From: a virus
Length of the DNA stretch: 64,000 bases
Direction: 5' to 3' (one strand)
Virus record (IMG/VR): IMGVR_UViG_3300027754_000047
Location: 62,001 to 126,000 of that record
Position 1 is the first letter of the stretch. Each line of letters begins with the position of its first letter. The notes below the pieces were generated by a model. That model made no database searches. It was not told where the DNA came from and was given only the letters and a program-made list of their open reading frames with translations. A program made the position numbers and the translations under genes. Of this stretch, positions 1 to 64,000 are shown one piece after another.

Positions 1-299
1 CCAAAGAAATGAATCGGATTTGTTGTTTGAATCTTAATGGTCTTTTCTTCAACCGGAGGCACTAAAATCCTGGCAAACTCCATTAAGGCCAAAGGATGCA
101 CCGCCCCGTACAGTACCGATGGAATTAAAGACACCCATTCTTCCATTTCATTTAACTCAAATCCCACATACACCTTAGTAGGACCTAGTTGTTTTACATT
201 TAGAATAACGCCGAGGATGCCCTCTTCGTTAATAGCAAGTTTATGCTTTACCAGCTCGTCAGTTAGTTCGCCGGCTAGGTAGTACTTAGGTTGAGTCAT
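1..299 (-). CDS. hypothetical protein, 3' end cut by window edge
   Basis: An ATG at 299-297 opens a frame that stays open for 99 codons to the left edge of the window, so the C-terminus is missing. The protein starts MTQPKYYLAGELTDELV and has an alternating hydrophobic pattern (GVILNVKQLG, VYVGFELNEMEEW) that suggests a small alpha/beta fold. Its start codon overlaps the stop of the upstream gene in an ATGA junction (296-299), which is typical of translational coupling in this operon and supports coding. I do not recognise the family. Confidence 0.7.
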   Translation of the reverse strand, partial: MTQPKYYLAGELTDELVKHKLAINEEGILGVILNVKQLGPTKVYVGFELNEMEEWVSLIPSVLYGAVHPLALMEFARILVPPVEEKTIKIQTTNPIHFF

Positions 300-799
300 G
301 TTAGTCCTTTGTGTAAAGTTCTAAGTGCTGTTTCTGCAGCAGTGTTAATAGGTGAATCCATGTATTGCTTTATGTTGCTAATACGAGCGGTGGCTGCTTG
401 ATGCCAAATACGCAACAACACGTCTGCTAGGTTCTTTAAGACCCACGTGCGAGCTTGCCAAGAAAGACTTACAAAGCCAGAAGCTAAATAGGCTTCTTCG
501 ATATGAATGTGGCTAAGGCCGTCCCGAGACAAGATATAGCGTAAGGCAGTTACTGCTCGAGCCATCTCTTCTTCTGAAATGTTGAGGGTCTTAGTAGCTA
601 CCTCAGTATCCATGGTTTGAATCAACGTACACATACCTACAAACGCCCCAGGAACACAGTTAAGAATGTCGTGCTCTGGTACATATGAATCGTTTACTGT
701 CCTGGACCCTATCGGATTGATGGACAACATATTCCTAGGGTCAAACGGCAGCGGAACATTAACTGGTACCGCTAAACTTCTTCGAAAATCTTCTGACAT
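296..799 (-). CDS. hypothetical protein (167 aa)
   Basis: A 167-residue protein with a Pro-rich N-terminus (VPVNVPLPFDPRN) and a mostly helical second half, including the Trp-rich stretch SWQARTWVLKNLADVLLRIW. No catalytic motif, signal peptide or membrane segment is visible. Its first 28 bases overlap the end of the upstream 309-residue gene and its stop overlaps the next start, so it is embedded in the leftward operon. Function unknown. Confidence 0.75.
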   Translation of the reverse strand: MSEDFRRSLAVPVNVPLPFDPRNMLSINPIGSRTVNDSYVPEHDILNCVPGAFVGMCTLIQTMDTEVATKTLNISEEEMARAVTALRYILSRDGLSHIHIEEAYLASGFVSLSWQARTWVLKNLADVLLRIWHQAATARISNIKQYMDSPINTAAETALRTLHKGLT

Positions 800-1701
800 A
801 AGTTTTTACCTCTAATGGTTAGTTCTGTGACTAAGGTTTTCATATCCCTACACGCTGCTACAGGGCGTGTAGCTCTGTAGCATTCATCATAGCCAAGTTT
901 ACACTCTTGACAAGTTGTTGGTAAATTTCTTACACAAGGTTGCATACGTTCTAGCATTAGCTTCTTGTTGTATTGCTTTTGCTTAGGACTCGTCTTAAGC
1001 CAACTTACCAGTTCTGAGTCTACGTTATTTATGATTCTTTTGTATTTAGCGCCAGCTTCATAAGAGTAGCCAGGCCTATCGGCGCTAAGGTATACCGTTA
1101 CTTGGCACTGAACGCAACTTCTAATATCTGTTAAACCTTTAATACGCTTGTCTGCTCCCTTACGGGTAGTTCCTAGTATTCTAGATATTCGGCGTAGCCC
1201 TGCTAACGGCATTAAAACGTATACGACAAACCCAGCTGCAGGTCCATCGCTTAATTTTACCTTAGCGTACATGTCTTGGGTGCTGTTATCTCTAACTATG
1301 GCTAGTACAACACCAGGCATCCAACCTAGTTGCTCAGCCCTATTGTTAAATAAACTTACAGCTTGTTGAGTTACTAGCCGTTTATTGCCGGCAATTTGCC
1401 AGGCTAATAGATCTAAAGTTTTTACGTCCATTAAACAAAATAAGAAGTCTTGAGCTAAAGGGCGGACTAGGCTAGTGTCACATTCTAGTACTTCTGCTGC
1501 AACTCTGGTTACAGCCGCTGCAGTACTGGGAGTGATTATTGTTTGATTATACGGTCGGAGCAATCTAAACGCATGTTGGTACAACTCGTAAGCCTTAACG
1601 GGCTGATTGTACCTAGGGGTCTTAGGCGCCTTCCAATTGTCCGCTGTTATGGCTTTACGAGCCGGCCTATTACAGGCTAATACGGTTTTCTGCGGAGGCA
1701 T
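772..1701 (-). CDS. hypothetical protein with cysteine pairs (309 aa)
   Basis: A basic 309-residue protein. It has a CVQC pair near residue 199 and a second cluster near residues 255-275 (C, then CQEC, then C), so one or two structural zinc sites are possible. The middle region reads like a beta-rich domain (MYAKVKLSDGPAAGFVVYVL). No enzyme motif is recognisable. It lies between the GroES-like gene and the 167-residue gene. A nucleic-acid-binding role would fit the basic charge and Cys pairs but is only inference. Confidence 0.75.
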   Translation of the reverse strand: MPPQKTVLACNRPARKAITADNWKAPKTPRYNQPVKAYELYQHAFRLLRPYNQTIITPSTAAAVTRVAAEVLECDTSLVRPLAQDFLFCLMDVKTLDLLAWQIAGNKRLVTQQAVSLFNNRAEQLGWMPGVVLAIVRDNSTQDMYAKVKLSDGPAAGFVVYVLMPLAGLRRISRILGTTRKGADKRIKGLTDIRSCVQCQVTVYLSADRPGYSYEAGAKYKRIINNVDSELVSWLKTSPKQKQYNKKLMLERMQPCVRNLPTTCQECKLGYDECYRATRPVAACRDMKTLVTELTIRGKNLCQKIFEEV

Positions 1702-1717
1702 AAGGGCCCTTGCGGGT

Positions 1718-2047
1718 TTATTTCTTTTTATCTTCTAGTACTACTAAGATATCCGTAGAGCGCATAATTAGGTAGTCTGCAGGCATAGGAATCTCCATAC
1801 CTGCAAACGCACTAAACAACACTTCGTCTCCTACCTCAAAGGCAGGCTTAGGACCCTTTAGGTTAGTGCAAGGGCCTATCTTAATGACTGTGCCTCGTTT
1901 AGACTGGAAGTCCTTAGAGTCGTCAATTAATACAATCCCTGCTGCAGTAGCCTTAGGACGCTCCCACTTTCGTAGTACAACCCAGTCTTGTAAGGGTTGA
2001 AACTTCGACAACATTTCCCATTCTTCTAGTCTTAGTGCAATTGACAT
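1718..2047 (-). CDS. groES: GroES-like co-chaperonin
   Basis: The 109-residue protein follows the Cpn10 pattern throughout: a PLQDWVVLRK opening strand (compare PLxDRVxVKR), AAGIVLIDD at the mobile-loop region, RGTVIKIGP, then EVGDEVLFSAFAG and a closing LIMRSTDILVVLE strand. The usual length of the family is about 95-110 residues. GroES caps the GroEL chamber. Phage versions such as T4 gp31 replace the host protein so that large virion proteins can fold. The mobile loop is slightly longer than in bacterial GroES, as in other phage co-chaperonins. No GroEL is present in the window, so host GroEL would be the partner. Confidence 0.9.
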   Translation of the reverse strand: MSIALRLEEWEMLSKFQPLQDWVVLRKWERPKATAAGIVLIDDSKDFQSKRGTVIKIGPCTNLKGPKPAFEVGDEVLFSAFAGMEIPMPADYLIMRSTDILVVLEDKKK

Positions 2048-2048
2048 G

Positions 2049-2135
2049 TTAAATCCATCCGTTAAAGTAAATGATACAATTTGCTAAAAGTATTACTATA
2101 GTTATTGCTTTTAGAAGATTTAGTTTCGAGTTCAT
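2049..2135 (-). CDS. 28-residue single-pass membrane microprotein
   Basis: A short frame of 28 codons begins at the ATG 2135-2133, which overlaps the stop of the upstream gene (ATGA), and ends with TAA just before the GroES start. The product is one hydrophobic helix (AITIVILLANCIIYF) with a Lys-containing N-terminus (MNSKLNLLK) and a short Gly-Trp-Ile tail, so an inner-membrane microprotein is likely. The coupled start and the exact filling of the gap support coding. Function unknown. Confidence 0.6.
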   Translation of the reverse strand: MNSKLNLLKAITIVILLANCIIYFNGWI

Positions 2136-2584
2136 TTGGCCTGCAATGTAAGGCTGAATACTTCAGCTTTAAGGATTGTATGATCGCCAGGCTTAGGGTC
2201 AGTGCAAGTTGCGGCAGCTGCTCCATCTTCTATTGCTTCTGCTTTATCTTCCGCTTCTTCAGCGGTAGCAAACACTCCTTCAATACACCAATCATCAAAT
2301 GTATTGTAGGCGTAGGTATTAAAGCGAACCACAACTAAGTGTAATACTGCTCCTAGTTTTGCTTCAAAATCTAATTCTAACTCTAACGATTCGTCTGATA
2401 TTTGGGTTGCGGTGAGCCGAAGGGGGTGAAACTCTATGAAAGTTTTATCCCCCTCTATTGCTCCACCGTCGTAGTCCGAATCCCAGTCATCGTCTTCAAT
2501 TTCTAGGTCTACGTCAACTTCGACATCTTCTGCCCCTTCGGTACGGGTTTCAACAAATTTTAAGTAAACAGCACTATAGGTCAT
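2132..2584 (-). CDS. very acidic hypothetical protein (150 aa)
   Basis: The first 50 residues are strongly acidic (EDVEVDVDLEIEDDDWDSD), and the protein as a whole is rich in Asp and Glu. The remainder has alternating beta-type strands (LELELDFEAKLGAVLHLVVV) and ends with KAEVFSLTLQAK. A DNA-mimic or chaperone-like role would fit the charge, but there is no motif to support either. It is coupled by ATGA to the 28-residue membrane ORF downstream. Confidence 0.75.
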   Translation of the reverse strand: MTYSAVYLKFVETRTEGAEDVEVDVDLEIEDDDWDSDYDGGAIEGDKTFIEFHPLRLTATQISDESLELELDFEAKLGAVLHLVVVRFNTYAYNTFDDWCIEGVFATAEEAEDKAEAIEDGAAAATCTDPKPGDHTILKAEVFSLTLQAK

Positions 2585-2631
2585 TGTTGGTGTATTTCTG
2601 TTAGTGCTATTTATCGTGTAACCGTTAGGGT

Positions 2632-3024
2632 TTACTTCTTAACCTTAGTAGTAACGGTAGGTTGACCTGAATCAGCCACAAAAACTAACGTTTCGGAAGT
2701 GTTTGTATTAGCTGTGCCTCGGACGTAGCAGATGCCACAAGTAGAAGTAGCGTACAAGGTACCTCCTGCAATGTCCGCCTTGCGGGTAGTTCGGCGGAAA
2801 GAGTTACTAATGGACTCGCCTAGCTTAGGCTCAACCCATGTTTCTTCCGCAAGTACTACCCATCTAAACCCGGTGCTCTCCTCTAGTGTTGTATCTGCTC
2901 CGGCGTCTTTGTCCGCTATTACAGCGGTAAAGGCTGCAACCTCAGTTGGGCTCATATTTGAGCTACTAGGCTTAATAGGAGTGACTGCAATATTACCTGT
3001 GGTGATTCCTTGAAATTGATTCAT
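2632..3024 (-). CDS. hypothetical protein (130 aa)
   Basis: A 130-residue Thr- and Ser-rich protein with mainly beta-type composition (GFRWVVLAEETWVEPKLG; GTLYATSTCGICYVRG) and a basic end (TTKVKK). It contains one CxxC pair. No signal peptide or known domain is visible. It sits directly downstream of the ribonucleotide reductase gene. Composition resembles small decoration or structural proteins, but this is only a guess. Confidence 0.7.
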   Translation of the reverse strand: MNQFQGITTGNIAVTPIKPSSSNMSPTEVAAFTAVIADKDAGADTTLEESTGFRWVVLAEETWVEPKLGESISNSFRRTTRKADIAGGTLYATSTCGICYVRGTANTNTSETLVFVADSGQPTVTTKVKK

Positions 3025-3044
3025 TTGCTACTTTCTTTCTGTAA

Positions 3045-5591
3045 TTAACCGCATTTACTATTGCCGCACGACTTACATGTCATGCAGCCTTCTTGTCTTA
3101 CTAAATTTTCCGAGCTACAGTTTGGACACCTTTCGCCTTTAATCTCAGTACCGTCAGGAATGTACTTCTTTAAGGCTCTGGATATCGTCTTTGAAAAGGA
3201 GAACATATCTCCTTTTACTTTCTCTAACTGGTGTAACAAGTAGTGGACTTCCACTCCGTGTCTTAGTGCAGTAGAAAGCAGTCGGGTGATTGCTCCTTCC
3301 TCACTAGATACTAGATTACCTAATTTATTAATGGTGAGCAATTCTCCTTCATTTTTTTCGTCAATGAATTGCCCTTTATAGTGCCCTCGGTCCATTTTGG
3401 TTAAGGTGCCGCTCTTAAACCGCTTAGGAATAATGGTGTCTCCCTCTTCATTCTGGTTTACAGCAGCAAAAACCTCGTAAGGCTTACCTTCCTTAAGGCT
3501 GATTAATACGAAATAAGGAGCCTTACCAATTGTAGAGTGATGCATATCGCAAGGCAGTACAGCTGGCCGCTTATACGTACCAGCCTTAGGTTTAGTTTCT
3601 GCCGCTACCAAGACTCCAGTACGGCAACCGTCTCGATAGATGGTTACTCCCTTGCAGCCTGCTTTCCAAGCCTTAAGGTAAATCTGCTCTACCGTTGCGA
3701 TAGTAGCATCTGCAGGCAGATTAATGGTACTGCTAATAGCGTGATCTACGTGGCGTTGCGCTGCTGCTTGCAAATCAACCCTACTGGCCCAATCTAATTC
3801 TTGCGCTGTAGCTCCAGCCCAAGGACTCTTGCTTAGATCAGTTTCCCCTGTTACTTCCATCCATTGCTTTACCTTGGCGGGATATACGGTGAACTCCATC
3901 CAATGATCTCCGCTTTGATCTACAAAGTCAGAACGAAAATTAGTATCCCCTGGATTACCCTTCTTGCGCCGAACGTAGGGGGTTACCATAAACTGAGGCT
4001 CAATACCAGAACTAGTCTGAGTTAGAATTGATACCGACCCACAAGGGGCTGTAGTAAGCAAGGCAATATTACGGCGCCCATGCTTCTGCATAGCTTGAAG
4101 AATAAGGGGTGAATCTTCAGCAAACCTGTTTATGAATGGATTATTAGCTTCAGCGGCTTTGGAGTAAATAGGGAAAGGTCCTAGAATTTCCGCCATATCT
4201 ACAGAAGCTTTATAGCAAGCTAACTTGAACTCTCGGTATACAGCCTCTACCTTAGTAATGCTCTCCTTAGAGCCGTACTTAATGCCTAAAGCTGCCAAGG
4301 TATCTCCAATGGCCGTCATACCTGAGCCTGTGCGCCGCCCTGCTGTAGCTGCTGCTTGCACTTTAAGCCAAAGATTTAATTCTCGGGCCTTGAGCTCATC
4401 TGATTCTGGATCTGCTTTGATCTTAGTAATGATCTTACCGATGCATTCTAATTCTAGATCAACCATGTCGTCCATTAGCCGCTGACACATGTATGCGTCG
4501 TTGTAAAAGGCCACCCAGTCAAACTTGGCAGTAGGTAAAAAAGGATCCTGCACGTAGCTAAACGTATTGACTAGCATGAGTCTGCAAGAGTCATACGCAG
4601 ATAAAGGAATCTCTGAGCAAGGATTAGTGCATATAGTTTTAAAGCCTTTATCTGCGTAACAGTCAGGAATGCTTTCCTTAATGATATTGTCCCACATTAG
4701 CATTCCAGGCTCTCCGGATGCGTGAGCGCTATTAACCAACATATCCCAGATTTCCTTAGCGGGTACTTCCTTGTACGGGCTCGCAGGGGTAGGCCAATAT
4801 AGCTGATAGTTACCTCCCCGCACAACCGCATACATAAACTCATCTGTGAGCTTAATTGAAATGTTAGCTCCAGTGACTTTAGTAAGATCTCGCTTGCAGT
4901 TAATGAACTGCTTGATGTCAGGGTGGTGGATGGATTGAGTAAGCATTAATGCTCCTCGTCTGCCGTTTTGCCCAACTTCTCTAATAGAGTTACTAAAGCG
5001 TTCTGCAAACGGAATAGTACCAGTACTAGTACGGGCCGCATTGCTAGTAGGCATTCCTTCTGGGCGCAAAGTCTCCAGATCTATACCACAACCTCCCCTG
5101 CGCTTGCTGATTTGCACTAACTCTTCATCTGCCCGGCAAATACCTGCATAAGAGTCTTGTGGGCTTTCAATCACGTAACAATTTGAAAGGCTTATAGTTT
5201 GATAAGGGTTACCTATGCCGTACATAGGGCTACCTTGAGGCACAATGCGCTTAAACTTATCTAACGCATTAAATATAGTTTCCTCGGTGTATGCTACGCC
5301 TTCGCAGTACTTAGCGGCTTCTATTCGAGCAAACTCCTTAGCAATACGCCGATGCATATCCGTGGGGGTTAGTTCTAATATATTTTGCCGAGTATCTCTA
5401 AGTGCGTATTTGTCTACAAACACTCTGGCTGCAAGATCGTCTCCCTCGAAGTACTCAGTACTTGCAGTTAATGCTGCTTCGTAGGTGTGATAGGTGGGCA
5501 AGTTTTTAACCTTTAAATTACTCGGGGTTGGACTCAAAACTGAACTACTTATGTTCCGAAGAATAGACACTGTTTCTTTCCATGAGCCCAT
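3045..5591 (-). CDS. nrdJ: ribonucleotide reductase, class II (adenosylcobalamin-dependent) NrdJ-like
   Basis: The 848-residue protein reduces ribonucleotides to deoxyribonucleotides for phage DNA synthesis. Hallmarks in order: GSPMYGIGNP and SLSNCYVIESP (first active-site Cys), SKRRGGCGIDL, NGRRGALMLT, the finger loop NPCSEIPLSAYDSC with the Asn-Cys-Glu set, APCGSVSILTQTSSGIEPQF, and GCKGVTIYRDGCR. The C-terminal part resembles the TSCPD-type domain and ends in a Cys-rich ribbon (CPNCSSEN, CMTCKSCGNSKCG), where the redox-active cysteines of class II enzymes usually lie. No class I small subunit is present nearby, which agrees with class II and a need for host B12. The first 43 bases overlap the upstream gene. 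Confidence 0.93.
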   Translation of the reverse strand: MGSWKETVSILRNISSSVLSPTPSNLKVKNLPTYHTYEAALTASTEYFEGDDLAARVFVDKYALRDTRQNILELTPTDMHRRIAKEFARIEAAKYCEGVAYTEETIFNALDKFKRIVPQGSPMYGIGNPYQTISLSNCYVIESPQDSYAGICRADEELVQISKRRGGCGIDLETLRPEGMPTSNAARTSTGTIPFAERFSNSIREVGQNGRRGALMLTQSIHHPDIKQFINCKRDLTKVTGANISIKLTDEFMYAVVRGGNYQLYWPTPASPYKEVPAKEIWDMLVNSAHASGEPGMLMWDNIIKESIPDCYADKGFKTICTNPCSEIPLSAYDSCRLMLVNTFSYVQDPFLPTAKFDWVAFYNDAYMCQRLMDDMVDLELECIGKIITKIKADPESDELKARELNLWLKVQAAATAGRRTGSGMTAIGDTLAALGIKYGSKESITKVEAVYREFKLACYKASVDMAEILGPFPIYSKAAEANNPFINRFAEDSPLILQAMQKHGRRNIALLTTAPCGSVSILTQTSSGIEPQFMVTPYVRRKKGNPGDTNFRSDFVDQSGDHWMEFTVYPAKVKQWMEVTGETDLSKSPWAGATAQELDWASRVDLQAAAQRHVDHAISSTINLPADATIATVEQIYLKAWKAGCKGVTIYRDGCRTGVLVAAETKPKAGTYKRPAVLPCDMHHSTIGKAPYFVLISLKEGKPYEVFAAVNQNEEGDTIIPKRFKSGTLTKMDRGHYKGQFIDEKNEGELLTINKLGNLVSSEEGAITRLLSTALRHGVEVHYLLHQLEKVKGDMFSFSKTISRALKKYIPDGTEIKGERCPNCSSENLVRQEGCMTCKSCGNSKCG

Positions 5592-6472
5592 TCCAGGTAC
5601 TCATTCACTGTATACTGTAATCGTAAATCTGTAAAGTCTGTTTTAATGCTATTGAGCAATAGAGTGGGACAAGCAGAGTACAACGCCAATACTACTTCGT
5701 CAAGTGTTTCTGCACTGTACACGGTTATTTTTGTGGCGTAGGTTTGTTCTGTTTTTATCAATTTTAATTTATACGCTTCTGCCTGAATTAGTTTAGAGGC
5801 TAATGCATCGGCAGGAACTATTGAGCACAATGTGGTGGTTAAGTGCGGGATATCGTTTTGTACGGTTACCCCTAAGGTTCTGCAATTACCGCCAATATAC
5901 GCATGCCCTAATTCAGCTGTAAATGCTCGCACTCTTTCAGTACGAGGATCTACTGGTTTGAAGCCTTGCATAGTGTCCATAAAGGGAGTGTGGCAAACTA
6001 CTATTACTGCTTTTGAGTCTGCAGGAAATCCTTCAATGCGCTTAATAAGTTTTAAGGCTTGCCGTAAATAACAATTAGGGCAAAGCCCTTGTTTGCAAAT
6101 GTACTTTCCAGCAAAGCCTATAGGAGGACAATATTTCGCCCGCATAATTTGCTTAGGGGCGCAGCTGCTCAGCATAGGCATACAGCTACCAGAAAAACAC
6201 CGCCACAGTTTAGTTAAGGCTAGCCGCAAGATTGTTGTGCGAGCGGTAACCTGCTTTTTTAGTTCTACATCTGCATCAGCAAAGTTAGCTAATTCAATTA
6301 GGTTTTTAGTTATGTAATAGTTTTTTATTGGCCGTAGAAAGTGCTTTACTACTTCGTGGTTCGGCTTAGTAATGAGTTGCTGAGTCAGCTGATTAACAAC
6401 CCCTTTTAAAGGGGGGCTTAAATGATAAGGGGCAGCGGTAACTAATACCCGCCCATAAATGTTTGGGGTCAT
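5549..6472 (-). CDS. hypothetical protein with Cys cluster (307 aa)
   Basis: The 307-residue protein has a central cysteine cluster (roughly residues 90-135: CFSGSCMPMLSSC, YCPP, YICKQGLCPNCYLRQAL) that looks like one or more zinc-binding sites followed by a basic helix. The C-terminal half is alpha/beta. The CxxxxCPxC arrangement recalls Rep-like or zinc-ribbon proteins, but I cannot assign a family. It overlaps the start of nrdJ by 43 bases and lies immediately downstream of the fibre-like gene. Confidence 0.75.
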   Translation of the reverse strand: MTPNIYGRVLVTAAPYHLSPPLKGVVNQLTQQLITKPNHEVVKHFLRPIKNYYITKNLIELANFADADVELKKQVTARTTILRLALTKLWRCFSGSCMPMLSSCAPKQIMRAKYCPPIGFAGKYICKQGLCPNCYLRQALKLIKRIEGFPADSKAVIVVCHTPFMDTMQGFKPVDPRTERVRAFTAELGHAYIGGNCRTLGVTVQNDIPHLTTTLCSIVPADALASKLIQAEAYKLKLIKTEQTYATKITVYSAETLDEVVLALYSACPTLLLNSIKTDFTDLRLQYTVNEYLEWAHGKKQCLFFGT

Positions 6473-6509
6473 AGCGTTAGCTTAGAGTAAGAGTGTTCGT
6501 TTGTCTATT

Positions 6510-9113
6510 TTACTGCGCTAGTTGCACAGTTATTACGTCGCCTACTGCAACATTGTAGTTGAGGAGCAAAGATCTATCGCTCAAGTAAGCTATTTGACGT
6601 ACACCTGAAACTTTGGCCTTTTTAACAAGTCTATTATTTTCTATAAAGACTTGACACTTTGGATTTGTATTAAAGTTACTAGCGACTAGTACCTTTGCTG
6701 GGTCTGCTTCAGATTCGTAAGTAAGTGTTGCCGATGCACTTTGGTATATCAGGGCTTTATCAAACAGAGATAAAATTAAAGCTGAGCCTGAGCTCCAACC
6801 CACAGGCAAAACACTTATTAAAAAAGCTATTTCTACTGGAGCTTTAACTACGGAATCTACGTACTGCTTTGAAGCAGCATCGGTGGCCTTAACAGGTAAC
6901 GCCAAATTCTGCAGTCGGTTGTTGTGTGCTTGCAAGCCTGATTCGTTAGCTGTTAACTTAGCCGAACCGCCTACAAACAAACTAACTCCTTGAATCTGAG
7001 TTTGCCCTACTCCGGTGCCGGGTTCTCCTGCAAATGCGTAGGTGGGCAATCCGGTACCTGCAAGTTCAGTAGTTCCAATATAGCTGGCTAGCGAAGTGTT
7101 GAGGCGAATAAGCGGAGCATTAAAAGTAGCATCCACTCCAGTTAAAGTCTTGGTTGCGGCATTTAGTTCTACTAGCTTTAATCCATTAGCTGCAAAGCCT
7201 ACCTTAGCATTAGTACCAGCAGCAGCATACATACCCACTGTGCCAATGCCCACTAAAGGCTTAACGTAAGAGGTGTCAATTGCTGACAGTAAGCTACCTG
7301 TTAAGGTCACTGACCCGTCAGGTCTAAGTACATTACTCGTTAAGGTTGCTGTATCTACCCAAGTAGTACGGCCAGTGTAATCTACTTGCAGCACTCCGTT
7401 TGCCAGGGTATTTGTTGGTAGGGTAAACGTAATGTGCTGATTACCTACTCCGGCTTTAATAGTAGCTGACCCGCCACCAGCTGTTTTTAATTTAACAGCT
7501 GCATTATTTTGAGTGCCGCCTAATTCTAAAGTACCGTTATTGTATTTAGCGTCGCTTTGAACATATTTGGCTGTTTGGCCACTAGACACCATAGCTAGTG
7601 CACCAGGAGTAGCGCCTACAGGCATCATACTGTCTACATATTCTTTTGTAGCAGCGTCTTTAGCCTGGGTAGGAGTAGCCAAATTAGCTACTCGATTACC
7701 CTTAACGTCTACTTCTGCTTCCTTCAACTCTAATACCGCTACACCCTTAACGGCAAGAGCAACAGCATTAGTGTTAGACCTGTATATACCTAGTCCGTCT
7801 GCGTCTGAAAAGGTATAAGCAGGCTTAGCTGGGTTATTAAGTCCAACTGTTCCGTCCAACATTAATTTTGCTGTAGCTGCTGACCCAGCCGGAGATTCTA
7901 AGGCGTTATTGGTAACGCTTACCACTGAAGTTCCACCTACAACGATACGCATATCGCCTGCGGCGCTGGCAAGGCCTGCCGAACCTACGGTAATAGCCGG
8001 TAAGGCAGTTGTACCTCCACCTAGGTTTAAGGTAGAGTTAGTTTGTAAAGTAAAGGCTTTAGTTTCTTGAGTATTAACTGCACTCGCAACAGCTTGCCCC
8101 TTAATAGTGGACTGCCCCGTTGCACCTACTAATACCAAAGAATCATCGGTAGCGTTGTACCACAATGAACCTGCGTAGTTATTTACTCCCGTGGTCAAGG
8201 TGGTAGCAGCAGGCAGCACAAACGCAAGCTTAGGCCTGATTGCCGGAGCGTAAGGTATTCCGTTAACTGAGGTGGTAGGCCAGTTAATTTCAAGGAATTT
8301 GCCTGCAAAGCCTCCGCCTCCTAAATAAAAGCTGCTTAAGCCGCTAGCAGCCAGCCCCCCTAATACCCCATCATCTCCTGCTTCAAAGCCAAAGCCAACA
8401 CTAGAACCTATAGTTAGCTGTAACGGAATTCCTGTACTGTTGTATGAAGCCAAAGCTAACGGCTTAGCAGTAGCCAAGGTATAAACACCATTAGTGACAA
8501 CAACAGGCTCCGGTAGTGTTGTGAACTCTAACGTATTACTTGCGCCTAGTTTTAAGCCTTGGCCTACGCTGCCAGCAGTCGTTGGTAAGCTATAGTTACC
8601 TACTTGTAAGGCGTTTACAATTACGGCCCCGGTGTTAGAGGTAAGGCTGACGCTGTTTCCTGTTAGGCTAAATAAGCCTACCTGGTGTTGTTCGTTTAGT
8701 TCGCCGCTACCAGATACTTGGGTGTACTTAACGTAGCTATTTATAGCTCCGCCGCCTGTAGTAGCTCGACCTACTATTGATAAAGAGGAGTAAGCACTAG
8801 TTAACGAGGTTATGTTTATTTCTAACGGATTACGGGCGGTTAAAGACTCAGCAACATTATTGTAAGCCGTCAATAGCGACTGTAAGTTGATTAAAGTGTG
8901 CGGATTTCGGTAGGCTAAGCTGTAGACGCCTAAGGTATTTATAATACAAAGGGTATCTCCCGCAGCCCCTAAGTTTAACGCTGGAATCGGATTAGCTACT
9001 TGGCCTAAGGTGTAGGTAAAATTAGCATCCAACGCATCCAACATAGAGTTGTAGGCGGTTAATTGTTCTTTAGGGGAGATTGTTTGGTAGGTAGTTAGCT
9101 GAACAAGGCTCAT
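6510..9113 (-). CDS. tail-fibre-like virion protein (867 aa)
   Basis: A long Gly/Thr/Ala/Asn-rich protein with repetitive beta-strand composition and almost no cysteine. It carries two copies of the motif typical of phage fibres: KDAATKEYVDS near residue 490 and ATDAASKQYVDS near residue 755. Each is preceded by an N-R-(V/L)-x-N-L-A leader, so the protein looks like two homologous modules. The last 110 residues differ in composition and could be a tip or attachment domain. It is odd that it sits between nucleotide-metabolism genes rather than with the tail genes after 41 kb. A receptor-binding fibre is the most likely role, with other surface structural roles possible. Confidence 0.8.
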   Translation of the reverse strand: MSLVQLTTYQTISPKEQLTAYNSMLDALDANFTYTLGQVANPIPALNLGAAGDTLCIINTLGVYSLAYRNPHTLINLQSLLTAYNNVAESLTARNPLEINITSLTSAYSSLSIVGRATTGGGAINSYVKYTQVSGSGELNEQHQVGLFSLTGNSVSLTSNTGAVIVNALQVGNYSLPTTAGSVGQGLKLGASNTLEFTTLPEPVVVTNGVYTLATAKPLALASYNSTGIPLQLTIGSSVGFGFEAGDDGVLGGLAASGLSSFYLGGGGFAGKFLEINWPTTSVNGIPYAPAIRPKLAFVLPAATTLTTGVNNYAGSLWYNATDDSLVLVGATGQSTIKGQAVASAVNTQETKAFTLQTNSTLNLGGGTTALPAITVGSAGLASAAGDMRIVVGGTSVVSVTNNALESPAGSAATAKLMLDGTVGLNNPAKPAYTFSDADGLGIYRSNTNAVALAVKGVAVLELKEAEVDVKGNRVANLATPTQAKDAATKEYVDSMMPVGATPGALAMVSSGQTAKYVQSDAKYNNGTLELGGTQNNAAVKLKTAGGGSATIKAGVGNQHITFTLPTNTLANGVLQVDYTGRTTWVDTATLTSNVLRPDGSVTLTGSLLSAIDTSYVKPLVGIGTVGMYAAAGTNAKVGFAANGLKLVELNAATKTLTGVDATFNAPLIRLNTSLASYIGTTELAGTGLPTYAFAGEPGTGVGQTQIQGVSLFVGGSAKLTANESGLQAHNNRLQNLALPVKATDAASKQYVDSVVKAPVEIAFLISVLPVGWSSGSALILSLFDKALIYQSASATLTYESEADPAKVLVASNFNTNPKCQVFIENNRLVKKAKVSGVRQIAYLSDRSLLLNYNVAVGDVITVQLAQ

Positions 9114-9173
9114 AGTTGTATTTTACCGTATTTCCGTAAAAGTGGGTGGTTGGCCTATTTTACTTTGAAATCG

Positions 9174-9713
9174 TTATTTACCTGTAAATTCGCTAGTCTT
9201 ATTTGCATGGCGTACAAACATCTCTACTGCCGCTAGGCCGCATTTTGCAACATTCTCTTTACAACTCTGCAGGTCTAATAATTGAGTGGAGTATTTAGGA
9301 TCTTGGCTATCCTGGATAGAGTAAGCCCCTGTATCGTCATATCCGCAAAAGTACAAATAAGGGCAACTAAGTGCTAAAGTTTTTGAGACATAAGCTCGAG
9401 TCTTTGCAGTCATAGGTTTACAGCAGAACACCACGGTATTACCTAGTTGAGTGGTTAGATCTTCTATTAACGAATCTAAGTCTGTAAATTGTCTAAACGT
9501 ACTAGACTTGCTTAGCTCTGCTACTGCTTCTTGTACGGCTTGAACCTTTGGTAGCCCTAAATCTACATCGGAGTAGCCTTGAGTAAAGGACTCCTTAGTG
9601 ACTAAGTCTTCATCCATTAAAGTGACGGTACCCTTATGGTACGCACCTAAAAGAGAAGCTAAGGTTCTGCCTGTGCCGTTTAAACCTACTACTACAAACT
9701 CCTGCTTAACCAT
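9174..9713 (-). CDS. ThiF/E1-like Rossmann-fold protein
   Basis: The 179-residue protein follows the ThiF/MoeB/E1 superfamily pattern. It opens with a strand and glycine-rich loop (FVVVGLNGTGRTLAS, residues 6-20), continues with VTLMDEDLV (acidic residues near 34-36, ribose-binding position), then the helix entry LGLPKVQAVQEAV that matches the GKPKA step. Family members adenylate the C-terminus of ubiquitin-like proteins. Here the Asn and Arg of the usual SNLNRQ segment are not conserved (KESFTQGY), and the protein is shorter than ThiF (about 250), so the adenylation activity is uncertain. It overlaps thyX by 8 bases. No ubiquitin-like, E2 or JAB partner was recognised. Confidence 0.7.
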   Translation of the reverse strand: MVKQEFVVVGLNGTGRTLASLLGAYHKGTVTLMDEDLVTKESFTQGYSDVDLGLPKVQAVQEAVAELSKSSTFRQFTDLDSLIEDLTTQLGNTVVFCCKPMTAKTRAYVSKTLALSCPYLYFCGYDDTGAYSIQDSQDPKYSTQLLDLQSCKENVAKCGLAAVEMFVRHANKTSEFTGK

Positions 9714-10593
9714 TACCGTGTTTCCTGGGATGAGGGGTGATATCTAATTGTTCTAACTTGTTTAAAAGTTCCGCTTGTTCTGATTTACCAAAGCCTGCCA
9801 AGTCTGCCGTCAAACTACCTATTGCCTGATTTAATCCTAGTTCAAGTATAGCTCCTTTTAAGGCTGCTATTTCTTGTTTGGAGAAAGTAACTGCTTCCAT
9901 TACGTAGTCTTCAAATGCTTCGCAACTAACAGGCACTAAGGGTTTTACCAGATTGTACGCTGCTTTGGCAAATTCTTGTATTTCAAACTGAGCATGCTTG
10001 CTTGCTCGTAGTCTAACGAAATTAAGGAAATTATGCAGGTCTATCTTCCAATAAAACTCCGTATACATACTTTGAGGCAATAACATTCGGGCTTGTTCTC
10101 TCGCTATGCCTGCTTCTACAGCTGTCATGTAGGTGTCGTAGGCCTTATCGCAGAACTGCTCGGCTTCTGTTACAAACCAATGAGCCTGGGGGTGCGGGTC
10201 AGCTAGGGAATCGGATGCCTGGAGGTTGATGGCTGACTGCACCCGGATGTTGTTAGCTTGAGGAGTATAGCACTGATCAGGTATAGTCGCATACCGCCCA
10301 GAATATTCGTTAATACTGGCCATGCGGTGGCGCATCCATTGCCTAGCTATAAATATAGGCATCTTTATGTGAAATTTTAATTCCACCATTTCAAAGGGTG
10401 AAGTGTGTTTATTTCGCATTAAATATCTAATAAGAGCGCGGTCCTTAACGGGGTCTTTGACCCCCTGCCCAGTGGAGATCCTAGCCGCCTGGACAACCGC
10501 CGAGTCTAAATTAATAGACTCGGCGGTTGCGGCCGGCATGGTTTCCACTAAACGGACGAACCCGTAAGGGCCTACGTTTAAAGTGTTATACAT
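9706..10593 (-). CDS. thyX: flavin-dependent thymidylate synthase ThyX
   Basis: The ThyX signature RHRMASINEYSGRY (residues 88-101, consensus RHRxxSxNExSGRY) is present. It is preceded by the N-terminal region with KHTSPFEM and followed by REQARMLLPQSMYTEFYW and NFVRLRASKHAQFEIQ, which carry the conserved Arg and His residues of the family. The enzyme makes dTMP from dUMP using FAD, NADPH and methylene-tetrahydrofolate. At 295 residues it is longer than the common 220-250, mainly through an extra C-terminal helical tail. It lies in the nucleotide-supply part of the operon. Confidence 0.95.
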   Translation of the reverse strand: MYNTLNVGPYGFVRLVETMPAATAESINLDSAVVQAARISTGQGVKDPVKDRALIRYLMRNKHTSPFEMVELKFHIKMPIFIARQWMRHRMASINEYSGRYATIPDQCYTPQANNIRVQSAINLQASDSLADPHPQAHWFVTEAEQFCDKAYDTYMTAVEAGIAREQARMLLPQSMYTEFYWKIDLHNFLNFVRLRASKHAQFEIQEFAKAAYNLVKPLVPVSCEAFEDYVMEAVTFSKQEIAALKGAILELGLNQAIGSLTADLAGFGKSEQAELLNKLEQLDITPHPRKHGNG

Positions 10594-10625
10594 TAAGCAC
10601 TTAACCTTTATTTGTAAGCGGTGCC

Positions 10626-11114
10626 TTAGCGAACGTAGTGCGCAGGATTTAACTTAATACCGAAATACTTCTCAGCTTCCATCCGATTCAATTGCTCCTG
10701 CATTGCATTAACCGTTGTTTCCACATTGTCCAACTTGGTCCACAAGTTGTCCAAGATGTGGTCTAACGGGGCCTTCTCAAAGGTAGCAGTCTTATTCTTA
10801 GGGCTAACTGCCTTTGCGGTATTAGCTGCCTTGTTTGCGATTGCCCGGCGTTGGCGCACTGTAAGGTACGGCTTCTCTTTAGTTGCCAGCTTAGTACCGA
10901 CATCCTTCATCAAACCACTAGCGATGTTGTCGGTGATGCGAATGCCGGTGGCATTCGTCACCAGTCTTGCAATTTCGTTCATAGTCATGGGAGCAACTAC
11001 GCTATCGTAGATACTCCAATTATCCAGAACGTTGTTAATGCACTCCGTACGGAGGTTAAAGGTAAGGCGGACGGGGGATTTACGGTTAACGGTTTTTGCG
11101 GTAGTCGTAGTCAT
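10626..11114 (-). CDS. hypothetical basic protein with C-terminal coiled coil (162 aa)
   Basis: The N-terminus is basic and Thr-rich (TTTTAKTVNRKSPVR). The centre resembles a small helical, DNA-binding-like domain (MNEIARLVTNATGIRITDN). Residues 120-150 form a heptad-like helix (LTKLDNVETTVNAMQEQLNRME pattern), suggesting oligomerisation. No recognised family. It is coupled to the upstream small ORF by an ATGA junction. Confidence 0.75.
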   Translation of the reverse strand: MTTTTAKTVNRKSPVRLTFNLRTECINNVLDNWSIYDSVVAPMTMNEIARLVTNATGIRITDNIASGLMKDVGTKLATKEKPYLTVRQRRAIANKAANTAKAVSPKNKTATFEKAPLDHILDNLWTKLDNVETTVNAMQEQLNRMEAEKYFGIKLNPAHYVR

Positions 11115-11314
11115 AGTAATACTTCCTCTGGAATTTCTGCTAAAAATGAATCATCGTCAATATCCATATAAGCTGATTTGGTGCGGTCATGGGTCGACCA
11201 CAATTCAAAATCTATTGTATCGGCGTTATTTCTACAAGGAGCCGGGGCCGGATCCCCCGGAGGTAGTTGTACTGTATTGCGGCAAGTCGTTGTAGGTTTC
11301 GGGCCAAATTCCAC
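11111..11314 (-). CDS. small acidic hypothetical protein, GTG start (67 aa)
   Basis: The frame ends in an ATGA junction with the next gene, which supports translation. I chose the GTG at 11314 because an AGGAG lies about 10 bases upstream. This makes an 83-base overlap with the preceding gene. A shorter form from an internal TTG or ATG is possible. The product is Pro-rich at the N-terminus and acidic at the end (MDIDDDSFLAEIPEE). Function unknown. Confidence 0.5.
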   Translation of the reverse strand: MEFGPKPTTTCRNTVQLPPGDPAPAPCRNNADTIDFELWSTHDRTKSAYMDIDDDSFLAEIPEEVLL

Positions 11315-11723
11315 GTCGAATCATCTCCTGGCCATGCATGATGGCCTCTAGGTTCCAAGTACATTGCGCAATATGGTCTTCACTAGTATCACCTTGCATG
11401 AATTTATTCATATGTCGGTTAGCTGAGGCTAAGAATACGCTTAAAGGCATACCCTTTTCCCAGTTTCTAATACCGTATTTATTGGCGCCTATATAGGCGA
11501 CTTGACCTGTACGAGCTCGGGCAAACGGGCTTAACAGGTCTATTCGAGGCTTATCTCTATCTGTATCTCGCTGAGCACCGGAGTCAAAAATTCTACTCTC
11601 TGTGGTTTTTGAGCCTAAGCCTAAGCCAAAAACTTTACCTTTGCCTGAGCCAAGATCTAAAACCTTAGTTGGCTCAGGTTCCAATGTAGCCGCCTTTTCC
11701 GGTGTCGTAAATGAAATAGCCAA
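11232..11723 (-). CDS. dATP/dGTP diphosphohydrolase-like protein (DUF5664 type)
   Basis: Residues about 45-150 match the phage DUF5664 (dGTP_diPhyd_N) pattern: SGAQRDTDRDKPRIDLLSPF, then KYGIRNWEKGMPLSVFLASA, RHMNKFMQGDTSEDH and a helix with EAIMHGQEMIRRGIWPE. The acidic ED..H and RH residues resemble the metal site of MazG-like NTP pyrophosphohydrolases. Relatives hydrolyse dATP or dGTP to the monophosphate, and a related enzyme (MazZ) serves 2-aminoadenine phages. The start is TTG, supported by AAGGAG about 10 bases upstream. The N-terminal 40 residues are a low-complexity Gly/Lys linker. Confidence 0.75.
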   Translation of the reverse strand: MAISFTTPEKAATLEPEPTKVLDLGSGKGKVFGLGLGSKTTESRIFDSGAQRDTDRDKPRIDLLSPFARARTGQVAYIGANKYGIRNWEKGMPLSVFLASANRHMNKFMQGDTSEDHIAQCTWNLEAIMHGQEMIRRGIWPETYNDLPQYSTTTSGGSGPGSL

Positions 11724-12120
11724 GATTCGGAAACTCCTTTTGTAGTTTACTCATAGACGAGGCAGCAAACACGGCTGCTTCTTTAATGTTATTAAATGCT
11801 TTAACTAAATGTCCGCTTTTACGTTTGCCTTCTTCTCCTACTATGAGGAGGAATCGAGCTTGCGTTGCTGGCGGAGTATAGCCGTATTCCATCCCTAATG
11901 GGGAAAAGTTATAGGGAATTTTAGCTTTGGCTTCTTCTAACTTTTCTTGGCGTTTAGCCCACTGGGCTAGGAAGCTGCGAGGCTTAATCTCGTAATTCTT
12001 AGGGTTAACCACTTCATTACGTACTACGTATTCCACTTCCTGCTTCGTACCGACAAAGGGTTCCCCATTAGTGCCTAAAAACCCATCACTTACGGAAGTG
12101 TATATAACAAACTTACTCAT
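11674..12120 (-). CDS. hypothetical protein (148 aa)
   Basis: A 148-residue protein starting MSKFVIYTSVSDGFLG, with a charged helix (AQWAKRQEKLEEAKAKI) in the middle and a C-terminal segment rich in aromatic residues (GYFIYDTGKGGYIGT). The N- and C-terminal parts resemble each other in style (strand plus aromatic turn). No motif known to me. It overlaps the diphosphohydrolase-like gene by 50 bases and the preceding gene by ATGA. Confidence 0.7.
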   Translation of the reverse strand: MSKFVIYTSVSDGFLGTNGEPFVGTKQEVEYVVRNEVVNPKNYEIKPRSFLAQWAKRQEKLEEAKAKIPYNFSPLGMEYGYTPPATQARFLLIVGEEGKRKSGHLVKAFNNIKEAAVFAASSMSKLQKEFPNLGYFIYDTGKGGYIGT

Positions 12121-12332
12121 TTTAAAAACTCCCTTAACGGGACCACAAAGACTTGAGCTAAAGTCAAACCTGGAACCACGGTCTTTAGTAACAAAAATCC
12201 ATCAGATTTAGAGGCTATGGCTGTATTTATTTCGTTAAAAATAAAATCAGGGTGTTTTAAATAGTCCACTAGGTAGTCACCCTTAGCATAAGCTAGGACC
12301 CATTGCTGAGGTTTCTGTTTTATTGGGCGCAT
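12117..12332 (-). CDS. small hypothetical protein (71 aa)
   Basis: A small soluble alpha/beta protein (QQWVLAYAKGDYLVDYL, then LLLKTVVPGLTLAQVFVVPL). A TTG codon lies directly before the ATG; I use the ATG at 12332. The first 50 bases overlap the upstream gene and the stop overlaps the next start (ATGA). Function unknown. Confidence 0.6.
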   Translation of the reverse strand: MRPIKQKPQQWVLAYAKGDYLVDYLKHPDFIFNEINTAIASKSDGFLLLKTVVPGLTLAQVFVVPLREFLK

Positions 12333-12783
12333 CAAACGTAATCCCAGCTGTGTGTTGTAGCAGGTGCCTAAGCTTATCCTTTATCTCGGTTACTCGGGCT
12401 GTATCTAATACGCATCGGTTGCTTTTATTGTCTGCTGTATTGAGCAGCTTATATGTATTATACAATAAATCTAGGACTTCACTAAAAGTAACCTTAGGGT
12501 CTTGGTTGAGCGTAATATTTTTAAATGCAAGCCCGTCTACCTCTATATCAAGTATGCTTAGTCCGGTGATAGTAGGGGCGTCCAACCAACCGGCTATCTC
12601 ATCGTACAAGCAATTCTCTAGTGTATGCTTAGCAGGGTTCTTACTAGAAGCAAAGCTACTTTGTGCCGCTGGGGCGTACTCTTTTAGTATGTAGTGGTGA
12701 AATACTGAAGCATCAGTAATCGTTGCAGTTATATTAAACTTAATGCCGTTCTTAAGGCTGACTCTTATTGGTGTAGTTGCCAT
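12283..12783 (-). CDS. hypothetical protein (166 aa)
   Basis: A 166-residue protein with an N-terminal strand-rich region (IRVSLKNGIKFNITATITD) and helical C-terminal half (ARVTEIKDKLRHLLQHT). No membrane segment, zinc site or catalytic motif is seen. It starts one base after the end of the upstream gene and overlaps the 71-residue gene by about 50 bases. Unknown. Confidence 0.7.
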   Translation of the reverse strand: MATTPIRVSLKNGIKFNITATITDASVFHHYILKEYAPAAQSSFASSKNPAKHTLENCLYDEIAGWLDAPTITGLSILDIEVDGLAFKNITLNQDPKVTFSEVLDLLYNTYKLLNTADNKSNRCVLDTARVTEIKDKLRHLLQHTAGITFDAPNKTETSAMGPSLC

Positions 12784-13172
12784 TAGGGTTTTCTTCCTTT
12801 CTTTGAACTAAAGTAACGTTTCTTATCGTTTTTATCCCCTAGTAGCCGGAAGCCTACAACCTCTAATGGAATTGTATCTATTTCTAGTTCTACGATAGGG
12901 GGTGGATTAAAGTCTGGGTTAGCAAGGGTAGATAATAAAGCTTTAGCCCCCGTACTAGTTAAGACCCACAAATACCTACCGTACTGTTCGCCATAGTTCC
13001 ACAAGTAGTCCCTAGATTCGTGCGCTTTCGCTATGGTAGGGTAAGGCCCTAATAAAAGCTGTTCCGCTCTCGGATCCATATCTATAGCCCAAATGCCCTC
13101 ATCTAAATATTGCTTCATTTCTTCAAACAATTTATCTCGTTGCGCGTAGCTCAGTAGGGTTTTATACCTCAT
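12783..13172 (-). CDS. hypothetical protein (129 aa)
   Basis: A 129-residue protein with helical N-terminal half (LLSYAQRDKLFEEMKQYLDE), a middle with several aromatic residues (YLWNYGEQYGRYLWVLTS) and a very basic end (KKRYFSSKKGRKP) that could contact nucleic acid. No known domain. It is coupled by overlap to the 176-residue gene upstream. Confidence 0.7.
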   Translation of the reverse strand: MRYKTLLSYAQRDKLFEEMKQYLDEGIWAIDMDPRAEQLLLGPYPTIAKAHESRDYLWNYGEQYGRYLWVLTSTGAKALLSTLANPDFNPPPIVELEIDTIPLEVVGFRLLGDKNDKKRYFSSKKGRKP

Positions 13173-13699
13173 GTTTGGCTCCCTATCATTTCTATAAATC
13201 CATCCAAGGTGTCTACTACTACAGTACCTTCCCCTGAACTAGAAGTTCGCATTAAACGCATATAGCCGTTGGGTGGGGTTAAATGCGACCCTACATGCAT
13301 AATCATATCTTCTGCTAGGACAGAGTTGTAGAAGAGCATGCCTGGAATGCTGCCTTTATGTTTATGGGCACAATCATCCACTACTTGCGCAAACTCTTGC
13401 CAAAGCGGAATCTGCATTAGCTTTCCCGCAGTTTTAAATAAGTCGTGGATATTCCAGGTTTGAGGTCTATGGCTGTATAGTTTGAACGGGTGTAAGGCCT
13501 CTTGGAGGTCAGCTAACGGCGTACTACTCGCCGTTAGCTTTTTCTTCCAATAGGTGTACTCATCTGAGCCCGACTCAAACAATCTGTTAATCAACTTGAG
13601 GCATACTTTGTTTTCGTAGGCCGCAAGTCTATTGTTTGCTTTGATCTCTTTAAACTGCTCAAAGTTATCAAAAGCGCTTGGCTCTTGCCGTTCTTTCAT
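13169..13699 (-). CDS. hypothetical protein (176 aa)
   Basis: A 176-residue mainly helical protein (KVCLKLINRLFESG, WQEFAQVVDDCAHKHKG) ending with beta-type sequence (TVVVDTLDGFIEMIG). It lies immediately downstream of the RecA-like gene, with one base shared, so an accessory role in recombination is possible by position only. No motif recognised. Confidence 0.7.
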   Translation of the reverse strand: MKERQEPSAFDNFEQFKEIKANNRLAAYENKVCLKLINRLFESGSDEYTYWKKKLTASSTPLADLQEALHPFKLYSHRPQTWNIHDLFKTAGKLMQIPLWQEFAQVVDDCAHKHKGSIPGMLFYNSVLAEDMIMHVGSHLTPPNGYMRLMRTSSSGEGTVVVDTLDGFIEMIGSQT

Positions 13700-14934
13700 T
13701 ACTGCCCTGCTGCTTCCTCGGTTGGAGTAACTGGGTACTTACTTAACTCGTAAATTGTTTTATCTACATCCAAGTTTGGGTATACTTTAATGCGATTAAT
13801 ACCAAGCGCATCGGAAATACGTTCCCGTAAGGCAACGTTTGACCGAATTGCCAAGCCTAACTCAGAATCCGTAACAGCTACCAGGCCCAGTTCTTTGCAG
13901 GAGTATTTGTTACTATTTACGGTAACAGTAATAATGTCCTTTAATCTGGCTCTGACTCCGTTAGGGCTATCGTCCGATAAGAGTAAAGCAGTGGCAGCAT
14001 CCCAATCAAACCAGCATTCGCTGATCTGGCCGGTCTGCTCATCATTCTTCCAACGATAAGGAATCTCGCAGTTGCGCTTACTAGCGCCCATAGAGTTCTT
14101 ATTGGTGGTGATCTTGAGGATCTTTTCTGTAAATCCTCGAGTAGCCTTGAACACTGGGGTGCTCTTGACAACTGAGAACCACAGGTCTAAGACCGCATGG
14201 TAGTCTTGCCCCGTGCCGCCTGGCTTCTTCTTAGCCCCCTGAATAGGGCTCATAGGGTCGTCCGACAAATGGTTGATATAAACCAAGGTATATGGCTTCA
14301 TATACAAATGTTTATTAATGTGCCGGAAGAACTCGTTATGACTCTTACACTTAATCATACCTCCGGTATTACGGGGGTTGACTCCTCCTTCCTTTTCAAT
14401 TCGAGCATCAGACTCTTTAGTATCAACGCCACCTAAGGAGTCGATAATAAACATGACAGGTACATCCTTCATGCTTGGGTCTTCTGCCGCAAACTTAATG
14501 GAATCCAACAGTTGCTCTTGCCACTCTTCAGTAGTAAATGCAACGTACTCGATAGTCTTTCGAGTGTTATCCGGCCCCACTATTGCCCGGTATAAGGCTG
14601 GACTTTTCTTGTTTTCTGTATCCACGTAGATACAAATACCTCCAAGGTCCATATATATCTTAGCCAAGGTCATAGCAAATGCAGACTTGCATGATTCTTT
14701 GGCCCCCGCTACGCCAATGATTCTACTCATTGGGTAGCAGGTTTGATCCGTAAGCCAGCGGTAGGCCAAGTGGTCAGTAGGAATACCCCACACTCGGTCT
14801 GCTAGATCGGACGCTAAACACACCTGCGACCCACCGCCCTTCATGGCGTGAGCCATGAGGGCCTGGATGCCGGCGTGGGTGCCTGTAAGGCTATCGGAAT
14901 CTTTCTTCTTCTTTGCCATAGTGGTAGTCTTCAT
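13699..14934 (-). CDS. RecA/UvsX-like recombinase
   Basis: A 411-residue ATPase of the RecA fold. It has a Walker A-type loop at residues 77-84 (GAKESCKS), a RecA-like VDTENK segment near 104-109, a hydrophobic Walker B strand at 160-166 (VMFIIDS) and TLVYINHLSDDP plus KKPGGTGQDYHAV after it, which resemble motifs 3 and 4 of RecA/UvsX. Such proteins catalyse homologous pairing in phage replication and repair. The Gly normally before the Walker Lys is Cys here. The Lys-rich N-terminus (KKKKDSD) and a C-terminal domain of about 100 residues are extra. It is part of the replication operon next to the polymerase. Confidence 0.85.
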   Translation of the reverse strand: MKTTTMAKKKKDSDSLTGTHAGIQALMAHAMKGGGSQVCLASDLADRVWGIPTDHLAYRWLTDQTCYPMSRIIGVAGAKESCKSAFAMTLAKIYMDLGGICIYVDTENKKSPALYRAIVGPDNTRKTIEYVAFTTEEWQEQLLDSIKFAAEDPSMKDVPVMFIIDSLGGVDTKESDARIEKEGGVNPRNTGGMIKCKSHNEFFRHINKHLYMKPYTLVYINHLSDDPMSPIQGAKKKPGGTGQDYHAVLDLWFSVVKSTPVFKATRGFTEKILKITTNKNSMGASKRNCEIPYRWKNDEQTGQISECWFDWDAATALLLSDDSPNGVRARLKDIITVTVNSNKYSCKELGLVAVTDSELGLAIRSNVALRERISDALGINRIKVYPNLDVDKTIYELSKYPVTPTEEAAGQ

Positions 14935-14937
14935 GGT

Positions 14938-16356
14938 TTACTGCTGTTGAATGTTATTAAGCTTGGCCATCATAGTCTTCATTTGGTCTGACAAATTACC
15001 CTTTGGCATAGCTGGGGCAGTTGGTACTGCAGTAGGCATAGCTGGGGCAGTTGGCATTCTAGGCGCTGTTGGCATAGCTGTTGGCATTCTAGGCGCCGTA
15101 GGCATAGCTGGAGCTGTTGGCATTCTAGGCGCCGTAGGCATAGCTGGAGCTGCTGGCATTCTAGGTGCTGCTGCCATTCTAGGTGCTGCTGGCATAGCTG
15201 TCGGAGTAGGCATTTCTGGCACTACCACTTGAACTGAACCTGTATTGAGTACCCCTGAACCAATAAGGGCCCATTCGTCTCCTGGAAAGAGCTCTTGGAG
15301 CCACTCGGTTTGGAGCTTTTCCGTATTAAGTAAGATGTACTCGCTGAAAGGCTTTGCAGTCTGTAAGACAGCATCAGGTAAAGCGTAACCTTGCCCAAAC
15401 TTATCCGCCACGTTACCTACATTGCAACAATACGTAGCAATGCCTGCAGCTCCAGTGGCGTAGGAACTAAAGGTTACCAGCTTTTGTTGAGTTGCAAAAT
15501 CCGAATGTAAGAACCCTGCTTCCCATGCATTCAAACTAGCTGAATCTGAGGAGATATCTCCGTATTCCTGCATGATGGCTTCACGACTAAAAGGCAAGCC
15601 GTCAGTACGCTCAAAGAAGGCGTCATAAAAACCTTCCTTTTGTCGAGCGTCTTCCCGACTCTTAATAGCAGACACCTGATTGATCATAAGGATCTTGTGG
15701 CGAGGCCAACTTGGTTGCCCTTCCTCGTTAACCGTATAGTCAATTCCTGCGTTGCGCATAACGTAACCTTGCAAGAACAGGGTTCGGGTTGCTCTGCCGA
15801 ATGGAGTATTTAAATCATTACCCTCAGCCGGTACAAGTTCTAACGCCCGCTTGTATTGCGGAGTAGTAGTATCCACAATAATTGAAGGTAAAGATCTACG
15901 GGCCTGCTTGTTGTACTTGTGTCCGCCGCCTGTACGCCACAAGTACTCTCGCATCTTGTACATAGGGCTCTTGTAGCCTCGGCCCCATTCGCCTTCGGCT
16001 TGGATGATCATTCCATCTTCGCCTTCAATCATGTTAATAGCCAAGATGTCTCGACGGTTCTTTGGGTCAGGATCATTGCCAATCTTGCGATAGACGTAGG
16101 CCCAGTCAAAGCCGTATTGCCCTAAGGTAGGAACCACGCCTCGCAGTTCATCTTCTCTAAAGAAGCCGCTGGTCATATTCTGCGATACCCCGTGCATAGG
16201 GTGAGGAGGCACCAGTATAAACTCACAAGGAGCCTTACTGGAAAGGTAGCCCATAGTAGGGGCAGTATCGTTAAAGATCTTTTGAAAGTCAGAGTTACGG
16301 CGTTCACCAGAAGTGGAGGACGAGTCGTACATAGCGCGGTTAAGGTCGAATGTCAT
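14938..16356 (-). CDS. replication-region protein with Pro/Ala/Met repeat tail (472 aa)
   Basis: Residues 1-375 form an unrecognised globular domain rich in aromatic and charged residues (FDWAYVYRKIGNDPDPK, WGRGYKSPMYKMREYLW). Residues 380-455 are a tandem repeat of MPTAPRMPTAPA-type units, followed by a short helix (DQMKTMMAKLNNIQQQ). The gene sits between the RecA-like recombinase and DNA polymerase, where phages often encode the single-stranded DNA-binding protein. The layout of a globular domain plus flexible low-complexity tail ending in a short peptide recalls SSB organisation. The tail is not acidic, however, and I see no gp32 zinc motif, so this remains a suggestion. Confidence 0.7.
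   Translation of the reverse strand: MTFDLNRAMYDSSSTSGERRNSDFQKIFNDTAPTMGYLSSKAPCEFILVPPHPMHGVSQNMTSGFFREDELRGVVPTLGQYGFDWAYVYRKIGNDPDPKNRRDILAINMIEGEDGMIIQAEGEWGRGYKSPMYKMREYLWRTGGGHKYNKQARRSLPSIIVDTTTPQYKRALELVPAEGNDLNTPFGRATRTLFLQGYVMRNAGIDYTVNEEGQPSWPRHKILMINQVSAIKSREDARQKEGFYDAFFERTDGLPFSREAIMQEYGDISSDSASLNAWEAGFLHSDFATQQKLVTFSSYATGAAGIATYCCNVGNVADKFGQGYALPDAVLQTAKPFSEYILLNTEKLQTEWLQELFPGDEWALIGSGVLNTGSVQVVVPEMPTPTAMPAAPRMAAAPRMPAAPAMPTAPRMPTAPAMPTAPRMPTAMPTAPRMPTAPAMPTAVPTAPAMPKGNLSDQMKTMMAKLNNIQQQ
15005..15215. repeat. tandem repeat encoding Pro/Ala/Met linker
   Basis: On the + strand, units such as GGCATAGCTG, GAGCTGTTGG and CATTCTAGGCGC recur with a basic period near 18 bases and a higher-order period of about 36-48 bases. 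Several units are nearly identical at the DNA level, so copy number may vary by slippage. The repeat encodes the flexible linker of the 472-residue protein. Confidence 0.85.
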
Positions 16357-16392
16357 TGAGTTTCCTTGGTAAGTGTTTTAGTAGGCATGCGT

Positions 16393-19236
16393 TTACTTCT
16401 TGTACTTAGTTAAATTAGGGTATTTAATTACGTCTGTTTCTGTTAAGGACTCGCCCCAACGAATACAAACTTCTGGATCGATGTCTAAGACCATATTATT
16501 ATTAGGCACCTTGCAACGTTCGCACATAGCAAGTCTAACTGCTTCTAGGGTTTCGTCAACCTGGTTTACCGGGCAAGCTACAAGAATTTGATCGTGTACG
16601 CTCATCAGGATTCTGTATTGTAGGTGGGGCTTTTCGACCTCCCTAATCATATATAAGTTAAGTAGCGCTAAGGACATTAAATCGCCTACGGTACCTTGAA
16701 TAGGTGCGTTCATTGCTTGACGTCTTTGATGAGCCAAGTTCTCTTTATCTGCGGTAGGCTCAAATCTACGTCTACGGCCAAATCCGTTCTCAACGTAGCG
16801 GCGCTCAGTAACATGTTGTTGCTGCTTTACCAACCACTCAGCCAAGTCTGGAAAAGTAGTCTTAAACGCTTGAACTGCAGCTTCTGCTTCTTCTTGCGTT
16901 ACTTCTACTCCTTCCAAGGATACTGCAGATTTAATGGCCGTAGCACCTCTACCGTATGCAATACCGAATGTAATGGTCTTTGCAATGGTGCGGAACTTCG
17001 ACCAATTGTTTTCCTTAAGCCAATCCTTCTTGCCTTTAGTATAGTCTTCAGGTGGCGGACTTAGCTTAAACATCTGCATAGCAACTTCCGAGTGAAAGTC
17101 TGAGCCCTTATCTAACAGCTTAGCCTGCATAGCCGTATCGCCGCTAAGCCAAGCCATAACAAACAGTTCTGCCTGAACCCAGTCGCAATCCACGATGCAC
17201 CAATCTTCCGGCACTGTGAAACAGGAACGAATAGATGGAATTTTAGTGGTATCTTTAAACGCCTTACCTACCAGCTCTTCAGCCGTCTTAGGCAATTGCG
17301 CCATATTGGGGTTGCTATGCCCGTAGCGGCCAGTTTCAACAGTCTGCCTAATACGAGTATGTACTCGGCCGTCACTCCATATCTTTGGCTTAATTCCACC
17401 TTCTAATGTGTAGTTTGTACCATCTTCCGTAGGAGTAAACTCTCCAGTAAAAGTCTTTACAGTTTGGGAAATAGCCGTATATAGCAGCATGGCATTAAGT
17501 AACGGACAATCTTTATGCTCTCCTAACAGCCCCAATAGCACAGATCTATCGGTGGATGGAGTGAGCGCTGCTTCCTTACCTTGCTCCATAGCCTTAGCCC
17601 AATCTGCGTCGTTAGTTGCCTTGATTGGAGTATAGGTGGCTAAGTTGGCTCCCTTAGGTGGTTGAGTTTTCTTAGTCCAACTAAACAAAGCAGCAGCCTT
17701 TTGCGCTGGAGAGTCTGGGTTAAACTCTGGCCAGTTAAGTATAGTGCAAAGCTGTTCGGATAGTTCTACCTTCTTTTCAGAGTACTTTTGGGAAAGCAAT
17801 TCGAGGCGAGGCAAATCCACTAGCATGCCGTTCATTTCCAACTCTAAGATTGGCATAGTAGCCGGCATTACTATAGCTTCAAACAGCTCCTTGATACGCT
17901 TATGTTCAGGCAAGTTCATCTCTGCCATTTGCAACAAAGCAATTCTAAATGTTGCATCTGCGTCCTTGGCGGAATAAGGCAACAAGATATCGTCAGGAAT
18001 TCCGCCGTAGCTGAACTGCTCTACGTCGTACTTATTAGCCTTAATCCAATCGTTCAGTTCTAGTTCGTAACGTCCCAGGTCGGTATGTCTGGCTACGTAT
18101 ACTTCCAGGCCCTGCGCCCAATTCTCGTTTAACAAGTGGCCGGCTAATGCTGTGTCCCAGCCATTAAGAGTTGGACCGGCAACATTGACTCCGTTATGCA
18201 CCAACCAAGGCAAGTCCGCTCTAATAAAGTGGCCAATAAGCTTGGTCTTTCCGTTCTCAATGAATGCCTTGAGTTTAGCCCAAGTCTCCTTAGCGTTTAA
18301 ACCCAATTCGGTAAACTGCTTACCCGGGCGACTAAAGATTACAACTAAGGCTTCTCCTGGAGCCCAGCTCAATTGCATGCAACGTAAGTACCCGTCAAGG
18401 TGATTGCCGTCGCCCCACTCGCAATCCAAAGCAAGCCAACCAGTATAGGTTGCTGTGATCTCTGCCAGCTTAACGTCTAGTTGGGCTAGGTTATCGCAGT
18501 AAACATAATTAGTTGGCAGCACTTGCCCTGAGGCCTTACTACCCCCTAATTCATTTACCAGTCTAGTCATATCGAGTGCAATAACTTCTCGCATCTCAGG
18601 CATATGTAGTATAGAACTGAAATCTGGGATAGCAGCAATGTTGACTCCGTAGTCATTGTCTGCTGCTGCAACCGTTCTATTCTTGTACTGCTCGTAGGTA
18701 GCTTTAGAGCCAAATACCGCCTTTAGGGTTTTAGCCCCCAAAAGTATTACAAGATCTGGCTTAACTAACTCTAACTCCTTAAGGAAGTGTTCTTTAAACT
18801 CTGCCACTTCTTCCTTAGGAATTGCTGTCTTCTTACCATCGATGAAATACTTACAATAGGTGGTGTAGTAGACGTCATTAACGTAGGCGTCAAAGCCGGT
18901 GCTTTCACATAGGGTTTTGAACTCATCAACCCACTGTCCTCGGAATAAGCTGCGTTCGTCGTGCTCAGACTTGTTGGGCCAGCAACCTACAATCATTATC
19001 TTGTGCGGAGTAGGGCCTAAGGCTCCATACCAGCGACCAGCATTGACTTGCCCGTTGCCAAGTGAAATACCGGGTAACGTTATAACGGTTTGTAAGGCTC
19101 CGGTTTCCCCTTTATTAATTAAGGTTAAGGGGGCCTCCAGTAACGTACGCTTAGCCCATTCTGGAGTGTAGTTGTATTGTTCTGCGTACAACTCGCATAT
19201 AGTTTTTCTAATCTCTGCTACTGCTTTAGGTGCCAT
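16393..19236 (-). CDS. polA: DNA polymerase A with N-terminal UDG-like domain
   Basis: The 947-residue replicative polymerase has three parts. Residues about 65-180 resemble the uracil-DNA glycosylase superfamily (MIVGCWPN, VNDVYYTTYCKYF, KPDLVILLGAKTLKAVFG). Residues about 240-450 are a 3'-5' exonuclease-like domain (WLALDCEWGDGN with the Asp-x-Glu pair, LIGHFIRADLPWL, YSAKDADATF). The rest is the family A polymerase: motif A DWVQAELF near 683, motif B RTIAKTITFGIAYG near 748 with Phe at the position equivalent to E. coli 762, and motif C SVHDQ near 877. Motif C has Gln where VHDE is usual. SPO1 polymerase is a known example of the UDG-like plus Pol A layout. Start ATG 19236 lies just after the primase gene ends. 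Confidence 0.95.
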   Translation of the reverse strand: MAPKAVAEIRKTICELYAEQYNYTPEWAKRTLLEAPLTLINKGETGALQTVITLPGISLGNGQVNAGRWYGALGPTPHKIMIVGCWPNKSEHDERSLFRGQWVDEFKTLCESTGFDAYVNDVYYTTYCKYFIDGKKTAIPKEEVAEFKEHFLKELELVKPDLVILLGAKTLKAVFGSKATYEQYKNRTVAAADNDYGVNIAAIPDFSSILHMPEMREVIALDMTRLVNELGGSKASGQVLPTNYVYCDNLAQLDVKLAEITATYTGWLALDCEWGDGNHLDGYLRCMQLSWAPGEALVVIFSRPGKQFTELGLNAKETWAKLKAFIENGKTKLIGHFIRADLPWLVHNGVNVAGPTLNGWDTALAGHLLNENWAQGLEVYVARHTDLGRYELELNDWIKANKYDVEQFSYGGIPDDILLPYSAKDADATFRIALLQMAEMNLPEHKRIKELFEAIVMPATMPILELEMNGMLVDLPRLELLSQKYSEKKVELSEQLCTILNWPEFNPDSPAQKAAALFSWTKKTQPPKGANLATYTPIKATNDADWAKAMEQGKEAALTPSTDRSVLLGLLGEHKDCPLLNAMLLYTAISQTVKTFTGEFTPTEDGTNYTLEGGIKPKIWSDGRVHTRIRQTVETGRYGHSNPNMAQLPKTAEELVGKAFKDTTKIPSIRSCFTVPEDWCIVDCDWVQAELFVMAWLSGDTAMQAKLLDKGSDFHSEVAMQMFKLSPPPEDYTKGKKDWLKENNWSKFRTIAKTITFGIAYGRGATAIKSAVSLEGVEVTQEEAEAAVQAFKTTFPDLAEWLVKQQQHVTERRYVENGFGRRRRFEPTADKENLAHQRRQAMNAPIQGTVGDLMSLALLNLYMIREVEKPHLQYRILMSVHDQILVACPVNQVDETLEAVRLAMCERCKVPNNNMVLDIDPEVCIRWGESLTETDVIKYPNLTKYKK

Positions 19237-19247
19237 TGAAATTCCTT

Positions 19248-20354
19248 TTAAGTGTTAAATGGTTTATTCGCATTAGTAATAAGTACCATAAGCTCGGTAG
19301 CTGTAAGGTTGGCGGCATCCTTCCCCACAGGTAAGTCTACCGTTAAACAACCCTTTGCTACTAAATTATTAAGGCGCTGAGCGCAGCTATATATTCGTTT
19401 ATTTGCAGCAGCTTCGTGCTCTACTAGAAAGACTATTTGCCCTGCGGCAAAATGCTCTGCTAGTAGGGCTTCTTGCATAGGCTTAGGAAACATGCCGAAA
19501 GTACAAACTCCGGCAAAGCCGCAAGCCAAGGCGGATAATGCCCCTTCAGACACTATACAAAACTGCCCGTTAGTAAACTCTTTAGCTTGCTGTAGCCTGT
19601 ATAGCGTACTGCCGAAGGAGTAACCCGGTGCATTCAAATACTTCTGAATGAGCGGCTTGCCTGTTTTAGGATCGTTAGGTATTGGCCCCGAGTAACGAGC
19701 TTGCCAACCATCCCATACCCCTGCTTGAATATTAGGAATAATAAGTCTATTGGCGGGAGTTATAGTGTGGGCAACTCCATTAGAGTCTTTTATCATTTTA
19801 TGCCAAGGACTGCTGGGGCAATAGTGAAATTGGTATTCGTTTGCTAATAGGTCTAGGTCGGTAAATCCCCGGCTAGTTAAATACTCTATTACTGGATGGT
19901 TACTGGCTAGCTTATTAACTGGAATTAATAATTCAAAATCACACGGATATTCCATTTTACGTTGAGGAGTTGCAACCAGGGCTGTAGGGTCTAATTGAAA
20001 AGACCGTTTACCTGTATCTGTTAGGTCTTGTATTAACGTGCCCCAATCGCAACCTTCGTTATGGCATTTAATAGGGTAGAACTTTCTATCCGCCTGTTCG
20101 TTATGTACTCCCCACACATGGCTAATGTATAGGCGAAATCGCTTGTCGTTGCACTTTGGGCAACACGTTGAATAGACTTCGCCCCACATATCCACGTTCA
20201 TCTTTGGCCGTAAGCGTATGTGGCTGCGTTGTAGCGGGGTATCAAACCAATCTTTAATGGTGGTGTAGTGGGCAGGCTGTCCTGGATTAACAATATGAAC
20301 CGTACCGAATGCTTGCAATAAGGCGCTATATAATTCAGGGTTTAATGGGTTCAT
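19248..20354 (-). CDS. DNA primase (zinc finger plus Toprim-like)
   Basis: The 368-residue protein has a zinc-binding site with CPKC near residues 65-68 and C97/C102 (KCHNEGC), like DnaG and T7 gp4. A Toprim-like region follows from about residue 262: IVSEGALSALACGFAGVCTFG supplies the conserved Glu, and IVFLVEHEAAANK stands where DxD is usual, with the two Asp replaced by Glu. Primases lay down RNA primers for lagging-strand synthesis. It overlaps the DnaB-like helicase gene by an ATGA junction, giving a primase-helicase pair next to the polymerase. Confidence 0.85.
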   Translation of the reverse strand: MNPLNPELYSALLQAFGTVHIVNPGQPAHYTTIKDWFDTPLQRSHIRLRPKMNVDMWGEVYSTCCPKCNDKRFRLYISHVWGVHNEQADRKFYPIKCHNEGCDWGTLIQDLTDTGKRSFQLDPTALVATPQRKMEYPCDFELLIPVNKLASNHPVIEYLTSRGFTDLDLLANEYQFHYCPSSPWHKMIKDSNGVAHTITPANRLIIPNIQAGVWDGWQARYSGPIPNDPKTGKPLIQKYLNAPGYSFGSTLYRLQQAKEFTNGQFCIVSEGALSALACGFAGVCTFGMFPKPMQEALLAEHFAAGQIVFLVEHEAAANKRIYSCAQRLNNLVAKGCLTVDLPVGKDAANLTATELMVLITNANKPFNT

Positions 20355-21829
20355 CCAATATAGCCCATCGTAGCAGTTGAGTTAAACGCTTTAGCCTTAA
20401 CCGGCTTATCGTCATCGTCATCTGTTGCTTTTTCGTACAGCATATTGTGAGTAGTAATACCTCCGTTACCGTCATCTATTACCTTGTCGGCAACGTACTT
20501 CCACTTAGAGTTAGCGCCATCCATTTGGATACACGCCTTTAAGTTAGGCTCACTACTACGTTGCTTAGGTACACAAGCAAATGCCAAATTATTACTTATG
20601 GTTCTGTTGCCTATGCAAATAACCGTGTCCATGTAGTGGTGTAAGGTTCTACAGTCTAGTGCGTCCGTAGACAAAGGTAGATCTATAGGGCGTCTACTTG
20701 CACCTGCGGTACCGAGCTGATGGTAAATAAACAGGTTGATGCCTAGATTGCCGCCTAGGATTCTTAATTCATTAGCGGCGTGCTGCATAACATGGTGCTT
20801 TTGCATGTTCTTACCGTGGCGACCTGAAGCCATATAATTATCTATGAAGGGGCCAAACCAGTCCAAACCCACATAGCGAGGGTTGTGGCCTTTGTCTTGC
20901 ATCTTCTTAATAATGTTTTCTATGTCTTGCACTCCGCCGTTAGCCCCGCCGTTCTTCATTAACTCCAACATATCCATCATGTGTAACTTGCCTTGCATGC
21001 GAGTTTTACGGTCGTTCCAAGTATCTCGCAGTTGCTTATCGTTCTTTAAGCGTTCGTTAAATTCTTCCGTGGTTACTCCTTGGAAGTAATTAACAGGCTT
21101 ACCTAGTACGTAAGCATAAGCTCTACTCGTTAATCCCGGATGGACTGCTTGCTCGTAGGAAAGGATTAAAGCATCTTCTCCTGCCAGAGCAGTTGCACAA
21201 GCTATCTGAATGTTGGATAAGGTTTTACCTCCACCAGACGGAGCTAGAAAGAGAGTAGTTTCTCCTCTAGTTGCGCCGCCGGTAATGGAGTCGATAAAGT
21301 CACAATTCCAGCGTATCTTCTTTTCGCTACTAATCATAGGCAAGGCACAAGCAAACGGATCTAAGGGTTCCGCCTTAATTACTTGACTGCGACTTATTGC
21401 TCCTCGAAAGTTTTCAAGTTCCGCAAAGATATCAGGCGAATCTAATAGCTTTTGTACGGCTGGTCTTAGTTTTCGATCTTCTAGAAAGTCCGCTAAGACG
21501 TCTTGAATATAGCTATCTAAACCCTCTACGTCTGATTTGGATTCACCGTAGACGTAGCCTACTAAGTCCACAAACTCAGCAAAATCCTGCTCGCTTAGTA
21601 CCTTGTTGGGCACTAGATCAAAGGTAACAATATGCTGGATGTGTTCTAGTGGTACTGGGCTGCGGTGCGCCTCGTACCACTCTTTACCTATTTTAAAGAT
21701 TACTTTAAGCGCAATCTCGTCAGCGGTAAAATCAGCTAGACCTATTCTACTTAGGGCGGTAGCTATTACAATCTTGGATTTAAGGAACCCAAGACTGAGC
21801 CACTGCTGATATCCGTCTTTCAGTTTCAT
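20351..21829 (-). CDS. replicative DNA helicase, DnaB-like (SF4)
   Basis: A 492-residue helicase of the RecA-type SF4 fold. Walker A is APSGGGKT near residues 196-203, followed by DALILSYEQ and YVGLDWFGPFI as the Walker B region, then INLFIYHQLG at the motif H3 position. The N-terminal 140 residues are helical, as in DnaB N-domains that bind primase. It should unwind the fork together with the primase encoded just downstream. The tail has an acidic stretch (DDDDDK). A TTG precedes the ATG; I use the ATG at 21829, which overlaps the previous stop by one base (TGATG). Confidence 0.88.
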   Translation of the reverse strand: MKLKDGYQQWLSLGFLKSKIVIATALSRIGLADFTADEIALKVIFKIGKEWYEAHRSPVPLEHIQHIVTFDLVPNKVLSEQDFAEFVDLVGYVYGESKSDVEGLDSYIQDVLADFLEDRKLRPAVQKLLDSPDIFAELENFRGAISRSQVIKAEPLDPFACALPMISSEKKIRWNCDFIDSITGGATRGETTLFLAPSGGGKTLSNIQIACATALAGEDALILSYEQAVHPGLTSRAYAYVLGKPVNYFQGVTTEEFNERLKNDKQLRDTWNDRKTRMQGKLHMMDMLELMKNGGANGGVQDIENIIKKMQDKGHNPRYVGLDWFGPFIDNYMASGRHGKNMQKHHVMQHAANELRILGGNLGINLFIYHQLGTAGASRRPIDLPLSTDALDCRTLHHYMDTVICIGNRTISNNLAFACVPKQRSSEPNLKACIQMDGANSKWKYVADKVIDDGNGGITTHNMLYEKATDDDDDKPVKAKAFNSTATMGYIG

Positions 21830-22371
21830 CAAGCAGCTCCTTTGGGTAAAAGTTCCTTAAATTTATCTAAATATATAGGTTTTAGCAACAAGTCTTGCTT
21901 AGCAGATTCTACCACATGTGCAGGTAACCTATCTAACATAGCTAGCCTATGCGCAACGCAATACACAAACACACATGAAAACTCATTTTTAGAATCTAGT
22001 AAGTGCTCTATTACGTCTGCGTCAGGCAACCTGCTGGCTAAGCGATCAAACATGTTTTCCAATAAAATGGATATTCGATCGTACTCTAGGTCCGGCTTAC
22101 CTGCAGCCACATAACTAAATATAAGTGGCTGCAGGTGATTGGGCGTTTGAGGTAGAGCTGGGTAGTAGTGATTACAAGCCCAGTCTATAAACGAACGAGG
22201 ATCTACTTGTAATTCGTTACAGCTTGCAGCTAACTTTGTGTAACTGGCGGCTTGCTTAACGCTGTATCTTATGCTGCGGTATGCTTGAATACCAGCAGTG
22301 CTTCCTATCTTTTTGGCAAATAGCTCTTTTACATCATCTCCGCTTACAAGAGTAAATCCTGAATTTGCCAT
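21829..22371 (-). CDS. hypothetical protein upstream of DnaB-like helicase (180 aa)
   Basis: A 180-residue all-helical protein without recognisable motifs. It is translationally linked to the helicase (TGATG) and overlaps the SF2 helicase gene by 28 bases. Phage helicase loaders are often small helical proteins encoded beside DnaB, so a loader or adaptor role is a reasonable inference from position only. Confidence 0.7.
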   Translation of the reverse strand: MANSGFTLVSGDDVKELFAKKIGSTAGIQAYRSIRYSVKQAASYTKLAASCNELQVDPRSFIDWACNHYYPALPQTPNHLQPLIFSYVAAGKPDLEYDRISILLENMFDRLASRLPDADVIEHLLDSKNEFSCVFVYCVAHRLAMLDRLPAHVVESAKQDLLLKPIYLDKFKELLPKGAA

Positions 22372-23777
22372 TTCTTTTCCTCGTAGTTTGCGAATCGGGA
22401 TTTAGATCTACGCGCAGCCCAGAAGTCAAAGAAGTCACCAAAGTCCACCAAGATACCTTTAACCTTGCCTGCTGTAATACGGCAGACTCGCCCAGGCATT
22501 TGAATGTCTTTAATAGGACTGGCCCCGCCATCAGCTCGCACTATAACGGAGAGTTGAGGAAAATCAACTCCCGTACTCCAGATTCCTGTTGCAATAACCC
22601 GCTTAGCTGTACCTGCACTAAAATCATTGCGCAGTTTTTCAACTTGCTTCTTAGTAATAGGCTCGCCTTCTAGTAACTTGCGTTGCTTGAAGTAAGTAGC
22701 TGACTCTGCATCCATATTGCCGTACACAACTTCAAAGTCCGGCAACAACTTTTTTAATTCTAATGCATGTTCGATCTTATCTACCAGTATGAGAATCTGA
22801 GGATCTTTATCTGTAATCCGCTTAGGTACCTCGTCGTAGATAACCCTAGCAATAGCGTTATTGCGAGCATGGTTCGCCCAATACGCTAAACGCAAGCGCT
22901 TAACGTCAGACGAGTACTTACGTATTGCATCCACTGGCTCGCAGGCCCAATTGACTCGCCATACTTCAATTGGTACCACCAAGCCTAGGTCAACTCCGTC
23001 CTCGTAATCAACCTTGCAGATCTTATTACCAAAGTAGGCCTCAATAGCCAGGTTGCTGTTATCCAACCTTTGATCTGGACTAGCAGAATAAGAAATCATT
23101 TTGCAGCCCTCGAACTTAGGGTAGTACTCCAGGAAACTCGGAGTCAAAAGTTCGTGGACTTCATCTAATTGCACTATATCGAACTTGTCCAACTCCAGGT
23201 GCCCTAAGGATCCAGACGTTGCAACAAGGGGATTGCCTTCTAAATGTTTATCGGAGTTCCAAACTCCTGTAGTAGAAAACACTGCAGCCAAACGCTTGTA
23301 CAACTGATTACAAACGCTTTTAGATTTTGTGATTACCAGATGGCGCTGCTTAGGATAAAGCTGCACTATCTTTTCAACCACTACTCCCTTGCCGAAGCCA
23401 GTAAGAGCATCGACAATGCCGTTATCTGCTTTGCATATAGCATCTAACACTTCTAATTGCCCTGGCCTAAGCCCGACTATTTTGTCGAGCTTAGGCACCG
23501 GTAATTGCTTCTTACGCAGGTCAGTATACTGGGGAGCGTACCCTGTCTTTGCCAACAGGTGTAACGTTCGCTCCAGTAGTCCGCACGGAAAGTACATCCA
23601 GCCGTCATTGACAGCAAAGAGTTCTACTTCCTTACCTACGTACCTAGGGGCCCGACCCGGCTCTCGTACCTGGCTCCTATGAATATATGTGAACTCCTTA
23701 CGTAGCCCGTCACAATGGGGCCCTTCTGGAGTGCGCAAATAGCGCATGATTCGCTGTAGTACAACTGGTTTTGACAT
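22344..23777 (-). CDS. SF2 DNA helicase, UvsW/DEAD-like
   Basis: A 477-residue superfamily 2 helicase. Seen in order: LRPGQLEVLDAI (Q-like region), Walker A ALTGFGKG near residue 125, motif II DEVH near 202, motif III-like SYSASPD, then the second RecA lobe with ILILVDKIEHALELKKLL, VIATGIWSTGVDFP and motif VI QMPGRVCR near 425. T4 UvsW-type helicases remodel branched DNA in recombination-dependent replication. I start at the ATG 23777, which has AAAGGAAA five bases upstream; a longer frame would intrude into the Rad50-like gene. Confidence 0.88.
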   Translation of the reverse strand: MSKPVVLQRIMRYLRTPEGPHCDGLRKEFTYIHRSQVREPGRAPRYVGKEVELFAVNDGWMYFPCGLLERTLHLLAKTGYAPQYTDLRKKQLPVPKLDKIVGLRPGQLEVLDAICKADNGIVDALTGFGKGVVVEKIVQLYPKQRHLVITKSKSVCNQLYKRLAAVFSTTGVWNSDKHLEGNPLVATSGSLGHLELDKFDIVQLDEVHELLTPSFLEYYPKFEGCKMISYSASPDQRLDNSNLAIEAYFGNKICKVDYEDGVDLGLVVPIEVWRVNWACEPVDAIRKYSSDVKRLRLAYWANHARNNAIARVIYDEVPKRITDKDPQILILVDKIEHALELKKLLPDFEVVYGNMDAESATYFKQRKLLEGEPITKKQVEKLRNDFSAGTAKRVIATGIWSTGVDFPQLSVIVRADGGASPIKDIQMPGRVCRITAGKVKGILVDFGDFFDFWAARRSKSRFANYEEKKWQIQDLLL

Positions 23778-23794
23778 AGTTTCCTTTAAACGGG

Positions 23795-25969
23795 TTAAGC
23801 CCCTTGTAGCGCAATATTGGTACACCCGTGTGCTGCCAATGCAGTGCTATGGGTAATGACGATAAATTGCCGACCGGTCTGCTTACCTACCTTAGCCAAG
23901 TAACTAAATGCTTCAGCTAATTCTTGGGAGTTACCTTCTTGCATAGCGCCTGACGGTTCGTCTAATGCCAGAATACCTAAGGTGCTGGCAAAGACGTCAT
24001 TAACAGCTAAAAGGTAAGCAACACTGGCTTGCTGCTTTTGGCCGCCCGATAAGCGGTTAGCTCTATGCACTAAGCCGTCTGCCTTCCTGGCGGTAAACTC
24101 TAGGTTCTCATCTATGTATGCTGTAAACTCTGCATTAATAGTGCTTAGGTAAAAAGCTAATCGTGCATTTAACTTACCCATGTATTGCAACGAAAGCAAT
24201 TTAGGTAAGCCGTCCTTAAGCAATACGCCTGCTGCCTTTTCCAATACTCCCCTAAACTGTTCAATAGGTTTAACTTGGGCCGCTCTAGTCACTTGCACTT
24301 GCAATCTAGATTTAGATCGGACCAACGCCTTATTAGCAGTTTCAAGAGCACCAGTGATGGTAGCCATTCGCATACGCAACTGCAAGTGATCTTCTACCAA
24401 CTTACTCAAACGAGCATGCTCATTGGGATCAAATATGGCTGGCGGTAAAGCCGCCATGTCCTTAGTAAGCCTAGTGCTGGTGTTGAGTTCGTTTTGTAAA
24501 TGCCAATTTAACGAGGCTATATCATTCTCATGCCTGGTTACGGCTTGCTTAGCTTCGTCGTGCTTGCTTACCTTAAACGTAAGTTGCGCCTTAGAGTTAA
24601 CATCCATTACTGGAGTATCTTTGAGTGAGTCTAGTTCCGATTGGGTTGTAGTTTGCTTGGTGTTCAAGCGCTCTACAGAGTCCAGCCAGTTCTTAGCTCG
24701 CACCTCATACTCAGCGTAAGCCTTAGTTGCTGCCTTTAGATTTACAATCATTTGTTCCGATTGTAACTTCATGTCGGCTAAGGACTCCATTGTTTGTTGC
24801 ATGGCACTTAAGTCATGTGCACATAGGCTAGTAGCAGTGCCGCATTCCGGGCAATTTCCGGCCAACGCTAATTGCAGTCGTTTACTTTGTATAGCGAGTT
24901 CTTGCTTAGCGTAATCCCGTACTCCAGTAGCCTCATCTAGTTGCGCTTCAGTAGGTGCTGTATTAGCAGGAGTTTCAATTGTATTTGCTGCTAATTCTGC
25001 AAGCTGTTTATTTACTGTTGCTTGATCTTGATTCAGTTGAGCAATTCTGCTGTTAGCTTTTAGAATTGCGTCAATTGAATAGAGCAAACCTCGAGCAATT
25101 TCCGCCTCAGCAGCCAAGGTATCTACTAGTTCAGAGTTTGCTGCAAGCCCTAATTCGTGGGATCGCTTGCTATTTTCAAAGTTAGCCTTAGATGCCGTAG
25201 AAACTTTTAATTCTGCCTCAAGTCGCTTGTACTGTTCGTTATTGCGCTTGACCAACTCCAAGGTATCCAGGCGTAAGTTAACGTCAACAATGTCCAAATC
25301 GGTAGCGGCGGATTTAAGCAAGCCAAACTCAGCTTGTTGCTTATCCAGTTCTCCTTGGTCCATATTAACATCTACCTGGGCTTGCTCCAAGGCTGCTTGC
25401 ACGTCAGGCACTACTACTGAGCCCAGTAAATCTTTAATCTGCGCTCGCAGTATTTCTAACTCATTGGTTCTAGTAAGCGTATGAATAGTCTCCTTAAACT
25501 TAGCAGGAGTACTAGCCACTGGAGCAGTTATAGAATCTTGGTCCACAATTAAGTGCCCGTCAATAATACTGGCGGGAACCGGAATTAGACTTAATGTTCG
25601 CTCCAAAGCATCTCGAGACGAGGTAATCTCTTCTACTAGGCCGTCATCGCTTTCAATGGTTAGCCTGGGAATGTTTAAGGTTGCAAATTGTTTATCCCCC
25701 GCAACGCACTTTGCAATGTGCAGGGTTTTATTACCTATACGCCAGGTTGCTACAAAGTAACAGGCCTCTTGGGGTGGAATACCCCAAGAGGCCCAGCTAC
25801 TAGCATTCCCTGGAAACGTGTTCGTAAGGGAGGCTCGGATCATGGTTAGAATGGTGCTTTTGCCGCAGCCAATTGGGCCAGTTACGACCGTCAAGGCTTC
25901 GTCGAAGCTAAATTCAAAATCACCTTTGAGTAATCCGATATTCCTCCCCCGCAGGGAGATTAGCTTCAT
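23795..25969 (-). CDS. Rad50/SbcC-like recombination ATPase
   Basis: The 724-residue protein has the SMC-like layout: Walker A GPIGCGKS at residues 31-38, long heptad-rich arms, a CPECG zinc hook near residue 370, then the ABC signature LSGGQKQQ near 639 and Walker B ILALDEPSG near 663, followed by FIVITHS. With the Mre11-like nuclease encoded upstream it corresponds to T4 gp46/gp47 or SbcCD, which processes DNA ends for recombination-dependent replication. The arms are short (about 200 residues each side), as usual for phage versions. A second hook Cys pair is not evident beyond CPECG. Confidence 0.93.
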   Translation of the reverse strand: MKLISLRGRNIGLLKGDFEFSFDEALTVVTGPIGCGKSTILTMIRASLTNTFPGNASSWASWGIPPQEACYFVATWRIGNKTLHIAKCVAGDKQFATLNIPRLTIESDDGLVEEITSSRDALERTLSLIPVPASIIDGHLIVDQDSITAPVASTPAKFKETIHTLTRTNELEILRAQIKDLLGSVVVPDVQAALEQAQVDVNMDQGELDKQQAEFGLLKSAATDLDIVDVNLRLDTLELVKRNNEQYKRLEAELKVSTASKANFENSKRSHELGLAANSELVDTLAAEAEIARGLLYSIDAILKANSRIAQLNQDQATVNKQLAELAANTIETPANTAPTEAQLDEATGVRDYAKQELAIQSKRLQLALAGNCPECGTATSLCAHDLSAMQQTMESLADMKLQSEQMIVNLKAATKAYAEYEVRAKNWLDSVERLNTKQTTTQSELDSLKDTPVMDVNSKAQLTFKVSKHDEAKQAVTRHENDIASLNWHLQNELNTSTRLTKDMAALPPAIFDPNEHARLSKLVEDHLQLRMRMATITGALETANKALVRSKSRLQVQVTRAAQVKPIEQFRGVLEKAAGVLLKDGLPKLLSLQYMGKLNARLAFYLSTINAEFTAYIDENLEFTARKADGLVHRANRLSGGQKQQASVAYLLAVNDVFASTLGILALDEPSGAMQEGNSQELAEAFSYLAKVGKQTGRQFIVITHSTALAAHGCTNIALQGA

Positions 25970-25972
25970 AGA

Positions 25973-26545
25973 TTAAGTGCTCTTACGTTGACGACCCTTT
26001 GGGCGGACTTGGATGTTGTTAACCTTAAGGCAATTGATAACGCAAGAAACTGAAACTCCAAACTTCTCTGCCAAAGCTTTAGTTCCCACGCCCTCTTCGT
26101 AAAGTCGAGTAACCTCAGCAGCATGTGCTGTGAGCTTGTGCGGCCGACCTCGACCGCGCTTTACAGCAGGATCCACAATCGGATTTGTTGAATTCTTAGG
26201 CTTAGCTGGTTTGGCTTCTTTTGTCTTAAACGTAGAGCACTTTGCTGCTGTACCGACTAAGTCTTGTTGCCGTACGTACTCTGCGCAATATTCAACTGAA
26301 GGAACGTCTGCGTCTGCGGAGTTAGAAATATCGTCTTCTTCCTGCTCTTCTTCCTGCTCTTCTTCCTGCTCTTCTTCTGGATCTACTTCATCCTCAAAGG
26401 GTTCCTCGTCGTTATCCGGATCTACAGCAGGACTCTCCTCTTCCTCGTCAGAATCCGGCCTTGCGTTCGAGGGGCGAGCAGTTGCCTCAATGCTATCGTT
26501 TTCTTCATCAAAGTCACCAGAAAGGATTCGATCAATAATTGACAT
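25973..26545 (-). CDS. DNA-binding protein with acidic repeat, AT-hook-like and HTH regions
   Basis: A 190-residue protein with three parts. The N-terminal half is highly acidic, with an EEEQ-type tandem repeat. A basic KRGRGRPHK segment looks like an AT-hook. The C-terminal 45 residues read as a helix-turn-helix of the resolvase or homeodomain-like type (EVTRLYEEGVGTKALAEKFG, then VSVSCVINCLK). It probably binds DNA, as a regulator or replication accessory. I start at the ATG 26545 because AAAGGAAA lies eight bases upstream; an upstream TTG is possible. Confidence 0.75.
   Translation of the reverse strand: MSIIDRILSGDFDEENDSIEATARPSNARPDSDEEEESPAVDPDNDEEPFEDEVDPEEEQEEEQEEEQEEDDISNSADADVPSVEYCAEYVRQQDLVGTAAKCSTFKTKEAKPAKPKNSTNPIVDPAVKRGRGRPHKLTAHAAEVTRLYEEGVGTKALAEKFGVSVSCVINCLKVNNIQVRPKGRQRKST
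26341..26376. repeat. 12-bp tandem repeat (three copies)
   Basis: The + strand unit CCTGCTCTTCTT occurs three times head to tail. It encodes the Glu/Gln-rich acidic stretch of the HTH protein. Loss or gain of a unit would keep the frame. Confidence 0.9.
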
Positions 26546-26567
26546 GGGTTGTTTTCCTTTACTCAAG

Positions 26568-27284
26568 TTAGCGGCCTACCTTAATTAGAGCTTCTTTAGT
26601 CACATCTTGAATTGGGCAGAATGTGCCCTTATTACGCAGAATATTTTCCATGATCGCGGTCAAACGCTTTGTAGCATTGGGGTATTGTTGCTTGTAACCC
26701 ACCGCCAACGTCCAAGACTCGTCTTCGTCAGGCGAGTACATACCGTCCCCGCCTTCAAAGCAAGATTCGATGAGCTCCAATTGAGCTATCAAGAAATAGT
26801 TAGAAAGGGGACTGCTGCCGAGGTCTTCAAAGACAGCACTTGGGCAATCGGTACCCATATCCACCTTCATGTTGTCAAAGATTCGGGCGGTTGAAAGAAA
26901 GATAGAACCCAATGCACAGCATTTGCACTTGGTAATACCTAATGCAAAGTCTCTGATACTGCAACTGGGGTCGTTGCCGTACTGGGGGAGCAGATTCACA
27001 GCGGAATCAAAGTCACCCAACTTAGAATCTTCCGCCCAAAAGCCTTGAGTTGGGATAATGACCTTGGCCTTGAGTTGAGCCAACACATCTCGGGCAATTG
27101 TGCAACGTGTTTCGGCCTTAGTTTGAGCCTTGGCCTTAACGGTAGGCTTAGTTGGAGCCTTGGCCTTAACGGTAGGCTTAGTTGGGGCCTTAACGGTAGG
27201 CTTAGTTGGGGCCTTGGTCTTAACGGCTGAACGCTTGGTTGGTTGCTTAACAGTACGCTTGGTTGTTTTCGTAGTAGTACTCAT
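26568..27284 (-). CDS. hypothetical protein with Lys/Pro/Thr repeat N-terminus (238 aa)
   Basis: Residues 1-58 are a highly basic low-complexity tail made of APTKPTVKAK-type repeats, resembling histone-H1-like tails. The rest is a compact helical domain with a Cys cluster (CKCCALGSIFLS near residue 118). The CCALG-type helix is a pattern I associate with small phage proteins of unknown function. A DNA-binding role for the tail is likely from charge. It lies between the Mre11-like gene and the HTH gene. Confidence 0.75.
   Translation of the reverse strand: MSTTTKTTKRTVKQPTKRSAVKTKAPTKPTVKAPTKPTVKAKAPTKPTVKAKAQTKAETRCTIARDVLAQLKAKVIIPTQGFWAEDSKLGDFDSAVNLLPQYGNDPSCSIRDFALGITKCKCCALGSIFLSTARIFDNMKVDMGTDCPSAVFEDLGSSPLSNYFLIAQLELIESCFEGGDGMYSPDEDESWTLAVGYKQQYPNATKRLTAIMENILRNKGTFCPIQDVTKEALIKVGR
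27126..27226. repeat. approximately 30-bp tandem repeat in coding region
   Basis: A unit beginning GCCTTGGCCTTAACGGTAGG and continuing with CTTAGTTGGA is repeated, with a shortened third copy lacking CTTGGC. It encodes the Lys/Pro/Thr tail of the 238-residue protein. Near-identity of copies at DNA level points to recent expansion or slippage. Confidence 0.85.
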
Positions 27285-27287
27285 AAT

Positions 27288-28403
27288 TCAAACTCCTACC
27301 TTTAATTTGAGATTGGTAACGGCGATGTCGAATCCCGCTGCCATTGCTTGCTGGATAAATGTTATTGCTGCTGCTTCTGTTTCGTCTGACTCGTTTAGCA
27401 GCTTACGTAATGCAGTTGCTAAATCTATTTTTTCTGTAAGGGATCCCTTTATTTCAGTTAGATCTTGATCGTGGCTGTGGTCTATCTTCTTAAATACAAA
27501 GGCTTGTTCCTCCAAATCTTGTAGTAACTTGGCTGTATCGGCATCCATGTTTGCAGGTAATACGACGTGTATTCTAGGTACCTTAGCGCCCGTGTAGTGC
27601 TGAAGCTCAGAAATATAGGGCAAGGCTTTAACGTTGTCAACCCACTTTAAAGTATTTTCAAGATCTGTTTTAGTTGTAGCCTTTAAGTGTAAGTAGGGTC
27701 TGCACTTTAAAGGAACTCGCTCTATGCTCAAATCATCATATACTAAAATAAATGACTTAGCTTCGGGCTCGCCCACCCGATGCATCCACATAGACCCTGA
27801 GTATAAAAATCTAGTGCCGCCAGCACCACGATGATCCCACTCCATATGTATATCGCCCATAAGGGCTAGTCGGTACCTACCGTCAAACCAATCCAAGTCC
27901 ATATCGCATATGGGCTTCTCATCCTTGGGGAGCCCCAGCCACGGAATAACTTGTTCTGCAAATCCATGCAAAATCACGATATCCGCAGGCTGGGGCTCCT
28001 GTTCAGCTAAGTAGGTTTCCCACATTTTCCGAGGCCTCCAGTTAAAACCACAGACTGTGTAGCCTGCAATAATAACTGGTGCACCCTCTAGATTAACTGC
28101 AACCGCTGCCGCACCGCCTTCTAGTGAAAGTCTTTTAAACCCTCGCTCATGGTTGCCGTCTACGTACCACACAGGCTGCTGCATCCTTGCAAGTTCCTTG
28201 CGTAAAGCTACTGTGTGTTCGTCACTAATTGTGGGAGTATCTACTTGGTCACCGCCAAGGATCAATGGAATGGTCAACTTTAGGCACGTGTCTACAACTT
28301 GCTTTAGCGCATAAAGATCATCACCTTTCAATTCCTTTACGGATCGATAGGCGGATTCTCTAGCTTGCAAGTCTGCACAAAATGCCAAAATTGGTTTACG
28401 CAT
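27288..28403 (-). CDS. Mre11/SbcD-like nuclease (metallophosphoesterase)
   Basis: The 371-residue protein carries the metallophosphoesterase motifs: ADLQ at residues 10-13 (the DxH position, with Gln in place of His), GGDQVD at 50-55, GNHE at 83-86, ILHGF near 145 and GDIH near 185. T4 gp47 and SbcD partner with the Rad50-like ATPase to resect DNA ends, and that partner is encoded 1.3 kb downstream. The C-terminal region (after 230) would be the capping and Rad50-binding part. DLQ forms are known among phage phosphoesterases, so activity is still plausible. Confidence 0.88.
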   Translation of the reverse strand: MRKPILAFCADLQARESAYRSVKELKGDDLYALKQVVDTCLKLTIPLILGGDQVDTPTISDEHTVALRKELARMQQPVWYVDGNHERGFKRLSLEGGAAAVAVNLEGAPVIIAGYTVCGFNWRPRKMWETYLAEQEPQPADIVILHGFAEQVIPWLGLPKDEKPICDMDLDWFDGRYRLALMGDIHMEWDHRGAGGTRFLYSGSMWMHRVGEPEAKSFILVYDDLSIERVPLKCRPYLHLKATTKTDLENTLKWVDNVKALPYISELQHYTGAKVPRIHVVLPANMDADTAKLLQDLEEQAFVFKKIDHSHDQDLTEIKGSLTEKIDLATALRKLLNESDETEAAAITFIQQAMAAGFDIAVTNLKLKVGV

Positions 28404-28416
28404 TAGTTCCTTAGTG

Positions 28417-28746
28417 TCATTTGTTAGAGGTATCTGTATCCAACGGGGTTATTGTCCGCAATAGCCACAAAGCCAGCAGACTTGTAAGCAAGCATATTCC
28501 TACCCAGCGCCAAAGGCCCAACCCAAAGGCCAAACAGTGCAGGGAAGTTAGTACTAGGGTTACTTGTACTGTAAGACACGTTGCACACGATATCATTTTC
28601 TGTAGGAAGGACTCTTGTTTGTCCGCCCAAACCATTATCGTGTCCACGGTCAAATCAAAGTTATGTAAACCCCAAACTACCATGTACACCATGGGGCCCA
28701 ACAGTATAGACGAGCTTGCCACACCTATGAGGTAATCTATTAGCAT
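28417..28746 (-). CDS. multi-pass membrane protein (109 aa)
   Basis: Three probable membrane helices: LIGVASSSILLGPMVYMVVW, a segment around TCLTVQVTLVLTSLHCLAFG, and WVGICLLTSLLALWLL. A CATC pair follows an amphipathic linker (DKQESFLQKMIS). The arrangement of helix, CxxC and helix recalls DUF1360-like small membrane proteins, but this is a weak resemblance. It would sit in the host inner membrane. It starts two bases after the 42-residue membrane ORF ends. Confidence 0.7.
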   Translation of the reverse strand: MLIDYLIGVASSSILLGPMVYMVVWGLHNFDLTVDTIMVWADKQESFLQKMISCATCLTVQVTLVLTSLHCLAFGLGLWRWVGICLLTSLLALWLLRTITPLDTDTSNK

Positions 28747-28748
28747 TG

Positions 28749-28877
28749 TTAACCTTTAGCCTTTAGGTACCCACATATTAAGGCACCCAAAAATAGCATG
28801 GAAAATGCCATGCATGGGTTAATAAAGATAAACACCAACAATATTACTGCTGCTATGGATACAAACGGGGCATTCAT
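28749..28877 (-). CDS. 42-residue membrane microprotein
   Basis: An ATG at 28877-28875 opens 42 codons ending in TAA at 28751-28749. The product is almost entirely hydrophobic (FVSIAAVILLVFIFINPCMA, then FSMLFLGALICGYL) and ends in KAKG, so two short membrane helices in a hairpin are likely. It fills the gap between two genes exactly and precedes another membrane protein by two bases, which supports coding. Function unknown. Confidence 0.6.
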   Translation of the reverse strand: MNAPFVSIAAVILLVFIFINPCMAFSMLFLGALICGYLKAKG

Positions 28878-28889
28878 GTAGTAAGAGCT

Positions 28890-29063
28890 TCATTGTAATG
28901 GGGTGGAGGTTTTAGGTTGCAGTATTGAGGGTATTTGAGTTAAATCTATAGCGGACTTTGGTTCGCTAATGACCACTGCTTCATCAAAACCTTCTAGCTT
29001 ATTGCGCTTTAGAAACTCATCCGGCGCTGTTGACTTTGGCACTTCGGCCTCATTGTCGCTCAT
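28890..29063 (-). CDS. small hypothetical protein (57 aa)
   Basis: The start ATG at 29063 has a strong ribosome-binding site (GGAGGAGG, six bases upstream). The protein begins MSDNEAEVPKS and is acidic and Pro/Thr-rich, probably flexible. It overlaps the upstream gene by 14 bases. Function unknown. Confidence 0.65.
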   Translation of the reverse strand: MSDNEAEVPKSTAPDEFLKRNKLEGFDEAVVISEPKSAIDLTQIPSILQPKTSTPLQ

Positions 29064-29475
29064 TTGCTGCCTCCTCCAAACCAAATGTTTTGAAACTCCA
29101 AGCTGCCACTTCCACCAAGGCTAAACTATCTTGGATTAAACTTAACAACGTAGTAGCGTCCATCATAATTTGCCAAGGCTCTAAACCTTCCGGCGGACAA
29201 AGAGTATGGACATTACACTTACGGAGATCCCCCGAACTCCCACAAGTAAGCTTATTAACAGCCCTACTTGCAGTACCAGCCCAAGCACGTTTAACACTAC
29301 CTTCGGTCCAAAGTAGTACTCCTAGAATATTTGCTTTTGCTATACTCAACGAGCCCAACTCGATATTTAGCTCCTCTGGCTCGTCGTATTCTTCGCCTGT
29401 ATTCGTATCTTGGCTGTACAAGATGAAGATCTTTGTATCATTTGCGAGACCGTTTTGCGAACTTGGGTTGACCAT
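29050..29475 (-). CDS. hypothetical protein (141 aa)
   Basis: A 141-residue protein starting MVNPSSQNGLANDTKIFILY. It contains an acidic stretch (GEEYDEPEELNIELG), several Cys residues in the middle (TCGSSGDLRKCNVHTLC) and a helical C-terminus. No known motif. It is the second gene of the leftward block. Confidence 0.7.
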   Translation of the reverse strand: MVNPSSQNGLANDTKIFILYSQDTNTGEEYDEPEELNIELGSLSIAKANILGVLLWTEGSVKRAWAGTASRAVNKLTCGSSGDLRKCNVHTLCPPEGLEPWQIMMDATTLLSLIQDSLALVEVAAWSFKTFGLEEAANERQ

Positions 29476-29641
29476 TAAACTCTTCTTTCTTTCTGTCGTT
29501 TACTAATTTATGTAAGATGTCAAACAAAAGTTTGCCACCAATTATTATGAATATTGCTAAACTGATAGTGAGGTGGTAAACTGATTTTGCAAACAAATTC
29601 CACCACTGCCACAGGTTGGCGGTATTTTTTGAGGTCTCCAT
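29438..29641 (-). CDS. small membrane-anchored protein at head of leftward operon (67 aa)
   Basis: From the ATG at 29641 a 67-residue protein is read, starting METSKNTANLWQWWN. It has one membrane helix (TISLAIFIIIGGKLLF) and a basic tail (NDRKKEEF, KFAKRSRK). GGAG lies about seven bases upstream of the ATG. The ATG shares a CATG palindrome with the divergent terminase start. Without this gene the 165 bases before 29,640 would be empty, so I favour it as real. The frame extends further upstream inside the terminase gene, but that part is only antisense shadow. Confidence 0.55.
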   Translation of the reverse strand: METSKNTANLWQWWNLFAKSVYHLTISLAIFIIIGGKLLFDILHKLVNDRKKEEFNGQPKFAKRSRK

Positions 29642-31562
29642 GAATTTCTCCGAGCAAATAGATGACTCTAAACCAAAGCTTAATGCGTTGGTACCCACTT
29701 GGGTCCGAGACATTGCTAAGGATATTAAATCAATATGCGACATAGACAATATCGATGATATGGTATTTTCGTTGCCCCCGGAAAAGATTAAGGAGCTATA
29801 TGCCAAATTGAACATGGCTGATTTTGCAAAGTTTATGGATATGACGTTGCAGACGAGTAAGGGTAGCCCATTGCGCCTTACTTCCATGCTGCGCTTAAAC
29901 GGCAAACCTTTTACCTTAGCCAAGCACCGTTTCTTTGAGCCTATGTTCTACCCTAGCATTCCGGATAGAACTTTATTGGTATGTGGGCGCCAGGTGGGTA
30001 AGAGCACCCATATTGCAGCCCAAGGAGTATTGCAAGCAGCAGCCATCAGTAGATTCAAACTACTATTCATGGCCCCCCAGTTCGAACAGATCCGCCGATT
30101 TAGCCACCAATACATTCGGCAGTTCGTAACTGAGTCATACATCAAACCCCTTTTAATCGACGACACTTGCATAGACTCGGTCTTGCATAAGTCCTTTAAG
30201 AATGGGTCTGAAGTGTGGTTTAGTTTTGCACTGCTATCAGTAGATCGTATTCGTGGTCTTTCCGTGGACGGCATTCGAATAGACGAGATCCAAGACCTTA
30301 ACCCAGAGTTCCTAGACATTGTCCGAGAGTGTATGTCTGCTTCTACCAGGCGCAGCGAAATGTACGCTGGCACCAGTAAGACCATTGATAACCTTATTGA
30401 ACAGCTTCGACTGCAATCTTCTCAAGCTGAGTGGTTTATGCGCTGTAACGCATGCAATCACTGGAATATTCCAACCGTAGATGGCTCAGGTACAGGCCTG
30501 GGCGTTATGGAGATGATTCGACCTGAGGGTTTATCTTGCGCTAAATGCCACTGCTTACTTAATCCCGAGCAAGGGCAATGGGTGCACCGCCATCCTGAAC
30601 GAGTAGACCGCTTTCCCAGCTACCACGTATCGCAAGCTATTGCCCCAGTGCATTACGGCAACCCAAAGAACTGGCGCCAGTTGTTGCTTAAGCGAGAACT
30701 CATGCCTACCGCTACGTTTATTAACGAAGTGTTGGGTGAAGCTTGCGATGAAGGCCAACGATTAGTCAGTCAAACCGAATTACAACAAGTTTGTGTGCTG
30801 CCGCCGAACTCAAAAGAGCGAGCAGCAGACATATACAAGTATTCAGACCGCATTTTAGGTATTGACTGGGGTGGTAAGGGCTCCAGATTCCAATCTATGA
30901 CTGCTGCGGCTGTTGCTTGCTACTCCGGCACCTCAAATTGTATTGACGTGGTGTTTGGCCACGTGTTTCCCGCCTTACTAGACTCAGTTATTGAGACCAA
31001 AGAGGTTATTGAGCTTGCTAATATGTTCAAATGCACCAGCATTGCGCACGATGTCGCTGTTGCGGGTGAGATTCGACTCAGTATTATGCGGGATTTGGGT
31101 GTACAGCAGCATCGACTCATCAATTGTCGCTATGCAGGAGGCGGAAACCTCAAAGGAATCATTCAATTCGTACCAGCAAGCGACGTTAACCCAAATACTT
31201 ACTACAATTTGGACAAAAGTCGCCTAATTGCTGCTGTTTGCTTAGCCATTAAGAACAAAAGCATCAGATTTCCCCAATATGAATCGTTAAAAGATGGAGC
31301 AGGGGAGAATTTCTTACTGCATTTTCTTGCGGTATACGAAGAAACCTCTGAAAGTAACTTTGGTACCGAAAAAAGGTTCATTAAAAGGAACCCTGGAATG
31401 CCTGATGACTTCCTACATGCGGTAGCTTTTGCCGTTATTACCTTATGGCGGCGCTATCCAGAACTAATTCCCAACCTTTCGGATGAGGTGCTTTCCGAAG
31501 CTGAAGCTGCTCACCTTGCAGATCCTAGTGCCCAGTACTACAACAGCATGAACTTAGACTAA
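29640..31562 (+). CDS. terL: terminase large subunit
   Basis: The 640-residue motor packages DNA into proheads. Walker A is CGRQVGKST at residues 115-123, Walker B is IRIDEIQD near 211-218, and the C-terminal nuclease begins LGIDWGGKG near 406 and ends with MPDDFLHAVAFA, the usual closing acidic motif. A zinc-ribbon insertion (CNACNHW and CAKCHC, residues about 268-303) lies between the ATPase and nuclease parts, as in GpA-like and some other large-phage terminases. I start at ATG 29640 because GAGG lies five bases upstream. It is the only recognised packaging gene; no small subunit was found. Confidence 0.93.
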   Translation: MNFSEQIDDSKPKLNALVPTWVRDIAKDIKSICDIDNIDDMVFSLPPEKIKELYAKLNMADFAKFMDMTLQTSKGSPLRLTSMLRLNGKPFTLAKHRFFEPMFYPSIPDRTLLVCGRQVGKSTHIAAQGVLQAAAISRFKLLFMAPQFEQIRRFSHQYIRQFVTESYIKPLLIDDTCIDSVLHKSFKNGSEVWFSFALLSVDRIRGLSVDGIRIDEIQDLNPEFLDIVRECMSASTRRSEMYAGTSKTIDNLIEQLRLQSSQAEWFMRCNACNHWNIPTVDGSGTGLGVMEMIRPEGLSCAKCHCLLNPEQGQWVHRHPERVDRFPSYHVSQAIAPVHYGNPKNWRQLLLKRELMPTATFINEVLGEACDEGQRLVSQTELQQVCVLPPNSKERAADIYKYSDRILGIDWGGKGSRFQSMTAAAVACYSGTSNCIDVVFGHVFPALLDSVIETKEVIELANMFKCTSIAHDVAVAGEIRLSIMRDLGVQQHRLINCRYAGGGNLKGIIQFVPASDVNPNTYYNLDKSRLIAAVCLAIKNKSIRFPQYESLKDGAGENFLLHFLAVYEETSESNFGTEKRFIKRNPGMPDDFLHAVAFAVITLWRRYPELIPNLSDEVLSEAEAAHLADPSAQYYNSMNLD

Positions 31563-31621
31563 TAGTTAAGTAGTAAGGGTTAAATAGTCTTATTAAGTAA
31601 CTAGCTCCAAGTATCCTTACG

Positions 31622-31649
31622 TAATACCTCACTTAAAAGTGAGGTATTA
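31622..31649. other. perfect 28-bp palindrome between convergent genes
   Basis: TAATACCTCACTT at 31622-31634 is followed by AA and its exact reverse complement. It lies in the 184-base gap between the convergent terminase and the 891-residue gene. There is no U-run on either side, so it is not a classic intrinsic terminator. It may protect transcript ends, stop transcription with a factor, or serve as a protein-binding site. The rest of the gap (31563-31746) shows no ORF or other signal. Confidence 0.8.
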
Positions 31650-31746
31650 GTAGGAAGGGCATTGAAGCTAGTTATGGTTTATGGTTATTTTGGTGAATTG
31701 GCTTAGCTTTGAACAGCTATGAAACCACCAATCTATTATAACGCAT

Positions 31747-34422
31747 TTAATGCAGATTTATAGCCTGTTTAAGGAAGGCTGTACGCATGCTTTTCATGCG
31801 CTTAGTGGCCGTAACTAGAGAGTTCCATAAGGGTTTAGGGCATACCAGCTTAGTTTGGTCATCCACGGTTAACTCTACGGCTCCTAACTCCTTAAGGTGG
31901 TTTATAGCTGCTACCCAGTCCACTATAGGTAGGTAGAAGAACCTCATTTGCCCCAATAGGGCAGTTAGATCAACGGTGACAGTATCATCTAGGGGGTTCT
32001 TAAGTACTACCGGCTTTCGCTTAGGTTGAGGGCCGGTAAACGTCTTAAACATACCTGACTCTATACCTTCTTGAATTAAATTGATCAAATGAATCCCTGC
32101 TGCATTAGTGTTTATGTAGCCCTTTTCGGATACAAACCGCTTAGCTAGTGCTACCGAGTTAACAGGCACTCCTAGGGATTGCGCTAGTAGATTTATGTGG
32201 TCTAGTAACGCCACGCTATTGAGCGGCCTAACTGTCAACATTAATTGTAGTAATAGCGGGAACATCTTCTCACTATTCAGTAAGGCGGTACTTTCACCGG
32301 TTAAGGGAATGTCTGCCCGTATAAAACTCCAATCTTTATCCTTACCTATAGCGGCAGCATTTAACGCATGAGTAACGACCAAGCTGTTACCTCCTTGCCC
32401 TTCTAGCCATCTGCTCAGCAACTTAGGACTAGATCTAGCTCCGTCGATAGCTACTGGCAAGTGATGTAGTATAGCCAACTCCTTGGCTTCATCTAGGTCT
32501 TTTTTAGAATTCAAAGCTACAGTAACTAGGCCGAGGTCTATACGCAGTAAGTCAAATACATACTCTGCTAAGGAGCCTTTAGCGCCGACAAGCAAAGTGT
32601 TAGTGCGAGTGCCTTGTTCTATGTTGTTGTAAATGTTAGCTAATACTGTTGCAAGGCCGGCCAGGTAAGCGGCGGCTTCTCCCCCAGGGGCTAATAGAGG
32701 CGTTAAACAGTTAATTGTATCGCCTGCCATCATACTGACCTCAGCAGCAGGTACCGGCTCTTGTGCTATTACAAACGGCATTCCTACTCTGATTTGTTGG
32801 GGGTCGATAGACATTAACGGAGTATTAAACCGAGTAGTTTCTGGGTCGTAACCTACATACCCTTGAACTGCATGTACTTCCGGGCTGCTAAAGCGTAGAA
32901 CAACGTCTAAGAATTTCTTGCGAATGCTTTCAGCTATATAGGGCTGAATAGGAACAACTCCAGCAGCCAATAGAGTAGCTATTACAGTCTTAGGACTGGA
33001 CTCCAAAGCTTCCTCATCTACTTGAAAGTTAATTTGCTGGTCATCTACCATAATGTAACCAAAGATCGATCCAGTGCCATCATGCTTGTTTCGACATATA
33101 TAGGTTACCCGCACTAGGAAATTAGTTACTGCTTCGTCTGGTATTTCCCTGGACCCTTGAATCCACAGCTTTCCATCGCGCTCCAAGAGAATTTTACCGC
33201 CCATCATTATAGGTTGGGAAGTAAAACTGTGGGTTAGGAGTTGGGCTATCTCAACTCTAACCTCTTGTGGGCAAGCAGCAAGAATTAAGTTCTTTTGGAA
33301 TTCAGTAAGGTTTAAAGCTTCTAAAGTAACTTTACTCTTTCCTAGGCCTTGACTAAGCAAGTCCGCCGTTAAGTAGTCAACAGGATCCTGCAGTTTGTAC
33401 TTGGCAATTTCTTTATGAATAATTGGCATTAGGTTATTTTGCCATAACTTAGCCACCTTCTCGGTTGGCCGCCATATATAAGGGGCATCTACGTCCAACA
33501 CCTTGAAACCTCGAATACTTACACAGGTCTTAAAGAAGGCAGTATCCGGGTCATCTTGCCAAACTACGGACTGGCCCCGTAGCGCTGTGCAGTCCAATTC
33601 CCCTACAAATCCCTTAGCTACCACCGCTATTTTGTTATAACGCTCTAAAGTGCACTTATGGTGAATTCTGGCTGCTTGCAGCGGGTGGGCCATTATGTAC
33701 GTAGTGTCGGCGTTACGTAAAGTAGCCTCGCCTAAGCCGCAAAAACCACAAGCTCGTTCGGTAAACATGTTGTGGTATAGCAGCAGGTCTTTAGGGCCAA
33801 TAAGGCCAAAGCCGCAAATGAATCCAGGCTTCATGTAAAACGGCATTACCAAAGCCCCTTCAGCGTACTTAGGAATTCCGGTTAAAGAGTCTTGTAGTAA
33901 GTCTTCTAATTCCCACCTAGGCATATAACCAAACCAATTGATAAGGCCTCTGTTGAAGGTATCTTGGCCTGACCAAAGGTTAAGTTCATTTAATCGACCT
34001 ACTGCTAAGTCGGCAGCCCTAGGGTACATGTTGGCCCTAGCCTTTTCCCAAAGCAATTGGATTCGGTTGTAGTAGGTATCGTAGAAACTACAATACAAAG
34101 CAATATCAACTGCATTTAAGGACTTTACTTTGAGTTCTTCTTGTATTTGAGCTATAATGGCTTGCGGATTTGAGATTTTGTAAGCTTGCCCGTATAGTCT
34201 AATTGCTTCACCGGCCAGCTTACACCGGTCACAACAGAACCAGGCCTCAAAAGGGGCTACTCCAGTAATAAGCATTGATGCCGTCTTGCACTTAATGCAT
34301 TTAACAAACCCGCCGGTCTTAGCCGGACAGTCTAGGCCTAACAATTTAAGAATTTTAGTATAATGTAAGGCCGTGAAGAACTCTTCGGAAGGAACATCAT
34401 CTATGAGCCGTTGGATTGACAT
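31747..34422 (-). CDS. large protein with DnaG-like zinc finger (primase/helicase-like)
   Basis: An 891-residue protein. Residues 38-72 form a CHC2-like zinc finger (CIKC then CCDRC). Residues about 195-310 read like a degenerate Toprim segment (ALVMPFYMKPGFICGFG, then VVAKGFVGELDCTALRG and VVWQDDPDTAFF). Residues about 590-700 resemble the RecA-like part of DUF927-type helicases, with a poor Walker A (LLVGAKGSLAE) and no normal GKS/T. The C-terminus has winged-helix-like segments. It may be a primase-helicase relative that lost ATPase activity, or a plasmid-like replication factor. It is the only leftward gene inside the rightward packaging and virion block. Confidence 0.7.
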   Translation of the reverse strand: MSIQRLIDDVPSEEFFTALHYTKILKLLGLDCPAKTGGFVKCIKCKTASMLITGVAPFEAWFCCDRCKLAGEAIRLYGQAYKISNPQAIIAQIQEELKVKSLNAVDIALYCSFYDTYYNRIQLLWEKARANMYPRAADLAVGRLNELNLWSGQDTFNRGLINWFGYMPRWELEDLLQDSLTGIPKYAEGALVMPFYMKPGFICGFGLIGPKDLLLYHNMFTERACGFCGLGEATLRNADTTYIMAHPLQAARIHHKCTLERYNKIAVVAKGFVGELDCTALRGQSVVWQDDPDTAFFKTCVSIRGFKVLDVDAPYIWRPTEKVAKLWQNNLMPIIHKEIAKYKLQDPVDYLTADLLSQGLGKSKVTLEALNLTEFQKNLILAACPQEVRVEIAQLLTHSFTSQPIMMGGKILLERDGKLWIQGSREIPDEAVTNFLVRVTYICRNKHDGTGSIFGYIMVDDQQINFQVDEEALESSPKTVIATLLAAGVVPIQPYIAESIRKKFLDVVLRFSSPEVHAVQGYVGYDPETTRFNTPLMSIDPQQIRVGMPFVIAQEPVPAAEVSMMAGDTINCLTPLLAPGGEAAAYLAGLATVLANIYNNIEQGTRTNTLLVGAKGSLAEYVFDLLRIDLGLVTVALNSKKDLDEAKELAILHHLPVAIDGARSSPKLLSRWLEGQGGNSLVVTHALNAAAIGKDKDWSFIRADIPLTGESTALLNSEKMFPLLLQLMLTVRPLNSVALLDHINLLAQSLGVPVNSVALAKRFVSEKGYINTNAAGIHLINLIQEGIESGMFKTFTGPQPKRKPVVLKNPLDDTVTVDLTALLGQMRFFYLPIVDWVAAINHLKELGAVELTVDDQTKLVCPKPLWNSLVTATKRMKSMRTAFLKQAINLH

Positions 34423-35875
34423 AACTAGTGACGTCTCGAAAAGGTACTACAACGCATTTACACAACAAGTGGAGATGCCTGAGTACGTAAAAACCGCTAA
34501 TATCCTAACTGCTGAGGCTGCGGTTGGCATAGATTCTAACTCTTTTGCTGACTCGCAGCACCGAAAGTTTGCCTTAAATACTAAGGCTAACTGCTGGTGT
34601 TCAGCCCTTTATTTCTACGGAAACCAGTGTAACAACAAAGCTGAATGCAAACAAACCGAAGCTAAGCTAGCCTCGGCTGCAAATATCTGGGGTATCAACT
34701 CCGACATTGCGCGAATTAAGCAAGCATTTAGTACTCAAGCCGTAGAAGTTACCTACGCTTTAAGCTTTACCCATAAGGGTACGGTAGTCAACCGCTGCCC
34801 TGATCACACTAAGGCAGCTGCTACGGCTAGTGCTCAGTGGTTATTTGATAACCGGTTTAACTTTCCGGTAACCACGCAAAAGCAAGCAGCAGCCAGACTT
34901 TACGCTAAAGTCGATGCCGTTAAGTTAGGGCACTCTGCTGCCAACTACCTAGACCGCTTAGTTAATCCCGACTGCTACAGTACGCTTAATACTAAGATTG
35001 CATTAGCTATCACGGATCGGCTACACGCAGTACCTACAACTAAGTGGACTGAACTAGAAGACACCTTGCTTAAGTTCGCTAATTCGCTCAACGCAGCTCC
35101 CTTCGAGATTTGCCAAGAGCCTAGTATCATTGCAACTGCATTAGAAAACTTAGATGTAAAGCACGGGTTTACAGCTAAGTGGGGTTCTAGTTTTCAACAC
35201 CCTGTCGATGTTTGCTTCCGGGCTAACCTTACTAAGGTAGCTGCAGCTGTTGACAGTACTATTCACCTTGTTACAGGCACTCCCGTTGATCTTAATAAGA
35301 TCAGCGACTTTCAATTGGAAAAAGGCCTTAAGATTGCAGGGGATGATTTCTTAGCTTACTGTCAAACCGATGGTTTAAATGTAGACCGCAATAAAGCAGC
35401 TGAGATTTTACCTACGTTGCCTAAGCCTGAAGCTCATAGATTTGAAGCAGCCATTAAGAAAGCTGGGTACAACCCAGAAACAGCTTACACCTTAATGGAT
35501 CGTTTGTTTGATAAGGAGAGCCAAGGCCCAGCAGGCCCCCCAATGCCAGGCCCTGCCCCAGAGCCTAATCCTTATGCTTTACAGCAGGGCGAAAATGACG
35601 CAAACCACGGCAATCGCTTGCAAGGTATGCAACAAGCAGCAGATGCAGCTAGAGCCCAAGCTGACTCATTAAATGAAGACGCCGATCAAGCTGACCTAGA
35701 TATTGAAGCGGCCCAAGCTCAAGCTGAAGCCGACCAACACCGTAGAGCCCGCATTGTCAATCCTCAATTGCCTATGCAGCCTGAACTAAAGCAAGCTGCC
35801 GCCGAGCCGGCAGTAGGTTGCACCAACCCAGATTGCGATTGCCTAAACTGCACAAACCCCAACTGCGGTAAATAA
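34403..35875 (+). CDS. putative virion-associated protein with Cys-rich C-terminus (490 aa)
   Basis: I start at ATG 34403 because GGAAGGA lies about nine bases upstream; a GTG at 34373 would extend it. Residues 1-360 are mainly helical with no recognised domain. A Pro-rich hinge (GPPMPGPAPEPNP) is followed by a charged coiled-coil stretch rich in Ala, Gln and Asp. The last 18 residues are a Cys motif (CTNPDCDCLNCTNPNCGK) with zinc-knuckle-like spacing. Its place before small virion-type genes suggests a structural or assembly role. Its start overlaps the divergent 891-residue gene by 20 bases. Confidence 0.75.
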   Translation: MSRWIDITSDVSKRYYNAFTQQVEMPEYVKTANILTAEAAVGIDSNSFADSQHRKFALNTKANCWCSALYFYGNQCNNKAECKQTEAKLASAANIWGINSDIARIKQAFSTQAVEVTYALSFTHKGTVVNRCPDHTKAAATASAQWLFDNRFNFPVTTQKQAAARLYAKVDAVKLGHSAANYLDRLVNPDCYSTLNTKIALAITDRLHAVPTTKWTELEDTLLKFANSLNAAPFEICQEPSIIATALENLDVKHGFTAKWGSSFQHPVDVCFRANLTKVAAAVDSTIHLVTGTPVDLNKISDFQLEKGLKIAGDDFLAYCQTDGLNVDRNKAAEILPTLPKPEAHRFEAAIKKAGYNPETAYTLMDRLFDKESQGPAGPPMPGPAPEPNPYALQQGENDANHGNRLQGMQQAADAARAQADSLNEDADQADLDIEAAQAQAEADQHRRARIVNPQLPMQPELKQAAAEPAVGCTNPDCDCLNCTNPNCGK

Positions 35876-35882
35876 AACAACA

Positions 35883-36362
35883 ATGATTAAAATAGCCAAC
35901 AATTTAGCTAACCTAGTAATTAAGCAGGCTGAATTGACCTCTGTCAAACAATCAGAGTGGTGGAACCCTATGAGCTGGTTTAGCTCAAGTTCCCCTGCTC
36001 AGGTTGCTCCGCCTCCTTCGACTTTAGGCTCTATGGAGTCCCAGTCTGAACGGGACGAGGCCCGGCAAGAAGCATTAGATAAGCAGATGCAAGCAGCAGG
36101 ATTATTAAATAAGGGACCTCAGCAAGTAAGAGGCGGGGCCTTAATTAAACCAGACGGCAAAGCGGTTGATCCTGCTAGACAAGCTCAAGTAGATGCAGCC
36201 AACAATGCTCGTAAGGCAATTGGTATGACAACAGCACCAGTAGCTAAACCTATAGCTCCAGTAACTAGTACTGGAGCAGTAGTAACTAAACCTATAGCTC
36301 CAGTAGCTAAACCAAAAGGCGTACCTTCAGGACAAGGCGGAGCAGGAATAGACGAGTATTAA
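35883..36362 (+). CDS. leader-bearing virion-region protein (159 aa)
   Basis: The protein starts MIKIANNLANLVIKQAE, a leader shared with the 180-residue gene at 39629. The rest is low-complexity: a Trp-containing segment (SEWWNPMSWFSSSS), a charged helix (SERDEARQEALDKQMQAAG) and a Pro/Ala/Val repeat (PVAKPIAPV, three versions). No enzyme motif. The layout of short leader plus disordered body resembles phage internal head or scaffold-type proteins, which is inference. Confidence 0.75.
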   Translation: MIKIANNLANLVIKQAELTSVKQSEWWNPMSWFSSSSPAQVAPPPSTLGSMESQSERDEARQEALDKQMQAAGLLNKGPQQVRGGALIKPDGKAVDPARQAQVDAANNARKAIGMTTAPVAKPIAPVTSTGAVVTKPIAPVAKPKGVPSGQGGAGIDEY

Positions 36363-36372
36363 AATGATTAAA
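36361..36372 (+). repeat. 12-bp direct repeat, left copy
   Basis: AAAATGATTAAA. An identical copy lies at 38909-38920. The two bound a 2.5 kb segment carrying two genes with unusual codon use. The repeat contains the start codon and first codons of the shared leader sequence. Confidence 0.8.
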
Positions 36373-36399
36373 ATTGCTAACCCTAAATACAACCAATGA
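36364..36399 (+). CDS. 11-codon leader remnant ORF
   Basis: ATG at 36364 reads MIKIANPKYNQ and stops with TGA that overlaps the next ATG (ATGA). The first six residues equal the start of the 159-residue leader-bearing protein. This looks like the 5' remnant of a leader-bearing gene whose body was replaced, and it may still couple translation to the downstream gene. Confidence 0.5.
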   Translation: MIKIANPKYNQ

Positions 36400-37814
36400 C
36401 CGATTTTTTAGCTGAAGCATCCTCTATTTTTAATTCAAAGTTCCGAGTTCAGTTCGGCTTTGATGGAGTGCATTCAAGTGCGTTGAATGGACCAGGTGAA
36501 ATGAGAAGAGCGGCTGGTTGGGGAGCAGACTCTACTCAGTTTACTTGGAAGAGATTTGTAACTTTAGAGGACACGTATAATCCTTATCCCAATCAATTGA
36601 ATCCTTGGAGTCTTAAAAAATGGTACTTATGGGGGTGTAGAAAATTCCACTTCCATTGCCCCTTTGGGCGAGTGGCAGAAGGTAGGACTCAGGGAATGGT
36701 ATATGAGGTGGATCAATACCTAACTGCTAAAGATGGGCTGATTGTAGGAGAGCAGATACAAAACACTGCTTGTCCTTGGATGGTGTGTGATTTTGTTGTT
36801 GTCATTAAAGCCTTGACAACAGGGAAAAAAGGTACGCTAGACGCTGCAACCTGGAATGCTTGGACTAAGGGGCCGGATGCATGGTTTAACCCAAGTGAGC
36901 CTATCGACCTAATAGTCTATATTGGGGGTATGGCCGATCCAGCAATATCTGATGCGGCATTTGGGGCATACATCGATAGATGGGAAGCTTTGTTTAAAGC
37001 TGACCCAGCAGCGGGACTTAAAAGACTTAAAGCATCTGTTGCTCCACTAATCTCTGCTAACTGTAAAATTGGATTTGATGCCAGTGTTGCTGCTCCTGGA
37101 TCTGTTCCAGGTGCTAACGTACCACTAACATCTCAGAATAAGGAATTACAGCAAGGGTGGTGGACTTTTTGGAAATGGGTAGAGACTAAGATAGGTAAAC
37201 AAAGAATGTACGTTGAGTCTCATCCATTTAAAAAGGATGGCTTATCTAATCCTTACCTTGGCTATAATGTAATTGCAGACGACGATTGGTCCTATTCAAA
37301 GTGTTGCCCTGCTCAACCAAAAGGAGGAAGCGGAGCACACATGACTAGCGAGATGGGTGCAGCAGAGTTCTGGAGATGCATATGGCAAACTGCAGGAACT
37401 AGAACTCCTCTTATTTCAACTACTACTGGCGCTGTTACAGTGGCTGAAAGGTACGCATTCTTAGAAGCAGCAACAAAAAGCGTTACCAGTTTTCCTTGTG
37501 ATTTTGATGACTCAACTGAATTGAGACTAACCGCAGCAACTTGCTGTGAAGCAAATCACAACTACTATTGGGGAGATTTGTGGGCAGATATCATCGTGTA
37601 CCATTTATTGAATAAGCAACATATCCGGGGAGAAACAAATCCCAAAGGTAATAACACAAAGAACGGAATAATGGTTGGAGCAAGTCTTTTACAGATCTTG
37701 CCCTCGGCTTTTGTAGGAGACTCTAGATGTGATAGACAGTTTGGTGTTTTGTTTAAAACAAAAGACAGCTTCATAGAATATTTAGCAGAAAAGATGTCAC
37801 TTAGCTCCGTATAA
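36396..37814 (+). CDS. hypothetical cassette protein 1 (472 aa)
   Basis: A 472-residue protein rich in Trp and Cys with alpha/beta character (DGVHSSALNGPGEMRRAAGW; KKWYLWGCRKFHFHCPFG; PIDLIVYIGGMADP; KQRMYVESHPF). Alternating strands and helices with acidic and aromatic strand ends suggest a TIM-barrel or glycoside-hydrolase-like fold, but no catalytic signature is certain. Arginine is coded by AGA/AGG in 15 of 17 cases, against about 1 of 8 in the neighbouring 38934 gene, which points to foreign origin. It starts through an ATGA overlap with a leader remnant. Confidence 0.75.
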   Translation: MTDFLAEASSIFNSKFRVQFGFDGVHSSALNGPGEMRRAAGWGADSTQFTWKRFVTLEDTYNPYPNQLNPWSLKKWYLWGCRKFHFHCPFGRVAEGRTQGMVYEVDQYLTAKDGLIVGEQIQNTACPWMVCDFVVVIKALTTGKKGTLDAATWNAWTKGPDAWFNPSEPIDLIVYIGGMADPAISDAAFGAYIDRWEALFKADPAAGLKRLKASVAPLISANCKIGFDASVAAPGSVPGANVPLTSQNKELQQGWWTFWKWVETKIGKQRMYVESHPFKKDGLSNPYLGYNVIADDDWSYSKCCPAQPKGGSGAHMTSEMGAAEFWRCIWQTAGTRTPLISTTTGAVTVAERYAFLEAATKSVTSFPCDFDDSTELRLTAATCCEANHNYYWGDLWADIIVYHLLNKQHIRGETNPKGNNTKNGIMVGASLLQILPSAFVGDSRCDRQFGVLFKTKDSFIEYLAEKMSLSSV

Positions 37815-37841
37815 CTGCTAGTAATCAAAAAGGAAATCAAT

Positions 37842-38915
37842 ATGGCCGTACTGAGAAACTACATAGCATCCATACACGACATACATGAGTACTGGGTACG
37901 GCCTGTGCTAGCTCCTAGGCAGGATGCTGGCCAGAAGGGGTATAACCCTTTGTGTCAGGGAGCTGCCGTAAACTGGTCTGGCGTAAGCCTACGCTCTCGA
38001 GCGTTTGCGTCAGCCTTTCCAGTTGCAATGAGAATAAGCCTAGTGATACCGTTCAACGAAAACGATATCAACTTCTACAACACTGCAAATCCGTGCGTAG
38101 TGCTCATATCGCCAAGCCACGGGCTGGTGTGTCAGCATTATAGGGGAACATTCGACCGGGGCCCGAGCGAGGAATACACTTTCCTCGGTCAGTCCGGCAC
38201 TCGGCACACTCGAAACGTCACGAAGGCAACGCTAAACATAGGCGCCGACCATACGCTGTTGGAGTTTGCTTCTCCGTTTCCCGATGATGTCACGGTATAC
38301 GATCACATAGCAGACGTCAGGTACATACCGCAGGGCAGGACCCTATGGGTTCACGACTGCAACGGCAAGGCGTACAAGTTGCAAATGCGGTCTGCAATTT
38401 ATCGACAGGAAACTGTAAACGGAGCGCTAAAGTTTGTAGACAAAACTAACGGTTATGTTGCAGACGCGTTCCTAGACGCAAACAACCTGGGAGCAACGAA
38501 TGGCAATGTGGCTCCGACCATATGGGTGGGAGACAGCGGCTCTCCTACATTCGTTATTGACGACGCCGGACGAACGATATTCATAGGACTCTATTCAGGC
38601 GGAATGCATGTGGACGAGGCTGAGCTAGCTGCGATAAATGCGCAGTTGCAGCCCATGGGATATTCCGTTCAGCATGTGAAGCTATCCGCAAAGCTAGAAG
38701 ACGTAAACGGCGACGGAACTGTTGACGGATCGGATATGGCTATGGTGCTTTCTGCATGGGGAGCCGCACTCAAGGACGTCAACGGAGACGGAGTGGTTGA
38801 TGCACAAGATCTGGCTAAGGTCATGGCAGCTTGGGGTGCATACGAATTAGCAAGAAGTAGTGTTCCTGTTACAGCAATCGACGCGCCAATAAGTTCTAGT
38901 ACAATACGAAAATGA
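37842..38915 (+). CDS. trypsin-fold protein with dockerin-like EF-hand pair
   Basis: Residues about 40-260 show a chymotrypsin-fold pattern: VCQHYRG (His 98), ADHTLLEF (Asp 136) and WVGDSGSP (Ser about 232). Residues 287-298 and 312-323 are two calcium-binding loops, DVNGDGTVDGSD and DVNGDGVVDAQD, each followed by a helix ending in AWGA, as in type I dockerins. Proteolysis or calcium-dependent attachment to a cohesin-like partner is therefore possible. Isoleucine is coded by ATA in 15 of 19 cases, unlike neighbours. A second protein with the same trypsin-fold module is encoded at 49252-52143. An AAGGA lies seven bases before the ATG. Confidence 0.8.
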   Translation: MAVLRNYIASIHDIHEYWVRPVLAPRQDAGQKGYNPLCQGAAVNWSGVSLRSRAFASAFPVAMRISLVIPFNENDINFYNTANPCVVLISPSHGLVCQHYRGTFDRGPSEEYTFLGQSGTRHTRNVTKATLNIGADHTLLEFASPFPDDVTVYDHIADVRYIPQGRTLWVHDCNGKAYKLQMRSAIYRQETVNGALKFVDKTNGYVADAFLDANNLGATNGNVAPTIWVGDSGSPTFVIDDAGRTIFIGLYSGGMHVDEAELAAINAQLQPMGYSVQHVKLSAKLEDVNGDGTVDGSDMAMVLSAWGAALKDVNGDGVVDAQDLAKVMAAWGAYELARSSVPVTAIDAPISSSTIRK

Positions 38916-38920
38916 TTAAA
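38909..38920 (+). repeat. 12-bp direct repeat, right copy
   Basis: AAAATGATTAAA, identical to 36361-36372, immediately at the end of the trypsin/dockerin gene. It marks the right boundary of the proposed cassette. Confidence 0.8.
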
Positions 38921-38944
38921 CTGGAAGGCTATAATGCCCGTTAA
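38912..38944 (+). CDS. 10-codon leader remnant ORF
   Basis: ATG at 38912 overlaps the TGA of the trypsin/dockerin gene and reads MIKLEGYNAR before TAA. Only the first four residues match the leader family. It contains GGAAGG, which serves as the ribosome-binding site for the gene at 38934, so the sequence may be kept for that reason rather than for the peptide. Confidence 0.35.
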   Translation: MIKLEGYNAR

Positions 38945-39632
38945 AAGCGTTACATCTCAACAAACCTACCAGCAGTTATGGCAAGACCGGGGCACTATTG
39001 GCTCGGTTTTGTTAACCCTAGTCTTGGACTCTTATGGCCAAGAAATATTTGATATGGATCCACAAGGCTTTCGCCTAGAATTGGAAGAATGCTTTGGAGT
39101 AGCTGACATTCCTGCTATTAGCACTGACAAAGTGTGGACGTTGTGGTCTGCTTTAACCACAGACCTGGTACATACCGATCCAGCTACCTTTATTAATGCC
39201 GCTAATGTTTTAAACGGTACGCCGTTAAGCCACGACATCTTTGATATAGCAGACGTCTACGAGTGCGCTTGGGCTGTTACAGAATTAACGCTATTAGATC
39301 CTACTACTCCAGAGCGTTTAGGCTCCGGAGTGCGGCGGTATATAGGAGAGGTCTGTAAGGAGCAAGGCTTGTATAGGCCGCCAGAGACCCTAGTACAAGT
39401 AGCTGACTTTGGGGGGCGCAACTACGCTAGTAACATCGAATCGCATGCGGTAGATAATGTAGAACTACAAACTATGCTAAAGGCGCAGCAAGAGTTTTCC
39501 AATGATGTTAAGGCCTACGTCAATCGTCAAACCAACAAGCTTATGCTACAATTGAACAACACACCTCTAATTAACAAAGACTCAGCTAGTTGGAATAAGT
39601 TTGTCGGTAACTTTGGTAAGGTAACTAAATGA
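38934..39632 (+). CDS. hypothetical protein (232 aa)
   Basis: A 232-residue helical protein (TYQQLWQDRGTIGSVLLTLV; ADVYECAWAVTELTLLDP) with a helical, Gln/Asn-rich C-terminus. Codon use matches the phage background, unlike the two genes before it. It overlaps the next gene by ATGA. A structural or assembly role is inferred from position; no motif is recognised. Confidence 0.75.
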   Translation: MPVKSVTSQQTYQQLWQDRGTIGSVLLTLVLDSYGQEIFDMDPQGFRLELEECFGVADIPAISTDKVWTLWSALTTDLVHTDPATFINAANVLNGTPLSHDIFDIADVYECAWAVTELTLLDPTTPERLGSGVRRYIGEVCKEQGLYRPPETLVQVADFGGRNYASNIESHAVDNVELQTMLKAQQEFSNDVKAYVNRQTNKLMLQLNNTPLINKDSASWNKFVGNFGKVTK

Positions 39633-40171
39633 TTAAACTAGCAAACAACCTAACTAACCTAGTACTTAAGCAAGCCGGAGATCCTCAAGTAGGGTTTTCA
39701 GATGCTCAAGTTAAATGTACTCCTGGTATTGGGTGTAAGCGCTTATTGTCTAAAGCTGAGTTAGCCGAGGTTGCAGCAGCTGAAGCAAATATGCTACCTA
39801 ACTTATTTGCTCAGCAAGGCGACCCGGTAAGCAGCCTAGTGTCTAGTCCTGGTTGGGCAGGCATTGGCCACGGTATTCTAGGGGCAGGTCTAGGCGGCGG
39901 TGCAGGTTACCTAGGGGCCAATATGACCAATAATAACGCAGCCCTAGGCTCAGGTATAGGCGCTGCCGCAGGCGGCCTATTAGGCTTGATCTACGGCACA
40001 GTAAATCGCACTCGTACTAATAACGACATTATGGACCTAATGGAAGATTTGCCAGTAGGTGCAGACATCGGAGATATAGAAACGTTTCACGACCCTAAGA
40101 TTCGAGCTCAAATTGCAAGAGATTTCCAGCGCCAAATGTTGCGCCGAGGTATAGTTAACTCCTCTCAGTAA
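39629..40171 (+). CDS. leader-bearing protein with glycine-zipper segment (180 aa)
   Basis: The protein starts MIKLANNLTNLVLKQAG, the second full copy of the shared leader. Residues about 75-125 form a glycine-zipper pair of helices (GHGILGAGLGGGAGYLGA; GSGIGAAAGGLLGLIYG), able to insert into or oligomerise in a membrane. The C-terminus is charged and helical. Phage proteins with such segments can be internal virion proteins that act during DNA ejection, which is inference here. Confidence 0.75.
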   Translation: MIKLANNLTNLVLKQAGDPQVGFSDAQVKCTPGIGCKRLLSKAELAEVAAAEANMLPNLFAQQGDPVSSLVSSPGWAGIGHGILGAGLGGGAGYLGANMTNNNAALGSGIGAAAGGLLGLIYGTVNRTRTNNDIMDLMEDLPVGADIGDIETFHDPKIRAQIARDFQRQMLRRGIVNSSQ

Positions 40172-40180
40172 GAAAATATA

Positions 40181-40852
40181 ATGACCCCCTACAGCCACCA
40201 CCTCCCATCACACATTAAACAAAGCGCTAAGAAGCCTAAGGCCCAAGATCTATTAGATACTGAGTCTTGGACCAGCGCCTTTAACGATTACCTCCCGGGC
40301 CTGGATGGTAGCGGAGTGCCGTCTATGGCTAGAACTGGCCGAGCATCAGCTATGGCTAGAGCTATAGGTATGGAAGAGCCTTTTTCCGTTAAGTATCCCC
40401 AGACCTCTCAAATCCTTACTATGCTTGGTACTACGGCCTTAGGCGCTACTGCAGGAGGCGTAATAGGCAATGCAAGTTCCCCTGGGGACGGTGGGATAGG
40501 TTTATTGCTTGGCGGCTACGCAGGCCTACTCGGCGGAGCTCTAGGTAATAGCTACTGGCGCCGGGATCACCTAAAGAACATAGCCGCAGAATTTGAAAAA
40601 GCCAAAACTTTAAAGCCCACTCCGCCTGAATTATTCGGTGAACTTGGCCGAGCCTTTACTCCCGGTAGCGGCATCCACAACCTAGCGGATGTGCGAACTT
40701 ACAACTACCTAAAGGGCAAAGATCCAAACAACCCTTCGCGCTACAGCGCTGAGGATTTAATGGGGTCAAGCTTTCCAATAATTGGAGGCTACAGTCAGAA
40801 TCGAGACGCCACAGACGAGCTTGCTAAGCCCCGTAAGAAGACTAAGAAGTAA
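40181..40852 (+). CDS. glycine-zipper protein (223 aa)
   Basis: The N-terminus (HHLPSHIKQSAKK) loosely resembles the leader of the preceding genes. Residues about 85-125 form a glycine-rich hydrophobic hairpin (GTTALGATAGGVIGNA; GLLLGGYAGLLGGALG). The C-terminus is basic (KPRKKTKK). Together with the previous gene it makes a pair of membrane-active-looking proteins at the end of the rightward block, just before a terminator. Confidence 0.75.
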   Translation: MTPYSHHLPSHIKQSAKKPKAQDLLDTESWTSAFNDYLPGLDGSGVPSMARTGRASAMARAIGMEEPFSVKYPQTSQILTMLGTTALGATAGGVIGNASSPGDGGIGLLLGGYAGLLGGALGNSYWRRDHLKNIAAEFEKAKTLKPTPPELFGELGRAFTPGSGIHNLADVRTYNYLKGKDPNNPSRYSAEDLMGSSFPIIGGYSQNRDATDELAKPRKKTKK

Positions 40853-40871
40853 GCATCAGCTAAATAACTTT

Positions 40872-40907
40872 AAAAACAAACCCGACACTAAGTCGGGTTT
40901 GTTTTTT
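40872..40907. terminator. bidirectional intrinsic terminator
   Basis: An 11-bp stem (ACAAACCCGAC at 40876-40886 with GTCGGGTTTGT at 40892-40902) and a 5-base loop, flanked by an A-run on the left and a T-run on the right. It can end transcription in both directions and lies exactly between convergent genes. Confidence 0.92.
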
Positions 40908-41205
40908 AGCCTCGCTTCTTATGGCTCTTGCCTATCTTAGTGGGGTCTACTCTAGCCCCTAGCCTGTAGAGTGCTTTAGCAATGTCGGCAGCAGTACGAT
41001 CAATTGCTTCTTCGTCGATATCCCAAAAACAACCGTGTAAGCATTCGTGAATGAAGACTTCAAGGAACTCTTGATTCTTCTTAATCCGAGTGCTCATCTT
41101 TAATTGCTTACGAGCGTAAGTAGGTGGATCTATTTGACCCCTAATGGATGGGCCTAAGTCTGCTCGAATTACTGACCAAGTTTTATCCCTTAGTTTAACT
41201 TTCAC
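40906..41205 (-). CDS. small zincin-like (HExxH) protein
   Basis: The 99-residue protein has HECLH at residues 53-57, within a helix (EFLEVFIHECLHGCFW), followed by an acidic helix (DEEAIDRTAADIAKALYRLG) that could supply the third metal ligand. This matches small phage or SprT-like metallopeptidase domains, although full SprT is longer. The start is GTG at 41205, supported by GAGGT six bases upstream. It is the last gene of the leftward virion block, directly beside the terminator. Confidence 0.7.
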   Translation of the reverse strand: MKVKLRDKTWSVIRADLGPSIRGQIDPPTYARKQLKMSTRIKKNQEFLEVFIHECLHGCFWDIDEEAIDRTAADIAKALYRLGARVDPTKIGKSHKKRG

Positions 41206-41214
41206 AGTAACACC

Positions 41215-41508
41215 TCATATCCAAAAAGTAATAGCTATTTTTTTAGGCTCGGCAGGAGCCTCAGGCAGCTCCTGGCAAGTATGTAGATCATATAGCGTAC
41301 CACTAGAACACGCAAGATACCTATTATTAATGATTGAAAATCTTTCTGGTACTGTTGGCTGAGCCTGGACTACCCTCATTATTTCAGCAATAATAGCGAT
41401 ATCGTATCCTGCTAATTTCAGGGCGCAGCAAATAGGTAAGAAAAGCTCTTTATTTGATTCAACTTGAATAAAAAGCTTTTCTTCCGCTTTAGTTAATACG
41501 TCGTTCAT
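41215..41508 (-). CDS. hypothetical protein (97 aa)
   Basis: A 97-residue protein with a helical N-terminal half (LTKAEEKLFIQVESNKELFL; LAGYDIAIIAEIMRVV) and a Pro-rich end. No motif known. It overlaps the upstream gene by ATGA. Confidence 0.65.
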   Translation of the reverse strand: MNDVLTKAEEKLFIQVESNKELFLPICCALKLAGYDIAIIAEIMRVVQAQPTVPERFSIINNRYLACSSGTLYDLHTCQELPEAPAEPKKIAITFWI

Positions 41509-41771
41509 ACTCGAATTGATTTCTTATTCCATTGAGCTGGTAGTAGCAGCCAGTGGCCTCGTTGAGGCCATAACTCGCCGTTAGTCATATTTTCTGCACT
41601 CTTAACAAACTTGTTTAAGCCGTAAGAGCCAAACCCTTGGTCCTTAGCGTAGTTTGATACAAAGCGCTGGGCTTCCGGACTCGTAAGGGCTAAGCTGTGC
41701 TCTGCTTCCAGGTAGACTTGTAATCCAGCGTCAGTAAGTTCGTGCTTCTTTTCAGGTGATAAGCGTAACAT
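41505..41771 (-). CDS. hypothetical protein (88 aa)
   Basis: I start at ATG 41771, with GAGG nine bases upstream; an upstream TTG would add five residues. The protein (MLRLSPEKKHELTDAGLQVY) is helical, then Trp-rich (ELWPQRGHWLLLPAQW). No family recognised. It overlaps the glycosyltransferase-like gene by 20 bases. Confidence 0.65.
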   Translation of the reverse strand: MLRLSPEKKHELTDAGLQVYLEAEHSLALTSPEAQRFVSNYAKDQGFGSYGLNKFVKSAENMTNGELWPQRGHWLLLPAQWNKKSIRV

Positions 41772-42666
41772 GTTCTGGTTCCTCAAAGGGGTTTTCTAGC
41801 GGGTTACTTGTAAACTCAGCTACTGCAGCATATACCTTGGGGTTTATGGCTTTAAGTTTATGCTCTATTTTTTGAATAGTCTCCATAAGCTTCTTAGGGT
41901 CTTGCGCTAACTTTAACTTAGCATCTTGCATATGGGTGAGTTTAACTTCAGGGTTATCCAGTTGTTGGTGTATTTCCCGTTCGGTCAAAATAAACTCTGG
42001 CCGTTTACCGTACTCACACTGTAACAGGTATGAACCCCATAACTGCTCAAATACGGGCATTAAGGGTTTAATAGCTTCAGCTTCTACTGCATCTAGGTCT
42101 CGTAAGCCGTTCAAACTGTCAACAAAGGCTAAGACATATTCTGCGTATTTACTTATAGCAACAGTGTCGTTGCCGCCAAAGATAGCCATATTCATTGGAG
42201 TGCGGTTGTAGTAGTACTTATCCTGCAGCCTAGGCATTCCCTTGATCTTATCAGCGGATTGTAACCAGCCTTCATAAATAGGCCAGCCAAAGGATTCTCC
42301 GTGCAAGCTTACTACGTCGGCTTGATGTACTCGGCTAGGTAAAGGCTCCCACAAGAATAAGTCATTATCGAAGTGCAGAAAGGGTTCTTTACTCTTATAC
42401 GCCTCAAACTTACTGTGCACCCAAAAGCGCTTACTAGAATTAAAGGCAGGGCCAATACTCGTTATTTTGGTGTAAGGCAAAGCACAAGCTTCAGCCATAG
42501 CCGCACCTGCATCGTCAGTTATAAATTCAAACGAATCGTAATGCTGCGCAATACTGGCTGCAGATAAAGCCATTACTTGAATGCGAGTTTTTAGTAAGGC
42601 CGGGCCGCCAAACGATTCTAAGGCAGGCCTAATATCTTCGGATCTAAACGATTGAATGGCTTTCAT
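41752..42666 (-). CDS. glycosyltransferase-like protein (DUF6734 type)
   Basis: The 304-residue protein has the feel of a GT-A fold: FEFITDDAGAAMAEA early, then FLHFDNDLFLWEPLP with a DxD-type motif (D100-N-D102), and YYYNRTPMNMAIFGGND near residue 165, a segment seen around the acceptor site in this family. DUF6734 proteins are predicted glycosyltransferases. In a virion operon it might glycosylate a structural protein or a host surface sugar. Substrate unknown. The tail after 240 is a charged helix. Confidence 0.7.
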   Translation of the reverse strand: MKAIQSFRSEDIRPALESFGGPALLKTRIQVMALSAASIAQHYDSFEFITDDAGAAMAEACALPYTKITSIGPAFNSSKRFWVHSKFEAYKSKEPFLHFDNDLFLWEPLPSRVHQADVVSLHGESFGWPIYEGWLQSADKIKGMPRLQDKYYYNRTPMNMAIFGGNDTVAISKYAEYVLAFVDSLNGLRDLDAVEAEAIKPLMPVFEQLWGSYLLQCEYGKRPEFILTEREIHQQLDNPEVKLTHMQDAKLKLAQDPKKLMETIQKIEHKLKAINPKVYAAVAEFTSNPLENPFEEPEHVTLIT

Positions 42667-43667
42667 AGGTACTGTTCGCCGTAGCCAAATAAGTAGACAC
42701 TATTGAATTGCATGGTGCCTGTTTTATCTACAATCAAACCCTTTGTCAAATCGCCTTCAGCAAACTGCGTCGATGGAGTAGATGGGGGAAATCCCCCTGC
42801 ACAACCGCAGCGGTCGGTTATTGTTATGTAACAATCAACTCCGGTGCAAAAAGGACTAGGAATTGGAGTATCGCTGCTACAATAACTTCCATCAGCGCAA
42901 GGGTCACTTGCAGCGCAGTTGCAACCGCTAGGGTATTTTTCTCCGCAGGTAATCCCGTCCGGACAACAAGTAATAATACTCGGGTTAAAAGATCCATTGC
43001 CGTCGCAGCAAGTGCCGCAACCGGCAGCGTTGCAAGTAAAAACAATTCCTGGTGGATCTGTAGCGTCACAGTCACACCCAGCGCAGGTATTTACCGGGTA
43101 ACAGTAAGTACCGTCTGTTTCTGGTATTTGGTCATCTGGATTCGGGGCTGTACAAGTACCAGGCCCACAACTCCACGAAGAGGTGCCTCCGCCTACTATG
43201 GTTATACAACAACATAATGGTTGCGGTGGCGGACTACAACACTCTTCCGGGGGGCAGTTAGGTACTGGCGGACAAGGCTCTATGCAAGGTTGAACTAGGC
43301 AGCCGGTAGCTTCTGGGCCGCAGGCTACGCAGCCATATTCGTAGCAGAAATTGTTACACTCTTCTATGCAGGTGGCCAGATCTTCTGGCCAAGCCCCATC
43401 TACGCAAGGAATTTCGGTGTTAAAATTTACAGTAGGAGGTACGTTCACGCCACATATAGTTCTACCTCGCTCTACGCAAGCTTCTAACGACTTAGCGCAA
43501 GTTCGTGTAATATGCCTTACATTAAGTGGAGGGTTTTCCACCGTCGGATCATACCCGGCGCAAGCTAGCCCTCCGCCTGTAATACACGGCCCGAGTTCGT
43601 CACAAGTGATGCAGCAAGGGTAGAGATTTTCCCCGCAGCAGCAAGGTTGTTGCTCGATACCGCTCAT
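42663..43667 (-). CDS. extremely cysteine-rich virion-region protein (334 aa)
   Basis: I count 47 cysteines in 334 residues, in clusters such as PCCCGE, PLCCCITI, CAGCDCDA and GCGTCCDG, with many Pro and Gly and almost no hydrophobic core elsewhere. The last 40 residues (FAEGDLTKGLIVDKTGTMQF) look like a normal small beta domain. The spacing resembles multi-domain metal-binding or disulphide-knotted proteins, not one known family. Since tail genes surround it, it may be a metal-stabilised or oxidised surface spike. It overlaps its neighbours by ATGA. Confidence 0.8.
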   Translation of the reverse strand: MSGIEQQPCCCGENLYPCCITCDELGPCITGGGLACAGYDPTVENPPLNVRHITRTCAKSLEACVERGRTICGVNVPPTVNFNTEIPCVDGAWPEDLATCIEECNNFCYEYGCVACGPEATGCLVQPCIEPCPPVPNCPPEECCSPPPQPLCCCITIVGGGTSSWSCGPGTCTAPNPDDQIPETDGTYCYPVNTCAGCDCDATDPPGIVFTCNAAGCGTCCDGNGSFNPSIITCCPDGITCGEKYPSGCNCAASDPCADGSYCSSDTPIPSPFCTGVDCYITITDRCGCAGGFPPSTPSTQFAEGDLTKGLIVDKTGTMQFNSVYLFGYGEQYL

Positions 43668-43948
43668 CGCTCAACGAAACCCAACCCTACTCCGAAGACA
43701 AAGGTTTCTACATCTAGGGCTCGCTTAAGTCGATCTAACTCTAGGTCAGATGCACCTTTAAGTGCATTGATTAACTCGGTATTAGTAGCGGCAGTGCGGC
43801 GGCGTTTAGCGCAAGCTGAACAAGTACCTGGATTTTCAACTGCGTGCATAGCAGTATGTGCGGCCATTACAGCCGGACTGGCTTCTCGAGCAGCTAAGTT
43901 ATCGATTAAAGTACCAACGGTTGCATGGGTGACGGCAAACTTTTTCAC
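43664..43948 (-). CDS. small protein with CxxC site (94 aa)
   Basis: A 94-residue helical protein with TCSACAKRRR near the middle, which may bind zinc with other ligands. The start is GTG at 43948, supported by GAGG six bases upstream. The N-terminus (MKKFAVTHATVGTLIDNLAA) is amphipathic. Its stop overlaps the Cys-rich gene start. Unknown function. Confidence 0.7.
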   Translation of the reverse strand: MKKFAVTHATVGTLIDNLAAREASPAVMAAHTAMHAVENPGTCSACAKRRRTAATNTELINALKGASDLELDRLKRALDVETFVFGVGLGFVER

Positions 43949-43959
43949 AGGGGACCTCG

Positions 43960-44367
43960 TTAAAAAGCAGGAGTGGTGTGGGTTATTGAACTGTTTAATT
44001 GCTGCAACATATTTCCTTTAACGCCTTCTACTAGTAAGTCTAGTTGATTTTGCATTAAGGTTAAGGCCGCTTGCATGGTAATTTCATTGTAAAATATCAA
44101 AGTCCAATTGTCCATTCGATACAACTTTTGCCCAACATTTGGATTAAGTTTACCGAATTCTGCAAAGTCAATAGCTTTAACTAAACCGTAGAAAACATCT
44201 ACTGGGCCGATTAAACGATTAGTTCGTTCAATCAATAACAAGTACCCGTCGTATGAGCTAGTGTCTGCGGGATCGTTTAGGCTGGTAGTTATTTTGACAC
44301 TATACACCGGATCTTGCTGCTCGTTGCGGGCGATAGTTGTTTTAAAGTTTATAGTAAAGTTTGCCAT
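43960..44367 (-). CDS. hypothetical tail-region protein (135 aa)
   Basis: A 135-residue protein with a beta-rich first part (MANFTINFKTTIARNEQQD; VYSVKITTSL) and a helical end (MQAALTLMQNQLDLLVEGVKG). It shares one base with the upstream gene. A small baseplate or fibre-associated role is guessed from position only. Confidence 0.65.
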   Translation of the reverse strand: MANFTINFKTTIARNEQQDPVYSVKITTSLNDPADTSSYDGYLLLIERTNRLIGPVDVFYGLVKAIDFAEFGKLNPNVGQKLYRMDNWTLIFYNEITMQAALTLMQNQLDLLVEGVKGNMLQQLNSSITHTTPAF

Positions 44368-44636
44368 TAAAAGGTTCCTCCATCTAAAGCTGGGTTAGCC
44401 AGAAATCTACCCGAGGCTGAGTCAAACACCAGTACGTAACCGTCGACTAAGCCGTTGAAATTAAACCTACTAGCTACGCTGGTTAGGTCTATTACCGAAC
44501 CGGTAGCTCCTAAAGTGTACAGCTTACTGTCAGCAATATTTAATGCTAGTTCGCCTGGTAACAGTTCTACTGGACTAGGCTTTACTCCTGCGGTGTAGGA
44601 ATGTCGGTGAATTACACTCTTATACTCTATTTTCAT
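44367..44636 (-). CDS. tail-fibre N-terminal-domain-like protein (89 aa)
   Basis: The segment PVELLPGELALNIADSKLY followed by GSVIDLTSV matches the start of many phage receptor-binding and fibre proteins (the LxxGELAxNxADxKLY pattern, as in Mtd-type N-terminal domains). Here it stands alone, with only a short VLVFDSASGRF tail, so it may be an adaptor or a reduced fibre. I start at ATG 44636; a TTG 15 bases upstream is possible. Confidence 0.7.
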   Translation of the reverse strand: MKIEYKSVIHRHSYTAGVKPSPVELLPGELALNIADSKLYTLGATGSVIDLTSVASRFNFNGLVDGYVLVFDSASGRFLANPALDGGTF

Positions 44637-45756
44637 TGCTTTCAATTCCAAAGAAGGTTCCAGCTGACGTTAGGGATCTAAAAGGCATGAGTGAAGTGGC
44701 TGGACTACTGGTGCCCTGTTCTTCACATTCTCCCGCCAAGGCGTTGGGCACGTCTACAAACCAAGTCAACTCACAATTACATTGTTCTGTTGCGTCCCCA
44801 TTCGAATTAGAATTCCAAGGTATTAAGCCGTACACTAATACTTGCGTACCTTGGGTTAAAGGCTGCGGCTTTAAGCCCTTACCTATAGTATAGTTTAAAT
44901 CTACGCCAGGAGTTAAGGTTGGCCCTGTGTGGTTTTCTTTAATATTATAGCAGTAAGCGCTGGCGGCCCCTGGTAAGTTCTCCGAGTAGGTAGCCCAGCC
45001 TGCAATAGGGCAGCCCCAACATTGATTAGCAGCAATAACGCAAACAGCAGGATACCACTTGTAGCGCCAAGCATACGGAATAGCCGCAACAGTTGAGTCT
45101 GGCCCCTGAAAAGTGTTTAGTACGCCGTCGGTGCCAGTGATCTCTGCTAATATGGGCCCAATTATGCTGAACTTACTCGCAAGCCTTGCATACGCTTGCC
45201 TGAACTCGCAAACAGGTAAGCTTGAGTTGCAATCTAGGTTAGGCTTAGGTAAGAATCCTACTGCTCCGTCTGCGTTAGCAAAGAACGCTTCAGGAGTAGC
45301 GTAGGCGGCGCAACTATCCGGAGTTATACGAAAGATGCCGCCGTACAGCGTTAGCCCCCACCCCCTAACCGTTGGGCTACCGCCACCGGAAAAGAAACTG
45401 GACTTTGTTATTAATTCTAAATCTATTTGCGGTAAACAAGCATCGCCACCTATATAGTTAATCTTGCCCTTTAAAGACATACTAGCAGCAGCCGTATCGT
45501 CTTGCCTGTTGCTGATTTGTAAGCTAACGGGATTACAGCCTACGTCTGCTGGCGGCGGCGGATTCCAAGGGCGGCTAACTATATCGTTAACGCACTTAGC
45601 GACTTCAGGCGGATCGACAATAGTTGGCCCACAAAAACAAATATCCAAAAGTTCATTACATAGCGGATAATCTTCAGCCCTAACAATGCAGGTGTTAGAG
45701 TTAGGGCGCCATAAGGAAACTATGGGTATTGGGTGCGGGTCGAGTTGATTAGGCAT
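44620..45756 (-). CDS. hypothetical tail-region protein with scattered cysteines (378 aa)
   Basis: A 378-residue protein, Pro- and Asn-rich, with about 20 cysteines, mainly at the ends. The middle is beta-rich (SLKGKINYIGGDACLPQIDL; GWGLTLYGGIFRITPDS). It starts MPNQLDPHPIPIVSLWRP. I do not recognise a domain. Composition suggests an extracellular-style structural protein of the tail tip or baseplate periphery. Confidence 0.7.
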   Translation of the reverse strand: MPNQLDPHPIPIVSLWRPNSNTCIVRAEDYPLCNELLDICFCGPTIVDPPEVAKCVNDIVSRPWNPPPPADVGCNPVSLQISNRQDDTAAASMSLKGKINYIGGDACLPQIDLELITKSSFFSGGGSPTVRGWGLTLYGGIFRITPDSCAAYATPEAFFANADGAVGFLPKPNLDCNSSLPVCEFRQAYARLASKFSIIGPILAEITGTDGVLNTFQGPDSTVAAIPYAWRYKWYPAVCVIAANQCWGCPIAGWATYSENLPGAASAYCYNIKENHTGPTLTPGVDLNYTIGKGLKPQPLTQGTQVLVYGLIPWNSNSNGDATEQCNCELTWFVDVPNALAGECEEQGTSSPATSLMPFRSLTSAGTFFGIESNENRV

Positions 45757-45789
45757 AGCGGTATTATATAATGAACTTAACCAATTAAC

Positions 45790-46815
45790 TTATTGGCAAA
45801 GGTCCGGTACTGGTGGGCAATTAGCATCCAACGCACTACTGTTAAGCCCTATTACTATAAATTTGGCTATGTGGGGGTAGGCGCCTGCTAATGCCTGAGT
45901 TTTAAAGGCTTCAGGTAGCTTTGAGTAAGAATAAGCGCCTACTGTCAACGGGTATTGGCCCTTAATCTCTAAAGCGCCTGTGTCGTCCGGACTAGCCCCT
46001 GCTAAGCTATACACAGCATCCGTACATAGCACGTCCTTAACGGTAGGTAGGCGGTCACCCCATTTTCCACATTTTTCAACAACAGTGCCGTTGTTACCCT
46101 TAACCGCAGCTATGATTACAGTGTTAGAGTACTCTTGTAAGGTGATTGAGCAGTTAGCTCCTTGCAATAACGTTACAGCTCCTGTAACCGGCTCAGATTG
46201 AACACTATAGTTATCCGTCGTATTGGGTGCGTGTAATAGCAAAGGTTTAGCGTAATCGCAAACAAAATAATCTACTCGATGGCTGCCTATTACCGCTACT
46301 GTAGTGGGCTCTAAGCATACTGGCCCCTGCGTGAATGAGCCGGCGGTCGAGCCAATAACAGGCACCCCGCCGTTAGCTTCAAACGCAGCCCACAACTCTG
46401 CTAGGTTGTCTAGGCAAATATAGCCGTCCATAGCAGTTATAAAAGCAGCTACTGCAGTGCAGTCGGTTAAATCAAAGTAAGCCCGAATATAGGGCTCCGT
46501 AGCGTAAGCTGCTGTTCTATCAAAGGTAAGGCTTAGCTTTAACGCCGGATCGTACTTTATGCTTGCTTGATGCCCCTCCCCCGTGGGGATTTGAGTAGAC
46601 CCTACGAGGTTAAAGTTAAGGGTAAGCGTTGTAGATGTGGTTATGCAGGCTTTAAGCTGCCCGACTAGTAAATACGGCAAGGCGGCTGCATACACATTAA
46701 AACGTATGTCTATTAGCCCTGCTTTTAAAGCGGCTGCTTGGGGATCGCTTAAGCCTGTAGTAAGGGCTTTATACGGCCGTAAAGGGTAGTCTGTTGCTTT
46801 AAATTCAGTGTACAT
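45790..46815 (-). CDS. hypothetical structural protein (341 aa)
   Basis: A 341-residue protein starting MYTEFKATDYPLRPYKALT, beta-rich with Thr and Gly, and a C-terminal ending CPPVPDLC. A segment TGAVTLLQGANCSITLQEYS resembles the G-x-(I/V)-x-L-x-G-x-(D/N)-C-x-(I/S) element of the paralogous proteins encoded upstream, so it is probably a diverged member of that family. Tail or baseplate periphery is inferred. Confidence 0.7.
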   Translation of the reverse strand: MYTEFKATDYPLRPYKALTTGLSDPQAAALKAGLIDIRFNVYAAALPYLLVGQLKACITTSTTLTLNFNLVGSTQIPTGEGHQASIKYDPALKLSLTFDRTAAYATEPYIRAYFDLTDCTAVAAFITAMDGYICLDNLAELWAAFEANGGVPVIGSTAGSFTQGPVCLEPTTVAVIGSHRVDYFVCDYAKPLLLHAPNTTDNYSVQSEPVTGAVTLLQGANCSITLQEYSNTVIIAAVKGNNGTVVEKCGKWGDRLPTVKDVLCTDAVYSLAGASPDDTGALEIKGQYPLTVGAYSYSKLPEAFKTQALAGAYPHIAKFIVIGLNSSALDANCPPVPDLCQ

Positions 46816-47711
46816 TAGGCCCCTGCTAAGCTAAAGGTAAGTGAGTTGCCTTGCACCGTGAGGCGAAATGCCGGCCGGGCTTCAAGTTCTAGTCCGTTGT
46901 CGGTGAATAAAGCTAAATCAATAGACCCGTCAGCCCTTGCGCTATCGTGGCGTACCTTTAAGGTACTAGAATAAGGTCCTATTAAGTTGCTTGCAGAATT
47001 CTTAACATAGTGCAATACGCTAATGCGTTCTAAGAATGGGGTTAACAAATCATCTAAGGTGCCATCGGTGCAATCATAACGATTAAAGTGCGGATCCCCT
47101 ACGATATCTATTCGAATGGTGTTTTCGTCAACTTTATGCACTTCAATTCCTGTTTCTCCTCTAATCTTAATTGCACCAGTTAGATCATTCAGACTAGTCA
47201 CCTGGGGCCCTGGTAAGTACTCACAAACGCTAGGTAAAAAGCTTAGTTTACCTGGGGCTAACGGTAAATCTACTTGGCCTAAGCTTTGTAATAAGGTTAA
47301 GCTGTTTAGGTTTACTACTAATGAACCTGTTGATTTATCGGCTAATTTAATGTCAACTAAAACGTGACTAACCTCGTAGCTATTATTTGCCAATGTGGAG
47401 CCAACAGTATCTCCGTAGTAATGGTAAACGGTGTTGAGACTTGCTACAAAGCTAAAAGGAATATAGCCAGTACCTATTACCTTGGCGGTACAGCTAAGCT
47501 CAATGCTTACTCCAACATCGGCTACTACTACCCTGCTTACGTAGGGAGTGGTAGTGGCGCCGTAAGTTCCATTTAAATAAATACGGGCATCAAGTATTAG
47601 GTTTTGCGGTAAGAAGCCTACGCTACCTAAGCTAAGATCTGCGCTGTCTATAAACGGGTAGTTTCGTTGCCCGTTCTTATTACGCCATTCTAGGGTAGTT
47701 AATGAGTTCAT
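46815..47711 (-). CDS. structural paralog, N-x-N-x-x-R-x-YP family (298 aa)
   Basis: The N-terminus has EWRNKNGQRNYPFIDSADL, the same NxxxxRxYP element as in the genes at 47708 and 52150. A second shared element is SLNDLTGAIKIRGETGIEV followed by NTIRIDIVG. The first about 130 residues are beta-rich and the end is a second beta domain. Three or more proteins of this family lie side by side, which suggests duplication of a tail or baseplate component. Shares overlaps with its neighbours. Confidence 0.75.
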   Translation of the reverse strand: MNSLTTLEWRNKNGQRNYPFIDSADLSLGSVGFLPQNLILDARIYLNGTYGATTTPYVSRVVVADVGVSIELSCTAKVIGTGYIPFSFVASLNTVYHYYGDTVGSTLANNSYEVSHVLVDIKLADKSTGSLVVNLNSLTLLQSLGQVDLPLAPGKLSFLPSVCEYLPGPQVTSLNDLTGAIKIRGETGIEVHKVDENTIRIDIVGDPHFNRYDCTDGTLDDLLTPFLERISVLHYVKNSASNLIGPYSSTLKVRHDSARADGSIDLALFTDNGLELEARPAFRLTVQGNSLTFSLAGA

Positions 47712-49255
47712 ACCGATTTACCTAATATGCTAATAGTTCTGAGCTGGGTTTGGCCTGCTACAGGTGAGTAATTTTGAATAGCTGATCCGAATCCATTAGC
47801 GCCTAATGGCCCTCCGGCAACTAAGGTATTACCTTCGTAAACACCCCAAGCCTTAGTAGCTGCAAGCACTTTAACAGAATACGTTGCGTCTAAATTGTGT
47901 ACGTACTGCCCGTAACTCCGCCGAAGGTAAGTACCCGTCCAAGGTAAGCTCATCGTTGCATTAACTACTAATGCGTTGTAGTTGACAGCATCTAGCGCAT
48001 TAGGTGGGCCCACCAATAATTGATAGGTTGTTCCGTTAAATGTAATATTACGCTGGCCCGTTAGGTTGTACTGCAGGGGGCCAAAGCAGCGCAAGCTGGG
48101 GCCCTCGTTGGTGTACAGTTGCCATTGGTTTATAGTAGTATCCAGGTGCAGTTCTACTAACTGCTCTCCTAGTAGGTATTGGCCGGTTACGGTTGGTTTA
48201 AAAATTGTAATGGCGGCCCTATGGGGGTGTTGTTGAGCTGCTGTGAATCTGTAGTACTCGTACCCAGTAGCAGAACTAGCTTCCAACAACACTTCAGTAC
48301 CTGTTGTAATAAAGGTAGTAGGGTTTGGCGTACTCGCCAGTAGCAGTCGAGGCTCAACACATTCTATATTGGGAATAGCTAATCTAGGGCCGGTAAGAGA
48401 CTCTAAAGCTACATCTGAACTTACTAGAAACCCGCCTGCTGGAATATCAGTGTCCCTTAACTTACCGTATAAAGGCTTATCTAGTACCAAAATAATTTCA
48501 TTGATTCCCTGCAAATTACTAACAGGCTTTATTCCGTTAATTTGCGTTATAGGTTGAAAATTACAAGTAGCTGTTTCTGGGCGTTTACCACATTCGCCTA
48601 CGTAGTTAGCTAGTTGGTCCTTTACGTCTGCGGTAGAGCCGGCAAAACCAAGGCTAATTGTTTGCCCATATTTGGTTGCTACTATGTTGTTTTGGCCTAC
48701 TAAGGTTACTGCCCCACTTAGGGTGCTAACAAACCCCTCCTTAGCAAGGCTAGTTACTCCACCGTAGTTGTACCGACTAACTACCGAACTGCATAAGCCT
48801 GCACTCGCAGGCCCAGCAAAAGACCAGTTAGCCACAAGTTTAATTCCGTGGCCAAAGGTAACCCAACCGCCTACTCCGGGTAGCTGGCCGGTTATAGCAA
48901 TTGGAGTCCCTGCTTGAGCTACAGTCCTTAGCGCAGTTACCGTACCTAATACTACCGCATGAAAAGCGGTGTACTCGGCTGACTCGTAACTAGTCGATGG
49001 CGGCGATGCTGCATCATAGTAAAGGGCGGTTTGGCTGCCCATAATAATCATGCTTACTATTTCGCTACTTACGTTAATGCTAGCTACGAATGCGGAGTTA
49101 GCCACAGCAGCCGGAATAGTTAAACGCATATCTGTCAACAAAGATTGGACAATAGAGATGTCTGCAGCAGTGTAAGGCTCATATGTAGCCCGCACATCTA
49201 TAGGGTATTGTCGAAAGTTATTTTCGTTTAAGAAACTTTTTGCGACAACTCTCAT
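47708..49255 (-). CDS. structural paralog, N-x-N-x-x-R-x-YP family (515 aa)
   Basis: The N-terminus reads SFLNENNFRQYPIDVRATY. Near residue 185 it has TLSGAVTLVGQNNIVATKYG and near 235 ITQINGIKPVSNLQGINEI, the other elements of the family. The C-terminal half is an extra beta-rich region. It starts with an overlap to the trypsin-fold gene. Probably a peripheral tail or baseplate protein; exact role unknown. Confidence 0.75.
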   Translation of the reverse strand: MRVVAKSFLNENNFRQYPIDVRATYEPYTAADISIVQSLLTDMRLTIPAAVANSAFVASINVSSEIVSMIIMGSQTALYYDAASPPSTSYESAEYTAFHAVVLGTVTALRTVAQAGTPIAITGQLPGVGGWVTFGHGIKLVANWSFAGPASAGLCSSVVSRYNYGGVTSLAKEGFVSTLSGAVTLVGQNNIVATKYGQTISLGFAGSTADVKDQLANYVGECGKRPETATCNFQPITQINGIKPVSNLQGINEIILVLDKPLYGKLRDTDIPAGGFLVSSDVALESLTGPRLAIPNIECVEPRLLLASTPNPTTFITTGTEVLLEASSATGYEYYRFTAAQQHPHRAAITIFKPTVTGQYLLGEQLVELHLDTTINQWQLYTNEGPSLRCFGPLQYNLTGQRNITFNGTTYQLLVGPPNALDAVNYNALVVNATMSLPWTGTYLRRSYGQYVHNLDATYSVKVLAATKAWGVYEGNTLVAGGPLGANGFGSAIQNYSPVAGQTQLRTISILGKSV

Positions 49256-52143
49256 AATTCTACCCCTAAACCTACAGAGAATGGACTTACAGGTACATTC
49301 ACATATTCAAAGCTATCTGGGTTGGGCAAGCAACGACTATACAAGCCACGTTGGCCCTGGCCGCTGCTAAGGGGATAGGACGCTGTGTATATGAAGCCCA
49401 CAGGATCCGTTACACTAGGCGGTATAGCAAACTCACTTCCACTAGGTGTTTGTATTACAAATTCAGTACCGGAGGTATTGGGCGATAGTCCAAGGTTTAC
49501 GATACCGCACGACACGTATTGCTCGGCAGCGGCATCAAAGACCTTAAGGTTTAGTTCCAACTGAGCTCCATTTGGACCAATGTATACGAATTCTGGAAAC
49601 GTAATGCGGTATACATCAGGATCGTCAGGATTCGCCGCAGGAGTTTTTGTTATGCTTTGCGCCTTAACTGGGGCGCACGGATTCACCGACTTCTTGTTTG
49701 GCGCAATATAAATGGTCCTAGTGGTATCCGCAATTACATTCGAGCTGCAAGGTTCGCAATTTTCGGTACCTTCGTAGCTAAAGTGTAACCCGGTAGTTAT
49801 CGGGTAAGTCGTATTGTTTAGGTTGACTATCTTCCTAAACGTAGGATCCACAATAACCAATCCGGCTGTAAGCATAATATACCCGGTGCAAGGCTCCATG
49901 CAATTAGCAGGCAAAGCTGCAGAGGTGGAACAAGCCGACGGTATTGGTAAAGCTGCAACATCAGCGGTAACGGTTAAGAAACCGGTTTCGCCCAAGGTGG
50001 AAATCACTTGAGCTCCAGGGTTTACTCCCTTAAAGTACACATAGGCTCCTTCCTTTAATACCGCAATCATTAAAGGAGTATTTGCCTCTAATGTATGCTG
50101 TACTGCTGCAGTAGAGCCGTCTAAGCTGGTTATAGTTTCGGTAGCTGTCATTGCCTCAGCATTAAATACCGACACCCTTAAAGAGGTGGAGCAAAGGCAA
50201 ACATTTACCTTTTTGTTGTTCTCAGCCAGTGCTTGAATCTGCAATTTGAAGTTCTGCTGCGGCCAAGTTCGGAATCTAGGATTAACTCTATCGTGAGTAC
50301 TGCAGCAAGCCAACTCATTTGCAAATTGGGTAGCCACTGAGTTATAAATTTTAGCTATTCGATTAAATTCTTTTGCCAATCGAGCATAGATTATACCGTA
50401 AGCTTTAACAAATCTTTGAGTGCCTTCGTAGTCAGTACACCTGCAGCAAGGAGCGCAATGGCTGTCTAGTTTTATTCGGTTTTTTCTTAAGTCAGCATCC
50501 AGGCTTAGGCAACCTGCGTTTTCTGGGGCTAGGTTAACTGCGCCCTTACTATCAGGAGTAAGCCCATTAATACTGGTTAAGAATTCATCAGTAGTAGGAA
50601 CCCCTATACAAGGCTGCAGCCCGGTACCTGCCCCTGCTACAACACCTAGATTAAGTACAGCTGGCACATTAGTAGGCCAAGTAGAACTTATATCGTAGTT
50701 AGTGCCTGCTTTCAGTTCCACTATAGTTTTAGCGTAATTAACATTTACATCTAACGGTAACTGGTTAGAAACTAACGTGGTTAATCCTACAATAGGCTCT
50801 AAGGCTGCCGGCCCTAGCCAGTATTCCTGGCCGCCAGCTTCAATAGGCGGAGTACTCATACGTAGGTCTTCTCTAAAGACGTAAGTAAAGAAGCAATCAA
50901 GTGCAACGTTTTTAATGAAGCCAGTTACGTACTTGTAGTCGTGGGTAAGTTCTGCGGCATTCGTGGAGTTAAAATCACTGTTGGTAAACAGCACACCGCC
51001 ATCAGCAATAAGCTCGCACTTAAATCGATAAGTTAACGGCGCTCCAGGAGTAATTTGTAGGCGGCTTATACGGGCATTCTTTATAAGTTCAACTGGCCCG
51101 ACTAATTTAGCGTAAACTAACGGGGCTGCGCTTGAGGTTACGTTCATAAACGCCATGCCATTACTTTCTGCTTCTTCTAAGAAACCTGCAGCATAAGTCA
51201 TGGAACTAGTAGTTGGATCCGCACCTCCTACGAAACCTAAATTGGCTCTGCTGGTAACCCCTGCAGTAGCCAATTTAGGCGCCAGCCAATCCCAAGTAGC
51301 ATTGTCTCCAAAGTGAACATTGGGGGCGCCACTAAGGTAAAAAGCGCCATATAAGTAAGTTTGCCCATTGTGGGTAACTAGAAGCGGAGTGCCGCTGTCG
51401 CCAACCCAAAATTGCAAGGGTATTGGAAAATCTTGATTAACAGTGTTGTAGCCTACTAAGGAGTCATGAGGCATAGTGATTCCGCCGGTATCACTCACGC
51501 TTGCCGTTACTGTGTTTTGGTACGCCACAAAACTACCATTAGGAGTCTGCGCCCAAAACATGGTGTAGCTGGGCACTGTTACCGGGTCAACTATTTCATA
51601 CGGAGTTACGTGCTGTAACTCTTGCTCAGTTAGAGGAGGGTCAAACTCGTATAAGTTCAAATCCCCCTTCGTGGATAAAAAGGTACCGACTCGGGTAATT
51701 ATTTGACCGTTATTACCTAGTAGAGTAATAGTGGTACTAGTAGTGCTAGCGCCTGTAAAGTGCTTACACGCTAAGAAGTGCCTATCACTAACTAGGTAAA
51801 GCGGCGGCGAGCCGGGATTCCAGTTGTTTGTATCTAATAGATTAGTATACGGGTAAGTTTCTGCTAAGTAGTTTGAGAGAGAAGGTTTGTAATAGAATTC
51901 CCAAGGCGTCAGGTATGTGTTAGAGCCCCTATTCCTTGCTTGCAGGCCGCTCCAATTAGGTACGGCTATACCGCCTAAACCTAGATTCCAAAGCCCGGCG
52001 GTATTATATCCTGTTACTTGGGCTTGGACTCGGCTATCTACTGGCTCATGTGCACTGGGCGGCAACTCAACAACCAACACCATCGGCGCCTCGTTAAAGG
52101 TGTAGATGTCGTGAGCAACGGCGTTGTAGTTACCGATCTTCAT
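49252..52143 (-). CDS. large structural protein with trypsin-fold N-terminal module (963 aa)
   Basis: Residues about 50-290 carry a chymotrypsin-fold pattern: FLACKHFTG (His 128), GDLNLYEFD (Asp 161) and WVGDSGTP (Ser about 250). The segment PNWSGLQARNRG matches VNWSGVSLRSRA of the cassette protein at 37842, so the two modules are homologous. Further on is SINGLTPDSKGAVNL followed by a Cys cluster (CAPCCRC), shared with its downstream paralogs, and several beta domains with Cys pairs. A tail protein with protease activity, or a protease fold used for self-processing or binding, is likely. Confidence 0.78.
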   Translation of the reverse strand: MKIGNYNAVAHDIYTFNEAPMVLVVELPPSAHEPVDSRVQAQVTGYNTAGLWNLGLGGIAVPNWSGLQARNRGSNTYLTPWEFYYKPSLSNYLAETYPYTNLLDTNNWNPGSPPLYLVSDRHFLACKHFTGASTTSTTITLLGNNGQIITRVGTFLSTKGDLNLYEFDPPLTEQELQHVTPYEIVDPVTVPSYTMFWAQTPNGSFVAYQNTVTASVSDTGGITMPHDSLVGYNTVNQDFPIPLQFWVGDSGTPLLVTHNGQTYLYGAFYLSGAPNVHFGDNATWDWLAPKLATAGVTSRANLGFVGGADPTTSSMTYAAGFLEEAESNGMAFMNVTSSAAPLVYAKLVGPVELIKNARISRLQITPGAPLTYRFKCELIADGGVLFTNSDFNSTNAAELTHDYKYVTGFIKNVALDCFFTYVFREDLRMSTPPIEAGGQEYWLGPAALEPIVGLTTLVSNQLPLDVNVNYAKTIVELKAGTNYDISSTWPTNVPAVLNLGVVAGAGTGLQPCIGVPTTDEFLTSINGLTPDSKGAVNLAPENAGCLSLDADLRKNRIKLDSHCAPCCRCTDYEGTQRFVKAYGIIYARLAKEFNRIAKIYNSVATQFANELACCSTHDRVNPRFRTWPQQNFKLQIQALAENNKKVNVCLCSTSLRVSVFNAEAMTATETITSLDGSTAAVQHTLEANTPLMIAVLKEGAYVYFKGVNPGAQVISTLGETGFLTVTADVAALPIPSACSTSAALPANCMEPCTGYIMLTAGLVIVDPTFRKIVNLNNTTYPITTGLHFSYEGTENCEPCSSNVIADTTRTIYIAPNKKSVNPCAPVKAQSITKTPAANPDDPDVYRITFPEFVYIGPNGAQLELNLKVFDAAAEQYVSCGIVNLGLSPNTSGTEFVIQTPSGSEFAIPPSVTDPVGFIYTASYPLSSGQGQRGLYSRCLPNPDSFEYVNVPVSPFSVGLGVEL

Positions 52144-52149
52144 AAACGT

Positions 52150-53178
52150 TTAGGTTGGATCTTGCGCGCAACTGGTTGAGTCAATCTGGGAACCTAAGCA
52201 GGTGTTTTGTAGTGAGTTTGTGCCGCTGGCTAGTATAGCCATTTGAGCTTGCAATAGCCCCAAATTAGTAGTTAAAGCTTCTACGTCAGCTACTAGTACT
52301 TGTAGTTCATTACAACCACAACCGGGTTTAGCGCAAGTATCCGCGATATCTATAGTTGAAGTACTTTCTTCACTGGTAACACTTATGCAATCGCTACCTA
52401 CCAGAGTTATGTTACCTAAAGTAGTTGGAGGTACGTTGTTTATAGTACGAATACACGGACCCAGCTCTACGTCGCTGCAAGGGCAAATATCAGCTAGGCC
52501 TTGCCCGTCTATAGCATTAAAGTTAAGTACATACCCTGCAGTAGCAGAGCCAGTCACAGCTATATTGTGATTGGGGCCGCTGGTTAGTGTAATCTGGCCG
52601 TGTAGTAACGGGCTTAAGTTGCCTGCACTGGCTACCTTAAAACCGCTAATACGTCTGGGGCCAAAGGATACAACCGAAGCCTCTAAGCGACCTTCTGGTA
52701 AACTGAAGGATATTCTGCCGCCTAGGCCTTGTAGCCCAGAGATATTACCTAGAGTAAGTACGCCGTAGCTACCAGAGAAATCGTATTCTGCCTTAGAGTT
52801 TACTGTAAAAGTTGAACCTAGCAATTGCACCGTGCTGTACGGCTCAAATGTTGCAAAACTAATAGGCTCCGACACAGCCACAACTGTAGCTGTGTTAAAG
52901 GGAAATAAGATGCTGTTATTCGCACCCACACTAACCACAAAACCTTGCGGGTACACGTCGATATGTAATATTTGAAAAGTAGCAGGGTGGAAACTGAATA
53001 CGGCACTATCCGTTGTGAGGGTGTTAAATACGTACGGCACTGCTAACTTCATATCTACAAATAAATCATCAGGCAGTTTAAAGCCTGTTTGACTAGACAC
53101 TCCGGTGGCCGATTGGCTTAAAGGATAGTTTCGTAGTGAGTTAGTATTTAACCAGCCTGTACCTAGGACATTAGCCAT
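52150..53178 (-). CDS. structural paralog, N-x-N-x-x-R-x-YP family (342 aa)
   Basis: The N-terminus reads GWLNTNSLRNYPLSQSAT. Near residue 245 it has TINNVPPTTLGNITLVGSDC, then a DTCAKPGCGCNEL Cys cluster like that of the 963-residue protein, and a C-terminal helix (LVADVEALTTNLGLLQAQM) that may trimerise. It is the first transcribed member of the paralogous run. Peripheral tail or baseplate role inferred. Confidence 0.75.
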   Translation of the reverse strand: MANVLGTGWLNTNSLRNYPLSQSATGVSSQTGFKLPDDLFVDMKLAVPYVFNTLTTDSAVFSFHPATFQILHIDVYPQGFVVSVGANNSILFPFNTATVVAVSEPISFATFEPYSTVQLLGSTFTVNSKAEYDFSGSYGVLTLGNISGLQGLGGRISFSLPEGRLEASVVSFGPRRISGFKVASAGNLSPLLHGQITLTSGPNHNIAVTGSATAGYVLNFNAIDGQGLADICPCSDVELGPCIRTINNVPPTTLGNITLVGSDCISVTSEESTSTIDIADTCAKPGCGCNELQVLVADVEALTTNLGLLQAQMAILASGTNSLQNTCLGSQIDSTSCAQDPT

Positions 53179-53243
53179 GTGGCCTCCTTTTAGAAGCCCA
53201 GTTTAACTAAGCTTGGGCTTATAGCAACTTACCTAAGCCGCTA

Positions 53244-55418
53244 TTAGATCTTTACGAATTTGTACGAAATAGCAGCAATAGCAAACTTAGTAGGGTATGA
53301 GTCTGATGCGGCTCGGGCTAGTTTAAAGTATACGCTAGAGTTTGGATACACGGTGAGTAGGTTAGTCACTTTACGGAAACACTCCCTAGGGTAAACAGGG
53401 CTTGCATAGGGTGTTACAACTATAGCTGCTGCAGATTGAGTACAAGCACTTAAGTTGAACTTAGTTGTAGGGTCTAGCAGACTTACCCAGGTTAAACTTA
53501 AATCTGGTGGCTGGATAGCCCCTGAGGTGTGCAGTGCAATAAAGGTACAGTTTAGTTCCACCCTATAAGTACCAGCAGCTAAGTAACTAGGTACGTCGAT
53601 CTTACCTAGTATAGAAGAAGCTTTACCTTTAGGAAAAACAGAATAGAAGATGTTTAGCGTTAAATCTTTCTCTACCAGGATATCGTCAATGGCAAGAATA
53701 TCTGGCTGGCCTTCTAACTTGCCATCTAGGCCTACAATACTTAAGGTCACTTCACCCTGGCCGCCAAGGTGGGTAGACGTTAGGGCAAGGTTATTACCTA
53801 CAGCAATACGCTCTACTACTCGGCCTCGCTTCATAGCAAAGCCGGTAAGATCTTTAACTACCAACGAACCTGTTTCAGTACTACTAGCGTCTGTAACGGC
53901 AAATCCCGCCCTTAGTACCAAGGGGCCACTACTAGCTTGGTTACCTTGAGGGTCTAAGATTGTAATGCCTGAATCAGGGGCAGTTTCTAAGCTGGTTACA
54001 ACTTTTACCCCACCTGTTACCAGCTTAGCGTACACCAAGTGCAGTTCACTAGGCATGATTAACTGGCTAACTTCCGAGCCTAGCCAGTTAGCTAAGGTTA
54101 TTTGCACCTCTGGTAAGATGTTATTATTGTTGACAGTATGCCACGGCACTTGCGCCAACGAATCCATCCACCAGATACCACTTTGGTTGACTACAGCGAC
54201 TTGGTCGGACAAGCCAACGCCGTCTTTAGTTACTATGTAAGCAGTTACTATGTCTTCTGGGAATAGCTGTTGTAACGTGGTATCTTTTTTAACGTTATAC
54301 CCGTAGCGAGCGCCGGCAGGAATAGTGGAGTTATTAAACACCTCGTTGCCTGCAGGTAACCAACCAGGTAAGTTAGAGTCTATTAACAAGCTGTCTAACA
54401 CCCAACCTACCCCAGCATCTGAATAAACAGGACTTACATAACAAGTATTAGTTGCGTTACTTGTAGCCAATACGTGCCCTGTAATAGCGCCTACCTGCTT
54501 CATGTAAATGCCGTTGACGCCTGCATTCAGAAATACGTTAGCATAGCTGCCTTGGGCCGTAGCTAAAGCTTTAACCAAATCCTCGGTCATCGTTATGTCG
54601 TTGATTTGGACCTGGTTATTGGCTGCGTTATACCTAAGTACGGTACCAGTTAAGTAGACTGTTGCTTCGTCTAAGGTCGGCGCCCCCTGGGTGGGAGTCT
54701 GCTGGTTACCTACGTAAACCCGTACTTTACTACCTACAGCTGGTGGGTTACTAAAAGCAGTAAGAGTGTCGGCTACATATCTATTAAAGATAATATCTGC
54801 TCCGGCTACCTTATTGTTTAATTTAAACTTTAAAGCTTGAGTTTCTAGAGTAGCAACTACTGGTGGGCGAATTAATAAGTTGGTAGGACTGACCAAGTTA
54901 CACACTGGAGCGTTCAATAGCCCAGGCTTACTACTGAGTTTACCTGCATTGAGTTGCCCGGAGCAAAGATATAATATTCCTCGGTCTGCTGGATCCAACA
55001 GCATGTTTGATAGCATTGGTACAAATTGACAATCCACGTCATCGTACTGGTCGGGATCTAGCCAACCTTCAATAGCTATAACGCCAGAGTCTAAAGTATC
55101 TTTGTAGATAACCACTCCAACTACTGCTGCCGCAGTACCGGGTTGTACTACTCCGTTTTTGAACTCTAAGGTTGCATAAGCCGGAGCAAACTTATTTGCA
55201 CCTACGTCAAAGTAAACTGCATGGCCTGTTTTGACTGCGCTAGTAATGGGGGCGCCGGTAATGAAGATAGCTTGGGCTAAGCTTTGAGCATCTTGCCGTA
55301 CCTTTAAGTGCTCGGTTCTGCTTACCAACTGCCCAATAGCTCGATTGGCAACTTCTGCCGTTACCGGCTCTCCGTTACGTACAAGGTCTATAATGCTTTG
55401 CCAAGATTGAATAGCCAT
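53244..55418 (-). CDS. hypothetical structural protein (724 aa)
   Basis: A 724-residue protein with a helical N-terminus (SWQSIIDLVRNGEPVTAEVA; RAIGQLVSRTEHLKVRQD) and a long beta-rich body. The helix followed by NRAIGQLVSRTEHL is a pattern often seen at the N-terminus of phage fibre or baseplate proteins that dock on the virion. No catalytic motif. It is transcribed after the baseplate genes, so an outer baseplate or fibre role is likely. Confidence 0.72.
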   Translation of the reverse strand: MAIQSWQSIIDLVRNGEPVTAEVANRAIGQLVSRTEHLKVRQDAQSLAQAIFITGAPITSAVKTGHAVYFDVGANKFAPAYATLEFKNGVVQPGTAAAVVGVVIYKDTLDSGVIAIEGWLDPDQYDDVDCQFVPMLSNMLLDPADRGILYLCSGQLNAGKLSSKPGLLNAPVCNLVSPTNLLIRPPVVATLETQALKFKLNNKVAGADIIFNRYVADTLTAFSNPPAVGSKVRVYVGNQQTPTQGAPTLDEATVYLTGTVLRYNAANNQVQINDITMTEDLVKALATAQGSYANVFLNAGVNGIYMKQVGAITGHVLATSNATNTCYVSPVYSDAGVGWVLDSLLIDSNLPGWLPAGNEVFNNSTIPAGARYGYNVKKDTTLQQLFPEDIVTAYIVTKDGVGLSDQVAVVNQSGIWWMDSLAQVPWHTVNNNNILPEVQITLANWLGSEVSQLIMPSELHLVYAKLVTGGVKVVTSLETAPDSGITILDPQGNQASSGPLVLRAGFAVTDASSTETGSLVVKDLTGFAMKRGRVVERIAVGNNLALTSTHLGGQGEVTLSIVGLDGKLEGQPDILAIDDILVEKDLTLNIFYSVFPKGKASSILGKIDVPSYLAAGTYRVELNCTFIALHTSGAIQPPDLSLTWVSLLDPTTKFNLSACTQSAAAIVVTPYASPVYPRECFRKVTNLLTVYPNSSVYFKLARAASDSYPTKFAIAAISYKFVKI

Positions 55419-55423
55419 AAGAG

Positions 55424-55936
55424 TTACGTAGCCTTAATAGAATTAACGGTAAATGGGAAAGTAATGAACAGCTCGGAAGCTGCAGTCTTGGTAAGGCGTT
55501 CCGAGTCAATTGTGAAGTAGGACCTAGCTACAACGATATCCTTAGTGCGGTCATTTTCATCTAAGGCAACTACCAAGGCAGCACCGTAGCAAATAGAGCC
55601 GTTAGCAAAGTTTGCTCCGTTTGCATTTACACCTACGTTACCTGGCGCTGATTGAGCTAAATAAGTGGTTATTGTTTGCCCGGTAGTAGGGGTGCTAGTG
55701 CCAGCTAGAAATGGACTACGAACAGCTGGTACTCGCAGGTAATTATTGGTATTAGCTAATCCGGTGTAGTAGGTCAATGGTACGTCAAAATTAGGCACTA
55801 CTGCAACGGTGGTATAGGCAGGTATGGTGCCTGCGGAGTTGGTGTATTCCAAGTACACGTACATCTTTATAGGGCGTTCATTAAGCGCCTCAGATATAGC
55901 TGCAGGTAGAGTGCCGGTGGGTACAGTTATTGACAT
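55424..55936 (-). CDS. hypothetical tail-region protein (170 aa)
   Basis: A 170-residue beta-rich protein with Thr, Asn and Pro (YVYLEYTNSAGTIPAYTTVA). No known domain. It lies between two larger baseplate-region genes with small gaps and is probably a minor structural component. Confidence 0.68.
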   Translation of the reverse strand: MSITVPTGTLPAAISEALNERPIKMYVYLEYTNSAGTIPAYTTVAVVPNFDVPLTYYTGLANTNNYLRVPAVRSPFLAGTSTPTTGQTITTYLAQSAPGNVGVNANGANFANGSICYGAALVVALDENDRTKDIVVARSYFTIDSERLTKTAASELFITFPFTVNSIKAT

Positions 55937-55946
55937 AGGTTAGCCT

Positions 55947-57119
55947 CTAAAATCCGTAAGAGCCGTATCTTAGCGTAGATTGGTTCTTTATGTTGATATT
56001 CCAATTGTTTTTAAAAGCGTCAGCGTTAGTGTCGATTACAGGGGCCAAAGTTGCAGTTACTGCGCAGCTAAAAGCAGTATTAGGTAGCACTAAGGCCGCC
56101 GTAGTTTTGTTGGTGTAAATTAACACCTTAGAGTCTAGCGGCAACACTTGTTTTAAATACTTTAAACCCACTACATTAGGCCCTGCTACATCAGCCTTTA
56201 TAATATATACGTTACTAGGCCGGGCCAATGTTTGGCCCCATTTTAAATTCTTATTAACGATCCAGTCGGCAGGCAATGCTAAGCCCAAGTCGGGAGTCAT
56301 ACTGTGTAGCACTTCCAAGCCGCTACCTAAAGGAGTACCTTGTTTAATGATTTGGCCTGTTGCTACTTTGACCGTTTGAGTCTTAGGTATGAAATATGCA
56401 GCCAAATCCGTAACTACTGCAGCGCCTTCTTTTAAATAGTTGATAGTTTGTACTACTTCCGTTGAGTACTCGCTAATAGGACTGTTGGAACATAAAGCCA
56501 ATAACCGCATCAGGTTATAGTGATTTGGGCCGTAAGTATACAAACGCCAGTACTCGGCTAATGGTAGTTGCCTAAACACTTGATCGCTTAGATTAACATC
56601 GATTACATAGCCTAATTGGCGATAAGCAAACCCGGTATCCCGTACAACATTTCTGGCGTAGTAGTTTGTAGTGGTAACTAGGGGATTTCTAAACGTGAGT
56701 TGCCCAGCAGTCAGTACGTAATCTACTCCAGCTGTAAGCACTACCGTGGGATTTACTACATCGTCATATAAGAACGGTATAGCTATAACCTCATTAGGTA
56801 CGGTATATACCGACTTGTTATCAATTACTTCTCCGTAGTAGTAACTAATTCCGTATTTGCCGTTTACATCTCCGCCGTGAGTTACGTTAGGGTAGGTGCT
56901 GCTATTGAATACCAGCTGTTCCCAGGTAGTAGTTTGCCCTGCTGGTACGGTAAGGTTGGACGTAGCCATTACCAGCTCCGTAACCTTTTGCTCTGATTGA
57001 GTATGGTTAAATAGCAACCCCTTAGCCAAACTATCAGTAATGGCTTTAGTAGCAACCATACTGGACCAGAAAGATCCAATAAGCCGCATAAGGGATTTTG
57101 TACTTAACCTGGTCAACAT
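55947..57119 (-). CDS. hypothetical baseplate-region protein (390 aa)
   Basis: A 390-residue protein with a helical start (RLSTKSLMRLIGSFWSSMVA) and a beta-rich middle (VVLTAGVDYVLTAGQLTFRN), plus a helical section (LAEYWRLYTYGPNHYNLMRL). Its start overlaps the stop of the baseplate J-like gene by seven bases, so the two are co-translated. A wedge component, in the position of T4 gp7 or gp8-like partners, is possible from context but not from motifs. Confidence 0.7.
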   Translation of the reverse strand: MLTRLSTKSLMRLIGSFWSSMVATKAITDSLAKGLLFNHTQSEQKVTELVMATSNLTVPAGQTTTWEQLVFNSSTYPNVTHGGDVNGKYGISYYYGEVIDNKSVYTVPNEVIAIPFLYDDVVNPTVVLTAGVDYVLTAGQLTFRNPLVTTTNYYARNVVRDTGFAYRQLGYVIDVNLSDQVFRQLPLAEYWRLYTYGPNHYNLMRLLALCSNSPISEYSTEVVQTINYLKEGAAVVTDLAAYFIPKTQTVKVATGQIIKQGTPLGSGLEVLHSMTPDLGLALPADWIVNKNLKWGQTLARPSNVYIIKADVAGPNVVGLKYLKQVLPLDSKVLIYTNKTTAALVLPNTAFSCAVTATLAPVIDTNADAFKNNWNINIKNQSTLRYGSYGF

Positions 57120-58795
57120 TCTTTAATACTCACATCAATCATATTGGATTCAAGGTAAAAGGCAACAGTGTTGGGTGACACTCCTTTAGCATAATTAGTC
57201 GGAGGCTTAAGTGCATCGGCGGAGAACATAACATCTTCGCTTAGATCTGGATTAATGACCACCCCATACATGTGCAGCGGCAAGTCTACGGTATAGCCTT
57301 CAGGTAGGTTGTTATACGCCACGTGAATTAAGGCGCTGCCTGGAATGGTGGCCCCAAAACCGTAAGAGTTGAACTTGGCAGCAATAGCCGCTTTAACCTT
57401 TACAAGATCTGCTGTTGGAGCTCCTGCTTGTTTAAGCAATCGCAGCTGTATGCTGCAAAGTACCGGAACTGGAGCGTGCACCATAATATCTGCGCTAAGG
57501 CTGCGTTCGGCCGCAGAGTCTACGTATGCTTGAATTTCAACTAAGTCTGGTAGTTTTAAGTACTCTAAATAGAACTTGTAATAAGCATTAGTTTGCTGGT
57601 GGATGATCCACAGGTTAGTTGTATTAGGGTACCAGCTCCCGTAAGCTGGATGGCTCCCGTCCTTGCTCCAAGCTTCTAGTAAGTTAACCCACGGGACGTA
57701 GAAACGCACTACAACTTTTTGAAAAGCAGAAAAAGCATTAGTACTCGGATCGATCAGTAAGTGCTGGCCGGACTCTTCTAAAGTACGGGTATCGCTTGCA
57801 AACTCTAACGAACCCAACTGGGTTAGTAGGCTTCTTATACTCTCAACTACATATAAGCCTGCAGCCTTACTTGCTGGAAGGGTAATTTCAAAAAGCCCTT
57901 CTCGGCTAGTGTCGTTCCAGCTAATAAACTTAGGCACTATTTGTTCTTGAATGCGAGCGGGGTAACTAGCCGTTTTAACAAAGAGATCAATGCGGCCACC
58001 TACGTGTACTTCATCTACTACGTCTCGCCGCATTTCTGGGTCTAGGAATCCAACGCAACCTACATCTAATACTCCTGGGTATTTGTCTTTTAACTTAGCC
58101 CTAATGTGTTCTCGGCCGCCAAAGACCTTACCTACTATGCCAGTCTTAAGCTTAGCTAATAGAGCAACGTTATCTTCCGCGTCTGCGCCGCCTATAAGAT
58201 CCGCATCTACTCTGGCAGATATAAAGGTGCCTGGGCTAGGGCTAATAGCGCTTACTAGGGCTCCGCTACGCTGGTTAGCGATCGAACCCGGCTCAACGGC
58301 AGTAATATCTATCACTGCCGTGTAGGTAGCGCCACTAGCCGTTAATAGCCGTTGGTTAGCGCCAGCAGTGTAATTAGCAGCATTTACCAGTATGTAGCCT
58401 TGAGTAGGCTGAAACACTACATCGTTAATAGTAATATTAGTAGTAGCATCAATTACAGTAGCGGTAGCATCAGTAAAGAACAGCCGCAACTTACCGGTTG
58501 CTGTGTTGCCACTAGACCGAGTAATGTTGTAGTTGCTTAAAAGGCGATCAACTTGGACCTCATCAACTACGTTAGGGTTCTTACTAATCTCTAGTAAGCT
58601 ATTTGCTATCAGGGCTGTGTCTATTTGTTCTTGCATCCGCACTTCCAAGTGGGCGTACAAACGAATAACTAAATCCCGGAGGACAGTACCTGGAGTAAGG
58701 TCTAACGTTGGAAAAGCAGCCTTAACAAAAGCTATTAAAAGCTCTTCTTTGGCGTACACCAGTTCTGCGGATTGGTTAGCTAGAGTAGTTTCCAT
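57113..58795 (-). CDS. baseplate J-like wedge protein
   Basis: The 560-residue protein has the usual elements of baseplate J/gp6-type proteins: an N-terminal helical part with LDLTPGTVLRDLVIRLYAHL, the ITAVEPGSIANQRSGAL segment, and GGADAEDNVALLAKLKTGI, followed by a beta/alpha C-terminal part. Such proteins form the ring of wedges around the hub in contractile tails. Its length is above that of P2 gpJ (about 300) and near that of T4 gp6 (660). This is the main evidence for a contractile-tail phage. Confidence 0.85.
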   Translation of the reverse strand: METTLANQSAELVYAKEELLIAFVKAAFPTLDLTPGTVLRDLVIRLYAHLEVRMQEQIDTALIANSLLEISKNPNVVDEVQVDRLLSNYNITRSSGNTATGKLRLFFTDATATVIDATTNITINDVVFQPTQGYILVNAANYTAGANQRLLTASGATYTAVIDITAVEPGSIANQRSGALVSAISPSPGTFISARVDADLIGGADAEDNVALLAKLKTGIVGKVFGGREHIRAKLKDKYPGVLDVGCVGFLDPEMRRDVVDEVHVGGRIDLFVKTASYPARIQEQIVPKFISWNDTSREGLFEITLPASKAAGLYVVESIRSLLTQLGSLEFASDTRTLEESGQHLLIDPSTNAFSAFQKVVVRFYVPWVNLLEAWSKDGSHPAYGSWYPNTTNLWIIHQQTNAYYKFYLEYLKLPDLVEIQAYVDSAAERSLSADIMVHAPVPVLCSIQLRLLKQAGAPTADLVKVKAAIAAKFNSYGFGATIPGSALIHVAYNNLPEGYTVDLPLHMYGVVINPDLSEDVMFSADALKPPTNYAKGVSPNTVAFYLESNMIDVSIKEC

Positions 58796-58796
58796 G

Positions 58797-59252
58797 TTAT
58801 ATCGTTGAAATAGTTACTGGGGCTAAGATAGTGCTTTTATCAGCAAAGGTAAACAGTAAGGTTAAAATAGCCGTATCGGCTGTTACACTTAAACCTGTCA
58901 AGTCTACCTTACGTAAAGTTTCATCGGCTACCGCTGTTAGGTTAGCACTCGTTACAAAGTACTTACAAGTAGCTACTTCTAAATTAAAACGCAAACTTAA
59001 TTCAGAGTTAGTTTGAATCTGACCGCTGGTTAATCTGCTAATAAAGTCAGTACCGTACTCAAGGTCAGCAGCTACAGTGCCCTTACTGGTAAGCAGAAAC
59101 TTCATAAACTTCTGCACTACTTTATAAGAGCCGCTAATAACTGAGCCAGAATCAATCAAGCCAACAGTAACCGCCGCCAAGCCTGCTTGGTTGGAAGTGT
59201 TAAAGACGCACAAATCTATAATGCGCCCTGCGTAATTTTGACTAATAGCCAC
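58797..59252 (-). CDS. possible baseplate wedge protein, gp25/GpW-like
   Basis: A 151-residue protein directly before the J-like gene, the usual place of gp25-type proteins. A central DLEYGTDFISRLTSGQ segment and the following SLRFNLEVAT helix resemble the G-(S/T)-D-(Y/F)-x-x-R pattern of that family, but the match is partial. The start is GTG at 59252, which shares a base with the previous stop (TAGTG). Other small tail roles cannot be excluded. Confidence 0.5.
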   Translation of the reverse strand: MAISQNYAGRIIDLCVFNTSNQAGLAAVTVGLIDSGSVISGSYKVVQKFMKFLLTSKGTVAADLEYGTDFISRLTSGQIQTNSELSLRFNLEVATCKYFVTSANLTAVADETLRKVDLTGLSVTADTAILTLLFTFADKSTILAPVTISTI

Positions 59253-59668
59253 TATTCAGTTTCCCCCTTAAGGGCCAAGAAGTTTGTCATATTACGCTGT
59301 AGGTTAGCTACAATAGAATGTACGGGGTCTATGTGGTTGGCCTTGCGGGTACTCTCGTGCAATATGCGTTGTAAGCGGCCGGTGTAGCGCAGGCAAGTAT
59401 CCCTATGAATAGCGGCAACAAAATCATTTTGGGCTGCAGGTTTCATAAATGCATGTGCCGTGTATTCGCCTCCGCCTCTTACGGATTGCCATTCAGCTTC
59501 TAGTTCAGCTCGATCAAAACGCTCGGCTAAACCTTTATAGCTGTTATCTCCATCCTTAGGCTCATAGAGTAATCTAAATGGGCCTGCGGTGCGAATATCC
59601 CCGCCGCTGGAGTTGTCCTCAGCAGTTTTAGTTAAAGCTTCAAATGCATTAGTGGTGGCCTTATTCAC
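59252..59668 (-). CDS. hypothetical protein (138 aa)
   Basis: A 138-residue helical, charged protein. The N-terminus (NAFEALTKTAEDN) loosely resembles the leader seen at 35883 and 39629. A segment RYTGRLQRILHESTRKANH is strongly basic. The start is GTG at 59668 with GAGGA five bases upstream. It is coupled by overlap to the sigma-like gene. Function unknown. Confidence 0.68.
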   Translation of the reverse strand: MNKATTNAFEALTKTAEDNSSGGDIRTAGPFRLLYEPKDGDNSYKGLAERFDRAELEAEWQSVRGGGEYTAHAFMKPAAQNDFVAAIHRDTCLRYTGRLQRILHESTRKANHIDPVHSIVANLQRNMTNFLALKGETE

Positions 59669-60414
59669 TGGTTCCTCGCATTCAATGCAGCGTACTCATC
59701 CAGTTTACGGGCTAGGCCTGTTGTAAGTTGGCTTACTCGGCCTGGGCTCATCTTTAAGCGTAGGGCTATGTCATTATTGCTTAGAATCTTCTTGCCGCCG
59801 TAACCCAATTTGTGCTCTAAGATTACTTGCTCCGGGCCGCTTACACTAGGGTACATGGTGGCAAGTACGTCTTGTTTAAACTTATCGGCATTAGCAGTGA
59901 CAGTTAATTCTTGAGTGGTTACAGGATTTTCCCCTTTAAACGCATTGTAGTTTTCGGAGTAAGTCTTTTTATCCAAGCCTCGAATCTTGGCAATCTGCTT
60001 AATGGAAAGGCTGGTCAAGTCGGCTAGTTCTAAGTCTGAAGGAGCTCTACCTTTATTCTCGTAGAAATCCCCCTCATGGCGCTTTAAAGCGCTTAGTTGT
60101 TGTAGGGTACGCTCAGGCATAGGACTAGGCGCCAAGTCCCTAGCGTAGCGGCTAAGGGGCTGCAATTGAGTGTAAACCCAGCTACGCAAACTAGAAGTAG
60201 ATGTAGGATCGTAGTTCTTGATAGCCTTAACTGCCAACAACTTGGCTCGGCTCTTTACAGCTGGGCCAGAGTTAAGGCCCGAATAGGCATAAAGAGCCTT
60301 ATCCATATCAGAGTTAAGGTACTCCAATAACGGAGCCATATCCCCAGCCTTTTGGGTTTTATTCCAAGTCTGGTACAGACTGTTTAAATCAGGGCTTTTA
60401 GGTAGAGGGTCCAT
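59665..60414 (-). CDS. sigma-70 family RNA polymerase sigma factor-like protein
   Basis: The 249-residue protein has a sigma-like order. A region 2-like helix set comes first (KAIKNYDPTSTSSLRSWVYT), then a region 3-like segment (KGRAPSDLELADLTSLSIKQ), and a C-terminal region 4-like helix-turn-helix (ILSNNDIALRLKMSPGRVSQL). SPO1 gp28 and T4 gp55 are known phage sigma-like factors for late genes. It is embedded in the tail operon, so it may direct host RNA polymerase to late promoters. The -10 recognition residues cannot be identified with confidence. Confidence 0.78.
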   Translation of the reverse strand: MDPLPKSPDLNSLYQTWNKTQKAGDMAPLLEYLNSDMDKALYAYSGLNSGPAVKSRAKLLAVKAIKNYDPTSTSSLRSWVYTQLQPLSRYARDLAPSPMPERTLQQLSALKRHEGDFYENKGRAPSDLELADLTSLSIKQIAKIRGLDKKTYSENYNAFKGENPVTTQELTVTANADKFKQDVLATMYPSVSGPEQVILEHKLGYGGKKILSNNDIALRLKMSPGRVSQLTTGLARKLDEYAALNARNQ

Positions 60415-60431
60415 AAGGTTATTATACTACT

Positions 60432-62015
60432 TTAGAGGACTAGCGGCTTTACTTCTTTATTATAAAACAGCGGGTGGTCTTGGCCTTCGGTTAGCCCAAA
60501 CAGCTCAATATCGCTTTTATCAAATACGTGCTTTAGGCGGTAAACTGTATTTATTTTAGGAGCATCTCCGCCATTAAGCAAATAGGTTACAGAATCTACC
60601 AGGCCCCGCTTAGCCCATTCTCCATCAGCAGCTAAGCCGGCTACATTAGGCTTTTTCCCAGTTAAACTTATGCAGTCGCCGGGAGCAATATCTAATCTAA
60701 ACCCACAATTAATTTCTTGAGTTCTAGCCGAAAACAAACTGTCAAAATACTTAGCCTTTACCCAGGCATTGCAAAGCGCTCTACTATTTGTAGGCGTTAA
60801 AACGTTAGTAGCGCCAGTGCCACCAGTAGGGTTGGAGTCGGGTACTATACCTATACCGGACTTAAAGGTTTGACCTTCAACGGCATGAGTAGCCAAGGAC
60901 TTTAACCAAACAGGGCAATACATTGTTAAAAACGGCCCATCTGTGTAATCTTGGGCTGGGGCTACAAACTGCCCTAGAAAACTGGCGTCGACAATGCCGG
61001 AGTCTGGGTTAATTAAACCTCGTTCGTTAGCTATGCCGTGCAGGATTGCGCCCCTAGGTAACACTGCGGGATTGCTGCTATTAGGGCCGAAGTCAAACTC
61101 CGATTCAGGTAAGATGTAGTCAACCGGAGCCGTTGGACTATAGGCCATTAAAGTACATTCATTTAATCTAGGAGCTAAAGCTAGGTTAAAGGTCTGGGCA
61201 ATGGTTAGGATTTTCTCAAAAGCACTAGAGCCGCCTGTAGCACTAAATACCACATCCGCCAAGGTATCTCTAATAGAAGTAAAAGTACTAATGGCTCCAT
61301 CCATGCCGGTAACTGCTGCAGGGGCTAGTTTTAGTTTGCCTGCAGCAGTTATGCGTTTTAATGCTGCTACGCCCTTTGGGTTTTGGTTTACGGTAACCTT
61401 AAAGCCTCTTAGTTTTTGCTCAAAGTGGTAAATCATACCTGGCTGTAGAACATCGTCCCACCAGTCTTTAGTCTGTAAGTCTCCAGGAGCTAGTTCCTTA
61501 TCTAGTGCTAGCCAAAAGGGATTTAAACTACCCATTACGCTGCGGGTAGGTTCTGGCATGAACCAATCTTGGGGCGCATTCTTAGTAAAATTGCCGGAAG
61601 CAAATGAAGCTGTGTCTAGGTCTATTAACCAGTGAAACAAGGCTATACTAGTAGAAACTCCGTTGACTCCGAACTGCACCGACTTAGCGCCTAAGTAACC
61701 GTCAAAGATAACTTGTTCCGTTATGTCAGTTAAGGGAGTAGCTGTAGACCTTATGGGGTGAGGGCGCCCTACTCCAGTGACTATAATCTGAGCTGGCAGC
61801 TTACCTTTAAGGTCTTCATCAGTAAATATATCAGTAGCTACTCCACCGTTAGGAGTCATTTTTAATCCTGAAGGTACTATTACTTGAGCTACCGGGATTT
61901 GATTCAAAGTGTATTCGATCATTCCTGAAATGATCGGTACCTTCTTTCCCTTTATAACCAACCAAGCCTTTATACTGTAGGCTGCGTGTTTTGGGTTTAG
62001 GGAATAACTAGGCAT
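60432..62015 (-). CDS. possible tail hub / late control D-like protein
   Basis: A 527-residue protein with an N-terminal beta-rich part (IKAWLVIKGKKVPIISGMIE; PVAQVIVPSGLKM; EQVIFDGYLGAKSVQFG) as in gpD/gp27-type hub proteins, and a C-terminal part with LDIAPGDCISLTG and AKRGLVDSVTYLLN that fits the outer hub strands. Gene order (tape measure, small tail proteins, hub, gp25-like, J-like) agrees with a hub. The motifs are only suggestive. Confidence 0.55.
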   Translation of the reverse strand: MPSYSLNPKHAAYSIKAWLVIKGKKVPIISGMIEYTLNQIPVAQVIVPSGLKMTPNGGVATDIFTDEDLKGKLPAQIIVTGVGRPHPIRSTATPLTDITEQVIFDGYLGAKSVQFGVNGVSTSIALFHWLIDLDTASFASGNFTKNAPQDWFMPEPTRSVMGSLNPFWLALDKELAPGDLQTKDWWDDVLQPGMIYHFEQKLRGFKVTVNQNPKGVAALKRITAAGKLKLAPAAVTGMDGAISTFTSIRDTLADVVFSATGGSSAFEKILTIAQTFNLALAPRLNECTLMAYSPTAPVDYILPESEFDFGPNSSNPAVLPRGAILHGIANERGLINPDSGIVDASFLGQFVAPAQDYTDGPFLTMYCPVWLKSLATHAVEGQTFKSGIGIVPDSNPTGGTGATNVLTPTNSRALCNAWVKAKYFDSLFSARTQEINCGFRLDIAPGDCISLTGKKPNVAGLAADGEWAKRGLVDSVTYLLNGGDAPKINTVYRLKHVFDKSDIELFGLTEGQDHPLFYNKEVKPLVL

Positions 62016-62752
62016 TAGCTCGCATCCAGTGCTAGTAAGAATGCAGCAATCGTGTCTTCCACAGGAGTATCCTTATTCATAGCTGCGGCATATAATGGCT
62101 TATTATAAGTTAGTTGCTGGATAAAATCCCCGTTAGCTAAAATGGCATCTCGAATAGGTACGCAATTACCTGAGTACGGCAACACAATTTTGATTGTACC
62201 TGTCATACTGGTACCGCCAGGCATTCCGTTGAGTACTTGTAACAAGTAGCCTGAGTCTTCTAATGGCACGCTGCTGGTGTTACCTTGGGTAACGTTAAAG
62301 CTTGCATTGTAGCCCAAGGCATTGCTTAACGTAAAATCGTTGGTAGTGCCTGTCAAGTCATACGTCCAAAGTAAACGAGAGTATTCGGTTTGGGTTTGAG
62401 CTACTATGCCGCTAAGTGTAACTAAGGGGGTACTGCTGGTGGCAGTAAAACCTACTGGCGTAGCTACTAATGGCTCGACTAACCAAGTGCTTGCTAAAGT
62501 ACTACGCCACTTGGCTGCGGCGGCGAATCTACTATTACGCAAGATGTAATCTAAATGGCGAATTCTAGCTGCTACAAACTCGGCGTTACCGGTTAGTTCT
62601 AATATATTTGCAGCTTGGCGCAAGTAATCCTGGTTAGTAGTATTAAGGCCGTTACTCGTTAATGGAATACCTAGTGCCCCTTGTTTAGCCGTAATGTACG
62701 GTTGCAGCTTTGCAAAAGGGCTATCTACTAATAAAGTAGGATCTGTGGTCAT
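62015..62752 (-). CDS. hypothetical tail protein (245 aa)
   Basis: A 245-residue protein with a helical first half (QDYLRQAANILELTGNAEFV; RIRHLDYILRNSRFAAAAKW) and a beta-rich second half. No motif known. It lies between the tube-like protein and the hub-like protein and shares overlaps with both, so it is probably a tail or baseplate connector component. Confidence 0.68.
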   Translation of the reverse strand: MTTDPTLLVDSPFAKLQPYITAKQGALGIPLTSNGLNTTNQDYLRQAANILELTGNAEFVAARIRHLDYILRNSRFAAAAKWRSTLASTWLVEPLVATPVGFTATSSTPLVTLSGIVAQTQTEYSRLLWTYDLTGTTNDFTLSNALGYNASFNVTQGNTSSVPLEDSGYLLQVLNGMPGGTSMTGTIKIVLPYSGNCVPIRDAILANGDFIQQLTYNKPLYAAAMNKDTPVEDTIAAFLLALDAS

Positions 62753-63249
62753 GCGGCCTCCTCCGGCATAATAGCCAATACCAAACTAAATGCAGCAGAA
62801 CCAAACATATTGGCCTCGTTAGTTATATTGACTTGCATGTCTTCTAGAAAGCCTGCAAGTACCGTATTACCTATACTAATTTTAATAGGCTTAGATACGT
62901 TTTCAAAAGTGGAAGCTTTGTTGCTGTTGTAGAATTCCATTAATTTTTTTACATTTGAGTATTCGTCGGCAGCACCGGCAGCACCGCATTTCGGGAATAC
63001 GGTGCCGGTTACAATACACTTACCTACCTTATTACCTAAAGGGTATACGTAGATTGATTCAGATAAAGTATTGAAATAGGCAACTCGCGCTCCTTGGCTC
63101 ATAGCTATACCGGTTATAAGAATACCTACCCCGTTGGGGTCCACTAGGTGGCCGTTCTTACCTTCCACTTTAATGCCCACCAATAGAGCTGGAGCTCCAG
63201 TAGTGTATTTGGCAGCGCCTCCTGAGGATACAAATAAATTAGTTGCCAT
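62749..63249 (-). CDS. possible tail-tube-fold protein (166 aa)
   Basis: A 166-residue beta-rich protein. The end (ISIGNTVLAGFLEDMQVNIT, then GSAAFSLVLAIMP) follows the pattern of tube-fold and tube-terminator proteins such as T4 gp54 or gp19 relatives, in which a G-x-(L/V)-E strand precedes a final strand. It lies just after the tape-measure-like gene. The assignment to a specific tube, junction or terminator protein is open. Confidence 0.5.
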   Translation of the reverse strand: MATNLFVSSGGAAKYTTGAPALLVGIKVEGKNGHLVDPNGVGILITGIAMSQGARVAYFNTLSESIYVYPLGNKVGKCIVTGTVFPKCGAAGAADEYSNVKKLMEFYNSNKASTFENVSKPIKISIGNTVLAGFLEDMQVNITNEANMFGSAAFSLVLAIMPEEAA

Positions 63250-63260
63250 ATGTTTCCTAT

Positions 63261-64000
63261 TTAACTAAAGACGTTAGCTAAGTTAGTTTGAATTCCGCAT
63301 AAGACGTCTTTCATTTGCGCTAAGGTAACAGACTGAGCTTCTATTGCTGTTTGAAAGCCCCTATCCATATTCACATTTACTGTAACGGGCGTAGGAGCTG
63401 CCACCTTAGATGCTGCTGCTGCTGTTGCTGCTGCGTCAGCTCCATTTGCTGCAGCTCCCTTTGCGGCTTCTTCTCTTGCTGTATTGCTTTCTAGACTCTG
63501 TAGTTCCGCTTTATCTTCAGAGCTTTTGTTACCTGAGGCTTTAGTAGTTGTTTGTAGTTGGGCTTTTTCGCTTTTTAGTATTGCTAATTGTTGCCGCTTT
63601 TCTTGTGTATCAGCGTTACCTATGTTCTTTATATCGTCATCTACTCTTACCAACGCATCGACCCTAAACTTATCTACTTCCTCATAAGAAATACCGCCCA
63701 GCGCACCCACCATCTCAGGTAAGCTTAGGCCTTTCTCATCAACGGTCGCTTTTGCTGCATCTTTTGCTGCTTGGTTAGGCTTGCCGTCAGTATCCCGGTA
63801 CTTTGCATCTGTTGTGGCCAATCTTTTAGCTTCTGCTTCTACAGCTGCTGTAGTGGCTTGGGCCCAACCGGCTGTTAATGCAGCATCTGCACTACCCGTT
63901 GTGGCTGGTTTAAATCTGTCTTGTAATTTTCTTTTTACGTTAACAGTAGCTTTAGCTGCTACCTCAGCATTAGTTAGGCCTGTTTGTTGAATTTCTAGTT
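63261..64000 (-). CDS. probable tape-measure protein, C-terminal part
   Basis: The frame is open from its stop at 63261 to the right edge of the window (246 codons) with no clear start. An internal TTG near 63821 has no obvious ribosome-binding site, so I read it as the C-terminus of a longer gene. The sequence is Ala/Lys/Gln-rich and helical (AKDAAKATVDEKGLS; EKRQQLAILKSEKAQLQ), with an Ala-rich linker and a final segment TPVTVNVNMDRGFQTAIE. Composition and position before tube-like and hub-like genes suit a tape-measure protein. Confidence 0.6.
   Translation of the reverse strand, partial: LEIQQTGLTNAEVAAKATVNVKRKLQDRFKPATTGSADAALTAGWAQATTAAVEAEAKRLATTDAKYRDTDGKPNQAAKDAAKATVDEKGLSLPEMVGALGGISYEEVDKFRVDALVRVDDDIKNIGNADTQEKRQQLAILKSEKAQLQTTTKASGNKSSEDKAELQSLESNTAREEAAKGAAANGADAAATAAAASKVAAPTPVTVNVNMDRGFQTAIEAQSVTLAQMKDVLCGIQTNLANVFS

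Follow-up and report, generated by a model that had tools for sequence, protein, structure and literature searches.

A hypervariable slot for leader-tagged genes in an uncultured myovirus-like phage family and its probable uptake of two putative enzyme genes

We analysed 64,000 nucleotides (hereafter the window) of a 129-kb IMG/VR virus record, the remainder of which was covered in five stretches. The region between the conserved genes g343 and g389 is probably a hypervariable slot for leader-tagged cargo genes of an uncultured myovirus-like phage family, and would have taken up two putative surface-acting enzymes. The slot is part of a short operon on the forward strand, which follows downstream of the terminase gene, and would normally hold zero to three leader-tagged genes. 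Here it would also have gained two leaderless genes, c363 and tryp, from a phage accessory pool, with truncated leader starts left behind at both slot edges. The region comprises the following features:

34412-35875, + strand: left flanking gene g343, conserved left slot edge, with homologs (start supported by homologs near MSRWID, about 34406; ORF listed from 34373)
35883-36362, + strand: leader-tagged slot gene, 159 aa, with the leader MIKIANNLANLVIKQA; its cargo has no kinship with slot genes of relatives
36361-36372, + strand: 12-bp repeat AAAATGATTAAA, left copy (leader start)
36364-36399, + strand: truncated leader MIKIANPKYNQ*, its stop overlapping the c363 start codon (ATGA)
36396-37814, + strand: c363, 472 aa, phage accessory family, putative glycoside hydrolase-like protein
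37842-38915, + strand: tryp, 357 aa, predicted PA-clan protease domain and C-terminal type I dockerin (residues 286-328)
38909-38920, + strand: right copy of the 12-bp repeat, which opens the mini-ORF MIKLEGYNAR* (38912-38944)
38934-39632, + strand: g389, 232 aa, conserved flanking gene at the right slot edge, with homologs
39629-40171, + strand: second leader-tagged gene, 180 aa, with the leader MIKLANNLTNLVLKQA; in relatives its conservation begins only at residue 25, after the leader
40181-40852, + strand: 223-aa glycine-zipper-like protein, N-terminus MTPYSHHLPSHIKQSA possibly related
40872-40906, strand not assigned: terminator-like hairpin closing the forward operon
49252-52143, - strand: 963-aa protein downstream of baseplate genes, with an N-terminal tryp-like domain

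Homologs of g389 (64-70% identical) were found in 23 related records. In 22 of these a g343 homolog (53-60% identical) was present, always upstream of g389, while the 23rd record (L021) starts too far downstream to include it. The interval between both genes ranged from 6 to 1936 nt in the relatives, compared to 3058 nt here, and was either empty or occupied by 1-3 unrelated genes, of which almost all started with MIK(V/I/L)A(N/S/D)N(L/I). Many of the records are near-duplicates, such that about 12 independent slot states were sampled. Empty as well as filled slots occurred among close relatives: for L017, with an interval of 6 nt, and L011, with one of 712 nt, the flanks match at 95% and 91% identity, which falls at the slot edges. 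The replacement in close relatives spans the end of the upstream gene to the start of the downstream gene. The site is a hypervariable slot. Among 50,697 annotated phage records no relative of this phage family was found.

Slot genes were often alike only over their first ~16-25 residues. The leader itself (~16 residues, MIK[VIL]A[NSD]N[LI]...K.A) precedes otherwise unrelated bodies, and arrays of leader genes were present in three relatives (L012, L052 and L053). For the 24 distinct leader proteins third codon positions differed in 0.49 of the comparisons versus 0.04 for second positions, some residues being fixed by the search pattern. By analogy the leader may be a packaging or capsid-targeting tag, and the slot would then supply exchangeable, virion-carried proteins like the internal-protein locus of T4. 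A Gp23 model gave no match to a gp23-type capsid protein in this record, and the search controls likewise remained without a match. Neither c363 nor tryp carries the leader; only truncated leader ORFs precede them, and the tag therefore cannot package them.

Both inserted ORFs, of 472 and 357 aa, lie between the repeats as originally described. Homologs of c363 occurred in nine IMG/VR records (53-61% identical), and no sequence match was obtained in Pfam, PHROG or the PDB. The structure model, of low confidence (pTM 0.65, pLDDT 59), predicts a TIM-barrel-like alpha/beta fold, and the fold search returned weak TIM-barrel matches including GH5 and GH6 (best PDB E of 0.007, none at E ≤0.001). In the phage record L007, c363 is fused to a Heparinase_II_III_C-containing protein; the resulting protein of 1936 aa is encoded beside the capsid gene gp23. 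We consider c363 a putative sugar-degrading, glycoside hydrolase-like enzyme, a reading that rests on the topology and one fusion given the low-confidence model.

The product of tryp models as a PA-clan (trypsin/3C-like) protease with a dockerin. The dockerin, with its duplicated calcium-binding motif, was detected at E=1.3e-7 (Dockerin_1; PF00404 at 32.1 bits, cut-off 22.9) and is present in 7 of 7 tryp homologs; homologous loci number 14. The fold is a PA-clan double beta-barrel (Foldseek best E=6e-7, probability 1.00; model pLDDT 57), and among the best 50 of the 419 Foldseek matches at E ≤0.001 nearly all were PA-clan proteases. No Pfam protease match was obtained, even at E 1. A candidate triad of H99, D136 and S232 (sequence positions) with a GDSG motif is invariant in the 7 homologs. 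The 963-aa protein opens with 276 aa that are distantly homologous to the protease domain of tryp (hhalign probability 97.8, E=1e-12) and retain the GDSG motif. The dockerin would bind a cohesin-type partner, which might be a host protein; this record, possibly incomplete, gave no cohesin match. Within the family the only other tryp gene was found in G015, ~58 kb from the slot of that phage. In the tryp tree the window copy was not resolved with the G015 copy, such that relocation of tryp within the family is neither claimed nor excluded.

Elsewhere, both gene families have neighbours in common. A cohesin-family gene adjoins c363 in L005 and L010. In L061 it is one gene away from c363, and in L048, L049 and L051 it follows tryp at a distance of two genes; an SNase-like nuclease gene is a common neighbour of either family. 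The same site, marked by gp23, a tail-tube-like gene and UvsY, is occupied in L007 by the c363-containing protein and in L050 by tryp. Both c363 and tryp are families of a single phage accessory pool, and both are mobile. It is possible, although we hold this only tentatively, that phages carry a mobile cohesin-dockerin module consisting of the dockerin protease, a cohesin scaffold, the c363 hydrolase and the SNase-like nuclease, which can be fitted to virions or to host surfaces, with its enzymes being exchanged in this family via the leader-tagged cargo slot.

The c363-tryp pair was found in the slot of none of the 23 related records. Its codon use is atypical: as originally predicted, 15 of the 19 Ile codons in tryp are ATA, and the gene at 38934 (g389) has 1 of 8 AGA/AGG and 3 of 10 ATA codons. 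For c363 the predicted AGA/AGG bias was found as well, the count being 14 instead of 15 out of 17. Against the genome-wide synonymous usage of 117 genes, z-values of 5.1 for c363 and 8.4 for tryp were obtained, compared to at most 1.2 for the directly flanking genes. The absence of the pair from the 23 related records, its atypical codons and the homologs in other contexts elsewhere support that c363 and tryp are a horizontally acquired insertion. The deviations concern different codons and go in opposite directions in GC3 (AGA/AGG with low GC3 in c363, ATA with high GC3 in tryp), so that a single donor is unlikely. Since the phage encodes a tRNA-Arg(UCU) and a CAU tRNA resembling tRNA-Ile2, AGA/AGG and ATA are readable in the infected cell, and part of the codon oddness may come from the phage's own tRNAs. 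Pattern-limited scans of genome contigs with degenerate patterns revealed no homolog in a bacterial or host source, and INPHARED contained no homologs of c363 or tryp.

The insert is bounded by the 12-bp direct repeat described in the original prediction, with copies at 36361-36372 and 38909-38920. No further copy exists in the window (0.02 expected) or in the 129-kb record. As had been claimed, the repeat is the beginning of the shared leader gene: four copies of the leader start ATGATTAAA lie in the window (35883, 36364, 38912 and 39629; 0.73 expected), all within the operon. The 11-codon leader remnant at the left edge is real, with its stop lying over the ATG at 36396, and is identical to the leader at 35883 in 16 of 18 nt. 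The right copy matches the start of the next leader gene (g396) equally well, over 12 nt. The ATGA junctions were likewise found at both edges of the insert, at the c363 start and at the tryp stop, which sits inside the right repeat (38912-38915). No obvious ribosome site precedes 36396; the left scar, which overlaps the c363 start, therefore probably couples c363 translation to the upstream gene. Neither RNA elements in the region nor an own promoter or terminator for the inserted genes were identified.

A pair of 12-mers is ordinary in itself, since the window contains 211 maximal direct-repeat pairs of at least 12 nt, 19 of which are spaced by 0.5-4 kb. Only two of these 19 have both copies at gene edges, 36361/38909 and 38910/39627, the latter being the leader start again. 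Shuffled 220-nt flanks had a 12-mer in common with P=0.0022, a post hoc figure. Just before g389 the leader start was absent in 23 of 23 related records. The significance of the repeat is lower than originally claimed.

These data bear directly on the original prediction, in which short-homology recombination at leader starts brought in both genes as one cassette in one event and left the 36361/38909 repeats. Leader starts at both edges, the rarity of gene-edged pairs at this spacing, the shuffled flanks and the homology that leader arrays in relatives would provide agree with it. Yet the operon contains four occurrences of this start, relatives do not conserve the right copy before g389, homologs elsewhere lack a leader start, c363 and tryp differ in GC3 and biased codons, and a strain lacking exactly 36361-38908 was not found among the 23 relatives. 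We thus retain insertion into a variable slot, while a single cassette joined via two leader starts appears unlikely. Leader-mediated joining as such is possible, because scars are present at both ends. A target-site duplication or recombination site was rejected, as homologs elsewhere lack flanking repeats. The same holds for a transposon or integron cassette: only c363 and tryp lie between the repeats, such that the claimed absence of a transposase was borne out, and no repeats recur at homologs elsewhere.

We also find it doubtful that c363, tryp and the cohesin-family protein form an exported surface module, produced during infection and active on the infected cell or outside it, with matrix or exclusion functions, rather than as virion parts. 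The cohesin homologs in L010, L051 and L061 as well as L003 neighbours have signal-peptide-like starts, which in the three cohesins would fit export better than virion assembly, and the other tryp genes are located outside the g343-g389 slot. However, c363 and tryp themselves are devoid of signal peptides and share their operon with leader-tagged genes, the protein encoded near the baseplate genes begins with a tryp-like domain, and c363 in L007 is part of the 1936-aa protein beside gp23. That the pair already resided in the slot of a common ancestor, was lost in all sampled relatives and owes its bias to the phage tRNAs is quite improbable: the two tRNAs do match the AGA/AGG and ATA excess, but about 12 distinct slot states are without the pair, the directly flanking genes lack the bias, and the sole tryp of a relative lies far from its slot. 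A contig chimeric at the slot is least credible and very nearly dismissed. Neither junction was seen in the other IMG/VR records searched, from which same-genome records were possibly hidden; yet the two flanks come from one phage family, with their order unchanged, and the gene overlaps are seamless at both insert edges.

In the preferred reading of a cargo slot with two acquired genes, c363 and tryp would probably act jointly at the host surface, c363 on polysaccharide and tryp on protein. If true, the internal-protein principle of T4 would be extended to a separate lineage, and the MIK leader would be an easy sequence handle for finding effectors that are packaged or injected. Linkage of the cohesin-family genes with the dockerin-protease genes suggests that phages may use cellulosome-type docking, of which no report was found in a literature search of open-licence papers.

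Morons are extra genes of foreign composition between conserved genes of phage structural operons. c363 and tryp resemble them in composition and placement, but have no own promoter or terminator identified, and their translation is probably coupled via leader scars. Like tail-associated depolymerases and virion proteases, the proteins include a c363-heparinase-type fusion (L007) and a protease domain encoded near baseplate genes here, although c363 falls in no known family. As in cellulosomal pairs, tryp ends in a type I dockerin and a cohesin-family gene lies near tryp or c363 homologs in other phages; unlike these pairs, the dockerin here is encoded by a phage and linked to a protease, and this record yielded no cohesin gene. 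In the giant phages SPN3US and phiKZ, N-terminal sequences of several ejection proteins are thought to direct these virion proteins to the prohead (PMC5694885, PMC10052503); these propeptides mostly exceed 100 residues and are proven by mass spectrometry, whereas the slot leader has ~16 residues and is known from sequence. The internal protein locus of T4-type phages, named with its capsid targeting sequence (CTS), encodes highly diverse proteins with only 10-20 N-terminal residues in common, and its content is diverse between relatives (PMC3012670, PMC5694885). The leader sequence here is a different one, the slot also has leaderless genes, and packaging into the prohead and cleavage by the prohead protease would be predicted by analogy; as in the T4 locus, the slot proteins combine a short common N-terminal leader with otherwise unrelated bodies in a hypervariable locus.

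Mid-window, a forward operon (34.4-40.9 kb, plus strand) ends at its 3' side in a terminator-like hairpin. Its genes, two of which carry the leader, a short shared N-terminus, in full, are arranged in the following order:

g343, conserved gene at the left of the slot (about 487-500 aa)
leader-tagged gene of 159 aa
36396-37814, plus strand, c363 (472 aa)
37842-38915, plus strand, tryp (357 aa)
g389, conserved gene at the right of the slot (232 aa)
leader-tagged gene of 180 aa
glycine-zipper-like gene of 223 aa

The window covers bases 62001-126000 of an IMG/VR virus record that comprises 129,472 bases in all, and it encodes a family A DNA polymerase, a ribonucleotide reductase, a baseplate J-like protein and the terminase large subunit. 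Three further features were noted:

16393-19236, minus strand, 947-aa ORF with DNA polymerase A and 3'-5' exonuclease domains and an N-terminal uracil-DNA glycosylase superfamily domain
59665-60414, minus strand, putative phage sigma factor (PHROG 351, E=5.5e-6)
L029:2323-2591 (record 22323-22591), minus strand, group I intron scoring above the Rfam gathering threshold

The 12-bp sequence AAAATGATTAAA, originally predicted to bound a cassette of c363 and tryp, indeed occurs exactly twice and is the beginning of the leader ATGATTAAA. This leader start is present in four copies in the window, every one within the operon: two open full leader proteins, and the other two are cut short. The left truncated leader (MIKIANPKYNQ*) shares the predicted ATGA overlap with c363, while the right one (MIKLEGYNAR*) overlaps two genes, tryp at its end and g389 at its start. 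Of the 211 maximal direct repeats of at least 12 nt in the window, only two pairs have both copies at gene edges with a spacing of 0.5-4 kb. Since both pairs involve leader starts, and four such starts lie in the operon, the repeat is real but belongs to the leader system and is not diagnostic of a single insertion event. Ribosomes leaving the upstream gene can probably reach c363 through the left scar; tryp and g389 each have their own purine-rich ribosome site.

A search with g389 provided 23 records of relatives. A g343 homolog lies upstream in 22 of them, the remaining one starting too late. The g343-g389 interval measures 3058 nt in the window and 6, 18, 298, 503, 671, 712, 817, 1256-1257, 1555, 1576 or 1936 nt in the relatives, whose slot genes are mostly unrelated to one another beyond the leader. 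Leader genes are arrayed in twos or threes at three loci (L012, L053, L052), and the leader-like stretch HIKTANNIKQMLRKQA inside a slot protein of 519 aa (L024:7433-8992) suggests a gene fusion or polyprotein. Between L011 and L017 the two flanks are 95% and 91% identical, with the slot filled in L011 and empty in L017. Identity drops where g343 ends and where g389 begins, so slot exchange in relatives swaps the whole interval, and leader starts do not form its two boundaries. Among the 18 related records searched in full, c363 was found in none and tryp in one (G015), about 58 kb from that record's slot. Insertion into a variable slot is supported, whereas the data do not establish entry as a single cassette through recombination at the 12-bp repeats; c363 and tryp may have been acquired through recombination between leader starts.

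The motif M-I-K-[VIL]-A-[NSD]-N-[LI], often with K-x-A near position 16, is common to 24 distinct proteins of this phage family. Over leader codons 2-8, third positions differed in 0.49 and second positions in 0.04 of comparisons, where the search pattern fixed several residues and the free third positions alone are informative. The leaders are thus old, diverged in DNA yet kept as peptide, as expected of a protein-level tag. Two more leader-tagged genes are found on the opposite strand, away from the slot (record about 26.9-27.8 kb; L029:7151 and L029:7737, minus strand); in one of them the leader is followed by an EF-hand-like stretch. The bodies of several tagged proteins are glycine-rich and membrane-like, as would fit injected proteins, and the leader may send cargo into the virion. 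As c363 and tryp both lack it, they would need another way in, for example the dockerin, or would alternatively act at the cell surface without packaging.

The model of tryp has a PA-clan protease fold (best Foldseek hit E=6e-7, probability 1.00), H99, D136 and S232 are invariant across seven homologs, and the dockerin scores above the Pfam cut-off. The protease call rests on fold and motif, since no Pfam protease model matches tryp. A related protein is encoded downstream of the baseplate genes, with counterparts in G023-G025:

49252-52143, minus strand, 963-aa protein whose N-terminus is a divergent copy of the tryp protease domain (hhalign E=1e-12)

For c363 no known family matched; its model has an alpha/beta topology (pTM 0.65, pLDDT 59) with weak best fold matches, mostly TIM barrels. 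In L007, c363 forms part of a larger protein of 1936 aa that also has a heparinase II/III-like domain.

In a comparison of 117 ORFs from the record, codon use departs from that of the genome in tryp (z=8.4, GC3 0.52, ATA 15/19) and, in a different direction, in c363 (z=5.1, GC3 0.34), but not in the directly flanking genes. The atypical usage claimed by the original prediction is thus found in both genes, with AGA/AGG at 14 of 17 in c363 correcting a minor miscount. Homologs of c363 are mostly in low-GC phages rich in AGA/AGG (L003, L005, L010, L061), and such a phage would fit as donor; no tryp homolog examined was ATA-rich. ARAGORN detected only two tRNAs in the record, one Arg(UCU) and the other with a CAU anticodon:

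L029:5982-6055 and L030:5893-5968, both minus strand

By eye, the CAU anticodon arm TCGACTCATAATCGA resembles tRNA-Ile2 rather than elongator Met. The two tRNAs correspond to the codon classes over-represented in c363 and tryp, so that the phage can probably read both. At L048/L051 a CAU tRNA lies 4.3 kb from tryp.

Both families occur beside the same partner genes in unrelated phages. One partner is a phage-encoded cohesin-family protein, which exceeds the Pfam cohesin cut-off in L005 and L010 and has homologs in L051 and L061; three of the four have signal-peptide-like starts:

L051:11427-12674
L005:8782-9978
L010:8671-9996
L061:6285-7610

In L005 and L010 the cohesin-family gene adjoins c363, and in L061 an SNase-like gene stands between the two. 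In L048, L049 and L051 the cohesin-family gene lies two genes downstream of tryp. Both neighbourhoods also have the SNase-like gene in common. A gp23, tail-tube-like and UvsY neighbourhood occurs in both L007 and L050, holding the c363-containing protein in the former and tryp in the latter. Genes beside c363 in L003 carry dockerin-like repeats, a weak match. A Tubulin/FtsZ-family GTPase gene (L061:9403-10593) adjoins c363 in L061. Given these recurring partners, c363 and tryp are unlikely to have met in the window by coincidence, even if codon use points to a separate source for each. New here are a leader-tagged slot in an otherwise unknown phage family and a cohesin/dockerin association in phages.
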